64,000 nucleotides of DNA from Labilibaculum sp. DW002 (GTDB lineage Bacteria > Bacteroidota > Bacteroidia > Bacteroidales > Marinifilaceae), in assembly GCF_029029525.1 (NCBI RefSeq), contig NZ_JAKJSC010000001.1:434001-498000 (forward strand), given 5' to 3'. The position numbers and the translations under genes were made by a program. The notes under the pieces were generated by a model. The model was not told where the DNA came from. It did not search any database and saw nothing but the letters and a program-made list of their open reading frames with translations. Below, one piece after another: positions 1 through 64,000 of the stretch. Position 1 is the first letter of the stretch. Each line of letters starts with the position of its first letter.

Positions 1-923
1 ACTTCTCCAATTAAGACATCCTGAAAAACAATGGTTTTATTCTTACTCTCAATTCTTAATTCGTAGGGTCCCCCGGCTTTCATTGCAGGTAATTCCACTT
101 TCCACTTTCCATGTACATTGGCTTGTGATACAGCCATTAAATCATTTAAGAAAACACTGACCTTGTCACCTGCATTTGCCATACCATAAACAGGAATGGA
201 AACCTGACGTTGCAAAACCATATGATCTCCAAAAACCACGGGTAATGAGAGTCCACCATAATTCCCACTAACTTCCTGATAAACAGTCGTGGCGAGTATC
301 TTAGCCCCTTCGGCATTGGGGTGCAATGCATCCGGGAACAAATCAGGTCGGCAATACAAAGGCGTATGCAGGTCGATGATTCCGACTTGTTTCACCTCAG
401 CTATTTGTTCTATCTGTTCTTGAATTTGCCAAAACCAATCACGCGTTCCCGACTTAAAACGGGGATGCTGATTAAAGATTGGTGTTAAACGGCAAATCCA
501 AACTTTGGGCTTTGCAGTACCCTCTAGCTCACAAAACGCATCAATTAAATCGTAATAATCCTTTTTAAATTCATCTTTATAATTAGGCCAGTTTCTGGGA
601 TCAGTATCATTTAATCCCAAGTGAAGAATCACAATTTCAGGTTTAAAAGCTTTGGCCTGTGCAAAAGCATCCTTTTCCCAATAAGGATTATGTCCTTTTT
701 TCAAAAGGGTAGCCCCACTGTGCCCAAAGTTTTTCACCTCATAGGCATCGCCCAATAGATTTTGAAGTTGAGTCGGATAACAATTCTGTTCCCGATTCTC
801 TATGCCGTATCCAAAAGTGACTGAATTCCCAATACATGCTACTCTTACTTTATTCTGAGACCAAGCCGATGATTGGATCAGAAAAATAAAAACGCAAGTT
901 AAAAACATAAAATATTTCTTCAT
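1..923 (-). CDS. GDSL/SGNH esterase fused to sialate O-acetylesterase domain (3' end outside window)
   Basis: The reading frame is open from the ATG at 923 to the window edge, giving 307 codons without a stop. The protein begins with a signal peptide (about residues 1-22). An SGNH hydrolase domain follows, with the block I variant GNS (Ser34 as likely nucleophile), a GLND segment and an Asp-x-x-His pair in FPDALHPN. After about residue 220 a second module starts with SLPVVFGDHMVLQR, the usual opening of the sialate O-acetylesterase (SASA) family, so the full protein probably has two esterase modules. It starts 8 bases after the creatininase-family gene and is likely co-transcribed with it. 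Next to a sialidase and PNGase F, removal of O-acetyl groups from sialic acid or other sugars is a reasonable role. Substrate is inferred from context only. Confidence 0.85.
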   Translation of the reverse strand, partial: MKKYFMFLTCVFIFLIQSSAWSQNKVRVACIGNSVTFGYGIENREQNCYPTQLQNLLGDAYEVKNFGHSGATLLKKGHNPYWEKDAFAQAKAFKPEIVILHLGLNDTDPRNWPNYKDEFKKDYYDLIDAFCELEGTAKPKVWICRLTPIFNQHPRFKSGTRDWFWQIQEQIEQIAEVKQVGIIDLHTPLYCRPDLFPDALHPNAEGAKILATTVYQEVSGNYGGLSLPVVFGDHMVLQRQVSIPVYGMANAGDKVSVFLNDLMAVSQANVHGKWKVELPAMKAGGPYELRIESKNKTIVFQDVLIGE

Positions 924-931
924 TTCACTCA

Positions 932-1714
932 CTATTTATAAATATCATCTGTTTTTACAGCGCTCAACTCAACCAGAAACGCTCCAATTCGCTCGGTCAA
1001 ATAGTTGAAGAATAATTCTCCTTTTTCAGGCCTTGCTGCAATAGGATTACCAACTCCAGTATCCTCGGTAATCTTTGTCCAGTTTCGGGGTGTCCAAGCC
1101 AGTTTACTTTGCAAACCTTCTAAACTAAAACCTTTTGCGTTTCCTGTTCCTGCTTCGTTAAGCGGAAGAACCAGATCAGGAAAACAATACTGCATAATTG
1201 AGGTTTCCATCTCTCCTGCATGATCGCCTGGACTTTCAAAAAAATCGTTACATTCTGGAATTTTGAACCAATCAATTACGCCTATAAACATGTTCGGAAA
1301 TTGAGGTTGCAATTCCCGAATCATACTTCTAAAATCATTTCCTCCATGACTGTTTAAAATAACAAGTCTGGAGATATTCTGTCGGCTCAAAGCCCACAAT
1401 ATATCCTGAAGAATAGCTAGCTGAGTAGAAGGTTTGATATGCAAACAAAAAGGCAAATCAATTTGCCCTGAATTTTGAACTCCCAAGGGAATGGTTGGCA
1501 AAACCATTACTTTACATCCTTTTTCCCAGGCAATTTCTGCCGCCTTTAAAGCAATAGCTTCTGCTTGCAGGTTATCAGTTCCGTATGGAAGATGTAAATT
1601 ATGAGGTTCTGTTGCACCCCAAGGCAAAACTGCCATTTCAAACTGAACTTCCTTAACAGATTTCCAGTTGGTCTGATTCAGTATCCACGGGTTTATTTTA
1701 TTTGAATTAGCCAT
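932..1714 (-). CDS. creatininase-family metal-dependent amidohydrolase
   Basis: The 260-residue protein has the creatininase fold signatures: GATEPHNLHLPYGTD near residues 33-47 (Glu36, His38 and Asp47 as likely metal ligands), NSHGGN at 121-126 (His123), and GDHAGEMETS at 163-172 with its Glu and His. Family members are cytoplasmic hydrolases of cyclic or linear amides (creatinine, N-formyl compounds, cofactor precursors), usually with two metal ions. No signal peptide is visible, so it probably acts inside the cell, unlike most neighbours. It forms a tight pair with the downstream GDSL/sialate O-acetylesterase gene. The true substrate cannot be read from sequence. In this N-glycan locus an amide or glycosylamine-type product is a speculative possibility. 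Confidence 0.85.
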   Translation of the reverse strand: MANSNKINPWILNQTNWKSVKEVQFEMAVLPWGATEPHNLHLPYGTDNLQAEAIALKAAEIAWEKGCKVMVLPTIPLGVQNSGQIDLPFCLHIKPSTQLAILQDILWALSRQNISRLVILNSHGGNDFRSMIRELQPQFPNMFIGVIDWFKIPECNDFFESPGDHAGEMETSIMQYCFPDLVLPLNEAGTGNAKGFSLEGLQSKLAWTPRNWTKITEDTGVGNPIAARPEKGELFFNYLTERIGAFLVELSAVKTDDIYK

Positions 1715-1854
1715 AGCGTAATATTTTAATTATAATCTTCCTAGGTATAGTGTGTGCTGATTATCAATTAGCTATTTCTAATTGTTATTTTGTTAGAATT
1801 CATACTTACGTATCCAACTGCGCCAACCTTGTAATATTCCACTATTCCATAGCG

Positions 1855-2745
1855 TTATTCTTCATCCAGTTGTTTCTTTAATGATTCCTCAATTTCAATG
1901 TGTTTCTTCTCATCTCCACCTTCGCTATAATATGTAATATTACCTTTGGGATTTACAATAATATTTTTCGGAAATGAACCTCCAAATATTTTGAATATTT
2001 CTTTATTTCCAAATGTTTGTAAATATTTGAACTCATTGTTTTTTAAATAATTCTCTAATCTATCTTTTTTATCAGGTGAGATAGCTAAGAATATTATGTC
2101 TGGGGTTGCCTTAAATTTTTCAACTAGGGCATTAAGTCCTGGAATTTCTGTTCTGCATGGAACACAGCCCGTGTGCCACCAATTAATTACAATATATTTT
2201 CCAGCAAAGTCTTTTGTCGAAATATTTTCTCCTTTTATTGATTCTAATTCTAAAGTCGGAAATTGTCTATTCTCTTGTATTGGTTTGACCACATTTGTAA
2301 TCACTACTTTTTTACTCTTCGCGTTATTATTCAGCCAGGTATAAACAACTTTATCAGTTGAAGGTTGATGCATCACCTGGACCGAAATTCTTTTAGCAGA
2401 CTTATCAAATTCAATATCTATTTTTTTTGTTGGAATTTCTGAAGAATCGCTTTTTTCAAGTGTGACAGTCGAAAAAGAGGTTAACTTGTTATGGCAATAA
2501 AGAGAAACCCAATATCCATTGCACGCTCCTTGGGTCATTTCTCCAAAAATTACATTGATACTATCTGTTCTCGTTTCTAGAGTTGCATATGAAATATCTT
2601 TAATCCCAAACTGTTTCTTGAAAGGTTCTATTTCAATAGGACATCCTGAAAACAATTTGCATGTCAAATAAAATTCTTGATTTTGTGCTTTCAAGATTAC
2701 TGGAAAAATTATTCCAATTATTAAGAAGACAATCGTTTGTTTCAT
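1855..2745 (-). CDS. TlpA-like thioredoxin-fold protein, secreted
   Basis: The 296-residue protein has a signal peptide (residues 1-20) and an N-terminal domain of about 140 residues that I do not recognise, with several cysteines. From about residue 160 a TlpA/AhpC-TSA thioredoxin domain follows, with the active site WWHTGCVPC (Cys194 and Cys197, a C-x-x-C pair). Proteins of this kind reduce or rearrange disulfides in the periplasm. The gene is separated from the genes on both sides, with a strong terminator upstream at 2977-3012 and a 140-base gap downstream. It is therefore probably its own transcription unit and may not belong functionally to the N-glycan locus. Paired C-tract boxes lie 60-90 bases upstream of its start (2804-2834). 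Confidence 0.85.
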   Translation of the reverse strand: MKQTIVFLIIGIIFPVILKAQNQEFYLTCKLFSGCPIEIEPFKKQFGIKDISYATLETRTDSINVIFGEMTQGACNGYWVSLYCHNKLTSFSTVTLEKSDSSEIPTKKIDIEFDKSAKRISVQVMHQPSTDKVVYTWLNNNAKSKKVVITNVVKPIQENRQFPTLELESIKGENISTKDFAGKYIVINWWHTGCVPCRTEIPGLNALVEKFKATPDIIFLAISPDKKDRLENYLKNNEFKYLQTFGNKEIFKIFGGSFPKNIIVNPKGNITYYSEGGDEKKHIEIEESLKKQLDEE

Positions 2746-2802
2746 ACTTTTCTTTTAATGCCGTATAACAATGTAAATATCTAAAAAAGGGAAGTTATCA
2801 AG

Positions 2803-2834
2803 AGGGGATAAATATTACAAAAGGGGAGATAAAT
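2803..2834 (-). promoter_or_regulatory. paired C-tract box, candidate regulator site
   Basis: On the minus strand this stretch holds two copies of an ATTTATC-like element with an adjacent C-tract. The shared GATAAAT (plus-strand) cores at 2807-2813 and 2828-2834 are 21 bases apart. Similar pairs lie upstream of susC at 15811-15840 and, more loosely, at 52523-52550 and 58563-58591. The spacing of about two helical turns would suit a dimeric AraC-type DNA-binding domain such as that of an HTCS. This was found by eye and not tested statistically. Confidence 0.35.
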
Positions 2835-2976
2835 AGGAGTATTTAAAATTATCTAAGTCAAAAACCCTTCCTTTTAGCTAAAAAGGAACAGGTAACAATA
2901 TTAATCAACTTCGCTCACCACTAGTCTCCTACCAAACAGAACTTTCATTCCCCTTCTTTCATCCTACTACTTAAAC

Positions 2977-3012
2977 AAAAAAAGAGTTAACTGTGAAAGC
3001 CAACTCTTTTTT
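2977..3012 (-). terminator. intrinsic terminator after the YhcH-like gene
   Basis: An inverted repeat with arms AAAAAAGAGTT and AACTCTTTTTT, with a short GC-containing loop, lies 21 bases past the stop of the YhcH-like gene. On the minus strand the hairpin runs into a T tract. It is nearly symmetric and could work in both directions. It probably marks the end of the main N-glycan operon. Confidence 0.8.
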
Positions 3013-3032
3013 AAATATTCTAAGTAAGGATT

Positions 3033-3512
3033 TTAATCAATCTTCACCTTCACCACTACCTTTTCGATTAATTGAGATTGCCCACAGAGAATACAAGGGG
3101 CATGCAAGTCTTCAGGATAAAGTACTGATGCCATTCCTGCTTTCATTCGCAAGGTTGACCATTGCTTAAGTTCAAACAACTCAAAATCATTCTCCTCAAC
3201 GTATGCCTGATTAACTTTAGCTCCTTCTATATCCGAAACAAAAATTAATTCACTACCCGAATGCAGATACTGCACATCAATAAATTTTCGATGTGCCTCG
3301 AAAATAGGTTTCGATCCATCTTTTGAATCGTATTTCTGATATACGGCAAATATCCTTTCGCCATCAATTTCCACTTTTTGTGAGCTTCCCTTTTCCAATT
3401 GGTTGAATACTGCCTGATGATCTGAACAAGTCAGAAAATCAACAGTAGATTGCAAGTCTTCTCCTAGATTTTTTTTCTTTTTAAAATCTCCTATTTTTCC
3501 AAATTCTGTCAT
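3033..3512 (-). CDS. YhcH/YjgK/YiaL (DUF386, NanQ-like) family protein
   Basis: The 159-residue protein matches the DUF386 beta-barrel family: EAHRKFIDVQYL near residues 90-101 and YPEDLHAP near 133-140 carry the conserved His, Asp and Gln residues that bind a metal in this cupin-like fold. E. coli YhcH (NanQ) belongs to the nan sialic acid regulon and is reported to help sialic acid anomerisation. No signal peptide is seen, so it acts in the cytoplasm. It sits 48 bases after the GH29 fucosidase gene and two genes after the sialidase, which fits a role in handling imported sialic acid or another released sugar. It is the last gene before a strong terminator. Confidence 0.88.
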   Translation of the reverse strand: MTEFGKIGDFKKKKNLGEDLQSTVDFLTCSDHQAVFNQLEKGSSQKVEIDGERIFAVYQKYDSKDGSKPIFEAHRKFIDVQYLHSGSELIFVSDIEGAKVNQAYVEENDFELFELKQWSTLRMKAGMASVLYPEDLHAPCILCGQSQLIEKVVVKVKID

Positions 3513-3560
3513 ATACTACTTATAATATCTTTCAACATCCAGTAAACTGAAAGCATTTGT

Positions 3561-5111
3561 TTAATAATCTCTTTTTTCTCTATATAACCCAATTTCTGAA
3601 ATCATTGGGCAGTCTCTCGATTGAAGAATTTGAAATCGGAATTTATTGCTGGTAATTTCAGAAAAACGAATCAGCCTTTTGTGCCCAATCGTCGTTCCCT
3701 TGCATGCTTCTTTCCATTGATCTCCTTGGAGATACTCCAGAACAAATCGTTCTACCCTTTGACCCTTTTTAATATATTCCTGAAGCATTAATACATTAAC
3801 GGCACAAGATTGATCTAACTCCATATTTAAGGTCGAAGTAAAAACATCTTCCTGTGTAATAAAATAAGTTTCCTTATTATTATCGATACTGTTTGTAGCT
3901 GAGTTATTTCCCCCATCGTTTTCGCTAATTTTTGCTCCTGAAAGAAAATTCTCTTTAAAAGTATCATCTAAAATTTGTCGCATCCCCTGCAAAGCTGCAA
4001 CATCTTTTTCATGAATACGTCCCCTTTTATCAGGAGGAATATTTAACAGTAGAACACTATTTCGCCCAACTGACTGATAATAAATATTAACCAATTCTTC
4101 AGGCGATTTAACAAGTGAGTCCTGATTTTCATGGTAAAACCATCCTGGACGTATAGATACATCAACTTCAGATGGATACCAAACTAATGATTTTGCATCT
4201 ATTATTATTTCACGACTCCCCAAGTCCCCTCCAATTCTATCTTTGGGTTCAAATACGGGTTCTTTCTCATCTTTCTGAGAATTATTGGTGATCACATCAA
4301 GATTACCAGCCTCAAAAGGTAGCACGGCCCATTCTGTCTCACGCCCCAATCCTCCTTCGTTACCGACCCATCTTACATCAGGACCCATCGTTGAAATTAC
4401 AGCATTAGCTTGTAACTGACGTATTATCTTGTAATAACTATTCCAGTCATAAACCTGCTTGTTCCCATTGGCCCCTTCACCACAAGCACCATCAAACCAA
4501 ACCTCTGAAATTTCACCATAGTTAGACAGTAACTCTCGCAGTTGATTTCGAAAGAATTCATTATACACAGGGCTATTCCCATAATCTGCACAGTTTCGGT
4601 CCCAAGGCGAAAGGTAAACTCCGAACTTCAACTCGGCTTGCCGGCAAGCCTCTGAAAGTTCTTTCACAATATCTCCCTTACCATTTTTGTAAGGGCTGTT
4701 TTTTATTGAATGCTCTGTAGTTTTACTCGGCCACAAACAAAACCCATCGTGATGTTTACAGGTTAAGATTATTAATTTCATTCCTGCGTCCTTGGCTACA
4801 TTAACCCACTGATTAACATTCAAGTCGGTAGGATTAAAAATGGCAGGATCTTCCTTTCCATCCCCCCATTCTCTTCCAGTAAAAGTATTAACCGTAAAAT
4901 GAATAAAGCAAGTAAACTCCAAATCTTGCCAAGAGCTTTGCCTGCTTGTTGGAACTACAAAAGCTGCCTTATTTATAATTCCCAGAGAATCCTCTTCAGG
5001 CTCAATGGTAACCGTATACTCATAATACTTATCCTTTAGGGCTGTTTTACAGCTAATACAAGCCAGAAAAGAAATGACAATAAAACACAATACAATTATA
5101 CTTTTATTCAT
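3561..5111 (-). CDS. GH29 alpha-L-fucosidase (alpha-1,3/4 type), lipoprotein
   Basis: The 516-residue protein has a lipoprotein signal (Cys18 or Cys21). The catalytic domain carries the GH29 signatures TVNTFTGREWGDG (73-85), KHHDGFCLWPS (119-129) and EVWFDGACGEG (203-213) with Asp207 as nucleophile. NEGG at 251-254 gives Glu252 as likely acid/base, 45 residues away, which agrees with what I recall for bifidobacterial GH29-B enzymes (Asp172/Glu217). The wording is of subfamily B, which prefers alpha-1,3/4-linked fucose of Lewis-type antennae. The C-terminal 120 residues look like a discoidin (F5/8 type C) sugar-binding domain. Being surface or periplasmic, it would remove antennary fucose from N-glycans before or after uptake. 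Confidence 0.93.
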   Translation of the reverse strand: MNKSIIVLCFIVISFLACISCKTALKDKYYEYTVTIEPEEDSLGIINKAAFVVPTSRQSSWQDLEFTCFIHFTVNTFTGREWGDGKEDPAIFNPTDLNVNQWVNVAKDAGMKLIILTCKHHDGFCLWPSKTTEHSIKNSPYKNGKGDIVKELSEACRQAELKFGVYLSPWDRNCADYGNSPVYNEFFRNQLRELLSNYGEISEVWFDGACGEGANGNKQVYDWNSYYKIIRQLQANAVISTMGPDVRWVGNEGGLGRETEWAVLPFEAGNLDVITNNSQKDEKEPVFEPKDRIGGDLGSREIIIDAKSLVWYPSEVDVSIRPGWFYHENQDSLVKSPEELVNIYYQSVGRNSVLLLNIPPDKRGRIHEKDVAALQGMRQILDDTFKENFLSGAKISENDGGNNSATNSIDNNKETYFITQEDVFTSTLNMELDQSCAVNVLMLQEYIKKGQRVERFVLEYLQGDQWKEACKGTTIGHKRLIRFSEITSNKFRFQILQSRDCPMISEIGLYREKRDY

Positions 5112-5263
5112 TCTATGAAAAATTAAACAATACTTAAGATGCTCACAACTAATTAGTTTATAAGAGCCTCTCAGGTTTGAGTTATCCTTAGAAAAACAAA
5201 AGACTGAAAATAACCCACGCTTATATATTTTTTTTTGCCCTAAAAGCTCTTACTGCACTCTCT

Positions 5264-6388
5264 TTATTTCCTTGCCTTTTTATATTTATCCTTTCCATCA
5301 GTCAACCATTTTAAAGAGAAGCTCACGAATGCATTCTCTGTGTAATCGTCCTTCTCGAAGAACAGACCAATATCCCCATTTTCTAGAACTGTTAATGATG
5401 AATAAGCCGAGCCTTCAGTATAAATCGTTTTCCCTACAGACCAAGTTTTGCCTTCATCATAACTGATACGTACGCTCATATTTTTGCGGCCCTTGCTCAT
5501 TTTTGCATTTGAAAAAAGAAGACGATTCTTTTTGTACCCATCTTCAATTGAGGTATATCGAATAATACTTGCATTACAGCCTGGATCAATAAGTGCCGGC
5601 TCTTCATTCGTCTCCCAGGTTTTTCCCTCATCATCAGAGGTGTGAACATATCGCATCCCTTTACCATTTGCACGACTGTTAATCATCCATGTTCCGTCAG
5701 CCAACTCAACAACTTTCGACTCATCAGCAGGTTGAACTGGAGTGTCAATCAGAAACCATGATTTTCCATGATCATCGCTACCAAACAAATGTAAGCCGTT
5801 ATTCAGGTTTACCATACAATGCAAGAGTTTCCCTGAGCGTGTCTGGATTCCACGTCCAGAGGTAATAAACTTAAAATCAGAATGCCATTCGGGCTTTGCA
5901 ATCTGGGATGTAATATCCTCTGGTTTCCCCCAACTTTTACCATTATCAGAACTTTTTACCACATGCAGATAATAGATATCCTTCTCCTTATCCAGATCCA
6001 TGAAATTGTAAAACATGAATATTTCTCCAGTCATCTCATCTACTATCATGGATGGATCAGAAGCAGACTGTCCGTAAGGAAAATCAACAGCCATCTCAAT
6101 ATCCGACCATGTTTTTCCATTGTCGGTACTTCGGCGCACCACAATATTGATGTCTTTACTCCACTTCAGATCTCCGCAGGAAGGTACTCTCTCATCAATA
6201 GCTGCCACAAGATCGCCATTAGGCGCTGTTACAATTGCAGGTATTCTATAACAAGAAACATCTTCGTTCATTGATTTGTCAAACAAACTATGGTACTCTT
6301 TTACGCCTTTAGCAATTTGAGGCTTTTTATCCTGTGCATCCACACCCAATACGATAAGGACTAACAAGGCTACAATTGTTTTCTTCAT
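5264..6388 (-). CDS. GH33 exo-alpha-sialidase, secreted
   Basis: The 374-residue protein starts at the internal ATG at 6388, because that Met is directly followed by a good signal peptide (MKKTIVALLV... cut near VDA-QD); an upstream in-frame ATG at 6439 would put 17 charged residues before it. The sialidase YRIP motif supplies the first catalytic arginine (Arg48). Five Asp boxes of the form S-x-D-x-G-x-T/S-W are visible (STDNGKTW, SSDNGKSW, SDDHGKSW, SDDEGKTW, SYDEGKTW), one per propeller blade. SAYSSL near the C terminus supplies the likely catalytic Tyr. It would hydrolyse terminal sialic acid from glycans. It lies between GH20 and GH29 genes in the same orientation. Confidence 0.93.
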   Translation of the reverse strand: MKKTIVALLVLIVLGVDAQDKKPQIAKGVKEYHSLFDKSMNEDVSCYRIPAIVTAPNGDLVAAIDERVPSCGDLKWSKDINIVVRRSTDNGKTWSDIEMAVDFPYGQSASDPSMIVDEMTGEIFMFYNFMDLDKEKDIYYLHVVKSSDNGKSWGKPEDITSQIAKPEWHSDFKFITSGRGIQTRSGKLLHCMVNLNNGLHLFGSDDHGKSWFLIDTPVQPADESKVVELADGTWMINSRANGKGMRYVHTSDDEGKTWETNEEPALIDPGCNASIIRYTSIEDGYKKNRLLFSNAKMSKGRKNMSVRISYDEGKTWSVGKTIYTEGSAYSSLTVLENGDIGLFFEKDDYTENAFVSFSLKWLTDGKDKYKKARK

Positions 6389-6484
6389 AATGTATAAATC
6401 TTTAATTCTATTTTTTTGAAATAATCTGAAATGTCTCAATCAACAAAAAGCAATTTGTATGCCAGTCGAGATCTTCGGTGATTT

Positions 6485-8518
6485 TCATAAAATCTCAAAC
6501 CTAAGGTCTGAAACTTCAGACACATTCCCATCTATTATCTTCACAGGTATACAGGTAAACATCCATTTCCATGAAGTTCTACCATGAGGTACTTTTAAAA
6601 GTATTTTATTCCAGCCTTTTTTCAGTTTGACTATAGATGGAGTACGATAAAAATAATCTTCATCAATAAAGGGTATTTCAGCTGTATTTGCTGCCAAACC
6701 AGCTTGTTTCCAATCTGGTGCTGCTACTTCTTCTTCGTTTACCCAAATTTTAGGTTCGGTAGTGTGCCATTGTCCTTGCTTCGGTGCGGGACCTCCACGA
6801 CGTCCACCCGAACGAGACCAGCCATGGAATCCGATCCAGAAACCGATTTCCTGCTCTTCAGGTGACCACACCTGTGTCATAGCATATACTGTTCCTTCTT
6901 TTTCTTTAACAGGAGATGGAAATCCAAAGAAGTGTTTCAAATGTACAGTTCCACCGTAAACATTTTTTGACCACCATTGGTATTTTTTCCCATTTATCTT
7001 ATATTCATCTTGAATTGTATCTTCAACAGGAAAACTCACTGACATATCTCCATCATGATCAAAAGGCCCAATAATTTTCCAAGGTATATGTGCATTTTTC
7101 AAGTAAGGGAATTCCTTGCCTTGAAAATAGAGATCTCTGTGGGCAATGAGTTTCTCTTCAAATTTCCTGTAATCCTGATACTCTGATGTTCCTTCAGAAG
7201 GAAGTTGAGCCCAGTATTGATTTCCTTTGTAATTCTTTTTTCCTTTCCAGACAGCCTCACTGTAAACCAGCATAGCAGGATAAACAGGATTTTGTTTGAT
7301 CAGATTTCTTTCATCCTCAACACGGTTATCATTCCAAAGGCACAAAATGCCACCTAAAGCCAATTCATCTCCATGTTCCTGACGACAGACTTGTTGGTAG
7401 AATAAACGACTCATTCCGGCCAAAGGATCAAGATGATTGATATAATTGGCCCGACTATCAATAAAAGGATGCCCTTTAAGAGATTCATGCTGAGCCCACA
7501 ATTGTTTCACTGAAGTACTGTCATCTGGTGAAACCATACCATGCCACCAAGAAATATATTTTCGTTTGCTTTGCTCAACGCGTTGAATCAAGGGTAGTAA
7601 AAAGTCTGAATCTACCATTTCTTCTGTATTCCGAACCTCATCGGTACCCAAATGAATGTAAGGCATTTTTTCAGCAGGTACTAAGGCGCACAATTCATCA
7701 ATCAAATCAAGCAGTATCTTTTGTACTTTGGGGCTATTCATTGATTTTAAGCCAAAAGCTTTGCGAAAAGCTTGGGAATGTCCGGGAATATCGAGTTCCG
7801 GTATAAGTGTAATATGCCGATCGGCACAAAAATTTACCAGATCAATAAATTCTTCCTGAGTGTAGTATTTACCAGGTTTTCTACTGGTGGCTTCAGGAGA
7901 TTGCAACTGAGGATAAATTTTACTTTCCAAACGCCATCCCGGATCATCGGTCAGGTGAAAATGAAAAACGTTGTACTTGTATGCTGCCATCACTTCGATT
8001 TGTTCTTTCAGCAATTGAGGCGACTGATAATTTCTGCCTACATCGTGCATAAAACCACGTACTTTAAAAGCAGGCCAATCCTTTATATCGCAATTTGCAA
8101 TATTAATCTCATTTTTTTCTTTGCGGATTAATTGTTTTAGAGTCTGAATGCCGTTAAAAATCCCAGTGGAATTGTTTGCTGTAATGACCACTTGATTTCC
8201 TACAGTCAAGTGATAAGCTCCCTCAAAACCTAGTGGGTTCATCACGTTTCCTTCTCGTAACTTTATATGAAGTATATTTTTTCCAATACCTGAACTTAAC
8301 TGTACCCCCTCACTGGATAAATAATCTTTGAGATACTTTTCCTCTTTTAAAAATTTAGCATCAGAAACAATGCTGATACTATTAAAATTTGTCCACACAT
8401 GCTTCCATTCCACCTGTTGAGTTTGTGGGATTAGGGGAAGTTCTGTTTCAGATTTGCCTTTATTAGATAAAAATAGGAATAAGAGAAGTAGCATTGTAAA
8501 TAATTGAAATCGCTTCAT
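6485..8518 (-). CDS. GH20 beta-N-acetylhexosaminidase, secreted
   Basis: The 677-residue protein has a signal peptide (about 1-23), a GH20b-like N-terminal alpha/beta domain to about residue 148, and a GH20 TIM barrel. Visible motifs are GFMHDVGRNYQ (155-165), FHFHLTDDPGWRLES (185-199), LIPELDIPGHSQA (238-250) and HLGTDEV (289-295) with the catalytic Asp293-Glu294 pair; the usual form is H-x-G-G-D-E, so a Thr replaces a Gly. After about residue 420 there is a C-terminal extension of some 250 residues that I do not recognise, probably beta-rich. It would remove terminal GlcNAc or GalNAc from N-glycan antennae, following sialidase and galactosidase action. A 271-base gap without visible genes separates it from the PNGase F gene. 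Confidence 0.93.
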   Translation of the reverse strand: MKRFQLFTMLLLLFLFLSNKGKSETELPLIPQTQQVEWKHVWTNFNSISIVSDAKFLKEEKYLKDYLSSEGVQLSSGIGKNILHIKLREGNVMNPLGFEGAYHLTVGNQVVITANNSTGIFNGIQTLKQLIRKEKNEINIANCDIKDWPAFKVRGFMHDVGRNYQSPQLLKEQIEVMAAYKYNVFHFHLTDDPGWRLESKIYPQLQSPEATSRKPGKYYTQEEFIDLVNFCADRHITLIPELDIPGHSQAFRKAFGLKSMNSPKVQKILLDLIDELCALVPAEKMPYIHLGTDEVRNTEEMVDSDFLLPLIQRVEQSKRKYISWWHGMVSPDDSTSVKQLWAQHESLKGHPFIDSRANYINHLDPLAGMSRLFYQQVCRQEHGDELALGGILCLWNDNRVEDERNLIKQNPVYPAMLVYSEAVWKGKKNYKGNQYWAQLPSEGTSEYQDYRKFEEKLIAHRDLYFQGKEFPYLKNAHIPWKIIGPFDHDGDMSVSFPVEDTIQDEYKINGKKYQWWSKNVYGGTVHLKHFFGFPSPVKEKEGTVYAMTQVWSPEEQEIGFWIGFHGWSRSGGRRGGPAPKQGQWHTTEPKIWVNEEEVAAPDWKQAGLAANTAEIPFIDEDYFYRTPSIVKLKKGWNKILLKVPHGRTSWKWMFTCIPVKIIDGNVSEVSDLRFEIL

Positions 8519-8789
8519 TATATTAGCTTAACAGGTAAACAGGTTGAATTATAATTTGTAAATATGCAATTTAACAGCATCATTGGAGGGATGCAAACTT
8601 GTCAAAATGGGATGAATTATCTTACCTAGTTCAATTTAATATCCCGAACAGACAAAAAAGGAGTAGTTCCCATATATAAGTGTGAGAGCTATTCTATTTT
8701 CAAAGTATGAATGGGGCTCTTCCTTTCTTAAGAGAATCACCTTTACTTGTAATGCTATTATTAACTCAACAAAATATCTAAGTTTTCAT

Positions 8790-10046
8790 TTAATCAACAT
8801 CCCAAACCAGATAGGCGGAAATTAACCAATGATTCATCTCATTATCTGCAGATGGCTGAGCTTCTGGTATGCTAAAGGTGAATTTATGAAGGCCTGTATT
8901 CAAATTTGGCAATGCAATCTCTTCAGGAATCACACAGGATCCCGGACACCAGTTCGATCTGCTAAAATCAGAAGAACTGATTCTTTCATTCAATTTCTTA
9001 GTCTTATACTTTTCCTCTTTCCAGTCGATATATTCTCTATCACGTTCTTCCTCAAACCAAGTTCCTGAACTAGGATTAAATCTACGGAAAGAGGCGCAAT
9101 CATCACGCCAAGGAATAAAACTGAAAACTTTTTGTCCGTCAACATAGATGATATTTTCTTTTTTCACGAACTCATCGCCACCCGAATGTCCACCATGACC
9201 TGTAGTAATATATTTCAACCTGATGTTTTTTGCATTTTCGGGTATTTTAGCTTCAACTACAATATCTTTTCGGGCAAAAATATCCGGATGCTTTTGAGAA
9301 TTAATATAGTATACTGTATTCACCAAAGGTAGCATTGCCGTTTCTGTTTTAGCATAACAAGGTCCCTCGGTTTCATCATATTTAAATTCGAAACTTACTT
9401 GATATCCTTCAGGCGTCCATGTATCAATCCATATTCCTATCCAAACTTCCTGTTCCAATTCCGATAAAAAGTCAGTAACATCAACCTCCCAATTCACATC
9501 ATCCTCCCAAACTGGGATATACGAAGGACGTCTCAATTCCATTTCATCATTGTAGAAGCCAACACCAAAAGGTGTCATGAATCGCATTAATTCTATGCTT
9601 GACTTATACTCCTTAGTAGATACAATCCCAGCAAAGCCTTCAAGTTCTTCACCAGATTCTGGAAATGACTTTTCCCCAGTGGCAATAGTAAGAAGATTAA
9701 CATCACTTCCAGACGGAATAATAAAACAAGAGCCAGACTTGTCCCATCGATCACCTGCTGATTTTAGTGTAATATTTGCTAACACATCAACATGGCGCTT
9801 ATAAATTGGTAAAGTTATATTTTTCATAATAATCCTCCCGTCAGCAAAGTGTAGTACTTGGCTACTGTCTGAGAATATCCCCTCCTTATTGATAGAAGGA
9901 TCAAAACGAATATGCTCATTACTGAAAACCTGAATGATCTGATCTCCTTTGGACGGTATATCTCTGTGATAATTACAAGCACTCATGATGCTTCCAATAA
10001 AAAAGAAGAATAAAAAATAGTTGAGGCAAATACGAATCAATTTCAT
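8790..10046 (-). CDS. PNGase F-type peptide-N4-(N-acetyl-beta-glucosaminyl)asparagine amidase, lipoprotein
   Basis: The 418-residue lipoprotein (lipobox MSAC, Cys24) resembles the flavobacterial N-glycanase PNGase F over its two jelly-roll domains. Aligned by eye, DRWDKSGS (99-106) gives Asp102 where PNGase F has its catalytic Asp60. WEVDVTDFL (186-194), SRSNWCPGSCV (362-372) and the TGHGGHSGGDEF segment (282-293) with Glu292 also match, the last where PNGase F has Glu206. WIDTWT (206-211) has Asp208 where PNGase F has Glu118. About 60 residues precede the first jelly roll, which may form the small N-terminal domain seen in Bacteroides and type II enzymes. The reaction cleaves the bond between Asn and the innermost GlcNAc, releasing whole N-glycans. 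Its place in a SusCD operon gives the locus its likely substrate. Confidence 0.88.
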   Translation of the reverse strand: MKLIRICLNYFLFFFFIGSIMSACNYHRDIPSKGDQIIQVFSNEHIRFDPSINKEGIFSDSSQVLHFADGRIIMKNITLPIYKRHVDVLANITLKSAGDRWDKSGSCFIIPSGSDVNLLTIATGEKSFPESGEELEGFAGIVSTKEYKSSIELMRFMTPFGVGFYNDEMELRRPSYIPVWEDDVNWEVDVTDFLSELEQEVWIGIWIDTWTPEGYQVSFEFKYDETEGPCYAKTETAMLPLVNTVYYINSQKHPDIFARKDIVVEAKIPENAKNIRLKYITTGHGGHSGGDEFVKKENIIYVDGQKVFSFIPWRDDCASFRRFNPSSGTWFEEERDREYIDWKEEKYKTKKLNERISSSDFSRSNWCPGSCVIPEEIALPNLNTGLHKFTFSIPEAQPSADNEMNHWLISAYLVWDVD

Positions 10047-10163
10047 AAAAATATATTTTTAAAATACATACAAAACGAAGCAAGCTAAGTTCGATATATA
10101 AAGAAGAAAATAGTAATCTCGTTAGAATGAGATCATTTCTTTGTTATGTATAAATACTTAATT

Positions 10164-10844
10164 TCAGTCGGTCAATCCGATAATTTCCTTTTTCCAAATC
10201 AGATACCCTAAACCATTCAAATGTATACCGTCTACACTTAAATCATCACGGAGTTTTCCATCAACATTTACCATTTTTGAAAACAAGTCAACAAAAACAT
10301 AACCTCTATCTCTACAAATAGATTTTAGTTGTTTATTGATCTCTAGAATAGAATCTCCTTTGTTGGTATGGCTTGAGAAGAGGCCATATCTATTGTTAAC
10401 TGGGAGCAAACTCTGTACTATGACTTCTGTCAAGGGACTTTCCTTTTCAATTTTATTGTATATTTTCAAATGATTATTGACAACATAGTCTACACTTCTT
10501 CCTCGTGCTAGATCATTGATCCCAATCATTAAAAACACCTGCTTTGGTTTACAACGGGTAATTTGATTAAGTCGATACAGAATACCATCAGTAATGTCAC
10601 CACTTATACCTCGGTTTTTAAAGCGTAGGTCACCAAAAATTTCACTCCATTCACAACCATCTGAAATGCTATTTCCTAGAAAGAAAACCTCATTATCTGT
10701 ATCTGGCAATTTTTCAAAATGATCTACACGATGAAAATAATAGGGAGAATAATCAGGTTTTTCAGAATTCTCTTTTCTATTCTGAGCCTGAACCTCAAGA
10801 ACAAAAATCATACTTAGCAAGCAAATTAAAAATAGATATTTCAT
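10164..10844 (-). CDS. SGNH/GDSL-type esterase, secreted
   Basis: The 226-residue protein has a signal peptide (1-20) and the four SGNH blocks: FFLGNSISDG (Ser59 nucleophile), RGISGD (78-83), IGINDL (108-112, Asn110) and SVDGIHLNGLGY (Asp205 and His208). This is the sialate O-acetylesterase-like or acyl-hydrolase type common in Bacteroidota glycan loci. It is the first enzyme gene after susD, directly past a hairpin (10862-10893), and precedes the PNGase F gene. Removal of O-acetyl groups from sialic acids, which would otherwise slow the sialidase, is an inference from the neighbourhood. Confidence 0.9.
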   Translation of the reverse strand: MKYLFLICLLSMIFVLEVQAQNRKENSEKPDYSPYYFHRVDHFEKLPDTDNEVFFLGNSISDGCEWSEIFGDLRFKNRGISGDITDGILYRLNQITRCKPKQVFLMIGINDLARGRSVDYVVNNHLKIYNKIEKESPLTEVIVQSLLPVNNRYGLFSSHTNKGDSILEINKQLKSICRDRGYVFVDLFSKMVNVDGKLRDDLSVDGIHLNGLGYLIWKKEIIGLTD

Positions 10845-10861
10845 AATTGTAAAAGTAAAGA

Positions 10862-10893
10862 AAGCTACCCTCCTTATAAAAGGAAGGTAGCTT
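10862..10893 (-). terminator. hairpin between susD and the SGNH esterase gene
   Basis: This is a 14-base-pair stem with one mismatch (arms AAGCTACCCTCCTT and AAGGAAGGTAGCTT) around a four-base loop, 22 bases after the susD stop. On the minus strand it is followed by TTCTTTACTTTT. It may be a partial terminator or mRNA processing site that lowers expression of the enzyme genes relative to susCD. Confidence 0.65.
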
Positions 10894-10914
10894 ATCTTAA
10901 AATATAATTTCGAA

Positions 10915-12423
10915 TTAATTAGAATAACCTGGGGTTTGTTCCAATAAAGGGTTTCGTCCCATCATACTTCTTGAAATAGGCACCAATAACTTATACTCAT
11001 CACCCGGATTTAAATATTGATTGTTATCAATCACATATTGATCTCCAGCGCGGCGTAAATCCCACCATCGTTTTCCTTCACCAATAAATTCTTTCAAACG
11101 CTCATCCAATATTTTTTGAATATTAGCTTCTTTAGTACTATTGGTATAATTATGAATTGCCTCAACGTAGTTAGAACCATAAGCTCGCTCTATAATTCTG
11201 TTGATTTCAGAAGAAGGATCTTCTCCAAGCAAGTTTTTAGCTTCAGCCAATAGTAACAAAACGTCAGCATAACGATAAAGAGGTATATCACTCACATAAT
11301 TACGTGAACCAGCATCCACCATGCCCATAAATTTATTTAGATAAGATGCTGAATAAGCAGGGTCACTTTCAACATAAACAGGATCAGCTGGTGCAGCTGT
11401 GTATAACAATACAAAAGTTGCATTTCTTCGGGTATCCTGAGGATCATTCATTTTTAAAAGAATTGATTCAGAAACACCATATCTGTTGGCAGCATTTGTA
11501 CTTTCAAGGTAATCTTGAACCAATAGACCGTTTTGATCATACTTACCCAATAACTCCGTAGTACGAGAAGTAAATAGAGAATAAAAATTAGATGCTTCAT
11601 CAATTGCATAATCAAATGCAAAAATCAATTCTTCGTTATTTTTATTTTCAAAATTAAAAATATCCGCATAATTGTTTAATAAATCAGCATTTGCTATACT
11701 TGTCAAAGCCGTTTTAGCTATGGTATAATCAGCGTTTCCACCCCCCATATGGGTTCCTGACCAAATAAAAACTTCACCTTTAAGCGTTTGAGTAGCATTT
11801 TCCGACCAATAAACTCGCTTGCCATTGAAGTAAGAATCATCACTTCCAAATTTTTCTAGTGATGCGGCAAGGTCAGCTTTAACTTGTGCCATTACAGCCT
11901 CCTCGGTATCACGAGCTTTGCTCAATTCATCAATTTTCAGCGTAGTTTGAGGTAATGTACTTAAGGGTACACCACCCCAGACTTTTAACATGGTAAAATA
12001 AACATAAGCACGCATACCATACGCTTCACCTAACATGTGTTGCTTTTTAGTATCATCTAAAAACTCCACATTAGGCGCATTGGCTATAAAATCATTTAGT
12101 TTGTGAATTAAAGAATAGAACCCTGACCAGTTACTCCATGGAACATTTTCCACATCTATCGTATGTTCAATAACCCACTCATTGGAAGGAGATTCGAAAG
12201 TTTTCCCACCCCAAATATCACTTCGTAGCTCTCCCATTTGCCACATTGTGTAAGAATAACCTCTAAAAGCAGAGTACACCCCAGAGTGAGCCGCATTTAC
12301 GGCCTCTTCACTTTCCCAAAACCCATTAAAGGTAAGGCTACTCGTAGGAGTTAGTTCTAATTTGTCATCACAAGCCATCAGTGTGATAGCAAGAATGAAT
12401 AATGTATATAATATTTTCTTCAT
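10915..12423 (-). CDS. SusD/RagB-family glycan-binding lipoprotein (N-glycan locus)
   Basis: The 502-residue lipoprotein (lipobox LMAC, Cys18) has the SusD pattern: an N-terminal stretch ending LELTPTSSLTF, a TPR-rich helical core (GEAYGMRAYVYFTML, GEVFIWSG), and the C-terminal RLKEFIGEGKRWWDLRR motif near residue 440 seen in most RagB/SusD proteins. SusD proteins cap the SusC pore on the cell surface and capture the glycan. It lies 21 bases after susC, so the pair is co-transcribed. Its binding specificity is inferred from the PNGase F, GH20, GH33 and GH29 genes downstream. Confidence 0.96.
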   Translation of the reverse strand: MKKILYTLFILAITLMACDDKLELTPTSSLTFNGFWESEEAVNAAHSGVYSAFRGYSYTMWQMGELRSDIWGGKTFESPSNEWVIEHTIDVENVPWSNWSGFYSLIHKLNDFIANAPNVEFLDDTKKQHMLGEAYGMRAYVYFTMLKVWGGVPLSTLPQTTLKIDELSKARDTEEAVMAQVKADLAASLEKFGSDDSYFNGKRVYWSENATQTLKGEVFIWSGTHMGGGNADYTIAKTALTSIANADLLNNYADIFNFENKNNEELIFAFDYAIDEASNFYSLFTSRTTELLGKYDQNGLLVQDYLESTNAANRYGVSESILLKMNDPQDTRRNATFVLLYTAAPADPVYVESDPAYSASYLNKFMGMVDAGSRNYVSDIPLYRYADVLLLLAEAKNLLGEDPSSEINRIIERAYGSNYVEAIHNYTNSTKEANIQKILDERLKEFIGEGKRWWDLRRAGDQYVIDNNQYLNPGDEYKLLVPISRSMMGRNPLLEQTPGYSN

Positions 12424-12444
12424 ATCTATCTTATTTATTCGTTA

Positions 12445-15400
12445 TTAAAACTTCACATCTAAGCCAAAAGTAAAGGTGCGAGGCATTGGATATAAACCAT
12501 AATCATTACCACCTTTTTCTGGCATCCAGCCTGAATATCCAGTAATATAAGCCAGATTCGATCCTGTAAAATAAACTTTCAGTGCAGAAAGATATTTGGA
12601 GTCAAACAGAGGTTTGAAAATCTTACCTGTGAAATCGTAACTCAAAGTAAGCTCTCTTATTGCCAAATAGTCACCTTTCTCCCAATACAAAGAGTTTCGA
12701 TAGTGATTCTTTTGAGCATCCACAAATGTATATCTTGGGATATTGGTATTCGGGTTATCAACCGACCAAGTATTCAATACATCAGAAGTTGAATTCAAAG
12801 AACCTTGAGTCTGAGCATTTCCTTTAACTCTTGCCTCACTGCGGATTATATGCCCCATTGCAAAATCAGTTTTCACAAATAGATTAAATCCTTTGTAATA
12901 CAAGTCGGAAGTAAATCCACCCATAATATCTGGAGTGGTTCGCCCAACAAATACACGGTCTTTGCTGTCAATAATTCCATCTTCATTCAAATCTTTCCAA
13001 CGTGCATCTCCCAAATAACGGGTTTTACGATATTCAGCTCCAGTGACAGGATGAGTTCCTCCTGCCAAACTCATATCAACACGATCAGCATCGGCATCTA
13101 ACTGTGCTTGATCAGTATAAATAAATTCCTGCTTGTAAGCATAAATTGCATCCGTTCCAACACGTTGGCCTTCCTGAAGTCCTCCTACCCATTCAACCTC
13201 TCCGCTGCTTGGATTATAAACCTCTGTTCCTCCCTGTCTGTTACGATCATTATCGTTATCAGGTAATTTTATCACTTTATTTTTAACCGTAAAGAAAGTT
13301 GCTCCTAAATTCCAACTAAAATCTTTTTTATCGATGATATTGGCATTGATTTCCAATTCAAAACCCGTGTTACGTAATTTTCCATTATTTGATTCGATTG
13401 ATGAAAATCCAGTCCATAATGGTAAGGTTATATTTGCTATTTTATCAATTACATCTCGACTGTAATAATCAGCAAGTATATTTACCTTATTATTGAATAA
13501 CCCCAAATCAAGACCAATATCGAAAGTTGTAGAACGTTCCCATTGTAAGTCAAGTGTTGGTAATCCAGTATTGGCAAAGCCAGTCTGACCATCATAAATT
13601 CCTTGAGAACCATAACGTCCATATACTTGAAAATTTGATAATGTTTCAATATTTCCATTCACCCCATAACTTACACGAGGCTTAATCTCTGAAATAAGCT
13701 TATCCACGCCCATATCAATAAAGAAATCTTCATTGTGCAGATTCCAACCAGCTGATACACCAGGGAAAAATCCCCATTTGTCATTCCCTAACTTAGAACT
13801 ACCATCTAATCGGTAACTTAAATTCACAATGTACTTTTTCTGGTAATCGTAAACCAATCGACCAAAACTAGAGACAATAGCATTTTCAGTATAAGATGAA
13901 TAAGGCTTCCCATCTGCCTCACTACCTGCATTTAGAGTTGGAATTAAATCGGTAGGAGAATTTTTCGTTCCAGCCCACAGATAAAAATAATCACTCTTAT
14001 AATATTCTCCTCCAACTAAAACATTAACATTATGGTCTTCGAAAAAGGTCTTGGTATAATTCAACATCGCTGTATACTGGCTCTTTTGTTCTCTAGTATG
14101 CGTTACTGAAGCTTCTCGTCCTGTTCGCAAACTACCTCCACTTAATTGAGCCTTATTAAAGGATTCGTCAGTATTATTTACCGTAAAATAACTTCCCTTA
14201 GCGGTAAATTTAAGTTCCGGAAGAATATTCCAGTCCATGGTTACCCCGGCAGTTAAACGTTGTTCAATATTTCCTTTAATGGATTTATCTCTGTAGTAAA
14301 GCGGATTCCCAAAACTACTATTAACTCCTGAATTCACCACATTACTTAAGCTACCATCAGCGTTGTTGTTATAGATACGAGATGTTGGTGGCTGTCCTGC
14401 AGCTCTTCTGAAAATCCATTGATCTGGAGCATAAGCTTTTGTGAAAGTTGAATTTGAGTACAAAATACTAGTGCTCACCTTCACATTGTCTTTCACATTA
14501 TAGGTGGAATTTAACTTCCCTGAATAACGTTCGAAACCGGAACCAAACACAATACCATTGTTATCCATATAACCCAAACCAAGGGAATAGGTTCCTTTCT
14601 CATTTCCTCCATCGAAAGACAAATAATGATCATCTACATAACTGTCCTGAAAGAATAGTTCAGACATATCGTTCTCCATATACAAGATTGTTTTGGAAGC
14701 ATCCAAAGGATCAGGCATCGTATTCCAACCCGGCTGATTAAGCAAGTAGCGATTATCATCGGAAAGAAATTGCGTAGTATAAGGTGAATCGGTAGTATTA
14801 TTTCCCGTTGCAAAACCACTGGTAGTTCCGTTCAAAAATGCATTGTCAAAATTGGTTTTCCCAGTTACTCTGGTATAATCCTGAACAGCTAAACGGTTCA
14901 TTCGAATAAACTGCTCTCCATTCAGATAATCGTAACCTTTTCTTCTTTTATTCGTTCCTCTTTTGTATTTGTAACTAATAGAAGACTGCCCAGGAGTACC
15001 TGATTTTGTAGTAATCAACACGACACCATTGGCCGCTTTCGCTCCGTAAATAGCGGTAGATGCAGCATCTTTCAACACTTCTACCGAGGCAACATCCTCA
15101 GGATTTAATGCGTAAAATGAACCTTCTATTCCATCAATTAGCACCAGGGGTGAACCTGAACCTGAAAAACTAGTCCCTCCTCTTAAAACAATTGAAGGAG
15201 TAGATCCTGGTTGTCCAGTATTGTTTGTTACCCGCAGTCCGGCGATAGTTCCTTGCAGTGCCGTCGCAAGGTTAGCGCGAGGAGAACTTTCCAAAACTTT
15301 AGTATCCAACTTAGAAACAGAAGTTGACATTTGAGATCTAGTTTGGGTACCATAACCTACAACAATCACTTCATCTAGCTGTTCCGTATCTTCAACAAGA

Positions 15401-15726
15401 ACTGCATTAATCTCAGGTTGGCCTGCTACTGGAATTTCCTGGCTAATAAAACCAATAAAAGAAAATACCAATACATCTTCGTTATTGGCATAAATAGAAT
15501 AATTCCCATCAATATCTGATGTAGTTCCATTCGTTGTTCCTTTTACGATAACAGTAACACTTGGTAAGGATAATCCATCCTCTGATAAGATTTGTCCGGA
15601 TACTATCTTTTGTTGCGCACCAACAATGGTTTGCATACATAATAACGCCATAAGCGTCAAAAATAGCTTTAGTCTCCCAGGTAATACTGTTCTCCTAAAG
15701 AAATCAATCTTCATTAATTTTTTCAT
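12445..15726 (-). CDS. SusC/RagA-family TonB-dependent outer-membrane transporter (N-glycan locus)
   Basis: The 1093-residue protein has an unusually long signal region (hydrophobic core LKLFLTLMALLCMQTI, cut near VGA-QQ). A carboxypeptidase-regulatory-like domain (VSGQILSEDG, DIDGNYSI) and a TonB-box region (EVIVVGYGTQ) follow, then the plug domain (IVLRGGTSFSG, VEVLKDAASTAIYGAKAANGV) and a beta barrel ending in an aromatic and basic C terminus. It would import the released N-glycan with its SusD partner. It heads the operon and is transcribed divergently from the HTCS. The 360-base gap between them should hold both promoters. Confidence 0.97.
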   Translation of the reverse strand: MKKLMKIDFFRRTVLPGRLKLFLTLMALLCMQTIVGAQQKIVSGQILSEDGLSLPSVTVIVKGTTNGTTSDIDGNYSIYANNEDVLVFSFIGFISQEIPVAGQPEINAVLVEDTEQLDEVIVVGYGTQTRSQMSTSVSKLDTKVLESSPRANLATALQGTIAGLRVTNNTGQPGSTPSIVLRGGTSFSGSGSPLVLIDGIEGSFYALNPEDVASVEVLKDAASTAIYGAKAANGVVLITTKSGTPGQSSISYKYKRGTNKRRKGYDYLNGEQFIRMNRLAVQDYTRVTGKTNFDNAFLNGTTSGFATGNNTTDSPYTTQFLSDDNRYLLNQPGWNTMPDPLDASKTILYMENDMSELFFQDSYVDDHYLSFDGGNEKGTYSLGLGYMDNNGIVFGSGFERYSGKLNSTYNVKDNVKVSTSILYSNSTFTKAYAPDQWIFRRAAGQPPTSRIYNNNADGSLSNVVNSGVNSSFGNPLYYRDKSIKGNIEQRLTAGVTMDWNILPELKFTAKGSYFTVNNTDESFNKAQLSGGSLRTGREASVTHTREQKSQYTAMLNYTKTFFEDHNVNVLVGGEYYKSDYFYLWAGTKNSPTDLIPTLNAGSEADGKPYSSYTENAIVSSFGRLVYDYQKKYIVNLSYRLDGSSKLGNDKWGFFPGVSAGWNLHNEDFFIDMGVDKLISEIKPRVSYGVNGNIETLSNFQVYGRYGSQGIYDGQTGFANTGLPTLDLQWERSTTFDIGLDLGLFNNKVNILADYYSRDVIDKIANITLPLWTGFSSIESNNGKLRNTGFELEINANIIDKKDFSWNLGATFFTVKNKVIKLPDNDNDRNRQGGTEVYNPSSGEVEWVGGLQEGQRVGTDAIYAYKQEFIYTDQAQLDADADRVDMSLAGGTHPVTGAEYRKTRYLGDARWKDLNEDGIIDSKDRVFVGRTTPDIMGGFTSDLYYKGFNLFVKTDFAMGHIIRSEARVKGNAQTQGSLNSTSDVLNTWSVDNPNTNIPRYTFVDAQKNHYRNSLYWEKGDYLAIRELTLSYDFTGKIFKPLFDSKYLSALKVYFTGSNLAYITGYSGWMPEKGGNDYGLYPMPRTFTFGLDVKF

Positions 15727-16086
15727 AAATAGAATATTTTAGGTTAATAAATTACGATCCTACGATTATGCAGGAAAACGTTTGCAATGTATAATCGATA
15801 AAGGTTTGACAGGGGGGACATATCTTTCAGGAAGGGGGATAAAAGCGAAAAGCAACTGAAATTAGGGTTTCAGAGTGAAAAACATTTTAGAATTAGATAT
15901 TCAAAATTGTTTTTTTTTCTACCTTCGACACCTAACAGTACCTACCACTAAAAGAATAACTGTTGATGTTCAGAATGTATTCAAAAAAACAAACTGAAAA
16001 CTGCACAAATAGCAAGACAATAAATAATACAACTAAAAGAATTTAACTTATATTACAAATAGCATCTATTTATTTACAACTCATAC
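15727..16086. promoter_or_regulatory. divergent promoter region between susC and HTCS
   Basis: This 360-base AT-rich intergenic region must hold promoters for susC (minus strand) and the HTCS (plus strand). Read on the minus strand it has two C-tract boxes of the form ATnTCCCCC (plus-strand G runs at 15812-15817 and 15834-15838), 21 bases apart and about 86-115 bases before the susC start. They resemble the pair upstream of the TlpA-like gene. I found no clear match to the Bacteroidota -7 consensus TAnnTTTG on either strand. No gene is seen here. Confidence 0.5.
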
Positions 16087-19000
16087 ATGACAAATAAGTT
16101 AACATATATATTAGTGCTTTTTCTGATAATATTTTCACATGTGTCCACGGCTGAAAATATTATCAGATACGACAATTCATCATTACGATTTAAACATCTT
16201 CAAGTAGAGCATGGTCTATCATCTAATGTTACAAGTTCTATTTTACAAGACAGTAAAGGTTTTCTTTGGTTTGGTACTGATGCTGGGTTAAATCGTTTTG
16301 ACGGATTTCAAATTAAAATCTTTGAATCTAGAAGGGATCAAAATAATTCACTTAGCAACGAAGTAATTAAATGTATTTTTGAAGATAGTAAAGGAAAAAT
16401 TTGGATTGGAACCGAACGTGGACTGAATTACTATGATCCACAAACAGATCAATTTCGATATTTCCTTTCTCAAAAAGAAAACACCAACTCTCTCTCCAAT
16501 AATACTATTACCTCTATTTGTGAAGATAATTTGAATAGAATATGGGTGGGTACTTTCAATGGGTTAAATCAACTTATGGCTTTTAATAAAGAAGGAGAAC
16601 CTGTATTTAAGCGATTCAATCACAATCCTCAAAAAAAAGGATCTATAAGCAATAATCGAATATTTTGCCTAACCATAGACAAAAATGGTAATTTATGGGT
16701 AGGAACAGAAGGTGGAGGACTTAACCTGTTAAAAGCCGAAGAGATCACAAAAAAAGAGTTAAACTTCATTCATTTTACTCACTTGAAATCGGATCCCCTT
16801 TCAATTGCCAACAATATTGTTTACAACATTTACCAAATTAATGATGGTAGCATATATGTTGGTACTGATAATGGACTAAGTATTTTTCAAGAAAAGGGAG
16901 AAGAATACCATATTCAAAATTACCCTAATACAGAAGAACAAAGGAGAAAATTTAAAGAGCACAAAGTATACTCTCTGGCTCAGGACAAAAATAATAAAAT
17001 TTGGATCGGTACTTTTGGAGATGGCTTAATACTACTCAATCCTGAGGAAAAAAACTATATTACGTATAATAATGAACCTTATAACAATCAATCCTTAAGT
17101 CGTGATTTTATATTTAATGTTTATATATCAACAGAAGGAATTATTTGGCTCGCCACCCGTGAAACTGGAATTGATAGAATTGATCCAAATACTCAACGAT
17201 TTATTCATACAAAACACAATCCCAACAATCTCAACTCGCTATCAAGTAATGTGATTAAATCGATAGCAGAGGGACCTAATGGTAAATTTTGGTTTGGAAC
17301 TTATGGTGGAGGTCTAAATGTATTCGATCCAAAAACCAATAAATACAAGAGCTATGTCCATTCCTCATCCGACCTCAACAGCCCTAGTAGTAATATAATA
17401 GAATCCATCGCTTTTGATCATTTTAACAGATTATGGATTGGAACGTCGAAAGGCTTGAATCTTTTTGATCCTAAAAAAGAGAAATTTACCCGCTTTGAAC
17501 ATGACAGTTACAACACAAATAGTCTGGGGAATGATAATATCTGGTATATACTTCCATCTAAAGACAAAAAAGGGCTTTGGATTGCGACTTACGATGGGGT
17601 GGATAAATATGACTGGGAAAAAAATAAATTCTACCATTTTAAAAACGATCCCAACGAACCAACAAGTTTAAGCTTTAATTTCACACGTGCCATACTGGAA
17701 GACGACAATCAGGTGTTATGGGTTAGCACTTGGGGAGGAGGTCTTGACAAACTTGATCTGAAGCAAAAATATGATTCAGGGAAAGCTAAATTTGCCCATT
17801 TTCGCCATATTCCTGAAAAGAAGAATAGTATTAGCAGTGATCTTGTGAACACCACGTTTTTAGACAGTAGAAACAATCTTTGGGTTGGAACCCAGGATGG
17901 ACTTAATCTATTTAGAAAAGGCAGTGATGATTTTATAAGATATACCGAAAATGATGGTCTGGTAGACAATGTGATAAAAGGGATACTGGAAGATGATAAG
18001 GGACAGATTTGGATCAGTACACAAAAAGGTATGTCCAAATTTAATCCTTCAACTAAAAAGTTCACCAATTATTTCAGAAAAGATGGACTACAGGGGGATA
18101 TTTTCAATCTTTCGTCGTGCCTGCTCAATTCCAAGGGTCAAATGATGTTTGGAGGCAATAATGGAGTAAGTATTTTTAAACCAGAAGAAATAATTGATAG
18201 AATTGATTTTCCGACTGTTTATATCAATCAGATAAAAATCAATAATCAACTAATTCAGTCAGCACAGGAATTTAATGGTAGAATACCTGTTCCGAACGCA
18301 TTAGACAGGCAGGAAATCATCAATTTAAATCATTATGAAAACACGATAAATATAGAATTTAGTGCTATTGAATATTCTTCTCCAGAGAAAATAAAGTTTG
18401 CTTACCTATTGGATGGCGTAGATACTAAGTGGAACAAAGCTAACTACCAAAACAGGCAGGTCACTTATTCCGGTCTCAAGCCAGGAAAATATCAATTCCA
18501 GGTAAAATCAACCAATACGAATGGAGAATGGGGCCAAAATGTAGCAAGACTAACTTTTAGTATTGCCCATCCTCTGTGGGCCACAAATCTTGCCATTTTT
18601 TTATACATCTTAATACTCACTGGTTTTGTTTATTACTTGGGTACAATTTTTCGTAATCGGATTCAAATAAAGAAAGAACTTCATCGTGAAAAAGAAGAGC
18701 ACAAAAAACGAATCGAATTAAACAAATTTAAACTTCAGTTTTTCACTAATGTCTCCCATGAAATTAGAACTCCCCTCACATTAATATCTCTTCCATTACA
18801 AAAAATTCTCAATGATAATGACAAAATGAATTCTAAGGAAAAAACATCTTACCTGGAAGCCATGGATCGTAATGTTCAAATATTAATGAGATTGGTAAAT
18901 CAATTATTGGATTTCAGAAAGGTGGAAACTAAGAACATTAAACTTAAAATTGAACAAGCCAGCCTGTCAAAACTATTGGCTTATTATACTGACAACTTTA

Positions 19001-20346
19001 AAATTATTGCAGAAAAAAAAGGAATTAATCTAAGTTTTGAAGATACAGATATTGAATCTATCATCTGTATTGATAATGAAAAACTAGAAAGTATCATTAG
19101 CAACCTCTTGTCAAATGCATTTAAATATACTCCTGATAATAAAAGTATTAAGGTGAAACTTCATAATAAAGGGGAAATTGCATTGCCAAAATCAGCTTCA
19201 AATGAATTTCATAATTCGGACTTCATATGTTTCTCTGTGCAAGATACAGGTATTGGAATTCCACACGATAAAATAGACTTTATCTTTGACCGATTCAACC
19301 AAATAACCTCAAACTCCATTACGGAGATTGGAACTGGAATTGGCCTTGCCATTGCGAAATATCTTACAGAAGCTCATAAAGGGTTTATTTCTGTAGAAAG
19401 TACCTTAGGTGAAGGAAGTGCATTTTTTGTTTGGCTACCTGCCAAAAAAGATTTTTATGCTAATGATGAAATTCAGGAAGACTCATCAGTAGAATTTACC
19501 CCATCTAATTTTATTGCTAAACAATCTTTTACCTCTTCAGAATTAGACGAAACTGTTCCTGAGCAAAACGATTCAATAGGGAAAATTAAAGAACAGACCA
19601 TTTTAATAGTGGAAGACCACCCTGAGATGCGATCTTACATAAAGGATTCCTTATGTCAAAAATATAATATTCTTGAAGCAGAAAATGGCAAAGACGGACT
19701 GGAAAAAGCATTAATTGATGGTCCTGATTTAGTAATTACGGATGTTATGATGCCTGTAATGGACGGGATGGAATTCTGTAAAAAACTCAAAAAAAATATA
19801 AACATCAGCCATATACCAGTAGTGATGTTAACAGCTAAAAATAGTTTAGAAAATGAATTGAAAGGACTAGACAATGGTGCTGATCAATATCTAGTAAAAC
19901 CCTTTAATATTGAACATCTTTTACTTGTTGTAAGAAACCTTCTAGAATCAAGGAAAAAAATGCAGTTAAGGTTTTCTGGAACTAGCATACCGGAACCAAA
20001 AGAAATAACAGTTACTTCGGCCGATGAAAAATTTTTCCAGAAAACTACTGAGATTATTGAAAAACACATAGCTGACTCTGATTTTAACGTTGAGTTATTA
20101 TCCCAACAAACTGGCTTAAGTACGGTACACTTGTATCGAAAATTAAAATCAATAACGGGAATGTCAACGAATGAATACATCCGTTCTTTTAAAATGAAAC
20201 GTGCAGCTCAACTACTCAGACAAAACAAACTTAGAATATCTGAAGTAGCTTATTCAATTGGATTCAATGATCCAAAATATTTCAGGAAGTGTTTTAAAAA
20301 TGAATTTGGAAAGAGCCCTTCGGAGTACGCAAAGGATTTTGACTAG
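16087..20346 (+). CDS. hybrid two-component system regulator (HTCS), N-glycan locus
   Basis: This 1419-residue single-chain sensor-regulator is the only plus-strand gene. It has a signal peptide (1-22), two seven-bladed propellers built of Reg_prop repeats (many copies of a G-x-F-W-x-G-T-like unit to about residue 730), a Y_Y_Y domain (about 750-835) and a transmembrane segment near 840-860. The cytoplasmic part has a HisKA domain with SHEIRTPLTL (His891), a HATPase domain (DTGIGIP, GTGIGLA), a receiver (ILIVEDHPEM, ITDVMMP with Asp1219) and a C-terminal AraC-type HTH (FNDPKYFRKCFKNEFGKSPSEY). HTCS proteins bind oligosaccharide in the periplasm and activate the adjacent PUL. Divergent placement next to susC supports control of the N-glycan operon. 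Confidence 0.96.
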   Translation: MTNKLTYILVLFLIIFSHVSTAENIIRYDNSSLRFKHLQVEHGLSSNVTSSILQDSKGFLWFGTDAGLNRFDGFQIKIFESRRDQNNSLSNEVIKCIFEDSKGKIWIGTERGLNYYDPQTDQFRYFLSQKENTNSLSNNTITSICEDNLNRIWVGTFNGLNQLMAFNKEGEPVFKRFNHNPQKKGSISNNRIFCLTIDKNGNLWVGTEGGGLNLLKAEEITKKELNFIHFTHLKSDPLSIANNIVYNIYQINDGSIYVGTDNGLSIFQEKGEEYHIQNYPNTEEQRRKFKEHKVYSLAQDKNNKIWIGTFGDGLILLNPEEKNYITYNNEPYNNQSLSRDFIFNVYISTEGIIWLATRETGIDRIDPNTQRFIHTKHNPNNLNSLSSNVIKSIAEGPNGKFWFGTYGGGLNVFDPKTNKYKSYVHSSSDLNSPSSNIIESIAFDHFNRLWIGTSKGLNLFDPKKEKFTRFEHDSYNTNSLGNDNIWYILPSKDKKGLWIATYDGVDKYDWEKNKFYHFKNDPNEPTSLSFNFTRAILEDDNQVLWVSTWGGGLDKLDLKQKYDSGKAKFAHFRHIPEKKNSISSDLVNTTFLDSRNNLWVGTQDGLNLFRKGSDDFIRYTENDGLVDNVIKGILEDDKGQIWISTQKGMSKFNPSTKKFTNYFRKDGLQGDIFNLSSCLLNSKGQMMFGGNNGVSIFKPEEIIDRIDFPTVYINQIKINNQLIQSAQEFNGRIPVPNALDRQEIINLNHYENTINIEFSAIEYSSPEKIKFAYLLDGVDTKWNKANYQNRQVTYSGLKPGKYQFQVKSTNTNGEWGQNVARLTFSIAHPLWATNLAIFLYILILTGFVYYLGTIFRNRIQIKKELHREKEEHKKRIELNKFKLQFFTNVSHEIRTPLTLISLPLQKILNDNDKMNSKEKTSYLEAMDRNVQILMRLVNQLLDFRKVETKNIKLKIEQASLSKLLAYYTDNFKIIAEKKGINLSFEDTDIESIICIDNEKLESIISNLLSNAFKYTPDNKSIKVKLHNKGEIALPKSASNEFHNSDFICFSVQDTGIGIPHDKIDFIFDRFNQITSNSITEIGTGIGLAIAKYLTEAHKGFISVESTLGEGSAFFVWLPAKKDFYANDEIQEDSSVEFTPSNFIAKQSFTSSELDETVPEQNDSIGKIKEQTILIVEDHPEMRSYIKDSLCQKYNILEAENGKDGLEKALIDGPDLVITDVMMPVMDGMEFCKKLKKNINISHIPVVMLTAKNSLENELKGLDNGADQYLVKPFNIEHLLLVVRNLLESRKKMQLRFSGTSIPEPKEITVTSADEKFFQKTTEIIEKHIADSDFNVELLSQQTGLSTVHLYRKLKSITGMSTNEYIRSFKMKRAAQLLRQNKLRISEVAYSIGFNDPKYFRKCFKNEFGKSPSEYAKDFD

Positions 20347-20889
20347 TCCCATATAATCCAATAGATTATTTGTACTAAAAACACATATTGACTATTTTAA
20401 TATCCCCTTAATATTAGGCGATTATAATTATTTTATTGATTGAAAACTAGATTATAGTGCTATTAAATCTTGTTTCTTCGCGTTTATAATAATCATTTGC
20501 TTGAATTCATCTACTTTTATGGATTTCGACATATAATAGTCTTCCAAAATAAGTAAAATCAAATTTCCTATTCTTGTAACATCATTGATGCACTTTTTAA
20601 TACAGTGCAATCACGTTGATTTATAATAAGATTTCCCATCATAATAATTTAAACTTCAGGAAGAATAAACAACCCTAGGGCACGCCCACGGAGTATTTAA
20701 TGACATCTCACTTTCGTGAGACAAACATTTTTAAGAGGCAAGCCTCTCCTTCATTAGTGAGAATACCCTTTTAAAAAAGCGTTATTAAAATCTTAGGATT
20801 TCAAACTTTTCTCTTGTAACCCCGAAGCAAGCCTCGAGGAATTCTATTGATTAAAAACTCTTATTGAAATTTAAGGAGAATATTAGTAT
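20347..20889. other. non-coding region with clustered small hairpins
   Basis: No gene is visible in this stretch of about 540 bases after the HTCS. Small inverted repeats cluster near 20700-20850: TCTCAC/GTGAGA with a four-base loop (20706-20721), AGAGG/CCTCT (20734-20747) and an imperfect CCCCGA/TCGAGG hairpin at about 20819-20838. The word GCAAGCCTC occurs in two of them. It may be a REP-like extragenic repeat cluster or the remains of a mobile element. No transposase frame was recognised. Confidence 0.4.
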
Positions 20890-20890
20890 A

Positions 20891-20928
20891 GAAAAACCCA
20901 AAGTGAATCAAGTTTCTTCACTTTGGGC
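20891..20928 (-). terminator. intrinsic terminator after ankyrin-phosphatase gene A
   Basis: A perfect 11-base-pair stem (CCCAAAGTGAA and TTCACTTTGGG) with a nine-base loop is followed on the minus strand by a TTTTT run. It lies 40 bases past the stop of the ankyrin-PPP phosphatase gene at 20968-22473. Confidence 0.85.
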
Positions 20929-20967
20929 TAACACCACCTAACACACTAACATAAAATCTTAATCATC

Positions 20968-22473
20968 CTATTTTATTATTTTTTTTGATCCATTTTCTGA
21001 AAGATGATAAAATTGACCGTCTTTAATGAGTAGAGCCTGATCTGGCACATTACTATCAGCCAACGGAATATTTACATCTATAATTCTGCCGTCAAATGTA
21101 CTACTCAGAATATCTGTTTCTGTATGACCAACAACAATGGTAGAGAGTTTTAATTTGTCCAAAACTTCACTTAGTTTATCTTTCGAAATTTTTGGATAAC
21201 GTTTCTCTCTAGACATAAAGTATCCTCGATACCAAAAAGGTCCATGGGATCTCATAATCTGATTATATTTTTCTTCATTAATAGGATTTGTTCCAGCTAG
21301 CAAGAATTTTCTAGTCAAACTATTAATTTCCTCTAAAGAAATGTCTGAATCTACTTGATTAGGAGAAATTCCACCGTGAACAAAAAGGACATCATTAATT
21401 TGCATGGTCGAATTCTGTGATCTAAGCCACTCACCCAATACAGAGTTAGGATGAAATAACTCCGTATAATTAAGACCTAAGTTACCACAAAGATTTTTAT
21501 ATTTTTTAGCAATATAACGAATGTCATTTTCCAATACCATCAACTCATGATTCCCAAAAACAAAATGAACTTGCCCTCCTGCTTTTTTAGCCTCTTGTCC
21601 GATTCGATAGATAAACCAAAGAGTTTCTGTAACCTTCAATCCTCTATCAAAGATATCTCCTACATATACTAGATGACCTTTGCCCCAATTCCAATTAAGT
21701 TGCTCATTAATCACCCCATGATTTTTCAGATTTTTCACCATTCTATCAAACTGACCATGAATATCACCTAATACAAAAATGGGCTCAGTCGTTACAATTT
21801 TTGCTACAGGAATTTTAGTGTCTGGAATTTGGTAAGTCATTGAATCACCTGCCCAACCATGAAAAGAACGCGTCTGACGATCAAAAGACTTTCCCGATAG
21901 GAATGTAGAGCCTGTGAGAGAATCCTGCTTTAGATAATACGCATACATACCTTTTTCAGTCCAATCTACGAAGGGACCATCACTTAAATTAGCTAAGTGG
22001 TTTTTATATACTACAGCACCATTTCTCAATAGAATACGAATAACCTCTTGATTGCAAGCCTTGACTGCATAATTTAAAGGAGTATAACCATCAGCATCTT
22101 TTATGTTGATATTACAACCATGCTTTATTAGTTTTTCAGTAACTTGTGGTAAAGCACGTCTAGCTGCCCAGTGAATCGGTGTTAATCCTACTGAATCAAG
22201 AGCATTAATATTTACTCCCTGATCAATTAAGAGAAGTGATGATGAAACCATTCGGTTTTGAATAGCTAAGTGCAAAGCTGTTCCCTTTTTTGTTAAGTGA
22301 TTAAGATCAACACCCTTATTCACCAGTTTTTCAACTAAAGGAGAATCTGAAGCCCGAATAGCATTAAGAAGATCTTCACTATTGGAGGATGATTCACATG
22401 CTGATAATAATAATAATAATAATACTAGTAGCAAGAGGATAGTTAATAAACAAAATACTGATTTAATTTTCAT
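20968..22473 (-). CDS. ankyrin-repeat PPP-type metallophosphatase lipoprotein (copy A)
   Basis: The 501-residue protein has a lipoprotein signal (lipobox LSAC, Cys26) with a poly-leucine core. Three to four ankyrin repeats follow at about 32-155 (GTALHLAIQ, GLTPIHWAARR, GYTPLNYAVK). The phosphatase domain starts near residue 230 with the full PPP signature GDIHG (236-240), GDIFDRG (272-278), GNHE (307-310), FVHGGIS (364-370) and VVGHT (447-451). The GPFWYRGY motif (411-418) recalls Shewanella-like PPP phosphatases. The expected reaction is phosphate removal from Ser/Thr or Tyr phosphoproteins or small phosphoesters, outside the cytoplasm. It is a paralog of the gene at 25085-26548, with a full set of metal ligands. 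It lies 125 bases after the L-serine ammonia-lyase gene and ends at a strong terminator. Confidence 0.87.
   Translation of the reverse strand: MKIKSVFCLLTILLLLVLLLLLLSACESSSNSEDLLNAIRASDSPLVEKLVNKGVDLNHLTKKGTALHLAIQNRMVSSSLLLIDQGVNINALDSVGLTPIHWAARRALPQVTEKLIKHGCNINIKDADGYTPLNYAVKACNQEVIRILLRNGAVVYKNHLANLSDGPFVDWTEKGMYAYYLKQDSLTGSTFLSGKSFDRQTRSFHGWAGDSMTYQIPDTKIPVAKIVTTEPIFVLGDIHGQFDRMVKNLKNHGVINEQLNWNWGKGHLVYVGDIFDRGLKVTETLWFIYRIGQEAKKAGGQVHFVFGNHELMVLENDIRYIAKKYKNLCGNLGLNYTELFHPNSVLGEWLRSQNSTMQINDVLFVHGGISPNQVDSDISLEEINSLTRKFLLAGTNPINEEKYNQIMRSHGPFWYRGYFMSREKRYPKISKDKLSEVLDKLKLSTIVVGHTETDILSSTFDGRIIDVNIPLADSNVPDQALLIKDGQFYHLSENGSKKIIK
22405..22422. repeat. (TAA)6 trinucleotide repeat inside a signal peptide
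   Basis: Six perfect TAA units on the plus strand encode consecutive TTA leucine codons in the hydrophobic core of the signal peptide of ankyrin-phosphatase A. Slippage would change the core length by whole leucines without a frameshift. Confidence 0.9.
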
Positions 22474-22598
22474 TTTAAAGAATTATTTCATGCGTTACAA
22501 CACTCTAGTTTTAATATTTGTTTTATAATTTCTTTGATATAGTTAATAGATTAAAGCACTAAATAATTCACTAACTATTCAGTATCCTATAAATCGAA

Positions 22599-23807
22599 CT
22601 ATTTTCTAATATTAGGGCGGACAATTCGAGCTAATCCTCCCATACTAGTTTCCCTGTATTTAGATTGTAAATCTTTGCCTGTTTGCATCATAGTTTCAAC
22701 TACTTCATCAAAAGTTACTTTGTGAATTCCGTCAGAAAGTAAAGAAAAGACAGCGCATTCCCTCGCCTTTTGGGCTATAAAGGCATTTCTCTCAATACAA
22801 GGTATTTGAACATACCCTTCAACCGGATCACAAGTCAATCCTAAATTGTGTTCAAATCCCATTTCGGCTGCATATTCAACCTGTTGAGGGGATCCACCCA
22901 AAGCTTGTGTTGCTGCACCTGCAGCCATAGCACAAGCAGTTCCTAATTCGCCCTGACACCCCACTTCAGCTCCTGAAATGGACCCATTGGTTTTAACAAT
23001 ATTTCCAATTAAACCTGCAGTGGCTAATGCTCGAAGAATTCTCTGATCACTGAAACCCTGATTGTGCTTCAGGAAATAGAGAACCGCTGGAACGACACCT
23101 GAAGCACCACAAGTAGGTGCAGTAACGACCAAACCACTAGCTGCATTTTCTTCGGCAACGGCCAAAGCGGCAGCAAAAATGAGTCCTAAATTTCCGGATG
23201 AACCTGCGGTTTGTTGGGAACGAATGAAATAGGAGCTGGCCTTTCGGGGCAAACGAAGGGTACCAGGCAACACACCTTCCTCTTCCAATCCTCGTTTTAT
23301 AGTATTTTGCATCACCTCCCACACTTTTTGCAAATATTCCCAAATTTCTCGACCTTCACACAATTCCACATATTCCCAGAATGTACAACCTTCAGTTTGA
23401 CACCACTTTAGAATATCACTCATATTAGAAAGAGTATAGAAAGAGGTCGCATCATTCAAGACACCCGAGTCATCCTGAAGATCACCGCCTCCTACTGAAT
23501 ATACTTCCCAGGAATCAACAACCTGTTGCTCTTGCATCGCCTCGAAGAGCAAACCATTTGGATGAATGGGTAGTTCGACATCTGGTTTCCAAATAATCTC
23601 TACTTCGTGAGGAAGTAAAACAGCCTGAATCACTGCATCTGTACCATGCCCGACACCTGTTGCAGCCAAACTACCATATAAGGTGACCCTAAAGTTTCTG
23701 ATTTCGGGATTCTTTTCCAAAAATATTTGTGCTGCACGCCCAGGTGCGATGGTATGGCTACTAGAAGGACCATAACCAATTTTAAATAGTTCTCTTATTG
23801 ATTGCAT
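22599..23807 (-). CDS. sdaA: L-serine ammonia-lyase (iron-sulfur, single chain)
   Basis: The 402-residue cytoplasmic enzyme converts L-serine to pyruvate and ammonia. It begins with GPSSSHTIAPGRAA, the beta-domain opening of the SdaA/TdcG family, followed by LYGSLAATGVGHGTD. The alpha domain carries APTCGASGVVPA (230-241), NGSISGAEVGCQGE (274-287), LTCDPVEG (324-331) and QIPCIERN (334-341). Cys284, Cys326 and Cys337 are the likely 4Fe-4S ligands. It is separated from the metallopeptidase gene by a 23887-23914 hairpin, so it may have its own transcript. Position between two ankyrin-phosphatase genes and next to a peptidase suggests use of serine from imported peptides, but it could be a housekeeping neighbour. 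Confidence 0.95.
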   Translation of the reverse strand: MQSIRELFKIGYGPSSSHTIAPGRAAQIFLEKNPEIRNFRVTLYGSLAATGVGHGTDAVIQAVLLPHEVEIIWKPDVELPIHPNGLLFEAMQEQQVVDSWEVYSVGGGDLQDDSGVLNDATSFYTLSNMSDILKWCQTEGCTFWEYVELCEGREIWEYLQKVWEVMQNTIKRGLEEEGVLPGTLRLPRKASSYFIRSQQTAGSSGNLGLIFAAALAVAEENAASGLVVTAPTCGASGVVPAVLYFLKHNQGFSDQRILRALATAGLIGNIVKTNGSISGAEVGCQGELGTACAMAAGAATQALGGSPQQVEYAAEMGFEHNLGLTCDPVEGYVQIPCIERNAFIAQKARECAVFSLLSDGIHKVTFDEVVETMMQTGKDLQSKYRETSMGGLARIVRPNIRK

Positions 23808-23886
23808 CTGGTTTATTTTTTGATTAATAAAGAATGCCCATGGTTGTTAAACACGTAATTTAAAACGTTTCCTTTTTTAAAATCTC

Positions 23887-23914
23887 AAGGGCCACACATG
23901 TATGTGTGACCCTT
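23887..23914 (-). terminator. hairpin after the metallopeptidase gene
   Basis: An inverted repeat with arms AAGGGCCACACA and TGTGTGACCCTT (one mismatch, four-base loop) lies 26 bases after the metallopeptidase stop. The T-rich stretch after it is weak (TGAGATTTT), so it could be a terminator or a processing hairpin. Confidence 0.6.
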
Positions 23915-23940
23915 TTGTCAAATAGGCTACAGTTTTAAAT

Positions 23941-25074
23941 TCAATTAGTTAAAATGGCAACTTGATATGTACCTATCGCCCCGTAATCTCCATTACTTCT
24001 AATTTCAATCGTATAATCTCCCGCGGGTAAATTACTTTCGCCCTCTGTTGCTACTTGTTGATTATCCTTATTAAAGACTCCTACATCCAGTAAAGCTGCT
24101 GAAACACTTACTGCACCAGCTGATAATTTAAACTTACCACCTCCCCATGCAAAAGTAAAAACATCAACATCATCTGGGCTTCCCAGGATACCTTGACGAT
24201 ATCCACCACCAGATTTATTATCATATAAATAGAATTTTTCATTATCTAAAAAATCATCTTTACGCCACCCATTAGATTTCGAATCTACAGACCTAATTTT
24301 TTGACGAATGATATTCATGGTATTTTGTTTTCCTCCATCAGAGTCCTTTGGATAAGCATCATTACTCCAGCCATTTCTTTGACCTTTTCCTCCTCCTCCC
24401 ATAATTGTTCCATATGCACGATCTCCATTTGACCATTGAGGCCAATCTTCCCATTTATAAAATTCACCATTGTTCCATATACCTGAATGTTCCAAACTAA
24501 AAGTATGACCAATCTCATGAGCTATTCTTCGACTTTTATCACTACTCGTCAAAGTACTACTTCCACAGTAGGCTTTAGACCATGGATATGTGCCAAAGGC
24601 ACCTTTATTTGCTCTTCCTCCAGAATGGTCTTCAGTTACTATGATTGAACTCCAGGCTTTTGATGCATCTCTTACTTCCTCAATGGTAGTAACATTAACA
24701 TCAAACATTGCAAAGTAATGTGCCATATACTCTAAGGATCTCACAATATCAGCTTGCTCTTGTTCATCAAAAGTATCTGGAGAACCATTACGATTATATC
24801 CCGACAATATAAAGTTTCCTTGCGAACTACTTCTATAATCTCCCCCATCATAAGCAACATATATAGATACTGGTGCGTCAGGATTGCTCTGGTATATAGG
24901 TAAACCTGCTGTTGAATATTCAATTGCTGAAACTTCTGGAACATCAATAACGTCATTAATTATTCCTTTTGTATACCCTTCAATTTCTGGATCTAACTTT
25001 TCTTTAGATGAATCACACCCATTAAAAGAAAATGCCAAAAACGTAAACAAGCACAACGCATAAATCTTTTTCAT
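23941..25074 (-). CDS. metzincin-type zinc metallopeptidase lipoprotein
   Basis: The start is set at 25074, where MKKIYALCL opens a lipoprotein signal (lipobox FNGC, Cys20); this is 10 bases after the upstream gene's stop. An in-frame ATG at 25113 would overlap that gene by 29 bases and add charged residues before the signal. The 377-residue protein has the zinc motif HEIGHTFSLEH (His186, Glu187, His190, His196) and a Met-turn YGTIMGG (Met225), the hallmarks of metzincins. The last 90 residues look like a beta-sandwich, pre-peptidase C-terminal type domain. It should cleave proteins at the cell surface. I cannot name the peptidase family. It is tightly linked to ankyrin-phosphatase B. Confidence 0.85.
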   Translation of the reverse strand: MKKIYALCLFTFLAFSFNGCDSSKEKLDPEIEGYTKGIINDVIDVPEVSAIEYSTAGLPIYQSNPDAPVSIYVAYDGGDYRSSSQGNFILSGYNRNGSPDTFDEQEQADIVRSLEYMAHYFAMFDVNVTTIEEVRDASKAWSSIIVTEDHSGGRANKGAFGTYPWSKAYCGSSTLTSSDKSRRIAHEIGHTFSLEHSGIWNNGEFYKWEDWPQWSNGDRAYGTIMGGGGKGQRNGWSNDAYPKDSDGGKQNTMNIIRQKIRSVDSKSNGWRKDDFLDNEKFYLYDNKSGGGYRQGILGSPDDVDVFTFAWGGGKFKLSAGAVSVSAALLDVGVFNKDNQQVATEGESNLPAGDYTIEIRSNGDYGAIGTYQVAILTN

Positions 25075-25084
25075 TATTATTTTT

Positions 25085-26548
25085 TTACAGTTTTTCTTTT
25101 TGTCCTTTATCATCTACTCGATAAAAAGTTTCACCATTTACTATTAATAAGGCCTGTGCCTCCTCATGATGATCAACATCAACTCTTACAACTCGACCAC
25201 CAAAATCAAATGAAACCTCATCAACAACATTATGTCCTACAATTATTCTTTGGGCTTTATAGAAATCTAATAGTGCATCTAAGTTTTGACTTGAGATCTT
25301 AAGATAATCTTTATAATCAACCACCATACCTCGATACCAAAGAAGTCCCATTCTTCCATACAGAAAATCAATCAATTCAATACCTGCACGCACATCTCTA
25401 TCAGTTCCAATATAAGGAATCGCTGTATTATTTAACTCTTCAACAGATAAGTTTTTATCCAACAGTTCTTTGCTCAAACCAGCATGAACAAAAATACAAT
25501 CTCCGACCTTTGCTATTAATTTTTTTGTTCTCAACCATTTCCCAAGCTCGGTACCATTACCATATAAATCCTTATACCCAATAGCCAAAGAACTTGCAAT
25601 TGCCTTATACTTCTGTTGTGTGTATTTCCAATTGCCACGTAATAGCATATCTTCATGATTTCCAATAATAAAATGGACCTTACCTCCTGCGTTTTCAGCT
25701 TCAGATTCGAGCTTATAGATTAGCCACAAAACCTGTGTTACGTAGTTTCCGCGGTCTACAAAATCACCATTGAGAACAAGATGTCCATTCCCAAAAATCC
25801 ATTTATAATCTTCATCAATAACATGATTAGACTTTAGCAGATCTACAAAGGCACTTATATCTCCCTCTATATCAGCAACAACCAACACTTTTTCAGCTAT
25901 TGGATAAATGGCTTCTTCTCTTTCGTGCTTTCCTTTTAATTGAACTTTAAAGGTTTTGTATGGTTCTGGTAATTCAACATCAAATTCAGATTTTCCAGAC
26001 ATATCTTCACGAACAAGTTCATGTTTAATATTGACGGATACAGATTCTACTTTCTCGTCTGAATAAAATATATAAGGTCCATCAACACCATCGTATAAAG
26101 TAATATGATCAGCTAATATGGACATTACTTCTCTATCAGCATATTTATTCGCATAATACAAGACATCATGACCATCAGGATTTTTCACATCCAAGTTAGC
26201 CCCCTTCTCTATCAAAAGTTTGAGAACCTCCAGCTGCTTGTATTTAACTGCGTACATCAAAGGTGATTTCGAGGACTTAGTGGTACTCATTGCATTAACA
26301 TCGGCACCACTCTCAATTAAGAAAAGAGCTATTGAGGATTCTTTCTCCTTTATCGAATAATTCAATAAAGAATAACCTGAAGAATTAGTCGTATTTAAAT
26401 CGCTTGAAGCATCTACAGCAGCTTTAAATTGTTCTAAATTGCCTTTCGCAATAAGCTCAAATAGCTTATCACCTGCTGAATTTTCTGATTTGGTACACAT
26501 GACAAAGGCAAGTGCTAATAATAGAAATATATATGGTGTTTTTTTCAC
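25085..26548 (-). CDS. ankyrin-repeat PPP-type metallophosphatase lipoprotein (copy B)
   Basis: The 487-residue protein has a lipoprotein signal (lipobox VMC, Cys18) and ankyrin repeats at about 24-145 (GYSLLNYSIKE, KSPLMYAVK, GHDVLYYANK). From about residue 220 a PPP phosphatase domain follows. The first motif reads ADIEG (225-229) instead of GDIHG, so the metal-binding His is replaced by Glu228. The others are intact: GDFVDRG (261-267), GNHED (296-300), FVHAGLS (353-359), LWYRG (403-407) and VVGHN (437-441). It is collinear with the copy at 20968-22473. It lies 10 bases upstream of the metallopeptidase gene, so the two are co-translated or nearly so. A terminator-like hairpin separates it from susD. 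Confidence 0.87.
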   Translation of the reverse strand: MKKTPYIFLLLALAFVMCTKSENSAGDKLFELIAKGNLEQFKAAVDASSDLNTTNSSGYSLLNYSIKEKESSIALFLIESGADVNAMSTTKSSKSPLMYAVKYKQLEVLKLLIEKGANLDVKNPDGHDVLYYANKYADREVMSILADHITLYDGVDGPYIFYSDEKVESVSVNIKHELVREDMSGKSEFDVELPEPYKTFKVQLKGKHEREEAIYPIAEKVLVVADIEGDISAFVDLLKSNHVIDEDYKWIFGNGHLVLNGDFVDRGNYVTQVLWLIYKLESEAENAGGKVHFIIGNHEDMLLRGNWKYTQQKYKAIASSLAIGYKDLYGNGTELGKWLRTKKLIAKVGDCIFVHAGLSKELLDKNLSVEELNNTAIPYIGTDRDVRAGIELIDFLYGRMGLLWYRGMVVDYKDYLKISSQNLDALLDFYKAQRIIVGHNVVDEVSFDFGGRVVRVDVDHHEEAQALLIVNGETFYRVDDKGQKEKL

Positions 26549-26569
26549 TTTTCTTGATTTAAGATTACA

Positions 26570-26606
26570 AAAAGAGGCTGCTCAAAAACAAGTCTCAAAC
26601 AGCCTC
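26570..26606 (-). terminator. terminator-like hairpin between susD and ankyrin-phosphatase B
   Basis: The arms GAGGCTG and CAGCCTC flank a 19-base loop, and on the minus strand the stem runs straight into TTTTTG. It lies about 70 bases after the susD stop. It looks like an intrinsic terminator, so transcription of the phosphatase and peptidase genes would depend on read-through or a separate promoter. Confidence 0.75.
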
Positions 26607-26673
26607 ATAACCAACTAACTAATATACATAAGTTTCAAAAATTGTTTACTGTAGCATCAACAATAATATGCGA

Positions 26674-28140
26674 CTAATAATCTGGGTTTTGAATCAAATT
26701 TGGATTCGCATTTCTTTCTGAAATAGGAATTGGATAAACTATCTTGTAATAGTTCCAATCAATAAATTTTGGAACACTTGAGCTTTGCCTCTTAGTCAAC
26801 CTGGGTCTGTCAATATTCAACTTATTTCTTGTCAAATCAAAGAAACGATGCCCTTCTGAAACAAATTCTTTTCTTCTTTCAAGTAATATTCTATCCAAAT
26901 CAATATCAGCTTCAGCAACCGTTGCTGTAGGGTCAGCACGCTCAACAATTTTATTCAAATACAAAGTTGCATTAACAGGATCAGCTTCCTTAATTGCAGC
27001 TTCGGCAGCGATAAGATAAAGTTCAGAAAGTCTAAAAACAGGCGTATTACTTGTATATGACGGATTAGAAAGGGTTTTCCCTTCTTCCCATGCAGCTACA
27101 ATTTTGTCTTTAGTATTTCCTTTCCCGGGAAACTTAAGCACTCTACCTTGAACATCGTATTTGTAAGTTCTGTAATCGTCATACAAAAGCTCTTTACGAA
27201 TATCAGCATCGTCGAATATTAAAGTTAACTTCTTTGTCGCAGCAAAAATATAATACCCATCAGGATCAGCATAATTACCTATAGATTCAAGTCCTCCATT
27301 ATCGGTCAGAGTATTCGAAATAGAAAAAATAGATTCTGATGTGTAATCGTCAGCCCATGAATCAACATACTTATCGCGAGATACCAATTCATATGGGCTA
27401 TTATCGATAATGTCTTTAGCAGTAGAATACGCTAAAGCATTGTCTTCTTTATAAAGGTAAACTCTGGCCAAAATAGTTTTTGCTGCCCAATGATTGATAT
27501 AACCATCAGTCACCTCAGTATCCATTAAAGGAATAGCAATAGTGAGATCATTTATTACTTGCTCGTAAACTTCTTTAACCGTGTTTCTTTCTTTTTTAGC
27601 ATCCCAATCAAGAATCGTGGTAATAATAGGTACACCTAGAGAGCTACCACCATTGTGAGAATAAGGAAGACCAAACATTCTACAAAGATCAAAATGAGCA
27701 AGTGCGCGAATAGTTAGGGCTTGCCCTTTCATGCTATTTTTCATTGTCACATCCGATTCTGAAACAGCTTCAATAGCTTCAAGGTGATTCAAAACTCTGT
27801 TTGCCTGGCGAATTGCAGTATAAGGTACTGACCACATTCCTGAGGTACATTTCTCAGGTGTATATTGATACCTGTTTTCAGTTCCTAATCTGGATGAAGA
27901 TAAACTTAGCATATCATCAGCCCGAACGTCACTTCTAGCTAAATAACCATTATTGTAATAATCATTATCCGATAATATATTGTAGGCTCCATGCAAAAGC
28001 ATCTCTACATCATCAAGTGTATTTACTGCATCCATACTCTGCGATGTGCTCGAGTCCAGATCAAGATAATCTTCTGAACATGATGAAAGCAACAACACAA
28101 AACTAAATGCTATTATATATATGTTTTTCATTTTTATCAT
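26674..28140 (-). CDS. SusD/RagB-family binding lipoprotein (region 2)
   Basis: The 488-residue lipoprotein has lipobox SSC (Cys21). Met4 at 28131 is an equally good start. It shows the SusD pattern: EDYLDLDSSTS, MKGQALTIRALAHFDLCRMFG (about 133-153), NHWAAKTILARVYLYK, LYLIAAEAA and the C-terminal LLERRKEFVSEGHRFFDLTR motif (split near residues 428-447). It lies 32 bases after susC. No glycosidase gene is linked to this pair. The neighbours are phosphatase, peptidase and serine deaminase genes, so a peptide or other non-glycan ligand is possible. Confidence 0.95.
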   Translation of the reverse strand: MIKMKNIYIIAFSFVLLLSSCSEDYLDLDSSTSQSMDAVNTLDDVEMLLHGAYNILSDNDYYNNGYLARSDVRADDMLSLSSSRLGTENRYQYTPEKCTSGMWSVPYTAIRQANRVLNHLEAIEAVSESDVTMKNSMKGQALTIRALAHFDLCRMFGLPYSHNGGSSLGVPIITTILDWDAKKERNTVKEVYEQVINDLTIAIPLMDTEVTDGYINHWAAKTILARVYLYKEDNALAYSTAKDIIDNSPYELVSRDKYVDSWADDYTSESIFSISNTLTDNGGLESIGNYADPDGYYIFAATKKLTLIFDDADIRKELLYDDYRTYKYDVQGRVLKFPGKGNTKDKIVAAWEEGKTLSNPSYTSNTPVFRLSELYLIAAEAAIKEADPVNATLYLNKIVERADPTATVAEADIDLDRILLERRKEFVSEGHRFFDLTRNKLNIDRPRLTKRQSSSVPKFIDWNYYKIVYPIPISERNANPNLIQNPDY

Positions 28141-28172
28141 TTTATTTACTTTAAATTATTAAGCTTTATCAT

Positions 28173-31100
28173 TTAAAAACCCAACTCTACACCAAAGGTT
28201 ATGGTTTTGGTATTAGGTATTTCGAATGTTGTTCTTCCACTATACGCTTGCTCCGGATCACACAAATCTTGTTCTGACCAAGTCAAAAGATTTGTAGCTT
28301 GCAGATAAACTTTTAGAGAACTTAGCTTAGCTTTATTAGTAAGCGATTTCGGAAAACTATAGGCTAATGAAATATTCTTAAGTCTTATAAAATCATTGTC
28401 AAATAAAAATCGCGTTGAATAAGCTGCTGAATCATCATCTCTATCCCATATTCTTTGTGGGTGAGCAGCGACATCACCTGGCTTCTGCCATCTGTCTAAC
28501 TGATCTTTCTGGAATGAATAAGAAGTTGAGCTAGCTCCGTCTCTCCATGATTTATAACCTGATGAGTACCAAATTTTACCGCCAACAGCAAAATTAAATA
28601 GGAAGGATAGCTCCAAGCCCTTATACGAAAGTGTATTGGTTAATCCACCAAAAAAGTCAGGATCAGGGCTTCCTGCAATCATCTGATTGGTATCTCCGTA
28701 GTCATTGGTTATTTTTTTAACCTCTTTCCCATCAGCATTTGTTTCATATTCATAATTACCTTCTTCGTCGACAACATACCATTGAGGTTTTCCATTATCA
28801 ACATTAACCCCAGCCCATGGTTTTAGATAAAAAGTATAATAAGGCTGTCCTTCAATCTTAATTGAGGTTGTACCCGAAATTGGCTCATTATTATAAAGTT
28901 TAACTACCTTATTTTTCACATGAGTGATATTGAAACTGGTAGCCCACCTGAAATTATCTGTGTTAATATTTTCAGACCTTAACTCAATTTCAAAACCTTT
29001 GTTCTCCATTTCCCCAATATTTTGCATTGTACTGCCAAAACCAGTAACTCTAGAAATAGGGACACTAACTAACAAATCCGATGTTTTACGTTTAAAATAT
29101 TCAACTGAACCTGAAAATTTAGTCAAGAAACTAAACTCAGCAGCAAGGCTTAAATTATGGTTCTTCTCCCAAGTTAGATCCTGATTTTCGTACTGAGAAT
29201 CAATCCCTGCAGGAACAGAATTGTATGATCCTGTATAAGAATACAATTGCTGGTAGCCATAATAAGAAGAAGGTAAGTTTCCACTTGTTCCATACGAAGC
29301 TCTTAACTTTAAATTATCAATAAAAGTTAAGTTCTTCATAAACTCTTCTTCGCTTAATCGATAAGATCCCGATAGCGACCAAAAGTTAGCCCAACGCTCA
29401 TTTGTTCCCAATTTCGAACTTCCATCACGACGAATACTTGTTGATAAATAGTATTTGTTGGCATAATCGTAATTAAATCGTGACAAGTAAGAGATCAGTC
29501 TTTTCTCAGATTCTGAACCACTCACACCAGCAGGGTCAGAAGCTGTACTAAGAACCTTAATTTCTTCACTCGGAATATTCTTACCATAAGCTCTATAATA
29601 TGAGCTTTTACTACTTTCAACTTCGAAACCTGCAAGTACATTTATATGATGTTTTTCTGAGAATGTTTTATCGTAAGTTAGAATAGACGAGGAAGTTGCC
29701 ATGATTCTTTTTCTATTCGTATTCTCCATAGAACCATGTGATTTTCTTCCTGCACGAGAATTAGGAGATGAATAATCAAGTTCATCGTTATTAATCCAGT
29801 CGTAATAAGCTGTTGTTTTTGCTGTTAAACCTTCTGTAAGTTCATATTCCGCCCATGCTGAAGTTGTACTTCTGTATATCTCTGTGCTTTGCTCATTTAA
29901 TTCATATTCGCGGACGATATTATATGAATTCCCATGCAAGACTTCTCTTAATTCGCCATTCTCGTCGTAAGGCGTTTCTGTAGGCCACGCTTTACGTGAA
30001 AGAAAATAAAATGGATTAGAATAGGAACTACCTCCAGATTGATAATTCCGAATTGTTTTGGCATTAACCATATTAACACCTATTCGAAATTTATCATTCA
30101 CATTATGTGTCAAATTAATTCGCCCTGTATACCTTGTTAGATCTGAATATTCTGCAATACCAGTTTGATCGAAAACATTTGCTGAGATATAAAACTTCGT
30201 CTTCTTATTACCTCCTGAAGCAGAAAATTCCAGATTTTTAGTAACCCCTGTTCGAAACAATTCATCTTTCCAATCGACGAAACCTCCGGCAGGTTCTTCC
30301 CATCCATTATCTTCCAATTCGTCAGCAATTTCGTCTGCATCCATACCTGCGTTTACCATAGATTCATTAAGCAGAGTTAAATAATCTTCACCATTCACAT
30401 TTTCAAAATTATCTGTAGCAAAGTCTGAAAATCCCATCGAAGCCTTAAGATTAAATTTAGCTTTTCCAGCCTTACCTTGTTTGGTAGTAATCAGGATAAC
30501 ACCATTGGCAGCTCGAGAACCATATAATGAAGCAGCGGCAGCATCTTTAAGAACAGTTAATGCCTCAATATCACCAGGATTAAGAGTCGACATATCGCTT
30601 GAAGAAACAGGAATACCATCGATAACATACAGTGGGTTGTTTCCTGCAGAAAACGATCCCATACCACGAATTCTAACTGATGTTGAAGAACCTGGCTGTC
30701 CACTCGAATTACTAACCGACAGGCCAGAAACCAGGCCTGTAAGTGATTTTTCGAAAGAACTAACAGGAATACGACTAATATCCTTTGTTTTGACAGTTGC
30801 TGCCGACCCTGTGAATGAAGTCTTCTTTGTTGTTCCATATGCAACAATCATCACTTCATCTAAATCTTTAGAGTCAATTTCCAGGCTCACATTAATAACA
30901 TTAGAACGACCAATTATTATCTCCTGTGTTTTCATTCCTATAGAAGAAAATACCAAGACACCACCAGATGTATTTAGTTTTATGGAATAGTTTCCATCGA
31001 TATCTGTTGAAGCGCCATTGGTTGTTCCTTTAACAACAACAGACACTCCTGGTAGTGATAAACCATCTTGGGCAGCAATCACATTTCCAGTTATTATTCG

Positions 31101-31193
31101 ATCTTGGGCATTTACTTGCGCAAAAAAGAATGTAAAGAAGACACTTAAAAGTGCCATTCTGAGAATTACAAAATTCCTCTTTTTCATAAGCAT
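28173..31193 (-). CDS. SusC/RagA-family TonB-dependent transporter (region 2)
   Basis: The 1006-residue protein has a signal peptide ending near VNA-QD, a carboxypeptidase-regulatory-like domain (VSVVVKGTTNGASTDIDGNY), a TonB-box region (VMIVAYGTTKK) and a plug with VRIRGMGSFSAGNNPLYVIDG and LKDAAAASLYGSRAANGV. A full beta barrel ends in ITFGVELGF. With the adjacent SusD it forms an outer-membrane importer. The upstream gene is a TPR/HTH regulator instead of an HTCS or an anti-sigma factor, and no GH, PL or sulfatase gene is linked. The transported compound is therefore unlikely to be a typical complex glycan, although that is an inference from context. Confidence 0.97.
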   Translation of the reverse strand: MLMKKRNFVILRMALLSVFFTFFFAQVNAQDRIITGNVIAAQDGLSLPGVSVVVKGTTNGASTDIDGNYSIKLNTSGGVLVFSSIGMKTQEIIIGRSNVINVSLEIDSKDLDEVMIVAYGTTKKTSFTGSAATVKTKDISRIPVSSFEKSLTGLVSGLSVSNSSGQPGSSTSVRIRGMGSFSAGNNPLYVIDGIPVSSSDMSTLNPGDIEALTVLKDAAAASLYGSRAANGVILITTKQGKAGKAKFNLKASMGFSDFATDNFENVNGEDYLTLLNESMVNAGMDADEIADELEDNGWEEPAGGFVDWKDELFRTGVTKNLEFSASGGNKKTKFYISANVFDQTGIAEYSDLTRYTGRINLTHNVNDKFRIGVNMVNAKTIRNYQSGGSSYSNPFYFLSRKAWPTETPYDENGELREVLHGNSYNIVREYELNEQSTEIYRSTTSAWAEYELTEGLTAKTTAYYDWINNDELDYSSPNSRAGRKSHGSMENTNRKRIMATSSSILTYDKTFSEKHHINVLAGFEVESSKSSYYRAYGKNIPSEEIKVLSTASDPAGVSGSESEKRLISYLSRFNYDYANKYYLSTSIRRDGSSKLGTNERWANFWSLSGSYRLSEEEFMKNLTFIDNLKLRASYGTSGNLPSSYYGYQQLYSYTGSYNSVPAGIDSQYENQDLTWEKNHNLSLAAEFSFLTKFSGSVEYFKRKTSDLLVSVPISRVTGFGSTMQNIGEMENKGFEIELRSENINTDNFRWATSFNITHVKNKVVKLYNNEPISGTTSIKIEGQPYYTFYLKPWAGVNVDNGKPQWYVVDEEGNYEYETNADGKEVKKITNDYGDTNQMIAGSPDPDFFGGLTNTLSYKGLELSFLFNFAVGGKIWYSSGYKSWRDGASSTSYSFQKDQLDRWQKPGDVAAHPQRIWDRDDDSAAYSTRFLFDNDFIRLKNISLAYSFPKSLTNKAKLSSLKVYLQATNLLTWSEQDLCDPEQAYSGRTTFEIPNTKTITFGVELGF

Positions 31194-31648
31194 ACTCGTG
31201 TATTTTTAGATTAGTAAAAGGGTTAGTTTTGATTTACACAGTAAGTATTGCTCATTTTTTTTGAGGAAGAAAAAAAACAAGACACACAAGCTTAATACAG
31301 TTCTTTTTTCCTATGATACAAAATACATACACACCAACTTATAACACTAGAATACAACACACTAGACAATTGTGCGTTTTATGAACTATTATAGACTAAT
31401 AGTTGGTGAATTCTACAAATAAGCAAGGTTCAAATGGGAATAATAGAAAATTAGGGGAGAAAAACTAAGAGTAACAAGATTCACCAAACCCTTTAAATTG
31501 ATCTAGGAACTATCAGTCTAATAGCAGAATATTCGTAATATTTTATAAGTACAAAACAGTAGGTTTACAATCTTCAGATTAAAGACAAAATACACTTAGG
31601 GAAACGTAATGAGAAGAGGTTCATTCAATAATTAGAAGTAGTAATTGT
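31194..31648. promoter_or_regulatory. 455-base region upstream of susC (region 2)
   Basis: No gene is seen here. It should hold the promoter of the region 2 susCD operon and the end of the TPR/HTH regulator transcript. A single G-tract (31454-31457) is present, without a clear second copy, unlike the HTCS-controlled loci. I saw no clear TAnnTTTG promoter match and no strong terminator. Confidence 0.4.
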
Positions 31649-33502
31649 CTACGATTTACTAAAATCATTAAAAAACTCCGCAAAACTAATATCCTTATTA
31701 GCAATACCCAGCTTTTTACGCAGACGTGTTCGTGCCACATTAATACTATGAGGTGTCTGTTTGGTAATAAAAGATATTTCTTTAGTATTTAAATCCAACT
31801 TTAAAAAAGCGATCAATTTTCGCTCATTATTAGTTAGATTGGGAAAAGTAGCCGTTAAACTTTTAAAGAAGTCACTATTTAACTGCTCGAATCGATAATC
31901 CAATTCATCAAATATCGAATTATTCTTATTCAACTCAATATTTTTAACAACATCCCGAACAGCTTTTTCTCTTTTGTTAGGAGACAAGTTTAGAGCAGAT
32001 TTAAACTCAGAAGCCACCTCATCCATAAAGTTACTTTTTTCTCTAAGACTAATCATTGTGCTTGTTAATTCCTTTTTCTGACAAATAAGATTTTCTTCCA
32101 GAATATGTTTTTCAAGATTCATTTTTTCTTGTCGCAACTTATTCTTCTTATTTCGCATTGATATAAGAACAAGTAAGAATACTAAGACAACAATCGAAAT
32201 GAGCAAGGATGAAAGCATCATTACATTAGAATTTCTGGCTTTCTGCAAGGCAATTTCTCTATCTTTTAATTGTTTATCTACTTTATAAGAACTTTCGATA
32301 TTTACAATTCTTCTGGCCTGACTGATATTGAAAAGGCTATCGCTGGTTTCTTTATAAAGCTTAAAGTAGTCCAAAGCTTTTTTATGCTTACCATTCTGCT
32401 CAGCAATCTTATATAAATAATGATAATTACTATTGATATCAATTAGTATTCCTAATTGCTTTGACAGATCCAAAGCTTTTTTATAATAATACTCGGCAGA
32501 ACCATATTCCTTATTCCTGTAATAGATGAATGCCAGCGTATTATACTTTGAACAAAACTCTTTAGAATCCTTATTTTCATCCAACAAACTTAAACTCTTT
32601 TGAATATAGGCATGTGCTTTATCAAATTGATTAATTTTAGCATACACCATTGCAATATTATTATACTGAGTCGATAATGAAGTTCTTGATGCTGCGTAAT
32701 TCTTTTTAATCTCAACACTCTTCATATAATAATCGAGTGCAATATCATATTCTTCCAAATTATTATAGATAATACCAATATAATTATATGAGGAAGCGAT
32801 GGATCGTGTATTATCATTCTTTTTATAAATATCGAGCGATTTTATATAATAAGCTAATGCCTTTTTATAGTGCTTCTGGTATTTATAGACGGAACCTAAT
32901 GTATTGTAAACCCTAGCCAAATCTTTATCAGAGCCTTCGTTTTGTTCCAATAAGGTCAGGCTTGCTAATGCATACTCTACAGCCATAGAGTAGTTACAAA
33001 TTGTTTTGTAGATAGAAGCAATTCGAATTTTATTGAGAGCTATTTTAGAAATAGATTTGCTTAATTTATAATGTTCATTAGACTTCTCAAGGTATTCTAC
33101 AGCTATACTATACTCGTATAACTTTTCGTATTCACGACCAATTTTCCCATAAATTTTGGCTCTTTTTGTTATACTTAGATCCAAATTCAGTAAGGATGAA
33201 AATTCAGAAATCGCTTTAGTATGGTTCTCAATAAAAGAATAGTATTTTGCTCGTTTATATCGATATTTGTAAATGGTTTCCTTATTCTGATTTTTTACTG
33301 CCTTACTTTCAGCCTTATTAATTATTGATAAAATCTTAGAGGTGTCATTTTCGTAATAATAGTCGATTATTTTATCATAAATAACATTTCTATCCTCTCC
33401 CATAGGAGTGCTTACACTTTTATATAGCAGACTGTCAATATCCGCTGAGTAAACCGATAATGAGATAAATAAGATGCAAATAAAAGTAACGAATCGATAC
33501 AC
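31649..33502 (-). CDS. membrane-anchored TPR protein with C-terminal LuxR-like HTH
   Basis: The 617-residue protein has a signal peptide (1-19), about seven tetratricopeptide repeats (roughly 60-385; units such as ARVYNTLGSVYKYQKHYKKAL and ASSYNYIGIIYNNLEEYDIAL) and one transmembrane helix near 415-440. A coiled-coil linker follows, then a C-terminal helix-turn-helix (NNERKLIAFLKLDLNTKEI, SINVARTRLRKKLGI). This architecture is common in Bacteroidota and is thought to sense a periplasmic signal through the TPRs and act on DNA through the HTH. It lies directly upstream of the region 2 susC in the same orientation, so it may regulate that locus. A target cannot be shown from sequence alone. Confidence 0.9.
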   Translation of the reverse strand: MYRFVTFICILFISLSVYSADIDSLLYKSVSTPMGEDRNVIYDKIIDYYYENDTSKILSIINKAESKAVKNQNKETIYKYRYKRAKYYSFIENHTKAISEFSSLLNLDLSITKRAKIYGKIGREYEKLYEYSIAVEYLEKSNEHYKLSKSISKIALNKIRIASIYKTICNYSMAVEYALASLTLLEQNEGSDKDLARVYNTLGSVYKYQKHYKKALAYYIKSLDIYKKNDNTRSIASSYNYIGIIYNNLEEYDIALDYYMKSVEIKKNYAASRTSLSTQYNNIAMVYAKINQFDKAHAYIQKSLSLLDENKDSKEFCSKYNTLAFIYYRNKEYGSAEYYYKKALDLSKQLGILIDINSNYHYLYKIAEQNGKHKKALDYFKLYKETSDSLFNISQARRIVNIESSYKVDKQLKDREIALQKARNSNVMMLSSLLISIVVLVFLLVLISMRNKKNKLRQEKMNLEKHILEENLICQKKELTSTMISLREKSNFMDEVASEFKSALNLSPNKREKAVRDVVKNIELNKNNSIFDELDYRFEQLNSDFFKSLTATFPNLTNNERKLIAFLKLDLNTKEISFITKQTPHSINVARTRLRKKLGIANKDISFAEFFNDFSKS

Positions 33503-33841
33503 AGGCTAAAGGTATTATTCAAGATTCTATTAAAAACTGGAGCACTAATATAGTCTTATCAGGCCATATTTCAATAACAAAACCATTTATGCTTTTTAAC
33601 TTAGAATTAATTGAAATTAGGATGTTTTTCAAACATAGAGAATATTATCAAATGCTTTATGGAGAGGACATTTTTTGCTTATTAATTGAAGAGTCATTGG
33701 CTTATTAATGTTCATATTTTCAAAAATTTCTATTAAGATGATTGTTCCGTCAACAAATCAAACTCATCCTCTAATTCCTCAATTCGGCATCTATTATTAT
33801 GACGGAGATAATTTAAATCATTTACTCATACATATAATTGT

Positions 33842-33945
33842 TTTGAAAATTGCCATAATATTAAAGAATACACTCCAGTTTGGGATATAAAACACCTTTA
33901 GAAAAAGAAATTGAATTAAGAGCTTATTATAAATTAGCGACCTAA
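33842..33945 (+). pseudogene. decayed C-terminal end of an IS3-family transposase
   Basis: In the frame ending at the stop 33943-33945 the sequence reads RIHSSLGYKTPLEKEIEL then RAYYKLAT, the typical end of IS3-family OrfB (DDE) transposases. Just upstream, FENCHNIK continues in another frame. A single missing A in a run near 33863-33866 would join them. No catalytic DDE region was found, so only the tail remains. No terminal inverted repeats or target duplication were recognised. Confidence 0.65.
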
Positions 33946-34355
33946 TCTTTAGGTACTATATTTTGTTACAATTCCAATGTTCAATTTTAAATAATAAGTG
34001 CTAACTCCTAAATAATATTTTAGTTTTTTTAATGTGATTTACTTAACTTTAACACATGAAATTTGGTAAACATATATTTCAATAAATCATTTTACAACAA
34101 ATTACATTTAAAGCTTTATCTATAACCTAATTAGGTAAACACCTTGCCACTTATTTGTACTTAAATCACATAACATTCTAGTTTATTACCACTTGCATTT
34201 TCTGTATCGGCAAGTAACCAACTTAACTAACTGAATTGTTGATAATTGCGTTTCCATTATTAACAAATAAAAATATATTACCACAAGCTTTCCATTCCGC
34301 ATAACATCACATATATAACTAAACTATAGAAGCTTATATCATTATTATTTCACAT
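33946..34355. other. non-coding AT-rich stretch
   Basis: No gene, RNA gene or clear repeat was seen. The stretch follows the transposase remnant and may include more of the old insertion. It ends at a strong two-way hairpin. The 340 bases between the TPR gene start at 33502 and the remnant are also without a recognisable gene and should hold the TPR gene promoter. Confidence 0.4.
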
Positions 34356-34402
34356 GAAAAAAGAGACAAAAAAATCATACAGATTATTTTTGTCTCTTTT
34401 TT
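34356..34402. terminator. strong bidirectional terminator hairpin
   Basis: A long inverted repeat with arms AAAAAAGAGACAAAAA and TTTTTGTCTCTTTTTT (one bulge) gives A and T runs on both sides. No gene ends close by on the plus strand, so if it acts there it would terminate an unannotated transcript. On the minus strand it would back up the terminator at 34562-34596. Confidence 0.75.
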
Positions 34403-34561
34403 GTATCGTATTTTACTGCACATAGTTTACATTTTTCACTGAAACAAAACTTATGGCTACCAACTCTTAGTCCATAACTAACAGTCATTAATATCTATTG
34501 GGTATATCCATTATCAGGAATATTAATCTTGTTTATAGAATAAAAAACTCTTATAAATTAC

Positions 34562-34596
34562 AAAAGCCTTTACAGCATATAAGACGCGGTAAAGGC
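34562..34596 (-). terminator. intrinsic terminator at the end of the sulfatase PUL
   Basis: The arms GCCTTTAC and GTAAAGGC (eight base pairs, 15-base loop) are followed on the minus strand by TTTTG, about 40 bases after the stop of the last sulfatase gene. It fits as the end of the region 3 operon. Confidence 0.8.
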
Positions 34597-34633
34597 CAAT
34601 TATATCAATTTAGATGTGAATGAGTCAGCATTG

Positions 34634-36184
34634 TTACTTTAATTCTATTTTTTCGATGTTCGAATAGTCTTTTCCTCGCACCGCTTCAAAACGAACAATC
34701 ATTTCATTCAACTTCTCTTTATTAGAATCGGCTAAATTATTCTTTTGCCCGATATCCTCTTTCAAATTATACAATTGATATTTTAAAGAGTTTCCTAATT
34801 CGATATTCACATACTTATTTACTGCTGGCCCTTTATATGGTGGAATCATTATCCAGTCCCCTTTCCTAAATGCAGTTCGGCTTGTTGCTTCAATTATCAA
34901 TTCTTCTCTACCGACGTTATGCTCTCCAATAAAAGTATTCAATATATTTTCACTATCCGGACCTCTCATTTCAATATCCACTAAGGCAGCTATTGAAGAA
35001 ATCAGATCTATTTGACAAATCAATGCATCCGATACTCTTGGCTCAATTTCACCTTTCCAAAAGGTAATAAATGGCACACGTGTTCCCGCTTCAAACAGAC
35101 TATATTTTCCACCCCTAAGTGTGCCTGAAGGTGTATGAACACCATTTTTTTCAACAGCATCATCGTGGTAACCATCATTCAAAACAGGACCATTATCACT
35201 CGTAAATACAATCAATGTATTTTCTAACAATTCTTCTTCTCTTAAAGTTTTCATAAACTCTCCAATACACCAGTCTGCCTCTAAGATCACATCTCCACGA
35301 GGTCCCATGCCTGATTTCCCTTCAAATCGAGGATGTGGCGTACGGGGAACATGAGGTTGTTGCATGGCATAATAAAGAAAGAAGGGTTCATTTTTATGTG
35401 CTTTTAAATATTCCTGTGCTTTTCCAAGAAAATGATCCGCCATATCCACGTCACTCCACTTAGCTGTTTCACCACCTTTCATAAATCCAATACGTGGAAT
35501 GCCATTTATAATACTATTGTTATGCCCATGGTGCCATTTCAAACTTAGTAATTCTGGATTTTCCTTTCCAGTTGGCTCTCCTTCGAAATTCTGCTTATAG
35601 CTTATCTCAATAGGATCATTTGGATCCAGATTATCGACATAACCATTATTGATATAGACCGTTGGTACACGATCTTGTGTTGCAGCCATAATATATGCAT
35701 CATCAAAACCAAGTTCGTTAGGCCCAGGAACAACACGCTGGTTCCAATCCACATCTCCAGTTCCCAAACCAAGATGCCATTTTCCTACAATTCCAGTATG
35801 GTAGCCTTGTGATTTTAGCATTTTTGGAATTGTCATCTGAGAAGTATCGATTAACAAGGGTGCACTTCCCGGTAATATTTTAGCATTTTTATTCCGCCAA
35901 GGATATTCACCAGTAAGCAATCCATATCTACTTGGAGTGCAAGTAGAGGAAGTTGCATAAGCATTGGTGAATCGAACACCTCCATTTGCCAAAGCATCAA
36001 TATTTGGTGTCACTAATTCTGTTGCTCCATAAGAACTAAGATCTCCATATCCCAGATCATCAAGATATATTATCACAATGTTTGGTTTCTTTTCTGTTGC
36101 TGCTTTCTGTTTATTTCCAGATTGGCATGCTACAAGCAACCCTATTATTATAACTGGTAATAGTAGCTTAATAAATTTTCCCAT
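34634..36184 (-). CDS. S1-family arylsulfatase lipoprotein
   Basis: The 516-residue lipoprotein (lipobox LVAC, Cys20) is a type I sulfatase. YLDDLGYGD (40-48) supplies metal-binding Asp residues. STCTPSRYGLLTGEY carries the C-x-P-x-R motif at Cys82-Arg86, where Cys is converted to formylglycine by a maturase not in this window. GKWHLG and FTSDNGP with LRGGKYSLFEAGTR follow in the expected order. It would remove sulfate esters from a galactan or another sulfated glycan. It is the last gene of the region 3 operon, 38 bases after the GH2 gene. I do not assign an S1 subfamily. Confidence 0.95.
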   Translation of the reverse strand: MGKFIKLLLPVIIIGLLVACQSGNKQKAATEKKPNIVIIYLDDLGYGDLSSYGATELVTPNIDALANGGVRFTNAYATSSTCTPSRYGLLTGEYPWRNKNAKILPGSAPLLIDTSQMTIPKMLKSQGYHTGIVGKWHLGLGTGDVDWNQRVVPGPNELGFDDAYIMAATQDRVPTVYINNGYVDNLDPNDPIEISYKQNFEGEPTGKENPELLSLKWHHGHNNSIINGIPRIGFMKGGETAKWSDVDMADHFLGKAQEYLKAHKNEPFFLYYAMQQPHVPRTPHPRFEGKSGMGPRGDVILEADWCIGEFMKTLREEELLENTLIVFTSDNGPVLNDGYHDDAVEKNGVHTPSGTLRGGKYSLFEAGTRVPFITFWKGEIEPRVSDALICQIDLISSIAALVDIEMRGPDSENILNTFIGEHNVGREELIIEATSRTAFRKGDWIMIPPYKGPAVNKYVNIELGNSLKYQLYNLKEDIGQKNNLADSNKEKLNEMIVRFEAVRGKDYSNIEKIELK

Positions 36185-36221
36185 TTTATTAGAAATTAAT
36201 AGTTAGTTATGTTTTTGGATA

Positions 36222-39555
<3,334 letters not shown>

Positions 39556-39572
39556 CACTTTTATTAATTATT

Positions 39573-41792
39573 TTATTTTTTCTGATATACTCTCACGTAA
39601 TCAACTGTATATTCCCTAGGAAAATTAGTTTCCGAAGGATCTCCTCCATTTGCTCCAATAGCCAAGTTAAGCAGAATGTAATGTTCCTGATGAAATGGAT
39701 TAAAACCATCGGAATTTATTGTTTTACTCAAATCTATCTCATTCAACAATTTATCATCTAAATAAATTCGAATATACTCTTCAGTCCAGTCCATTTTCCA
39801 TATGTGAAACTTATCTGCCCAGTCTTTTTCTTTTTCGGTGAACTTCTGGAAAACTATCTTCTCGGAATCCCAAACCGCATTATTTTCGGCATTGGCCCAA
39901 GCAGCATTGGCAAATATCTTGGCCTTCCCTTCGTGACGGTAGAATTCCATTAAATCGATCTCACCATTGGCTGGCCATTTCTGATCTACTCCTAATGTCC
40001 ATATGGCTGGCCACATGCCCATACGAGTATCAATTTTGGCTCTCACTTCCAATACGCCATACTGGAAACTGAATTTATCTTTTGTCTTGATACTCGAAGA
40101 AGTATATTCCGCTTGCTTTCTATTTACTCGCCAATTCTTACTTTTCCTTTTGTATTCAGGGTTCTTTACCTGTTCCTTTCTACCTTCAATTACGAGTGCC
40201 CCATCGCGTACATTTGCATTGGCTGATTGATACCATTGCAATTCATTATTTCTGACAAAGCCTGCTTCGTAAGACCATTTTTCTGAATTTGGTTTTCCAT
40301 CCTGATCAAACTCTTCTGCCCAAAGCAATTCATAGCCTTCAGGCACTTGTGCACCACGTGTATCCACTTTAAAAGGACTGACCATTTTAAATCTTTCAGG
40401 GTGAAGTTTATTGTACTCTTTTCCCCTCATTAAACCTAAAAAGACAGGATCTTTCATTTCATCTTCCCAAGATTGATATCCTGACTTCAGATCAGAATAA
40501 TAATTCTCATCACTTAAGGCAAGTGAATTCTTTTCACTTATATCCTCATCCAAGTTGTAGATTTCATCTGTGACTGATTTATATCTTACCAATTTGTGAT
40601 CTCCACATCTGGTAGCATACGCCTTCTGATCATATTTACGCCAAAACAATTGTTCATGAGGTTGTCCTTTTTTCTCTCCATTTACATATGGTAGCAAATT
40701 AACCCCATCAAGCTTGTTTTTCGGGCTTGCTTTCGCATAGACTACAGCTGTAGCAAAAATATCGAGTGAACTTACCGGATTGTGATATACTGCCCCTGCG
40801 GGGATTTCTTTTGGCCATTGAACGGCAAATGGCACATGAATTCCTCCTTCGTACAAACTGCCTTTCCCATCTCTCAATTCACCATTTCCTGATGCATTAT
40901 GATGTTCTGGCCCCCCATTATCCGACAAAAAGAAAACAATCGTATTTTCATTAATTCCCAATTCCTCTAACTTATCCAAAACCCTTCCAACACCATCGTC
41001 CACAGCACTCACCATGGCAGCATAGACTTTTCTCTTCTTGTTGTTGATATGCGAAAATCGCTTCAAATATTTCTCCGTTGCTTGTAAAGGCGTATGAGGT
41101 GCATTATATGCTAAATACATAAAAAAGGGCTTATCGGCCTTACGTTCAATAAAGGAGACTGCTTCACGACTTAAAGCATCTGTTAGGTATTCTTTTTCAT
41201 CAACTCTGCCATTGTCCCGCATCAAACGGGTATTGTAAGCATCAAACTGAGCTTCTATTTCACTTACATCATTTAAGGTCCATTCGTCTGGGAAATATTT
41301 ATGCCCGCCGCTTAAAAAACCATAAAATTCATCAAAACCTCTCTTTAATGGATATTGAAATTTATGAGCTCCAAGATGCCATTTCCCCAGTGCGATACTA
41401 GTATATCCAGATTTAGAAAGTGCTTTGGCAATGGTTTCTTCCGACAATGGTAAACCTTGTAAACTATCTTTAGGAGTACATAATGGATTACGCCCAAAAC
41501 CAAAACGGTCTTGATAACGTCCTGTAATAATTCCCGCTCTACTTGGTCCGCAAACGGCATAAGTAACGTAAGCATTGGTAAATTTCACACCATTTTTAGC
41601 AATTCTGTCAATATTTGGAGTTGGTATATCCGTACAGCCATTGAACCCAACATCACCATATCCTTGATCGTCGGTAAGAATTACAATAATATTTGGTTTC
41701 TGTTGTGCTTTTAACGGTTTTGTGTTAGGCAAACATCCTGCAAACAAGATCAATCCTGTTATCAGGAAACTATTTATGTTTCTATGCATCAT
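39573..41792 (-). CDS. sulfatase-GH16 fusion lipoprotein
   Basis: The 739-residue lipoprotein (lipobox FAGC, Cys20) joins two enzymes. Residues 33-460 are an S1 sulfatase: LTDDQGYGD (39-47), AVCGPSRAGIITGRY with formylglycine motif Cys81-Arg85, GKWHLG (136-141) and LSDNGG (289-294). Residues 485-739 are a GH16 beta-jelly roll with the catalytic motif GEIDLMEF (Glu611 nucleophile, Asp613, Glu616 acid/base), preceded by MGMWPAIWTLG and followed by the family's closing IDYVRVYQ-like strand. No stop or frameshift lies between them. GH16 includes endo-beta-1,3-glucanases, endo-beta-1,3-galactanases, agarases and porphyranases. With the GH43 and GH2 neighbours an endo-galactanase is favoured. The fusion would couple desulfation and backbone cleavage on one surface protein. 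Confidence 0.93.
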   Translation of the reverse strand: MMHRNINSFLITGLILFAGCLPNTKPLKAQQKPNIIVILTDDQGYGDVGFNGCTDIPTPNIDRIAKNGVKFTNAYVTYAVCGPSRAGIITGRYQDRFGFGRNPLCTPKDSLQGLPLSEETIAKALSKSGYTSIALGKWHLGAHKFQYPLKRGFDEFYGFLSGGHKYFPDEWTLNDVSEIEAQFDAYNTRLMRDNGRVDEKEYLTDALSREAVSFIERKADKPFFMYLAYNAPHTPLQATEKYLKRFSHINNKKRKVYAAMVSAVDDGVGRVLDKLEELGINENTIVFFLSDNGGPEHHNASGNGELRDGKGSLYEGGIHVPFAVQWPKEIPAGAVYHNPVSSLDIFATAVVYAKASPKNKLDGVNLLPYVNGEKKGQPHEQLFWRKYDQKAYATRCGDHKLVRYKSVTDEIYNLDEDISEKNSLALSDENYYSDLKSGYQSWEDEMKDPVFLGLMRGKEYNKLHPERFKMVSPFKVDTRGAQVPEGYELLWAEEFDQDGKPNSEKWSYEAGFVRNNELQWYQSANANVRDGALVIEGRKEQVKNPEYKRKSKNWRVNRKQAEYTSSSIKTKDKFSFQYGVLEVRAKIDTRMGMWPAIWTLGVDQKWPANGEIDLMEFYRHEGKAKIFANAAWANAENNAVWDSEKIVFQKFTEKEKDWADKFHIWKMDWTEEYIRIYLDDKLLNEIDLSKTINSDGFNPFHQEHYILLNLAIGANGGDPSETNFPREYTVDYVRVYQKK

Positions 41793-41803
41793 ATCTAATA
41801 CAA

Positions 41804-43465
41804 TTATTTTAATTCTATGGCACCCATGTCAGGAAGACCTTCAATTCTATTACCTAAAATATCATGTTTTAGCTGTAATCCAATTGATAAACCAATGCTG
41901 TCACTAGGGATTTTATGTATCTCAATTCCTTTGTTTTTAATCAAATTTGAATTAAGAGGCATATAATCCACTATTTTGTCTCCACCTACATTAGCAAAAT
42001 CAGGATTCCCAATGATTGCTCGATCATCTTGTATCGGTAGTTCCTTTGGCCAATTGTTATTTCTCAGGAATAGATTATTCTGAAAAATCAGGTTTTTAAT
42101 AGTCGTTTCACCCTCCTTTTCAGGATTGTATTGATCACCTAAAACTGCCTTCGATTTTCCTTCTATAAAAAAAATGTTGTTGGCAATCAAAACACCCGAG
42201 GCAGCCTTATCGATGGCAATTTTTGTCAGAATGTCCTGCTTCACATACATTGTATTGTTGTAGAAATAGGAATTGTAAGGTCCTCGTCTCTTTCTCTTGC
42301 CATTATAACCACTCAGCCAAAACAGTTTACCTTCCTGAAAAGCGCCGTTCTTTCCTTTTATACGATAACCATCATTCACACTAATATTATAGCGATAGGC
42401 ACAATTGTAATTATTCCCAAGTATTTCACAAAAGCCACCTGCATTGTTGGCGGTGAAATTGTATTGCAAAACTACATTGTTACAATTATAATCGATATGT
42501 GCACCGGCAGAGTCACCAGGTCCCTTTGCATTTAAAAAGTGATTCTTTTCAATCAATATATCTTTGGACCCCCATGTCCATAAACCGCTTCCTCGTCCCC
42601 ATTTTCTGGTATCATCATGACTTCCTGATCGGTTCACCTTATTGTTTCGGACAATTACATTTTTCACACCCGACATTTGAATTCCAGGACCTCCTGTTTC
42701 CAATACTTTATTATTTTGAATACTGATATTTCGAAGACTATAATTTATGGAATTCCCTGTAAACTTAATCCCAGTATGAGCCACATTTTTAACGAGACAG
42801 TCTTCAATTTTAATATCCTCCACGAAAGCTCCGTCGATTGCAGTAATAAAGCGGATTCCCCAGCCATAATTCTGTGATCCGTTTGCGGTTTTCACTTCTT
42901 TGGCTCCTCTTACAAATCCTTTTTCTTCGTAAAACACATCAACCACAAGTAGATTATTAAGGTAGATGTGTTTGTAATTTCCACTTTTACTCAGTTTCAC
43001 AAGAACGCCACATCGCATTTGTTTCTTCTGCTTTCTATAAGGTGAAGAAAAGCCTCCATTTGCTGTGATTTTAATATTTTCAAGTTCGATAAAACTGCAA
43101 TTCTCCAATAGAATCCCATTCAAACAGCCTTTGGCGTCAATCTCTGCCTTATGATCGTTAATATCATTACCGGATTGATAGCTTGTTATCACAATTGGCT
43201 TTTGCTGATTGCCATGAACATTCTTTAATTCCAGCGATCCATAAAAAGTACAATCTGAAGCTAGCAATAGACTATCTCCTTGAGATAATTTTAGAGAACC
43301 CAAGCTATTCAGGCTTTTAAAGGGGGAATGAATCTGGGCCCCTGAGTTAGCATCATTCCCCGTTTTTGCATTCACATAGTAGGTTTCAGCCATTATTTCT
43401 GATCCTGAAACAATTAGTAAAACAAGTAATATAATCTGTATACTTATTCGCATCTGTCTTCTCAT
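41804..43465 (-). CDS. right-handed parallel beta-helix protein, secreted
   Basis: The 553-residue protein has a signal peptide (cut near MAE-TYYV) followed by the YYVNAKTGNDANSG and SPFKSLNSL opening typical of secreted beta-helix (Beta_helix, pectate-lyase-fold) proteins. Repeated N-x-I/V-x-x-N coil motifs run through the chain (LRNISIQNNKVLETGGPGIQ, VIVRNNKVNRSGSH). The fold is used by polysaccharide lyases and several GH families, so it is probably a carbohydrate-active enzyme. I see no motif that fixes the family or catalytic residues. It lies 3 bases after the upstream sulfatase gene and 11 bases before the sulfatase-GH16 gene, so it is surely co-transcribed. It is a candidate for a new activity. 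Confidence 0.85.
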   Translation of the reverse strand: MRRQMRISIQIILLVLLIVSGSEIMAETYYVNAKTGNDANSGAQIHSPFKSLNSLGSLKLSQGDSLLLASDCTFYGSLELKNVHGNQQKPIVITSYQSGNDINDHKAEIDAKGCLNGILLENCSFIELENIKITANGGFSSPYRKQKKQMRCGVLVKLSKSGNYKHIYLNNLLVVDVFYEEKGFVRGAKEVKTANGSQNYGWGIRFITAIDGAFVEDIKIEDCLVKNVAHTGIKFTGNSINYSLRNISIQNNKVLETGGPGIQMSGVKNVIVRNNKVNRSGSHDDTRKWGRGSGLWTWGSKDILIEKNHFLNAKGPGDSAGAHIDYNCNNVVLQYNFTANNAGGFCEILGNNYNCAYRYNISVNDGYRIKGKNGAFQEGKLFWLSGYNGKRKRRGPYNSYFYNNTMYVKQDILTKIAIDKAASGVLIANNIFFIEGKSKAVLGDQYNPEKEGETTIKNLIFQNNLFLRNNNWPKELPIQDDRAIIGNPDFANVGGDKIVDYMPLNSNLIKNKGIEIHKIPSDSIGLSIGLQLKHDILGNRIEGLPDMGAIELK

Positions 43466-43468
43466 TTT

Positions 43469-44884
43469 TTAGTTGTGAATGGTACTTTGTAAATCAGAAG
43501 GTGAATTAATTAAGGATTTCCTGTTTTCCATCAAAGCTTTGTGAATTTCAAAGGTCACCTGATTCCAGTCTTTATCTTCTGTCCACAAAGGAGTCATCAG
43601 TCCTTTCTCCCAGTCTTCAAGGGCAAGTATCATTTTCTGGTACTGTACAATTTCATTTTCATGCAAATCTTTGGTCTCTCCAAGATCTTCACCCAAATTA
43701 TAAAGTCGATAACCATAGCCATCTACTCTGATCAACTTCCATTTGCCATCGCGAACTGCTGCCATACCTTCTTTGCGCCAAAACAACTGCTTGTGAGGTT
43801 CTCCTTCTATATTCTGAGTAATATAAGGCAATAGATTAGTTCCATCCAATACTTTCCCTGGAGATTTCTCCTGTCCAGCAACTGCTATTGATGTGGCAAA
43901 AATATCTAATGATGAAGTCAAGCCATCGTAGCTTTGACCAGCCTTAATTTCTTTGGGCCATGTCATCACAAAAGGCACACGATGTCCTCCTTCAAATTTG
44001 TTCCCTTTCCATCCCTTTAAGGGTAAACAGGATGATTGATTATTATGAGCACCACCATTATCGCTTAAGAAAAAGATGAGTGTATTTTCATACAGATTTT
44101 CCTTCTTTAATTTAGCTACGACCTTGCCAATGGCTCTATCCATAGCCCAGGTCATAGCTGCTAAATCCTGACGTGCATGGCCTTCATATCTTTTCAAATC
44201 CTCTTTGGTAGCATGCATTGGTGTATGCACTGCGTTAAAAGAAAGATAAACGAAGAATGGATTCTCCTTTTGTGCATCAATATATTCAACAGCCTTATCT
44301 CCAAGCACGTCAGTTAAATACCCTGTAAATTCAACATGCTTGCCATTGTGTTGGATCTCGTGTGGATCACCCGGTCGATCATTCATTTTATGTGGGAAAT
44401 AAGATCGGCCTCCTTCTAGGAATCCATAAAATTCATCGAACCCACGCTGATTAGGTTGATATTGTGCCTTTTCTCCTAAATGCCATTTCCCAAATCCCGC
44501 TGTTTGATAGCCCTGTAGTTTCATAGCAGAGGCAATGCTTACTTCACTAGTATCCATACCCAAATTGTGAGGTGGGATATTGCATTCATGCCCAAATCTT
44601 TGTTGATATCTACCTGTAAGCAGGCCCGCTCTGGACGGACTACAAACAGTAGCTGACACATGAGCATCAGTAAAAATAACTCCAGCACTAGCCAGTTTAT
44701 CGATATTTGGGGTTTCCAGATCTGAACTTCCCATAAAACCGAAATCGGCATAGCCTGCATCATCAGCTAGGATAACAATTACATTAGGCTTTTCTAACTG
44801 GGTATTATTTTTTTTCTGTTTACAAGCACTTGTCATTAAGGCAAGCATTGCAAAACCAATCAGTATTGAATGTTGAAAATTCAT
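43469..44884 (-). CDS. S1-family sulfatase lipoprotein
   Basis: The 471-residue lipoprotein (lipobox TSAC, Cys21) is a type I sulfatase. ILADDAGYAD (38-47) gives the metal site, ATVCSPSRAGLLTGRYQQRFG carries the formylglycine motif Cys81-Arg85 in its first part, and GKWHLGEKAQY and FLSDNGG follow. It resembles the sulfatase half of the downstream fusion protein, which has the same GRYQ-x-RFG wording, and may be a paralog. It lies in a tight group with the beta-helix protein, and the two probably act on the same sulfated glycan. A small hairpin lies upstream of it (44916-44936). Confidence 0.95.
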   Translation of the reverse strand: MNFQHSILIGFAMLALMTSACKQKKNNTQLEKPNVIVILADDAGYADFGFMGSSDLETPNIDKLASAGVIFTDAHVSATVCSPSRAGLLTGRYQQRFGHECNIPPHNLGMDTSEVSIASAMKLQGYQTAGFGKWHLGEKAQYQPNQRGFDEFYGFLEGGRSYFPHKMNDRPGDPHEIQHNGKHVEFTGYLTDVLGDKAVEYIDAQKENPFFVYLSFNAVHTPMHATKEDLKRYEGHARQDLAAMTWAMDRAIGKVVAKLKKENLYENTLIFFLSDNGGAHNNQSSCLPLKGWKGNKFEGGHRVPFVMTWPKEIKAGQSYDGLTSSLDIFATSIAVAGQEKSPGKVLDGTNLLPYITQNIEGEPHKQLFWRKEGMAAVRDGKWKLIRVDGYGYRLYNLGEDLGETKDLHENEIVQYQKMILALEDWEKGLMTPLWTEDKDWNQVTFEIHKALMENRKSLINSPSDLQSTIHN

Positions 44885-44915
44885 TTTCTATCTTTTTGTT
44901 TTGTACGAATATTCG

Positions 44916-44936
44916 GAGACTGAATAAATCAGTCTC
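44916..44936 (-). other. intergenic hairpin between GH43 and sulfatase genes
   Basis: The arms GAGACTGA and TCAGTCTC with a five-base loop sit between the two genes. There is no T tract on the minus strand after it, so mRNA processing or stability is more likely than termination. Confidence 0.5.
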
Positions 44937-44971
44937 AAGAATTATCTTTAAAGGAATTTGCCTGATTTCAT

Positions 44972-45982
44972 TTAATCAATACTCCATTCCTTCTGCCATT
45001 CGATTTTTGCTTTTCCATTTTCAAATGTTAAGGGGAGCCATACATATCGAGAATCTTCCAAATTGGTTTTGTTCCATCTATCTCCCATATAGATATACTC
45101 ACCTTTCCTATTTGGATTTGGCAAGACGTAAGTACTTTGCGAGAAATAAGTTTTCTTTGAATTCTGCCCAACACAAGGATCGTAAACAGTTTTCCAATTG
45201 CCCATAACAGAATCACAAATGGATATTTGAGCAGGGTTAGGCGACCAGCCAGTACAACCCGATGATATCATATAATATTTCCCTTCATGCTTCCAAACTG
45301 CTGGTGCTTCACGCGATTCCATTTCTAAAATTCGTTTAAATGTACCTGATGGTGCCGTATATTCATCATTCAATAAGCTGACATGCATGGTTTTATTATT
45401 CTCCGAAGAATAAAAATGATAAGCTTTTCCATCTTCATCCTTAAAAAGAGTCAAGTCTCTACTCATAGCTCCATTGGGGCGCATGCTTTGTATGTACGTG
45501 TAAGGCCCTTGTGGATTATCACTAATGGCAACACCCGCTCTGGCATACTGATAATCCTCTGAGTCAATGTGCATCCACATAACAAACTTTTGTGTTTTAT
45601 CGTTGTAGATAACTTTAGGTCTCTCAATTACTTTAGATGTATGTAAATCATGAGTTGTATCAGCCTTCACAGCTGTTAATGCTACCCCTTCATTCTTCCA
45701 GTTTACCAAATCTTTCGATGAATAACAATTAACACCTCCAGCCTTACACCTGTAGCACTCCCATTCTAAATAAGGCACGCGCCAAGTTTCTCCTTGTTTT
45801 ATTTCACCATACCAATAATAGGTTCCTTCATGCAAAAGAATTCCTCCTCCATGTGCATTTATTGGATTTCCGTCTGTATCCTTAAAAATTTCTCCTGCTT
45901 GAATTTTAGCATTTTCTGTTTCTACACATGAGAACAAAGTAAAAATCATTCCTATAATCAATCCTATTCTGCCAATACTCAT
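44972..45982 (-). CDS. GH43 exo-beta-1,3-galactanase-like lipoprotein
   Basis: The 336-residue lipoprotein (lipobox FSC, Cys19) has a five-bladed propeller with INAHGGGILLHEGTYYWYGE (41-60), the opening of GH43 subfamilies 24 and 34, in which the usual blade I catalytic Asp is absent. IERPKVIYN (Glu120), SREAPAVW (Glu225) and TYFSQSTYV (Gln282) line up in order and spacing with what I recall of the fungal exo-beta-1,3-galactanase (Glu102, Glu208, Gln263), where a Gln takes the place of the base. The likely reaction is release of galactose, or substituted galactose, from beta-1,3-galactan ends. It is the best pointer to the substrate of region 3. A beta-galactofuranosidase-type activity is an alternative. 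Confidence 0.85.
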   Translation of the reverse strand: MSIGRIGLIIGMIFTLFSCVETENAKIQAGEIFKDTDGNPINAHGGGILLHEGTYYWYGEIKQGETWRVPYLEWECYRCKAGGVNCYSSKDLVNWKNEGVALTAVKADTTHDLHTSKVIERPKVIYNDKTQKFVMWMHIDSEDYQYARAGVAISDNPQGPYTYIQSMRPNGAMSRDLTLFKDEDGKAYHFYSSENNKTMHVSLLNDEYTAPSGTFKRILEMESREAPAVWKHEGKYYMISSGCTGWSPNPAQISICDSVMGNWKTVYDPCVGQNSKKTYFSQSTYVLPNPNRKGEYIYMGDRWNKTNLEDSRYVWLPLTFENGKAKIEWQKEWSID

Positions 45983-46004
45983 TATTTCTAAACTTTAATT
46001 AATA

Positions 46005-46036
46005 AGGATCTACTAATTTATGAATCAGCAGATCCT
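46005..46036 (-). other. intergenic hairpin between GH128-like and GH43 genes
   Basis: The arms AGGATCT and AGATCCT flank an 18-base loop. On the minus strand it is followed by TATTAATT, a weak tail. It may be a processing site or weak terminator. Confidence 0.5.
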
Positions 46037-46052
46037 AATCATTCTTACCTAT

Positions 46053-47432
46053 TTATTCCTTTTCCTTTATCAACACATTATCTACATAGAAAGGAGGCAT
46101 TGCAGGATCAGTTTTTCCTTTGTACAACAAAAAACGAACACTAGATATACCTTCAGGACATGTAAACTCTGTTTTATTTTCCACCCATTCAGTATCTTTT
46201 GGAATATCTAGTGAATGCAAAATAGCCTTTGCACCACCTTCTTCTTTAATTTTCATTGCAAATGAATGGTCAGTAGCTTCATCCCACTTGCTATAGAAGC
46301 TAATTTCATAGGATTTACCAGCTTCCACAGAAATAATCTGATAAATTGAACCATCATTATTTTCAATACGTCCGCAATAGCCACCAGTATGGGTATCAGT
46401 AGTAGCTTCACCTACTGTTGCCGATTTAAAACCAGCCCATGGTTCAAACTCACCTGTTTCAAATGTTCCATTCACAATGATATTGTTAGGATCTTCATCA
46501 ATCACTTCAATAGGCTCATCATAACCAGCTCCAATATTTTCATTAGGGTCAAAATTTGCATAATACTCGCCAAGAGCAGTTAATTGATCATTTTCATCGA
46601 AAAGAATTGATGAAGTCAAAGGTGCATCCTCTGGTTTAGCATTATACCAGGCATAACGATGAACATAGCTTAATCTATCAAGTTGAGGAAGTACCTCCTT
46701 CATAAAACTTAAAACCTGAGTCGCTGTGTATTTATTTTCAGCTGGACTTGTGGCATTCCAATCACCAACTGCAAATTCTGTAATCCAGATTGGTTTCCCA
46801 TACGTATCGTAGGCCTCTTTAACTTTAGCTAAAAAAGCATCAACATTAAGACCACCATAACTATGCATACAAACAAAATCAACGCGCAATTCTTTTGCTT
46901 CAGCTTTGCTCATAAAATCCTTTAGCCACTCACTTTCCGATGGATTACCTACTACAGCAGGACTACCGAGAGGTACGCCAACAGTTTCTAATTTAGTCCA
47001 TAAATCGATGGCTTGATCAACCGTCATATTGGCTTGTTTCTCACTATCTGGTTCATTAAAACCAAGCAAATACCTTATTTTACCATCAGATTTCAATTGT
47101 TTGAGATAAGCGAGGGTTTCATCTTCAACATTTTTCCCCCAAAACATAGGCACATAATCGACATTCGTTGGTTCATGTTCTTTCAATTCATTTCCCCATG
47201 AATAATGCCAATGTGCTTTTAACCTTGAGATACGAGTGGACCATGTTGTGTTGTTATATGACATACATGATCCTTTTTTGTTCTCGATTACAGGTTCTTG
47301 AACAGGAGTTTCTTCGTCGTCAGGTATTATATCATCCTCAACTGACTCACTATCACATGAAGCAAATAATGCCAATGCGATAAACAGAAAGAAATATTTC
47401 CTTAATGGGGACTTTATATTTTTAGTGATCAT
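46053..47432 (-). CDS. GH128-like glycoside hydrolase with C-terminal carbohydrate-binding domain, lipoprotein
   Basis: The 459-residue lipoprotein (lipobox FASC, Cys26) has an acidic linker (about 27-50), then a (beta/alpha)8 barrel of the Glyco_hydro_cc/GH128 type. YLLGFNEPD (121-129) gives Glu127 as acid/base, MHSYG lies at 189-193, and IWITEFAVGDW (215-225) gives Glu219 as nucleophile. From about residue 313 a beta-sandwich begins (NGTFETGEFEPWAG), like CBM4/9-type binding modules. Characterised GH128 enzymes cut beta-1,3-glucans. Here it is the first gene after susD in a locus otherwise suited to a sulfated galactan. Either the glycan contains beta-1,3-glucan-like parts or this protein has another specificity. 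Confidence 0.87.
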   Translation of the reverse strand: MITKNIKSPLRKYFFLFIALALFASCDSESVEDDIIPDDEETPVQEPVIENKKGSCMSYNNTTWSTRISRLKAHWHYSWGNELKEHEPTNVDYVPMFWGKNVEDETLAYLKQLKSDGKIRYLLGFNEPDSEKQANMTVDQAIDLWTKLETVGVPLGSPAVVGNPSESEWLKDFMSKAEAKELRVDFVCMHSYGGLNVDAFLAKVKEAYDTYGKPIWITEFAVGDWNATSPAENKYTATQVLSFMKEVLPQLDRLSYVHRYAWYNAKPEDAPLTSSILFDENDQLTALGEYYANFDPNENIGAGYDEPIEVIDEDPNNIIVNGTFETGEFEPWAGFKSATVGEATTDTHTGGYCGRIENNDGSIYQIISVEAGKSYEISFYSKWDEATDHSFAMKIKEEGGAKAILHSLDIPKDTEWVENKTEFTCPEGISSVRFLLYKGKTDPAMPPFYVDNVLIKEKE

Positions 47433-47631
47433 CTTACTTTGGATTTTTTGATGGGATAGTATTGTTTAAAACCAAAACTTGTCCCAGTTATCGTTTCAAC
47501 ATTAATTCTTTTTCATAATTTTTAATAATCAATAAAAAAGAATCGGCAATATTTTTCCCATATACACAATACCTTGGCTTGTGTACTTTTTAATTAACTC
47601 TGAATGAGAAAAAAGCTTTGATACTAATTCC

Positions 47632-47653
47632 GGAGGGAGCTTAAGCACCCTCC
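47632..47653 (-). terminator. hairpin between susD and the GH128-like gene
   Basis: The arms GGAGGG and CCCTCC flank a central GCTTAAGC-like palindrome, about 35 bases past the susD stop. A T-rich stretch follows on the minus strand only after 20 bases. It matches the position of the hairpins after the other two susD genes. Confidence 0.6.
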
Positions 47654-47688
47654 AAAATTATTCACCAATTAATATTATTTACAGGTGG

Positions 47689-49233
47689 TTAGAGCCAAAC
47701 TGAATGTTGTTCTAATTCAGAATTTACATCTATTTCTGATTGTGGAATTGGCCATATAAGTTGTTGGGGGCCTAACCAGTATCTATCGCTTAACTTACTA
47801 TTATTAGCTCTTTCATTTGCCATATAATAATCAATGGCACGCTCTTTAAGAATTCCCCATCTTTTTAAATCAATATAACGAAGTCCTTCAAAAGCTGTTT
47901 CAATTCTGCGTTCATGACGCACCATATCAACTAAGCTTCCACCAAAGTGATTATCTACTTCAGCTTGATCAACATGTGGCATTTGCACACTTTCACGATC
48001 GCGTAACTGATTGATCAAAGCAAATACCTCAGTAGCTGATGCTCCGCTTTCAGCAAGAGCTTCGGCTCTCATCAGAAGAACCTCTCCCAAACGAAACACA
48101 TAGAAATCTTCTTCAGCATCAAAGTGATTCTCACTGTTATCTTCTTCCATGTATTTACGCTGAGCATAACCCGTTCTGGTTTTTTTGTAAGTATCAAAGG
48201 GAACTCCTCTCCATACCGAACCCTTACTTACTATCGAGGCATCAAAACGTGGATCTCTATTCTTTGATGGCACTGCTGAATTAAACAAATCAGACTCGAT
48301 AATCATCTTACCGTCGGTACAGTAATACTCATTTGCAAGATTAGGCAATACTTCCTCGTAATTTTTTAAAGCTGTACCCCAGTAACCCGCAAAATTAGCG
48401 CCGTCCTCATCAGGACCTCTCATAAAACGAACAGGGAAAATCACTTCGTCGTTAATTTCATTAGCATTTTGAAAAAGATCCTGAAAATTAGGATATAAAG
48501 AATAACCCAAATCAATTACTTTCTGAGACCAGCTTGCAGCTTCCGTCCAATTCTCATTATACAAATTGATTCTAGCAAGGAGTGCATAACCAGCTCCTTT
48601 GGTTGCTCTTCCCCATTCAGTATCCCCTGGCATTGCCAGATCCTCAACACATGATTCCAAATCCGTTAATATAAAATTAACAATTTCAGATTTTTGTGAA
48701 ACAGGAGTTTCCGCCTCTTCAACAGATTGAAGTTTAGTAATTAATGGTGCATTTTCAAAGGTCATGCTCATTAGGTTATAAACCAAGGCTCTTAAAAATT
48801 TTGCCTCTGCAATAATCTGTTTGGAATTTGTTTCAGAAATAACCTCAACACCTAAAGTAGGTACTGTTTCAATTACACGATTGCATCTAACAATTGACTT
48901 GTAACAATTCTGCCAAAAATACTTCACCAAATCATCTGTAGTAGAATGCTCACCTCGAGACATTGCTCCTCCTTGCATCCAGCCCCAACGTACCCAACCG
49001 TCGTCTGTCATATAATCCCAACGGACAGTACCTCCTGCCCAAGGATCCGAATCATAAATATTTGCACTCTGTAAATTTGAGTAGCATCCAGCCAATGCCA
49101 TTTCTGCATCCGCCTCAGTAGTCCAAAAATTTTCATCCGCCAATGCGGTTAACGAATTTCGATCAAGGTACTCATCCGAGCATCCAGCCAAAAAAATCGT
49201 TACTAAAAATAATATTGAATATATTCTGTTCAT
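47689..49233 (-). CDS. SusD/RagB-family glycan-binding lipoprotein (sulfatase PUL)
   Basis: The start is placed at 49233, where MNRIYSILFLV opens a lipoprotein signal (lipobox LAGC). The in-frame ATG at 49266 would overlap susC and add 11 polar residues. The 514-residue protein has the SusD pattern: SDEYLDRNSLTALADENFW, AEAKFLRALVYNLMSMTF, GYALLARINLYNENW, VLLMRAEALAESG and the C-terminal RHERRIETAFEGLRYIDLKRW (motif given in parts, near residues 445-465). It is 19 bases after susC. It should bind the sulfated glycan at the cell surface with its SusC partner. Confidence 0.95.
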   Translation of the reverse strand: MNRIYSILFLVTIFLAGCSDEYLDRNSLTALADENFWTTEADAEMALAGCYSNLQSANIYDSDPWAGGTVRWDYMTDDGWVRWGWMQGGAMSRGEHSTTDDLVKYFWQNCYKSIVRCNRVIETVPTLGVEVISETNSKQIIAEAKFLRALVYNLMSMTFENAPLITKLQSVEEAETPVSQKSEIVNFILTDLESCVEDLAMPGDTEWGRATKGAGYALLARINLYNENWTEAASWSQKVIDLGYSLYPNFQDLFQNANEINDEVIFPVRFMRGPDEDGANFAGYWGTALKNYEEVLPNLANEYYCTDGKMIIESDLFNSAVPSKNRDPRFDASIVSKGSVWRGVPFDTYKKTRTGYAQRKYMEEDNSENHFDAEEDFYVFRLGEVLLMRAEALAESGASATEVFALINQLRDRESVQMPHVDQAEVDNHFGGSLVDMVRHERRIETAFEGLRYIDLKRWGILKERAIDYYMANERANNSKLSDRYWLGPQQLIWPIPQSEIDVNSELEQHSVWL

Positions 49234-49252
49234 AATATTTGCATTTTTTTGA

Positions 49253-52200
49253 TTAGAAAGTGACATTTAAACCAAGAGAATAAACTTTGGATTGCGGATA
49301 ATCCCTGTTGCGATCATCACCGGTAAGTTTCTCTGGATCATAATCATCCACATCCGTTTTTGTCCATAAATTTACACCTGAAAAATAGATGCGTGCATTC
49401 TCAATATGCATTTTCTTCGTTAGCTCTGATGGTATTGTATAACCAACTTCAAGGTTTTTCAAACGCAAATAAGAAGCATCTTTCAACCAAAATGTAGAAT
49501 ATTTTGTGTTGTTCGCAAGGTTACCCCATCTAGGAGTTGGAGCGTTACGATTCTCTTCTGTCCAATAATCCAAAGCTACATCCGTAAGTGTTCCACTGGT
49601 TTCGGTATTGTACCAATAGTAACGGTCTATTCCTGAAATTCCCTGGAAGAATGCGTATACGTCAAATCCTTTATAGCTTGCACCCAGATTGAACGAGTAT
49701 TGTAATTTAGGAAATTTGTTACCGATAATAGTACGATCATAATCAGCAGAAATTTTACCATCAGGAGTTCCATCAGGACCACTAATATCACGATATTTTA
49801 CATCCCCAAGACGTAATGGTTTCCCAAATTGCGTAGGCGCATTATCCAACTCTTCTTGCGACTGATAGTATCCATCTGCAATAAATGCATAATAGGATGA
49901 AATTGCTTCTCCTTCTTTGGTGATCGCGTTGTTGCTAATGGATTCCAATCCACCATAATTTGTCACTTCATTCTTTACGTGGGTTAGGTTGAAACCACCA
50001 AATACGTTGAAGTCTCCAAATGTTTCATTCATTTTCACGTCAATTTCCCAACCTGTGTTTTTCACTTCTCCAACATTTTGGAAAGGAGCGGATACATTCC
50101 CAAGAGTAGTTGGAATAGGCAAACGAACTAGAATATCTGAACTTGTTTTATCAAACCAATCGGCAACAATTTGAATTTTGTTTTTGAACAAATTTATATC
50201 TACTCCAATATCAGTAATTGTTGTTGTTTCCCATGTAAGATTCGAATTCGCCAAACTTGTAACAGCAACACCAGGAGCGATGTTATTACCCCATAAGTAA
50301 TTTTGTCCTGTTCCAATTGTTTGTGCATAAGGATAAAAATTACTGCCTCCAATATTTTCATTACCCAATTGTCCCCAACTTCCTCTTACTTTTAAGAAAG
50401 AAAGCGGCCCAAAATCAGATAAAAAATTCTCATTACTTGCAACCCAACCTGCAGAAACAGATGGGAATCCACCCCAGCGATTGTCTGAACTCATGCGAGA
50501 GGTTCCATCGTAACGGTAATTCGCTTCAATAAGGTATTTATCTGCAAAGTTGTAATTAACCCTTCCGAAGAAAGAGTTCAAAGCCAACTCTCTGGCAGAT
50601 CCACTTACATCTTTGTTATTGATTCCACCATTCAGCTCATGAATGTTATTATTCGGAAAATCTTCTACTGATGCCTCAAAAAAGTCAAGTCTAAACAATC
50701 TTGAAGATTGTCCTGCTAATACTCCAATTTTATGATTTTCATTAAGCGTTACATTATAAGTTAACAGGTTCTCAATCTGATATCTTTTTGTAGTCTGATT
50801 GTTGTTAATAAGCTTATTATGCACATTTTCATTAATTACATTTCCTTCGACATCATAGGTTTCGTAGGTTGGCGTAAATTTCGAAAGCAAGGATGAATTA
50901 TACACATATGAAAAATTTGGCTTAAAATGTAAGTTTTTCAAAATCTCCACATCAGCAAAAATCTTTCCTGTAAAATTGTATTTCTCTGTTATATTTTCAC
51001 CTCTATTAGCTAATTCAACTGGATTTTTTATGCCTCCAACCGTACTACCTGGTAAATAGTAAAGTCCATTAACCTGTCCCCAGTTTCCATTGGAATATTT
51101 AACCGGAATAGTTGGGTTTGCAAAACGACGAATAATGTAGTTGATATCCTGATCCCCATTAGATGAACTTGCATTGTTCAAAGTTTCCTTAACATCCCTT
51201 TTATTTCCAGAAAGATTCAATCCAATTGTTACACGATCTGAAAGGTCAACACTAATGTTTGATCTGAAATTATATCTCTTCTGACCCGTCTTAATCATGG
51301 TACCATCCTGATTAAGATATTCTCCTGAAAACATGTAACGAACATTTTCCTTTGAACCACTTACCGATAAATAAGTTGTATTCATTGGTGCTGTTCTGTA
51401 CATTTCATCAAACCAATTTGTATTGGCCCAACGATCAGGATCTGTCCCATCTCTCATCATCTGAATTTGCTCATCAGTATAAAGTGCATCCTGTCCTTGT
51501 TCTGTTAAATCCAGATTCTGAATGCTTGCATAATCCCATGAATCAACAAAATTTGGCTCTACAAGAGCTTGTTGCCATGCAAAAGACTGACGTAGGCTAA
51601 CTTTTGGTTTTCCACTTTTTCCTTGTTTGGTGGTAACTACAATCACACCATTTGCAGCACGAACTCCATAGATCGCAGCTGAAGCCGCATCCTTTAAAAC
51701 AGAGAGACTTTCAATATCAGCAGCCGGTATTTGACTTAATGAAGATTCAACACCATCAACGATTACCAATGGTTCCTGCCCTGCATTCAAAGTACCAATA
51801 CCACGAATACGAATCTGTGGATTATCTTCTCCAGGTTGATTACTGAAATTACTCACAGTCACACCACTCATTTGCCCTTGCAATAATGATGCAGTGTTAG
51901 CTGCCGGTCGAGTTTCAAGATTGCCAAAATCAACAGACGAAACAGCACCTGTTAGATTGGCTTTCTTTTGAGTGCCATATCCAACAACAACCACTTCATT
52001 CATTCCAATTGATTCTTCAAGCATCACTGCATCTATAATAGGATTAATTCCTACAATAAATTCCTGATTGGTAAAACCGATGAAGCTAAATACCAAAACA
52101 TCCTTGTTTTCTGCTTTAATAGAATAATTACCGTCTATATCGGTAACCGTACCATTGGTGGTTCCTTTGACCACAATGTTTACTCCGGGGATACTCAAAC

Positions 52201-52312
52201 CGGAATGATCCGTAACCTTACCGCTTACTGTTAATTGTTGCGCGTTCGCTGCCCCAACAATTAATAACAGCATCACGATAAGAAGACTAAGTTTTTGCAT
52301 AATTCTTTTCAT
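49253..52312 (-). CDS. SusC/RagA-family TonB-dependent transporter (sulfatase PUL)
   Basis: The 1019-residue protein has a signal peptide ending ANA-QQ, a carboxypeptidase-regulatory-like domain (VNIVVKGTTNGTVTDIDGNY), a TonB-box region (EVVVVGYGTQKKANLTGAV) and a plug with IRIRGIGTLNAGQEPLVIVDG in its first part and LKDAASAAIYGVRAANGV. The beta barrel ends SLGLNVTF. It imports oligosaccharides released outside. Its closest neighbours are an HTCS gene upstream, on the same strand, and susD downstream. A 289-base intergenic region with C-tract boxes and an inverted repeat precedes it. Confidence 0.97.
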   Translation of the reverse strand: MKRIMQKLSLLIVMLLLIVGAANAQQLTVSGKVTDHSGLSIPGVNIVVKGTTNGTVTDIDGNYSIKAENKDVLVFSFIGFTNQEFIVGINPIIDAVMLEESIGMNEVVVVGYGTQKKANLTGAVSSVDFGNLETRPAANTASLLQGQMSGVTVSNFSNQPGEDNPQIRIRGIGTLNAGQEPLVIVDGVESSLSQIPAADIESLSVLKDAASAAIYGVRAANGVIVVTTKQGKSGKPKVSLRQSFAWQQALVEPNFVDSWDYASIQNLDLTEQGQDALYTDEQIQMMRDGTDPDRWANTNWFDEMYRTAPMNTTYLSVSGSKENVRYMFSGEYLNQDGTMIKTGQKRYNFRSNISVDLSDRVTIGLNLSGNKRDVKETLNNASSSNGDQDINYIIRRFANPTIPVKYSNGNWGQVNGLYYLPGSTVGGIKNPVELANRGENITEKYNFTGKIFADVEILKNLHFKPNFSYVYNSSLLSKFTPTYETYDVEGNVINENVHNKLINNNQTTKRYQIENLLTYNVTLNENHKIGVLAGQSSRLFRLDFFEASVEDFPNNNIHELNGGINNKDVSGSARELALNSFFGRVNYNFADKYLIEANYRYDGTSRMSSDNRWGGFPSVSAGWVASNENFLSDFGPLSFLKVRGSWGQLGNENIGGSNFYPYAQTIGTGQNYLWGNNIAPGVAVTSLANSNLTWETTTITDIGVDINLFKNKIQIVADWFDKTSSDILVRLPIPTTLGNVSAPFQNVGEVKNTGWEIDVKMNETFGDFNVFGGFNLTHVKNEVTNYGGLESISNNAITKEGEAISSYYAFIADGYYQSQEELDNAPTQFGKPLRLGDVKYRDISGPDGTPDGKISADYDRTIIGNKFPKLQYSFNLGASYKGFDVYAFFQGISGIDRYYWYNTETSGTLTDVALDYWTEENRNAPTPRWGNLANNTKYSTFWLKDASYLRLKNLEVGYTIPSELTKKMHIENARIYFSGVNLWTKTDVDDYDPEKLTGDDRNRDYPQSKVYSLGLNVTF

Positions 52313-52512
52313 AACTAGTAATTAGATTAAAATAGCAATAAATATTACACACAGAATTGCGACAAGTAGGACAATAGCCACAAAGTTTAGCACTTTAAGA
52401 CTCCTTGATTCGCTTTTCTGCCCTTTCAAAAAATTTGATTTACTCATTTCTCTTACAAATAATTTCTATTGGCAAGTTGGCCGAAATCAATCCAGTTTTA
52501 GAATTTATTAGG

Positions 52513-52555
52513 GCAATAAAAAGGGGTAAATCAAGCATTTATTGCAGGGGTATTT
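52513..52555. promoter_or_regulatory. inverted repeat with C-tract boxes upstream of susC (sulfatase PUL)
   Basis: A perfect eight-base inverted repeat (GCAATAAA at 52513-52520 and TTTATTGC at 52538-52545) has 17 bases between the arms. Two G-tracts on the plus strand (52523-52526 and 52547-52550) are 24 bases apart, one inside the loop and one just after the repeat. The site is 200-240 bases upstream of the susC start and just past the HTCS stop. It could be an operator or part of a leader structure. Confidence 0.4.
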
Positions 52556-52601
52556 GTTGCATAATGGAAGGTTTAATCCTTCACGCCACACAACTTAATT
52601 G

Positions 52602-55600
52602 CTAGTTTTCAAAGCTTTGCCTATATTCCGACGGAGAACTCCCGAACATATCCCGAAAACATTTGCGAAAATATTTTAAGTCAGAAATACCAACTTGAAC
52701 AGAAATCTCCGCAATCGATTTATGTGGATCAGCTAATAACTGAGCCGCTCTTTTCAATCGAATCGATCGGATAAAAATATTAGTTGACATTGTAGTCAAT
52801 TCTTTTAATTTACGATATAGAGTCGAAGTACTCATATTTAGAGAAGATGCGAATACTTCCGCACTAAAATTATGATCGTGCATACGTTCTTCTACAATTT
52901 TTACTGCCTTATTCAGGAACTCCTCTTCATAGGAAGAAATTTCAACATTAGTCGGTTCCAATTTCACCTTTTTGCTAAAAGAATCTCTTAGTATTTTCCT
53001 ACTTTGTAGCAATGTATGTATCTGAACCAATAATTCTTCGGTGTTAAACGGCTTCGTAATATAGGCATCAGCACCAGTTGTAATTCCCTTTATTTTAAAC
53101 TGATCTGCTGTTTTAGCTGTTAAAAGAATTACCGGAATGTGAGCTGTTCGTTCTTGTTTTTTTACTTTCTCGCACAATTCGAATCCATCCATACCCGGCA
53201 TCATCACATCAGAAATAATTAAATCCGGTAAGCTTTGCATACTATTTGCGTAGCCTTCTATCCCATCAAATTTCTGTATTACATCGTAATCATCCTGAAG
53301 AAGACTTGCAATATAATTATTAATTTCTTCCTGATCTTCAACAACTAGTATAGTCTTTTTATCACCTTTCGTTTTTTTGACATGCTCCTTTACTCCTACT
53401 GTATCCTCGTTCAATTTAATAAAATCTTTACGTGACTCTTCACACACAAAATCAGTAATAATTTGATCTTTAGAAAAATGCTCTCTCCCCAGCAAGAGAT
53501 CAATAGCAAATACAGTTTCAACATCCCGAGTACTCGCAACAGAAATAGTTCCCTTATGAAGTTCTACAATCCGTTTGGTGAGTGCCAAGCCAATTCCTGA
53601 ACCCCCTGTTGCTCGATTCAACGTGCTGTCAACCTGATAAAATCTGTCGAAAATACGTTTGAGCTCAGATTGCGAAATTCCTTTACCATTATCCCTTACT
53701 TCAATTCTAGCAGTTTTTTCTTGCTTAATTAGCATTACCGATATTTCTCCATATTTAGGAACATACTTAAATGCATTGGATAGCAAATTATTCATCACGA
53801 TGCCCAATTTTTCAGCATCAAACCACAACATCATTTGACTGGCTTCTGAATGGAAAGAAAGTTTTATTTGATTGCTCTCAGCCAATCCTCTAAAGGCATT
53901 AACTTCCTGTTTCATAAACCTAATCAAATCCAATTTGGACGCACACATTTTCATTTTGCCAGTCTCAGCTTTTCTAAAATCAAGCAACTGACCAACCAAG
54001 CGAAGTAAACGTTTAGAATTCTGCTCAATTATCTGTAGCTTTTTCTTTCCTGCAGACGAAATATTTTCGACTGACAATAATTCTTGAACAGGCGCTACAA
54101 TAAGCGTCAAAGGTGTTCTAAATTCATGTGATATATTGGTGAAAAATTGTAGTTTCATTTCATTTATTTCTTGAGCCTGATCACCCTTTACTCTCTCTAA
54201 TTCAATAGTGTGGGCCATTCTACTTTGCCGAACTGCCACCCACCGAATCAAAGCAACTAATCCTAATGCAATTAAAATATAAATCATAATAGCCCACCAC
54301 GATTTCCAGGGGGCAGGAATAACTATTATCTGAAGACGCACAGGCTCTTCATTCCAATTATTGTGATTGTTGGAAGACTTCATCTCAAAAACATATTTAC
54401 CAGCACGCAATTGATTATAAGTTACCATTCTATTAGTACTAGAATAATTCCAGCGGTCATCATAATTTAACAAGCGATAGGCATAATTGTTTCGTTCAGG
54501 CGCATCATAGCCCAAAGCCGAAAAAATAAGACTGAACTCCCTCTCGCGATGCGTTAATACTAATTTTTGAGTGTAACTGATATCCTCATCAAGAATCACC
54601 CGCCCATGCAGTTCTTCTCCTGGAGCTACCTTCTTATTGTGCATACTCAGACTAATGATAGCCGGCTCGGGTAGGTTTTGATTATCCTGAATTTTATTAG
54701 GTTGAAAATAGTTAAAACCACTCGCCCCTCCGAAATAGATTTCCCCTACTGAATTTTTAAATGCACAATCTTCTGAAAAACTTCGTCCTTGCAAACCGTC
54801 GCTTTCATCGTAATTCTTGAAGCTTCTGTTCTTTGGGTCAAAACGTGCAACTCCACAATTGGTACTTATCCACAACTTATTCTCATCATCGCTTACCAGT
54901 GCATGTATGTAATCATCTGGCAGGCCATCTTCCTGGTGAAAATGTTCAATTTGAAAAGTTCCAGATTCTGCTTCTGTCAACAAATTCAATCCACTCGGAG
55001 TTCCAATAAAAAAGGTGCTGTCGTTTAGCTGACACCAAGATAAAATAATATCACTGGTCAGTTTTTGATTTTTTACAAACCTCAAAGATGCAAACGTTTC
55101 CATCTTATCATCAAAGAAATAAAGCCCCTTATAGGAACCAACCCATATTCTATTCTGATTATCAGCCCGAATAAATGAAATTCTCTCGTTTTGAAGAATC
55201 GAATCATTTCCTGGGACATATTGCTTCCAATTTTCATCCGGATTATCGATTTGCTTCCCTAACCAAAGGCCATTCTGTTGCGTTCCAACAAATAAAATAC
55301 CCTCCTTTTCGAACAGCGATAAAATTTTTCTAATTTCTTCCTTCTCTGTAGTAATTTTATTCTTTAAATAGTATTTCCCATTTTGAAAAACCAATTGATG
55401 TAAACCATAATTAGTTCCTACCCACTTGGTACCATCCGAAGATTCATAAATGCATTTCACGACCTTAAAGTCGGGTCCATTGGTATCAGCGCTCAAATTA
55501 TCAACCTCTATAAAATGCAGGCGATCTTTTGAATAATACAACCCACCTCCTTTTGTGCCGATCCAAACATTTGCATCTTCATCTTCGATTATTGTCAGTA

Positions 55601-56672
55601 CATGAAAGTTCTTTATTCCAGTCTGATTATCATCATTGACAGCAATCCCCTGAAAAGGCAATTGATTTCCGATTCGGCATACACCACCACCATCAGTGCC
55701 AACCCAAATGGCACCACTTTTATCTTCAATAATTTTTAATATGATATCGTAATCGGTATTCAATTCACCCAGATTTCTGGGTTTTATCTGAACTTTTGAA
55801 AAGTGTTCTTTTTCAGGATTAAAACGATACAATCCACCGCCCCAAGTTCCCATATATATCTTCCCTTTTGAATCTAAAAGAATGGAATATGAATTACTAT
55901 TAAACTTTCTATTCAGTTCAGAAGAACTTTTCGGCAAATAGTTGACGGATTCTCCCGTTTCAAGATTAAATCCTGTTAAACCTTTATTCCAAGATGTAAT
56001 CCAAAGGGTATTTCTTTTTGAATCAATCACCAGGTCATTCACACCATATTTACTGGCTCCTTTTAGATTTGATCGCGTAAAGGTTTTATTGTGCGAATCA
56101 TAAGCGTAAATCCCATTATTTGTTCCAATCCAAAGATTCCCAATTGCATCTTCTTTAATCACCGATACCTTCTGGTTTTGAAGATAATATTCAAAAGTAT
56201 CCTTTTCTTTATTCCAAATACTTAGACCTCCAGACCAACCACCAAACCACATATTTCCATTTTTTTGTTCATGAATGGATATAATCCGATTATCCCCAAT
56301 ACTATGTATGGAATCACTGTCTTTTCGAAAATGCTTGAATAAACCTGTTCTTGGGTCATAGAGATTAACTCCACCAGACTTTGTTCCAATCCAAAAACGA
56401 CCATGACTATCCTCATACAGACATTCAATTGAAGGATTGGAAAGACTATTGGTATCGCCTGATTTGGGTTTAAACTTCACGAACTCATAACCATCGTAAC
56501 GATTTAACCCCCCCCGTGTTGCAAACCATACAAATCCTTTGGAATCATAGACAATTCCGGTAATTTCATTCTGTGTCAAACCATCCTCCACGGTAAAATA
56601 ACTCACAACCTCATTCTCAGCGCACAGCTGAGTTGAAAGAAATAGAAACAATGTCAAAAGATATGCTCTCAT
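52602..56672 (-). CDS. hybrid two-component system regulator (HTCS), sulfatase PUL
   Basis: The 1356-residue single-chain sensor-regulator has a signal peptide (1-18), two Reg_prop beta-propellers to about residue 680, a Y_Y_Y domain (about 700-785), and one transmembrane helix near 793-812 (WWAIMIYILIALGLVALI). A HisKA domain with SHEFRTPLTL (His849), a HATPase domain (DNGKGIS, GSGIGLAL), a receiver (ILVVEDQEEI, ISDVMMPGMDG with Asp1155) and an AraC-type HTH (ISDLKYFRKCFRDMFGSSPSEY, given to mark its position) complete it. It should sense an oligosaccharide of the sulfated glycan and activate the PUL. It lies between a sulfatase gene and susC, all on one strand. It shares only family-level similarity with the HTCS at 16087. 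Confidence 0.96.
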   Translation of the reverse strand: MRAYLLTLFLFLSTQLCAENEVVSYFTVEDGLTQNEITGIVYDSKGFVWFATRGGLNRYDGYEFVKFKPKSGDTNSLSNPSIECLYEDSHGRFWIGTKSGGVNLYDPRTGLFKHFRKDSDSIHSIGDNRIISIHEQKNGNMWFGGWSGGLSIWNKEKDTFEYYLQNQKVSVIKEDAIGNLWIGTNNGIYAYDSHNKTFTRSNLKGASKYGVNDLVIDSKRNTLWITSWNKGLTGFNLETGESVNYLPKSSSELNRKFNSNSYSILLDSKGKIYMGTWGGGLYRFNPEKEHFSKVQIKPRNLGELNTDYDIILKIIEDKSGAIWVGTDGGGVCRIGNQLPFQGIAVNDDNQTGIKNFHVLTIIEDEDANVWIGTKGGGLYYSKDRLHFIEVDNLSADTNGPDFKVVKCIYESSDGTKWVGTNYGLHQLVFQNGKYYLKNKITTEKEEIRKILSLFEKEGILFVGTQQNGLWLGKQIDNPDENWKQYVPGNDSILQNERISFIRADNQNRIWVGSYKGLYFFDDKMETFASLRFVKNQKLTSDIILSWCQLNDSTFFIGTPSGLNLLTEAESGTFQIEHFHQEDGLPDDYIHALVSDDENKLWISTNCGVARFDPKNRSFKNYDESDGLQGRSFSEDCAFKNSVGEIYFGGASGFNYFQPNKIQDNQNLPEPAIISLSMHNKKVAPGEELHGRVILDEDISYTQKLVLTHREREFSLIFSALGYDAPERNNYAYRLLNYDDRWNYSSTNRMVTYNQLRAGKYVFEMKSSNNHNNWNEEPVRLQIIVIPAPWKSWWAIMIYILIALGLVALIRWVAVRQSRMAHTIELERVKGDQAQEINEMKLQFFTNISHEFRTPLTLIVAPVQELLSVENISSAGKKKLQIIEQNSKRLLRLVGQLLDFRKAETGKMKMCASKLDLIRFMKQEVNAFRGLAESNQIKLSFHSEASQMMLWFDAEKLGIVMNNLLSNAFKYVPKYGEISVMLIKQEKTARIEVRDNGKGISQSELKRIFDRFYQVDSTLNRATGGSGIGLALTKRIVELHKGTISVASTRDVETVFAIDLLLGREHFSKDQIITDFVCEESRKDFIKLNEDTVGVKEHVKKTKGDKKTILVVEDQEEINNYIASLLQDDYDVIQKFDGIEGYANSMQSLPDLIISDVMMPGMDGFELCEKVKKQERTAHIPVILLTAKTADQFKIKGITTGADAYITKPFNTEELLVQIHTLLQSRKILRDSFSKKVKLEPTNVEISSYEEEFLNKAVKIVEERMHDHNFSAEVFASSLNMSTSTLYRKLKELTTMSTNIFIRSIRLKRAAQLLADPHKSIAEISVQVGISDLKYFRKCFRDMFGSSPSEYRQSFEN

Positions 56673-56850
56673 AGTGTTCTTTTATATTATTATCTGTATT
56701 CTCCATCAATGCGAATACAAAGCTTTGTATAACTCAAATTAATACTTTTAATTACTTTCAACCAAATCAGATCTCCGTTTACTCCTTCTTAATAGGACAT
56801 TTTGTATTATTCATTTAGCTCAATTCGAAGAACGATTAGCCCTTTTTACA

Positions 56851-56894
56851 AAAGAAGACTTGTTTTTTAGCCACTGCCAAAAACAAGCCTCTTT
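56851..56894 (-). terminator. intrinsic terminator after the first sulfatase gene
   Basis: The arms read AAAGAAGACTTGTTTTTT and AAAAACAAGCCTCTTT with one or two mismatches. On the minus strand the hairpin ends in a T-rich tail (CTTCTTTTG). It lies 50 bases past the sulfatase stop, so the sulfatase gene is probably transcribed on its own. Confidence 0.75.
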
Positions 56895-56944
56895 TTACAT
56901 AATCTTTGTCTGAAAGACATATTTCATAATGAATTGAAATATAT

Positions 56945-58450
56945 CTATGGTTGATATTCTGGATTTAGCATTGGCATTTTAGCATGAATTTCCTCTCGCC
57001 ATCGATGCAACTTACTTTTTAAGTCGAGCACAATTTTCGGATATTTATTAGCTAAGTTAACTCGTTCTTCCATGTCGTCCTGCAAATCATACAACTCAAC
57101 GTGCATGTCTTCATAAAACTCAATAAGTTTATATTTTCCGCTGCGAATAGCGCCACCTGGTCTGCCTCCTTGATTACTATAATGGGGATAATGCCAATAA
57201 ATAGCATCTCGTATTAAACTATCCTGATCTTGCAATAAAGGAACTAAACTTATTCCATCTGGATGCTGTTGAGGCAAGGCTTGTAAACCTACCACATCAA
57301 GTATTGTCGGATAGAAATCGGCACTAGTAACGGCTGTTTCACAAACACTTCCTCTTTTCGTAATTCCATTCCATTTAACAATTAAAGGTTCACGTATTCC
57401 TCCCTCATACAACCATCCTTTTCCTCCCCGTAAGGGTAAGTTTGAAGTTGGTGAACCTTCCGAGGTTGATAGACCTCCATTATCCGAGGTAAAAATGATT
57501 AGGGTATTGTCATCCAAATTCAATGCTTTAATTTGTTGTAATAACCTGCCAATATTTTCATCCATGCTCTCTACCATAGCAGCATAGACAGCATGATCTT
57601 GAACCAATCTCTCCCTAAATCTACCTTTACCAAATACATTTTTCAACTCAGAACGATCTACAAACCGATCTTCCTTATTTATCCCTAATTGCTTTGCTTT
57701 CTTTCTGTATTTCTCGATTACTTTTGGTTTTGCATTCAAAGGATTGTGAACCGTATAATAAGACAAATAAAGGAAAAAAGGGTTCTTTTTATTGTCTTTA
57801 AGAAAATTTATGGATTCATCCGTTAATCGATCAGTTAAATACTCTCCTTCTGGTCCATCTTGTAATCGTGGATTCAAATACGGACTAAAATAACCTCCTT
57901 TAGGTGATCCAACCTTCCAACCTCCTTTATTTATATCAAACCCCTGATATTCCGGCCAATAAGTCGACCCCTCACCCAAATGCCATTTACCCGCAAAAAA
58001 AGTTTTGTAGTTATTATCTTTTAGAGCTTCCGCAACGGTGTATTCTTCAAGACTCATCTCTTCTTTAAAATCCTGAGGTAAGAGTTTTTGTCCTGAAGTG
58101 GCCGCATGTGTAGCCTGTCTTCCAGGAATCCAATCTGTTATATCTAGACGTGCAGGGTATTTCCCGGTAAGAATGCTTGCTCGAGTTGGTGAACATACCG
58201 GACAAGAAGCATAAGCATTGGTGAACTTTATCCCCTCTGATGCCAAAAGATCCAAATTTGGTGTTTCATAAAAGTCTGACCCATAACATGCAAGATCCGA
58301 CCATCCTAGATCATCAACAAGAATAAAAACAATATTTGGTGGATTTTTACTATTCTTAGTTTTACTATAAACTATTTCAGATTTTGCCAATAATCCAAAA
58401 CACATTAAAAGTCCAAGAAAACAAGAGATTTCTTTTTTAAAAAAATTCAT
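56945..58450 (-). CDS. S1-family sulfatase, secreted
   Basis: The 501-residue protein has a signal region (hydrophobic core about 8-24) and type I sulfatase motifs: ILVDDLGWSDLACYGS (43-58), PVCSPTRASILTGKYPARL with formylglycine motif Cys86-Arg90, DWIPGR, FAGKWHLGEG and FTSDNGG. LRGGKGWLYEGGIREP follows. The ARLDITDWIPGR wording is frequent in Bacteroidota sulfatases of the iduronate-2-sulfatase-like group, but substrate cannot be derived from it. It is monocistronic by the look of its terminator and has C-tract boxes 113-141 bases upstream, so it may be co-regulated with the PUL by the HTCS. Confidence 0.94.
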   Translation of the reverse strand: MNFFKKEISCFLGLLMCFGLLAKSEIVYSKTKNSKNPPNIVFILVDDLGWSDLACYGSDFYETPNLDLLASEGIKFTNAYASCPVCSPTRASILTGKYPARLDITDWIPGRQATHAATSGQKLLPQDFKEEMSLEEYTVAEALKDNNYKTFFAGKWHLGEGSTYWPEYQGFDINKGGWKVGSPKGGYFSPYLNPRLQDGPEGEYLTDRLTDESINFLKDNKKNPFFLYLSYYTVHNPLNAKPKVIEKYRKKAKQLGINKEDRFVDRSELKNVFGKGRFRERLVQDHAVYAAMVESMDENIGRLLQQIKALNLDDNTLIIFTSDNGGLSTSEGSPTSNLPLRGGKGWLYEGGIREPLIVKWNGITKRGSVCETAVTSADFYPTILDVVGLQALPQQHPDGISLVPLLQDQDSLIRDAIYWHYPHYSNQGGRPGGAIRSGKYKLIEFYEDMHVELYDLQDDMEERVNLANKYPKIVLDLKSKLHRWREEIHAKMPMLNPEYQP

Positions 58451-58562
58451 ATATTTTTTTCCATAATTTATATAAGCTAATTCAACTTAAAGTTTTGATA
58501 GAATTAGTTTCTGCAAATTGCTAAAAATATCATTAAAAATAGAGAATATTTAGTCTTTTAAA

Positions 58563-58591
58563 GGGGGATAAGAATGATATTATATGGGTGA
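58563..58591 (-). promoter_or_regulatory. C-tract box pair upstream of the sulfatase gene
   Basis: On the minus strand TTATCCCCC and ATGTCACCC lie 23 bases apart, 113-141 bases before the sulfatase start. They resemble the pairs near 2803-2834 and 15811-15840, though the spacing and second copy are less exact. A candidate regulator site found by eye. Confidence 0.3.
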
Positions 58592-58981
58592 CATTTTAAG
58601 AATTAAGGAAGGTGTATCAATTCACCACCATATTATAACCTACTTTAAAACAACTGATTTGCAACAATCATGTCCAAATGAAATATATCTTAAATAAAAA
58701 GAAGAAGCTAAAATTATATAAATAAAATTCTTGTTGAAATAACGTAATTACTCAATTTTGTTTAGCTTTAGCATTATTAATGGTTGGAAATAATTAATTA
58801 ACCATAGCATTCTATACCAAAATACATCAGTCCACTATAATTCACTAAAAACAAGAATCTTACACTCCACCCTTTTGTAATGGTTTGGTATGTATTGGTA
58901 GCTTTTTGTATCCTATTTGCCGATACAGAAAGTCTAATCTTAAATAGACTAGATTGTTAAGGGAAATAAGTCTAATTAAAC
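58592..58981. other. non-coding AT-rich stretch
   Basis: I see no gene, RNA gene or strong repeat in about 390 bases between the sulfatase upstream region and the terminator of the NAD operon. Short inverted words around 58930-58980 (TCTAATCTTAAATAGACTAGATT) are too weak to call. Confidence 0.4.
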
Positions 58982-59005
58982 AAAAGCCCTCATTGCAGGG
59001 CTTTG
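58982..59005 (-). terminator. intrinsic terminator of the NAD operon
   Basis: The arms AAAAGCCCT and AGGGCTTTG form an eight-base-pair GC-containing stem with a six-base loop. On the minus strand it is followed by TTTTGTTT, about 58 bases after the stop of the methyltransferase gene. Confidence 0.85.
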
Positions 59006-59062
59006 TTTATTTTACTAAATCTTATGTAATAAAATTGAATTTCAGAGTTGAAGAGATAACAA

Positions 59063-61207
59063 CTATCTCAATCCTAATGCATTTACTAACCTGAAAATAG
59101 AAATAAGCAAGTGCCCATCTCTTATCAGCTCTATATTCTTGTACAGTTCAGTCAACTTCACCCATTTTAGAGTATCGTTGTTGTGAGTCAATTCAACAAC
59201 ATAAGGATATGCTTGCTCGGGAGTAACTCCCACGCTTGGGAAGAACTTTTCGCCCAATTTTGAAAACTTGGTGATTTGGGAACCAAAAATGCTGGTGTTC
59301 AATATGTGATTTTCTAAGGCTTTAAAAGACGAAATTTGTTTTGGCAATCGCTGTGCTGGAGCTGTTAGAATGGTGCTGTTGCCCGAAAGAATTTGAGGAA
59401 CTGGTAAATTTCTAACCTCCAATCCCACGAAATACTCCTCGTCCTGTTTTACCAAGGGAAGAGTGATGAGCGTATTCAAGCTCACATGTTGCGGAGAAAC
59501 ATATTCCAGGATATCGCTGCTTTCGTTTGAGGACTTTTCACCAAATTTAGCTCTGCTTTTTTGGAGATAATTGGCCGATTCACTGCACTTCACAAAGAAA
59601 TTGGTCTTGACTTTCAGTAATTCTGCAAGTGGTGTTGGTATCACTTCAAATTCACTATAAGTAATTTTACCACCTAGCCATTGGGGAAAAGGAATATTTA
59701 GGCTTTTGAGCAAATTGTAAAGATTAAGCTCTAGCCTAGCCTCTACCAAAGCACCCGTTTGCGCCGTTTTTAGGAGTTGAATGGCATTGAATCTGCGAAT
59801 CAATCCTAAATCGGAAAAACCATTAGCCGTGGTGTTAATCGGGAAATCGGTGCTGGCTCTTTCATTGAGCTTTACAAAGAATGATTCAACTTTCTCCTCT
59901 ATGCCTCCCGGCGATGGGTAATATTCAAGCGATTGGATCTCATTTTCAATATCAGCCTTGTCTAAGTTGATTCTTTTGGAAAGAATATCTTGTATGCTTA
60001 GATCCTTACTAGCTGTAATTCCTTCGGTTATATATCCGCTAAAGCGTTTTTGATCAATAATAGGACTGTCGGTTTCCACATTTACCAAAGGACGAGGATA
60101 GCCATGCTTTGCAAGTATCTCTACCTCGTTATTGTGAATGTAATAAGGAATAATATCGACAACGCTTTGAGGTCGTTTCACTACATCGTAAAGATGCTTG
60201 GTGCTAGTATTCTGGTGGGTTGAATAATCCAGAAAAGCTTGCTTTAGTTCGGGCAGATGCCTTACCAAATGAATATTAGTTCCTCTATCGCCAATTTTCT
60301 CAGCAGCTATTAAATAATTTGTGGGCGGAAAACCAATATCTTCCCCATCCATGTTGTAGATCGTGAATTGATCTTTATATCGATTCTCTACAATCCAGGG
60401 GTTAAAAATTGGATTCGAAACGATGATTCGAAGTCCGAGACTGGTAAAGATCTCTTCAAACTCTTTTTGTGTAAAATAGCCATACTCTTCCTGCAACTCC
60501 ACATTCCAATTCTCATAGTAATCTTTCCTTCGAACAAATTCAACTGCATCGGCATAATACAGTTGAAAGCATCGGGTATTTTCCGATTTTGATTCTACCT
60601 CTTTTATTGGAAATCCCTGCTCCTCTTTAGGAGCTAAAGAACGTGCTGTTTTAGAAAATTGAATCAGCAAATCGGCATTACTTGGATCGGTAGCTGTGGC
60701 AATGGAACTCACTTCAAGAATCACTTCCATTTGGGGCGCTTTCACAAAATCTCGAATGACTATAACACCACCTGGTTTTAGAAGTTCTGCCTCTCGTTTA
60801 ATGGTATTAAATGCTCTATTGGGGTTGTATTGATTAAAGGAGGTAATGTGATGAATCGATGAGCAGTTAAAAAAGCCATTTACGCTGTTCTCTTTAAAAC
60901 TTTGAAGTGTTTCACCATCATCTGCACGAAACTCAAGATTTTTACGAGAATAGTTATTTTGAGCCAACTCAACCATGGTTGGATTAATATCTATTCCAAT
61001 AACATTAGTATGCGGAAATAGATTGGCAATAATATTGGAACTCGCACCCGAAGCCATTCCTATATCAACAATAGTATTGCCTGGTGATGGATCGAAAAAC
61101 AGACTTGCCGATGCCACTTTTTCAGTGATCACCTTGTCCATGGAAGCCATGTATTTTTGATAATCACTAGCTGAGCCACGATCTTGAGTTTTATAGGAAT
61201 TGGACAT
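59063..61207 (-). CDS. class I SAM methyltransferase fused to a degenerate Nudix-like domain
   Basis: The 714-residue protein lacks a signal peptide. Residues 1-305 are a class I methyltransferase: TIVDIGMASGAS (45-56) binds SAM, GIDINPTMVELA (71-82) gives the motif II acid, and LLKPGGVIVIRDF (142-154) is the post-motif strand. Residues about 345-500 resemble a Nudix hydrolase of the ADP-ribose pyrophosphatase type: SVVDIIPYYIHNNEVEILAKHG in its first strands and YYPSPGGIEEKVESFFV (429-445), like the segment after the Nudix box in NudF. The catalytic Nudix box itself is not recognisable. The last 200 residues are unknown. It is 14 bases after the NUDT9-like gene and in an operon with NAD+ synthetase. 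A role in NAD or ADP-ribose derivative metabolism is inferred, with no reaction assigned. Confidence 0.8.
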   Translation of the reverse strand: MSNSYKTQDRGSASDYQKYMASMDKVITEKVASASLFFDPSPGNTIVDIGMASGASSNIIANLFPHTNVIGIDINPTMVELAQNNYSRKNLEFRADDGETLQSFKENSVNGFFNCSSIHHITSFNQYNPNRAFNTIKREAELLKPGGVIVIRDFVKAPQMEVILEVSSIATATDPSNADLLIQFSKTARSLAPKEEQGFPIKEVESKSENTRCFQLYYADAVEFVRRKDYYENWNVELQEEYGYFTQKEFEEIFTSLGLRIIVSNPIFNPWIVENRYKDQFTIYNMDGEDIGFPPTNYLIAAEKIGDRGTNIHLVRHLPELKQAFLDYSTHQNTSTKHLYDVVKRPQSVVDIIPYYIHNNEVEILAKHGYPRPLVNVETDSPIIDQKRFSGYITEGITASKDLSIQDILSKRINLDKADIENEIQSLEYYPSPGGIEEKVESFFVKLNERASTDFPINTTANGFSDLGLIRRFNAIQLLKTAQTGALVEARLELNLYNLLKSLNIPFPQWLGGKITYSEFEVIPTPLAELLKVKTNFFVKCSESANYLQKSRAKFGEKSSNESSDILEYVSPQHVSLNTLITLPLVKQDEEYFVGLEVRNLPVPQILSGNSTILTAPAQRLPKQISSFKALENHILNTSIFGSQITKFSKLGEKFFPSVGVTPEQAYPYVVELTHNNDTLKWVKLTELYKNIELIRDGHLLISIFRLVNALGLR

Positions 61208-61221
61208 ATTATAGAGTGAAT

Positions 61222-62034
61222 TTAGATATTCAATTTTTGTTTTAATTCTGCTGTTATGGTCTTATCAATTGGCGATGACTTGGATTGAAGCATCTCTTTA
61301 ACAGCCAGTAAAAGAGACAATCCGTGATTGGCATAAAAGGAAGAAAGTGACTCCGTTGTAATGGGAAGCCATTTAAAATCGGAAGCATCATCTCCTGCAC
61401 AAACCTGCATTTCTGAAGCATTCTCATAAGCCAAATGCGTATGTATAACTGTCGTTTCCATCCATGCATTGTCCGTGTTTCTGGGATCGTCAACATATCC
61501 GCTGGCAAGCGTTTCTTCGTAAAGATGATTGGCCAAATCAGTAGACTTAACAGACACTTCCTCTTCTAGTTCTCGATTTCTAGTTCCCATGGCCGTTTCT
61601 CCCGCATCAACCATTCCACCTGGCAAAGCCGTTTCGCCTGTATCACATCGAGTTATAGTGAGGACTTCAAGCAGATTTGAGTATGGGTTTAGTGTGGTTA
61701 CAATACCATCAACGGCAAAATTAGCACCCCATTTGCCCAAAACACCACGACCTTTTAATCCGGTTCTACCTATCGGGTTAAGTGGCACGCCTATCGCATT
61801 GAATTTCACATCACCTTCGAAGCTTTCGAAAACCCGCGTAAGAGCCGTAATATCATGTGGATCGGCCCAAGTCGTATTCCGATCCAACACCACAGGAGCA
61901 GTAAACTCAGTTGGTTGATAGGCATCAAAGGGAATATCCCATATAATCTTATCATCGGGCACAAAGTATCGGGATGGATAGCTGGCGTGTTTCTCGGTGC
62001 GCGACTTTGTGTGTGATTTATAGCTCTTATTCAT
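61222..62034 (-). CDS. NUDT9-like Nudix hydrolase, probable ADP-ribose pyrophosphatase
   Basis: The 270-residue cytoplasmic protein has the NUDT9-type N-terminal half, with NPIGRTGLKGRGVLGKWGANF (given near 86-106, in the family's GRTG-x-x-GRG form) and FAVDGIVTT. The Nudix box GMVDAGETAMGTRNRELEEE (140-159) fits the G-x5-E-x7-REU-x-EE pattern, with Ser161 where Gly is usual. NUDT9 and the TRPM2 channel domain hydrolyse or bind ADP-ribose, and NUDT9 gives AMP and ribose 5-phosphate. It is 26 bases downstream of NAD+ synthetase and 14 bases upstream of the methyltransferase fusion gene, so the three form one operon. It may clear ADP-ribose formed by NAD+ breakdown. Confidence 0.88.
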   Translation of the reverse strand: MNKSYKSHTKSRTEKHASYPSRYFVPDDKIIWDIPFDAYQPTEFTAPVVLDRNTTWADPHDITALTRVFESFEGDVKFNAIGVPLNPIGRTGLKGRGVLGKWGANFAVDGIVTTLNPYSNLLEVLTITRCDTGETALPGGMVDAGETAMGTRNRELEEEVSVKSTDLANHLYEETLASGYVDDPRNTDNAWMETTVIHTHLAYENASEMQVCAGDDASDFKWLPITTESLSSFYANHGLSLLLAVKEMLQSKSSPIDKTITAELKQKLNI

Positions 62035-62060
62035 CTAATATATTCTGGGCTTACATATAA

Positions 62061-63941
62061 TTATTGACCAAGTATTTCCTCTTTCAATTTCAGATACTCT
62101 CGGGTGAAATGGAAGCCGTTTTGCGATTCGCGCAAATCAAAACCAAAAGCTCTTTTACTAACAGCAATAATTGGAGGCGCCTGTATTCGCTTGAAATAGT
62201 TGATTTTATAAATTCGCCATTTGTGCTCTAAATCAGCAATAAAACAAGCTGCAGTTGGGAAATAGCTATCGATAAGATCTTTCTCGCATTTACAAATCTG
62301 ACTCAATTCGCCATTTTTATAGTATCGCAAAATATCTTCTGGGTCGAGTCGGAATTCGACAAATGCCCGCACCAATTTATCGTGATAAGGGTAAAGAATT
62401 GGATCGCCTTTTCCTTCATCAACATTATGATTTTCACTTAATTCAGCCGAAGCTGGAATCATAAAAATTGCCTTCGGAATCAGCTCTTTCTTCCTGTTTA
62501 TGAATCTTGCTAATTCGTAGACTTCCTGCTTGTAAAGATCGGCAATTGGAGCCAAAGCACCATTCACATCGCCGTAAAGGGTGGCATAACCAAGAGCCGT
62601 TTCTGTTTTGTTACCGTTGTTCACAAAAACAGCATTTAGTATGGATGCAACACCTGCCAAAATGCGGGAACCTCTATCGCGCGATTGAATATTTTCGCGG
62701 TTGAGTGCTGAAAAAATCAGCTCTGTTTTCGTATTCGATCCATCGAGTTGCACAAACTCAGTGGCTTCAATCTCTTTTATAGTGTTTTCGTAAGAGTTCT
62801 GTATGGATATGCTTGCATAGTGTATGCCTAGATTTTGTGCCAAGCCTTGAGCGATATCTTTTGTGGTTTTCGAGTTGTATTGACTGGGCATATTTATGGC
62901 GTAAACATTTTCAGGCCCCAGCGCTTGCGCGAGCAATGCGGCACTTAATGCGGAGTCGATACCACCACTTAATCCCAAAACCACTTTTTTATTGGGCAGA
63001 TTCTCGAAAAAGCGTCTAATTCCATAAATCAATGCTGCATAAAGCTCTTCTCTATCGCGCGCATCGCTTACTTTCAAATTAGGAATTGATCTTGTTTCCT
63101 CATCAAAAAGAGTAGTTCTAATGATCTCTTCCTTATAATCAGTGGCAACTTTTAACAGTGTACCATCGGGATTGTAAATGCTTGAATTCCCATCGTATAG
63201 GAATATGTTTTTGCCATTATTTTGGATGCCTACGTTGTTCGCATAAATAAAATAAGCTGGATGCTTTTCTATTCTACTTCTTACAACGGAGTGGCGTTTG
63301 TTATTCTTACGCCATGTCCATGGAGAACAGGAAAGGTTCACCAATAGTTCAGCATTTTTACTGAGTAATATTTCTATGGGATTTACGGAGTAATCGTCAC
63401 TCCACATGTCCTCACACAAAATAACACCGAGCTTTCTGCATTCTCCATTAATCTGTACTTCTACAGGCTCAATAAGCTTCTCTGTCTTAGTACCATTCTC
63501 TTCTGCCTCTTTTCGGAGGGAGTAGAAATGGCGTGCATCATCAAACTCTCTGTATTTTGGCAAAAGAGTTTTGTGAATGGGTGATTTGCCCACATACTCT
63601 CCATTTTGTGCTACAAAAGCAGCATTGTACTTTCTAATTCGACCATCCTCGTTCCTTTTTGAGCTGTCGATATCCACATTTCCCCAGATGGCAACAATGC
63701 CCTGTGTTGCACACTTTATATCTTCATTGTAGGCAAAGCAATCTTTTACGTAGGAGTTGCTCTCCCACTCGTCGCCCAATAAATACCCAGGAACAGCCAT
63801 TTCGGAAAATACAATGAGTTCATCTCCTTCTTTTTTGGCATTCTCAATTGCTGAGATGATCTTCTTCGTGTTTAAATCAGGGCGTCCGGCAATAATATCT
63901 ATTTGAGCAAGCGCTATTTTTAGTTTCTTGTTGAGAGTCAT
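62061..63941 (-). CDS. nadE: glutamine-dependent NAD+ synthetase
   Basis: The 626-residue enzyme makes NAD+ from nicotinate adenine dinucleotide with ATP and glutamine. Residues 5-280 are a nitrilase-type glutaminase with FSEMAVPGY (Glu47), HKTLLPKYREFDD (Lys124) and LGVILCEDMW (Cys176) as the catalytic triad. From about residue 300 the synthetase domain follows, with the ATP-binding loop LGLSGGIDSALSAALLAQAL (SGGIDS at 325-330). The length fits the glutamine-dependent class. It heads a three-gene operon and starts 59 bases inside the window edge, which holds no gene. Any promoter probably lies in or beyond that edge. Confidence 0.96.
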   Translation of the reverse strand: MTLNKKLKIALAQIDIIAGRPDLNTKKIISAIENAKKEGDELIVFSEMAVPGYLLGDEWESNSYVKDCFAYNEDIKCATQGIVAIWGNVDIDSSKRNEDGRIRKYNAAFVAQNGEYVGKSPIHKTLLPKYREFDDARHFYSLRKEAEENGTKTEKLIEPVEVQINGECRKLGVILCEDMWSDDYSVNPIEILLSKNAELLVNLSCSPWTWRKNNKRHSVVRSRIEKHPAYFIYANNVGIQNNGKNIFLYDGNSSIYNPDGTLLKVATDYKEEIIRTTLFDEETRSIPNLKVSDARDREELYAALIYGIRRFFENLPNKKVVLGLSGGIDSALSAALLAQALGPENVYAINMPSQYNSKTTKDIAQGLAQNLGIHYASISIQNSYENTIKEIEATEFVQLDGSNTKTELIFSALNRENIQSRDRGSRILAGVASILNAVFVNNGNKTETALGYATLYGDVNGALAPIADLYKQEVYELARFINRKKELIPKAIFMIPASAELSENHNVDEGKGDPILYPYHDKLVRAFVEFRLDPEDILRYYKNGELSQICKCEKDLIDSYFPTAACFIADLEHKWRIYKINYFKRIQAPPIIAVSKRAFGFDLRESQNGFHFTREYLKLKEEILGQ

Positions 63942-64000
63942 ATTAATTATGAATTTCGGTTGATAAGATACAATACTTGGTTTTCGAGCAAAAGAAGTCC

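Follow-up and report, generated by a model that had tools for sequence, protein, structure and literature searches.

A predicted S1_19-type sulfatase joined to a GH16 domain on one chain, encoded in a candidate sulfated beta-1,3-galactan locus of Labilibaculum

Sulfate groups represent a main obstacle to the microbial breakdown of marine galactans, and a natural enzyme combining 4-O-desulfation with cleavage of the backbone would reveal how the two steps are coupled in bacteria. A gene that may encode such an enzyme is located on the minus strand, at positions 39573..41792, of the window analyzed here, i.e., a stretch of 64,000 nucleotides from the genome of Labilibaculum sp. DW002 (G000; contig NZ_JAKJSC010000001.1, positions 434,001 to 498,000). 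The locus raises the question of whether a sulfatase and a GH16 hydrolase are indeed joined on one chain, which glycan they attack, and whether the join couples the two activities.

The gene consists of one open frame with an ATG start that encodes 739 amino acids. The encoded protein comprises a signal peptide (aa 1-29; 41706..41792) with a possible lipobox, LFAG-C20; an S1 sulfatase domain (aa 31-470; 40383..41702), placed nearest to subfamily S1_19 by sequence and fold comparison; a short linker of 11 residues (aa 471-481; 40350..40382) with an [S/N]-P-[F/Y]-x-x-D-like pattern that is missing from the C-termini of stand-alone S1 proteins; and a GH16 domain of GH16_3 type (aa 482-739; 39576..40349), as indicated by Pfam, a fold search and its motif residues, all of these parts being encoded on the minus strand. 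Pfam searches of the entire protein returned Sulfatase at residues 33-350 (7.9e-65), SGSH_C at 311-426 and Glyco_hydro_16 at 555-733 (4.5e-17).

A previous reading of the sequence alone had placed both domains in a single frame with intact catalytic sites, and both statements were borne out, including the residue numbering. The formylglycine motif C81-G-P-S-R85 (41538..41552, minus strand) and the GH16 catalytic motif E611-I-D613-L-M-E616 (39945..39962, minus strand) were verified by residue check and ortholog alignment, and the listed S1 and GH16 catalytic residues are invariant in all nine fused sequences, the window copy counted. The sulfatase part exhibits the C-x-P-S-R signature, the GKWHLG motif and the metal Asp/Asn residues, scores over the PF00884 cut-off, and carries the further active-site residues D41/D42, K137, H139, H233, D291/N292 and K310. 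The GH16 part displays ExDxxE on a beta-jellyroll and scores over the PF00722 cut-off, and its tryptophans W594, W598 and W606, the three-Trp hallmark of GH16_3, are likewise invariant in 9/9 fusions. Intact S1 and GH catalytic domains are, in other words, carried on one chain, as in two-enzyme proteins of the P36 type. Compared with two close orthologs, dN/dS amounted to ~0.06 for the S1 part and 0.08-0.14 for the GH16 part (values of 0.000, which reflect saturated dS, being disregarded); these ratios indicate strong purifying selection on both domains, neither of which is decaying. An AlphaFold2 model of the full-length protein (mean pLDDT 94.5, pTM 0.85), in which the linker scored pLDDT 87-92 and residues 1-30 were of low confidence, suggests that the S1 and GH16 domains are held in a fixed mutual arrangement. 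As a separate observation, pS relative to the nearest ortholog (L135) was 0.39 in the GH16 part (39576-40349) and 0.63 in the S1 part, a much lower synonymous divergence of the former that hints at recombination inside the fusion gene.

When the S1 domain was compared with proteins of known structure, the best seven were all S1_19 enzymes, both by sequence (6prm at 6.7e-111; also 6bia and 9hh3) and by fold (Z 53-55, with a drop to 47 for the next group). The domain is, by these comparisons, closest to the S1_19 galactose-4-sulfate sulfatases, i.e., kappa/iota-carrageenan enzymes; this and the GH16_3 call reflect nearest structures and motifs rather than a SulfAtlas or CAZy assignment. Subfamily S1_19 includes the endo-acting S1_19A and the exo-acting S1_19B (PMC6923384), two modes that sequence does not separate for the domain in question, and an exo-acting sulfatase would pair poorly with an endo-hydrolase, which counts against the explanation preferred below.

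The fold search with the full-length model retrieved sulfatases only, and the GH16 domain was therefore modelled and searched by itself. Its best match was 6t2n (Z 31.9, 34% identity), followed by beta-1,3-glucanases (Z 29-31) and then kappa-carrageenases (Z 23-24). Three spaced tryptophans in finger 3 constitute the GH16_3 motif, and 6t2n originates from a study of mucin O-glycanases (PMC7419316); by elimination it is probably Amuc_0724. GH16 enzymes have no conserved way of choosing galactose over glucose (PMC7419316), and a galactan specificity of the present domain rests on gene context, because its closest solved relatives besides 6t2n are beta-1,3-glucanases. Part of that context is provided by the domain's own clade: in seven loci (eight if the cut is relaxed) a member is fused to a GH43_24 exo-beta-1,3-galactanase, and 13 of 80 loci have GH43_24 in the retrieved flanking sequence, which extended up to 6 kb.

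The genes around the fusion supply the remainder. On the same strand, in order of transcription, the window encodes a sulfatase closest to the S1_16 structure 9fo1 (56945..58450), a hybrid two-component system (HTCS) regulator (52602..56672), a SusC-like TonB-dependent transporter (49253..52312), a SusD-like glycan-binding lipoprotein (47689..49266), a Glyco_hydro_cc (GH128-like) catalytic domain with a CBM_4_9 module, both recognized by Pfam (46053..47432), a GH43 whose Pfam and nearest matches place it closest to exo-beta-1,3-galactanases of GH43_24 type (44972..45982), a second, unfused sulfatase that is S1_19-like by Pfam and nearest structures (43469..44884), a right-handed beta-helix protein (41804..43465), the fusion, a LacZ-type GH2 beta-galactosidase scoring over the curated NF052611 cut-off (36222..39467), and a sulfatase closest to S1_15 structures (7ozc; 34634..36184), all on the minus strand. 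The beta-helix protein is, by structure and sequence match, distant kin of lacto-N-biosidase (GH136) structures; it usually adjoins the fusion or its unfused equivalents, the fusion gene beginning 11 bp downstream of it, and it might represent a galactan-active enzyme of which no close relative has been characterized. Just 3' of the fusion gene lies a probable terminator (39493..39556, minus strand; MFE -25.3, z -3.4), which a simple scan with a loop limit of 8 had missed; it consists of a long, strong stem-loop followed by a U-run after the stop codon, and may therefore end that transcript. The locus block is kept with the fusion in three genomes (G029, G019 and G825) and in part in two others (G011 and G824).

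The fusion locus is carried, with other sulfatase/SusCD loci, on an island of ~81 kb (G000:C1 about 411,492-492,982, corresponding to window positions 1-58982 and sequence to the left). This island is missing from a genome of the same species (G833), in which the flanks abut at 99% identity with ~40 bp between them, part of which matches window positions 58872-58935 in inverted orientation; no tRNA gene was found in the window. Elsewhere on this stretch, a PNGase F homolog with both domains (8790-10046) adjoins a SusC/SusD pair (10915-15726) and a GDSL lipase, an arrangement that looks like an N-glycan-release locus. Two proteins with ankyrin repeats and a calcineurin-like phosphoesterase domain (20968-22473 and 25085-26548) flank a serine dehydratase gene and an ORF of 390 aa (23941-25113) for which no Pfam match was obtained.

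Since the neighbours comprise GH43_24, LacZ-type GH2 and S1_19/S1_15/S1_16 enzymes, and since the GH16 clade has its own GH43_24 fusions, the likely substrate is inferred to be a sulfated beta-1,3-galactan of algal or plant origin, for example a green-algal galactan or a sulfated arabinogalactan; the backbone of the sulfated AGP of Codium is such a polymer (PMC8406133). The sequence-only reading had named sulfated beta-1,3-galactans, porphyran and laminarin as glycans to compare; of these, the locus neighbours favour sulfated beta-1,3-galactan over the other two, with laminarin-type activity still a possibility. On balance, the protein is rather likely to be a bifunctional exported enzyme of a sulfated beta-1,3-galactan locus, which would combine S1_19-type 4-desulfation of galactose with a GH16 endo-cut. 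In such a scheme the S1_19-type domain would take the 4-sulfate off beta-D-galactose, and the GH16 domain would be an endo-beta-1,3-galactanase requiring 4-O-desulfated galactose in its cleft; with the domains joined, desulfated sites for cutting would become available locally and in a 1:1 ratio, and degradation of the resulting oligosaccharides would be completed by GH43_24, the GH2 and the S1_15/S1_16 sulfatases.

It is possible that desulfation and cutting are coupled in cis, i.e., that the same chain is desulfated and then cut without release. A stronger form of this idea, in which the S1_19 and GH16 sites are rigidly joined, bind a single sulfated beta-1,3-galactan chain in common and act on it in a processive-like 'desulfate-and-cut' manner, the sulfatase making the site that is cut in cis, is put forward as a speculative reading, with the odds leaning clearly against it. 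If true, it would represent the first S1-endo-GH enzyme, reached at least twice (in Bacteroidota and kin, and in Planctomycetota).

As for where the protein acts, the sequence-only reading had termed it a lipoprotein, a doubtful designation for which the window copy offers the possible lipobox; as a family trait, surface lipoprotein status is contradicted by the signal peptides of the orthologous fusions, 8/8 of which lack that cysteine, several ending in ..AQ. Most orthologs have ordinary signal peptides, which would be consistent with the periplasm or with further export. In the ortholog of genome G550 (L117:526-3819), S1 and GH16 are accompanied by a FISUMP (Fib_succ_major) domain and by a tail for type IX secretion; this implies that the ortholog is exported beyond the periplasm. 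With respect to maturation, the near-complete genome G000 contains more than 20 sulfatase genes; no anSME match over cut-off was obtained in it (TIGR03942), its PF03781 proteins were without the FGE cysteine pattern sought, and its sole SPASM protein is no obvious anSME. No canonical sulfatase maturase was thus detected in G000 by the models tried, so that formylglycine formation at Cys81 is putative, a point against the bifunctional reading.

A search for the same fusion in other genomes, as had been proposed, retrieved it in at least eight other assemblies with the same frame and junction, which also answers the concern that two separate genes might have been read as one. Within the family, full-length fusions without interior stop are encoded by G824 (84% identity), G011 (82%, a one-contig genome) and G029, G019 and G825 (76-77%), the fusion being found in six of 57 family genomes. 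It is also present in an isolate of Marinilabilia rubra (L022), a Sunxiuqinia MAG (L023) and the more distant G550 (56%). At the E-value limits used, no further full-length match was found among 393 genomes sampled from the order, and G550 was the only one of 395 genomes of the phylum with such a match. Judged from this sampling, the S1-GH16 architecture is rare, yet both it and its linker are conserved in several families.

The junction follows a defined pattern. Stand-alone S1 relatives are without the linker motif and stop ~3-10 residues from an [NH]P[DTE]R[FW] tail (the exception being G367, which continues into a beta-helix fragment), and the fusions add a short segment starting with [S/N]P[F/Y] ahead of GH16, whose length and sequence pattern are preserved across 55-86% identity. 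A truncated Balneolaceae contig (L030) starts within a linker of this kind (EPDTSSPSIPEGYELVW) and probably also represents a fusion. Separately, two copies of an S1_19 sulfatase in G367 (L113:8898-10607 and L114:9692-11401) are joined to a small fragment of the beta-helix protein that is normally their neighbour, and these are possibly decaying or alternative fusions.

On the S1 tree, nine of the fusions fall in one 12-row clade (98/96) together with three stand-alone sequences (G210, G367); the fused rows L134 and L135 entered this tree with GH16 attached, the extra columns being trimmed by the fill filter and the row not rebuilt. On the GH16 tree, eight fusions form one clade (100/99) and G550 is placed beside L030, with L030/L036/L105. 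Since the S1 tree and the shared linker group G550 with the main fusions, a single origin with later exchange and two independent origins are both possible for it. A Planctomycetota protein of 1143 aa (L077:4504-7935) has the order S1 (35% identity), GH16 (49%) and a BNR (sialidase-like) domain; its S1 part lies far outside on the S1 tree, and its GH16 part, which belongs to the same GH16 clade as the window domain, groups with other, non-fused sequences. L077 is separate on both trees, and the S1-GH16 arrangement therefore arose at least twice, by which a single origin of all such proteins is ruled out. In the equivalent locus of Belliella (L024), GH16 and S1_19 are two adjacent genes, followed by the beta-helix gene, GH43_24 and another S1; direct read-through of adjacent genes in their present order is likewise ruled out, given that the Belliella order, GH16 then S1, is the reverse of that in the fusion. 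Together with the fused orthologs, the Belliella locus with its two separate genes and the independent fusion of Planctomycetota offer a natural set of comparisons for assessing the benefit of the join.

The principal alternative, quite conceivable though on the whole doubtful, is that both domains act on the same glycan while their sites work independently, the join fixing only stoichiometry, co-export and co-location. The Belliella locus indicates that the pair works as two proteins, close S1 relatives (69% identity in G210) are without GH16, and the GH16 clade, which joins GH43_24 as well, behaves like a promiscuous fusion partner. The conserved linker, ordered in the model, argues against independent sites, as does the recurrence of the S1-GH16 order in Planctomycetota; both suggest that the join itself is selected. 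Less probable, and in our view unlikely, is a laminarin-like substrate, i.e., a beta-1,3-glucan that is sulfated or mixed, with GH16 as a laminarinase: the majority of solved close GH16 relatives are laminarinases, and the GH128-like gene within the locus would suit such a glucan and counts against the galactan reading, but the GH43 neighbour matches exo-beta-1,3-galactanases, the GH2 is a LacZ-type beta-galactosidase, the locus sulfatases match galactose/GalNAc-type subfamilies, and it is GH43_24 to which the GH16 clade is fused elsewhere. GH16 folds have a long glycan cleft, and catalytic folds serving in the manner of a CBM are generally known, which would allow the GH16 part to act mainly as a targeting or binding domain that keeps the sulfatase attached to the chain and hydrolyses weakly or not at all; invariance of the three catalytic carboxylates and three tryptophans in nine fusions, together with low dN/dS, renders this improbable. 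Marginally more improbable still is carrageenan or porphyran as substrate, a notion that draws on the best S1 matches being kappa/iota-carrageenan 4-sulfatases, whereas the GH16 domain scores higher against GH16_3 enzymes (Z 29-32) than against kappa-carrageenases and a non-exhaustive scan of locus genes recognized no 3,6-anhydrogalactosidase-type GH. An assembly or annotation artefact or frameshift join, for which the unfused neighbours in Belliella might speak, is ruled out for practical purposes by the identical frame and junction in independent orthologs from at least eight other assemblies, including the single-contig G011 and the M. rubra isolate.

The preferred reading, that of a bifunctional desulfating and endo-cutting enzyme, may be set beside several known systems. 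That the pairing was not known as characterized agrees with the open-access papers searched, in which no description of an S1-GH16 or S1_19-GH16 fusion was found; CAZy/PULDB may list such hybrids by annotation. The uniqueness of sulfatase-GH joining that this implied does not stand, given that the GH78|S1_25 hybrid P36 of the ulvan pathway of Formosa agariphila has already been characterized (PMC8511951; PDB 6hr5) and that the P36-type hybrid occurs in several marine Bacteroidetes (PMC8511951). The S1_19-GH16 pairing thus appears unstudied, while sulfatase-GH two-enzyme proteins are already known. P36, whose structure was also listed by the fold search with the full-length model, resembles the window protein in having an S1 sulfatase and a GH on one polypeptide, its steps being consecutive in a marine sulfated-glycan pathway. 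It differs in that it joins S1_25 to an exo-acting alpha-L-rhamnosidase active on ulvan oligosaccharides, whereas the window protein, known from its sequence alone, would join an S1_19-like domain to an endo-type GH16 for another substrate; GH16 is of a different fold and family, and not homologous to GH78.

Two-enzyme proteins are also formed by the same GH16 clade in the Bacteroidales GH16-GH43_24 fusions (L038, L049, L051, L055, L056, L064 and L075), in which the partner is an exo-beta-1,3-galactanase rather than a sulfatase. The GH16_3 enzymes compared (6t2n and the beta-1,3-glucanases) share with the window GH16 the fold (Z 29-32), the three-Trp motif and ExDxxE but, unlike the window protein, are without a sulfatase fusion, and mucin-active GH16_3 enzymes showed no activity on those algal galactans that were assayed (PMC7419316).

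If active as proposed, the enzyme would be useful in work on sulfated beta-1,3-galactans and on sulfated arabinogalactans, polymers for which endo-acting enzymes are poorly known. The desulfate-then-cut logic is established for separate proteins (PMC6923384, PMC8406133) and would extend to the fusion by analogy. In Pseudoalteromonas fuliginea, carrageenan is attacked by GH16B only once it has been treated with S1_19A (PMC6923384), i.e., a galactan becomes open to a GH16 endo-hydrolase when S1_19 has removed the galactose 4-sulfate, as is proposed for the window protein; that pair, however, consists of two separate proteins, and its carrageenase GH16 contrasts with the GH16_3-type domain of the window protein. 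In B. plebeius, BpGH43_24 acts on Wi-AGP, a sulfated AGP, only together with BpS1_8 (PMC8406133), so that desulfation is a precondition for cleavage of the beta-1,3-galactan backbone of Codium sulfated AGP by a GH43_24 enzyme; in that system an S1_8 sulfatase and an exo-galactanase are separate proteins, whereas in the window protein an S1_19-like domain and a predicted endo-type hydrolase are fused.
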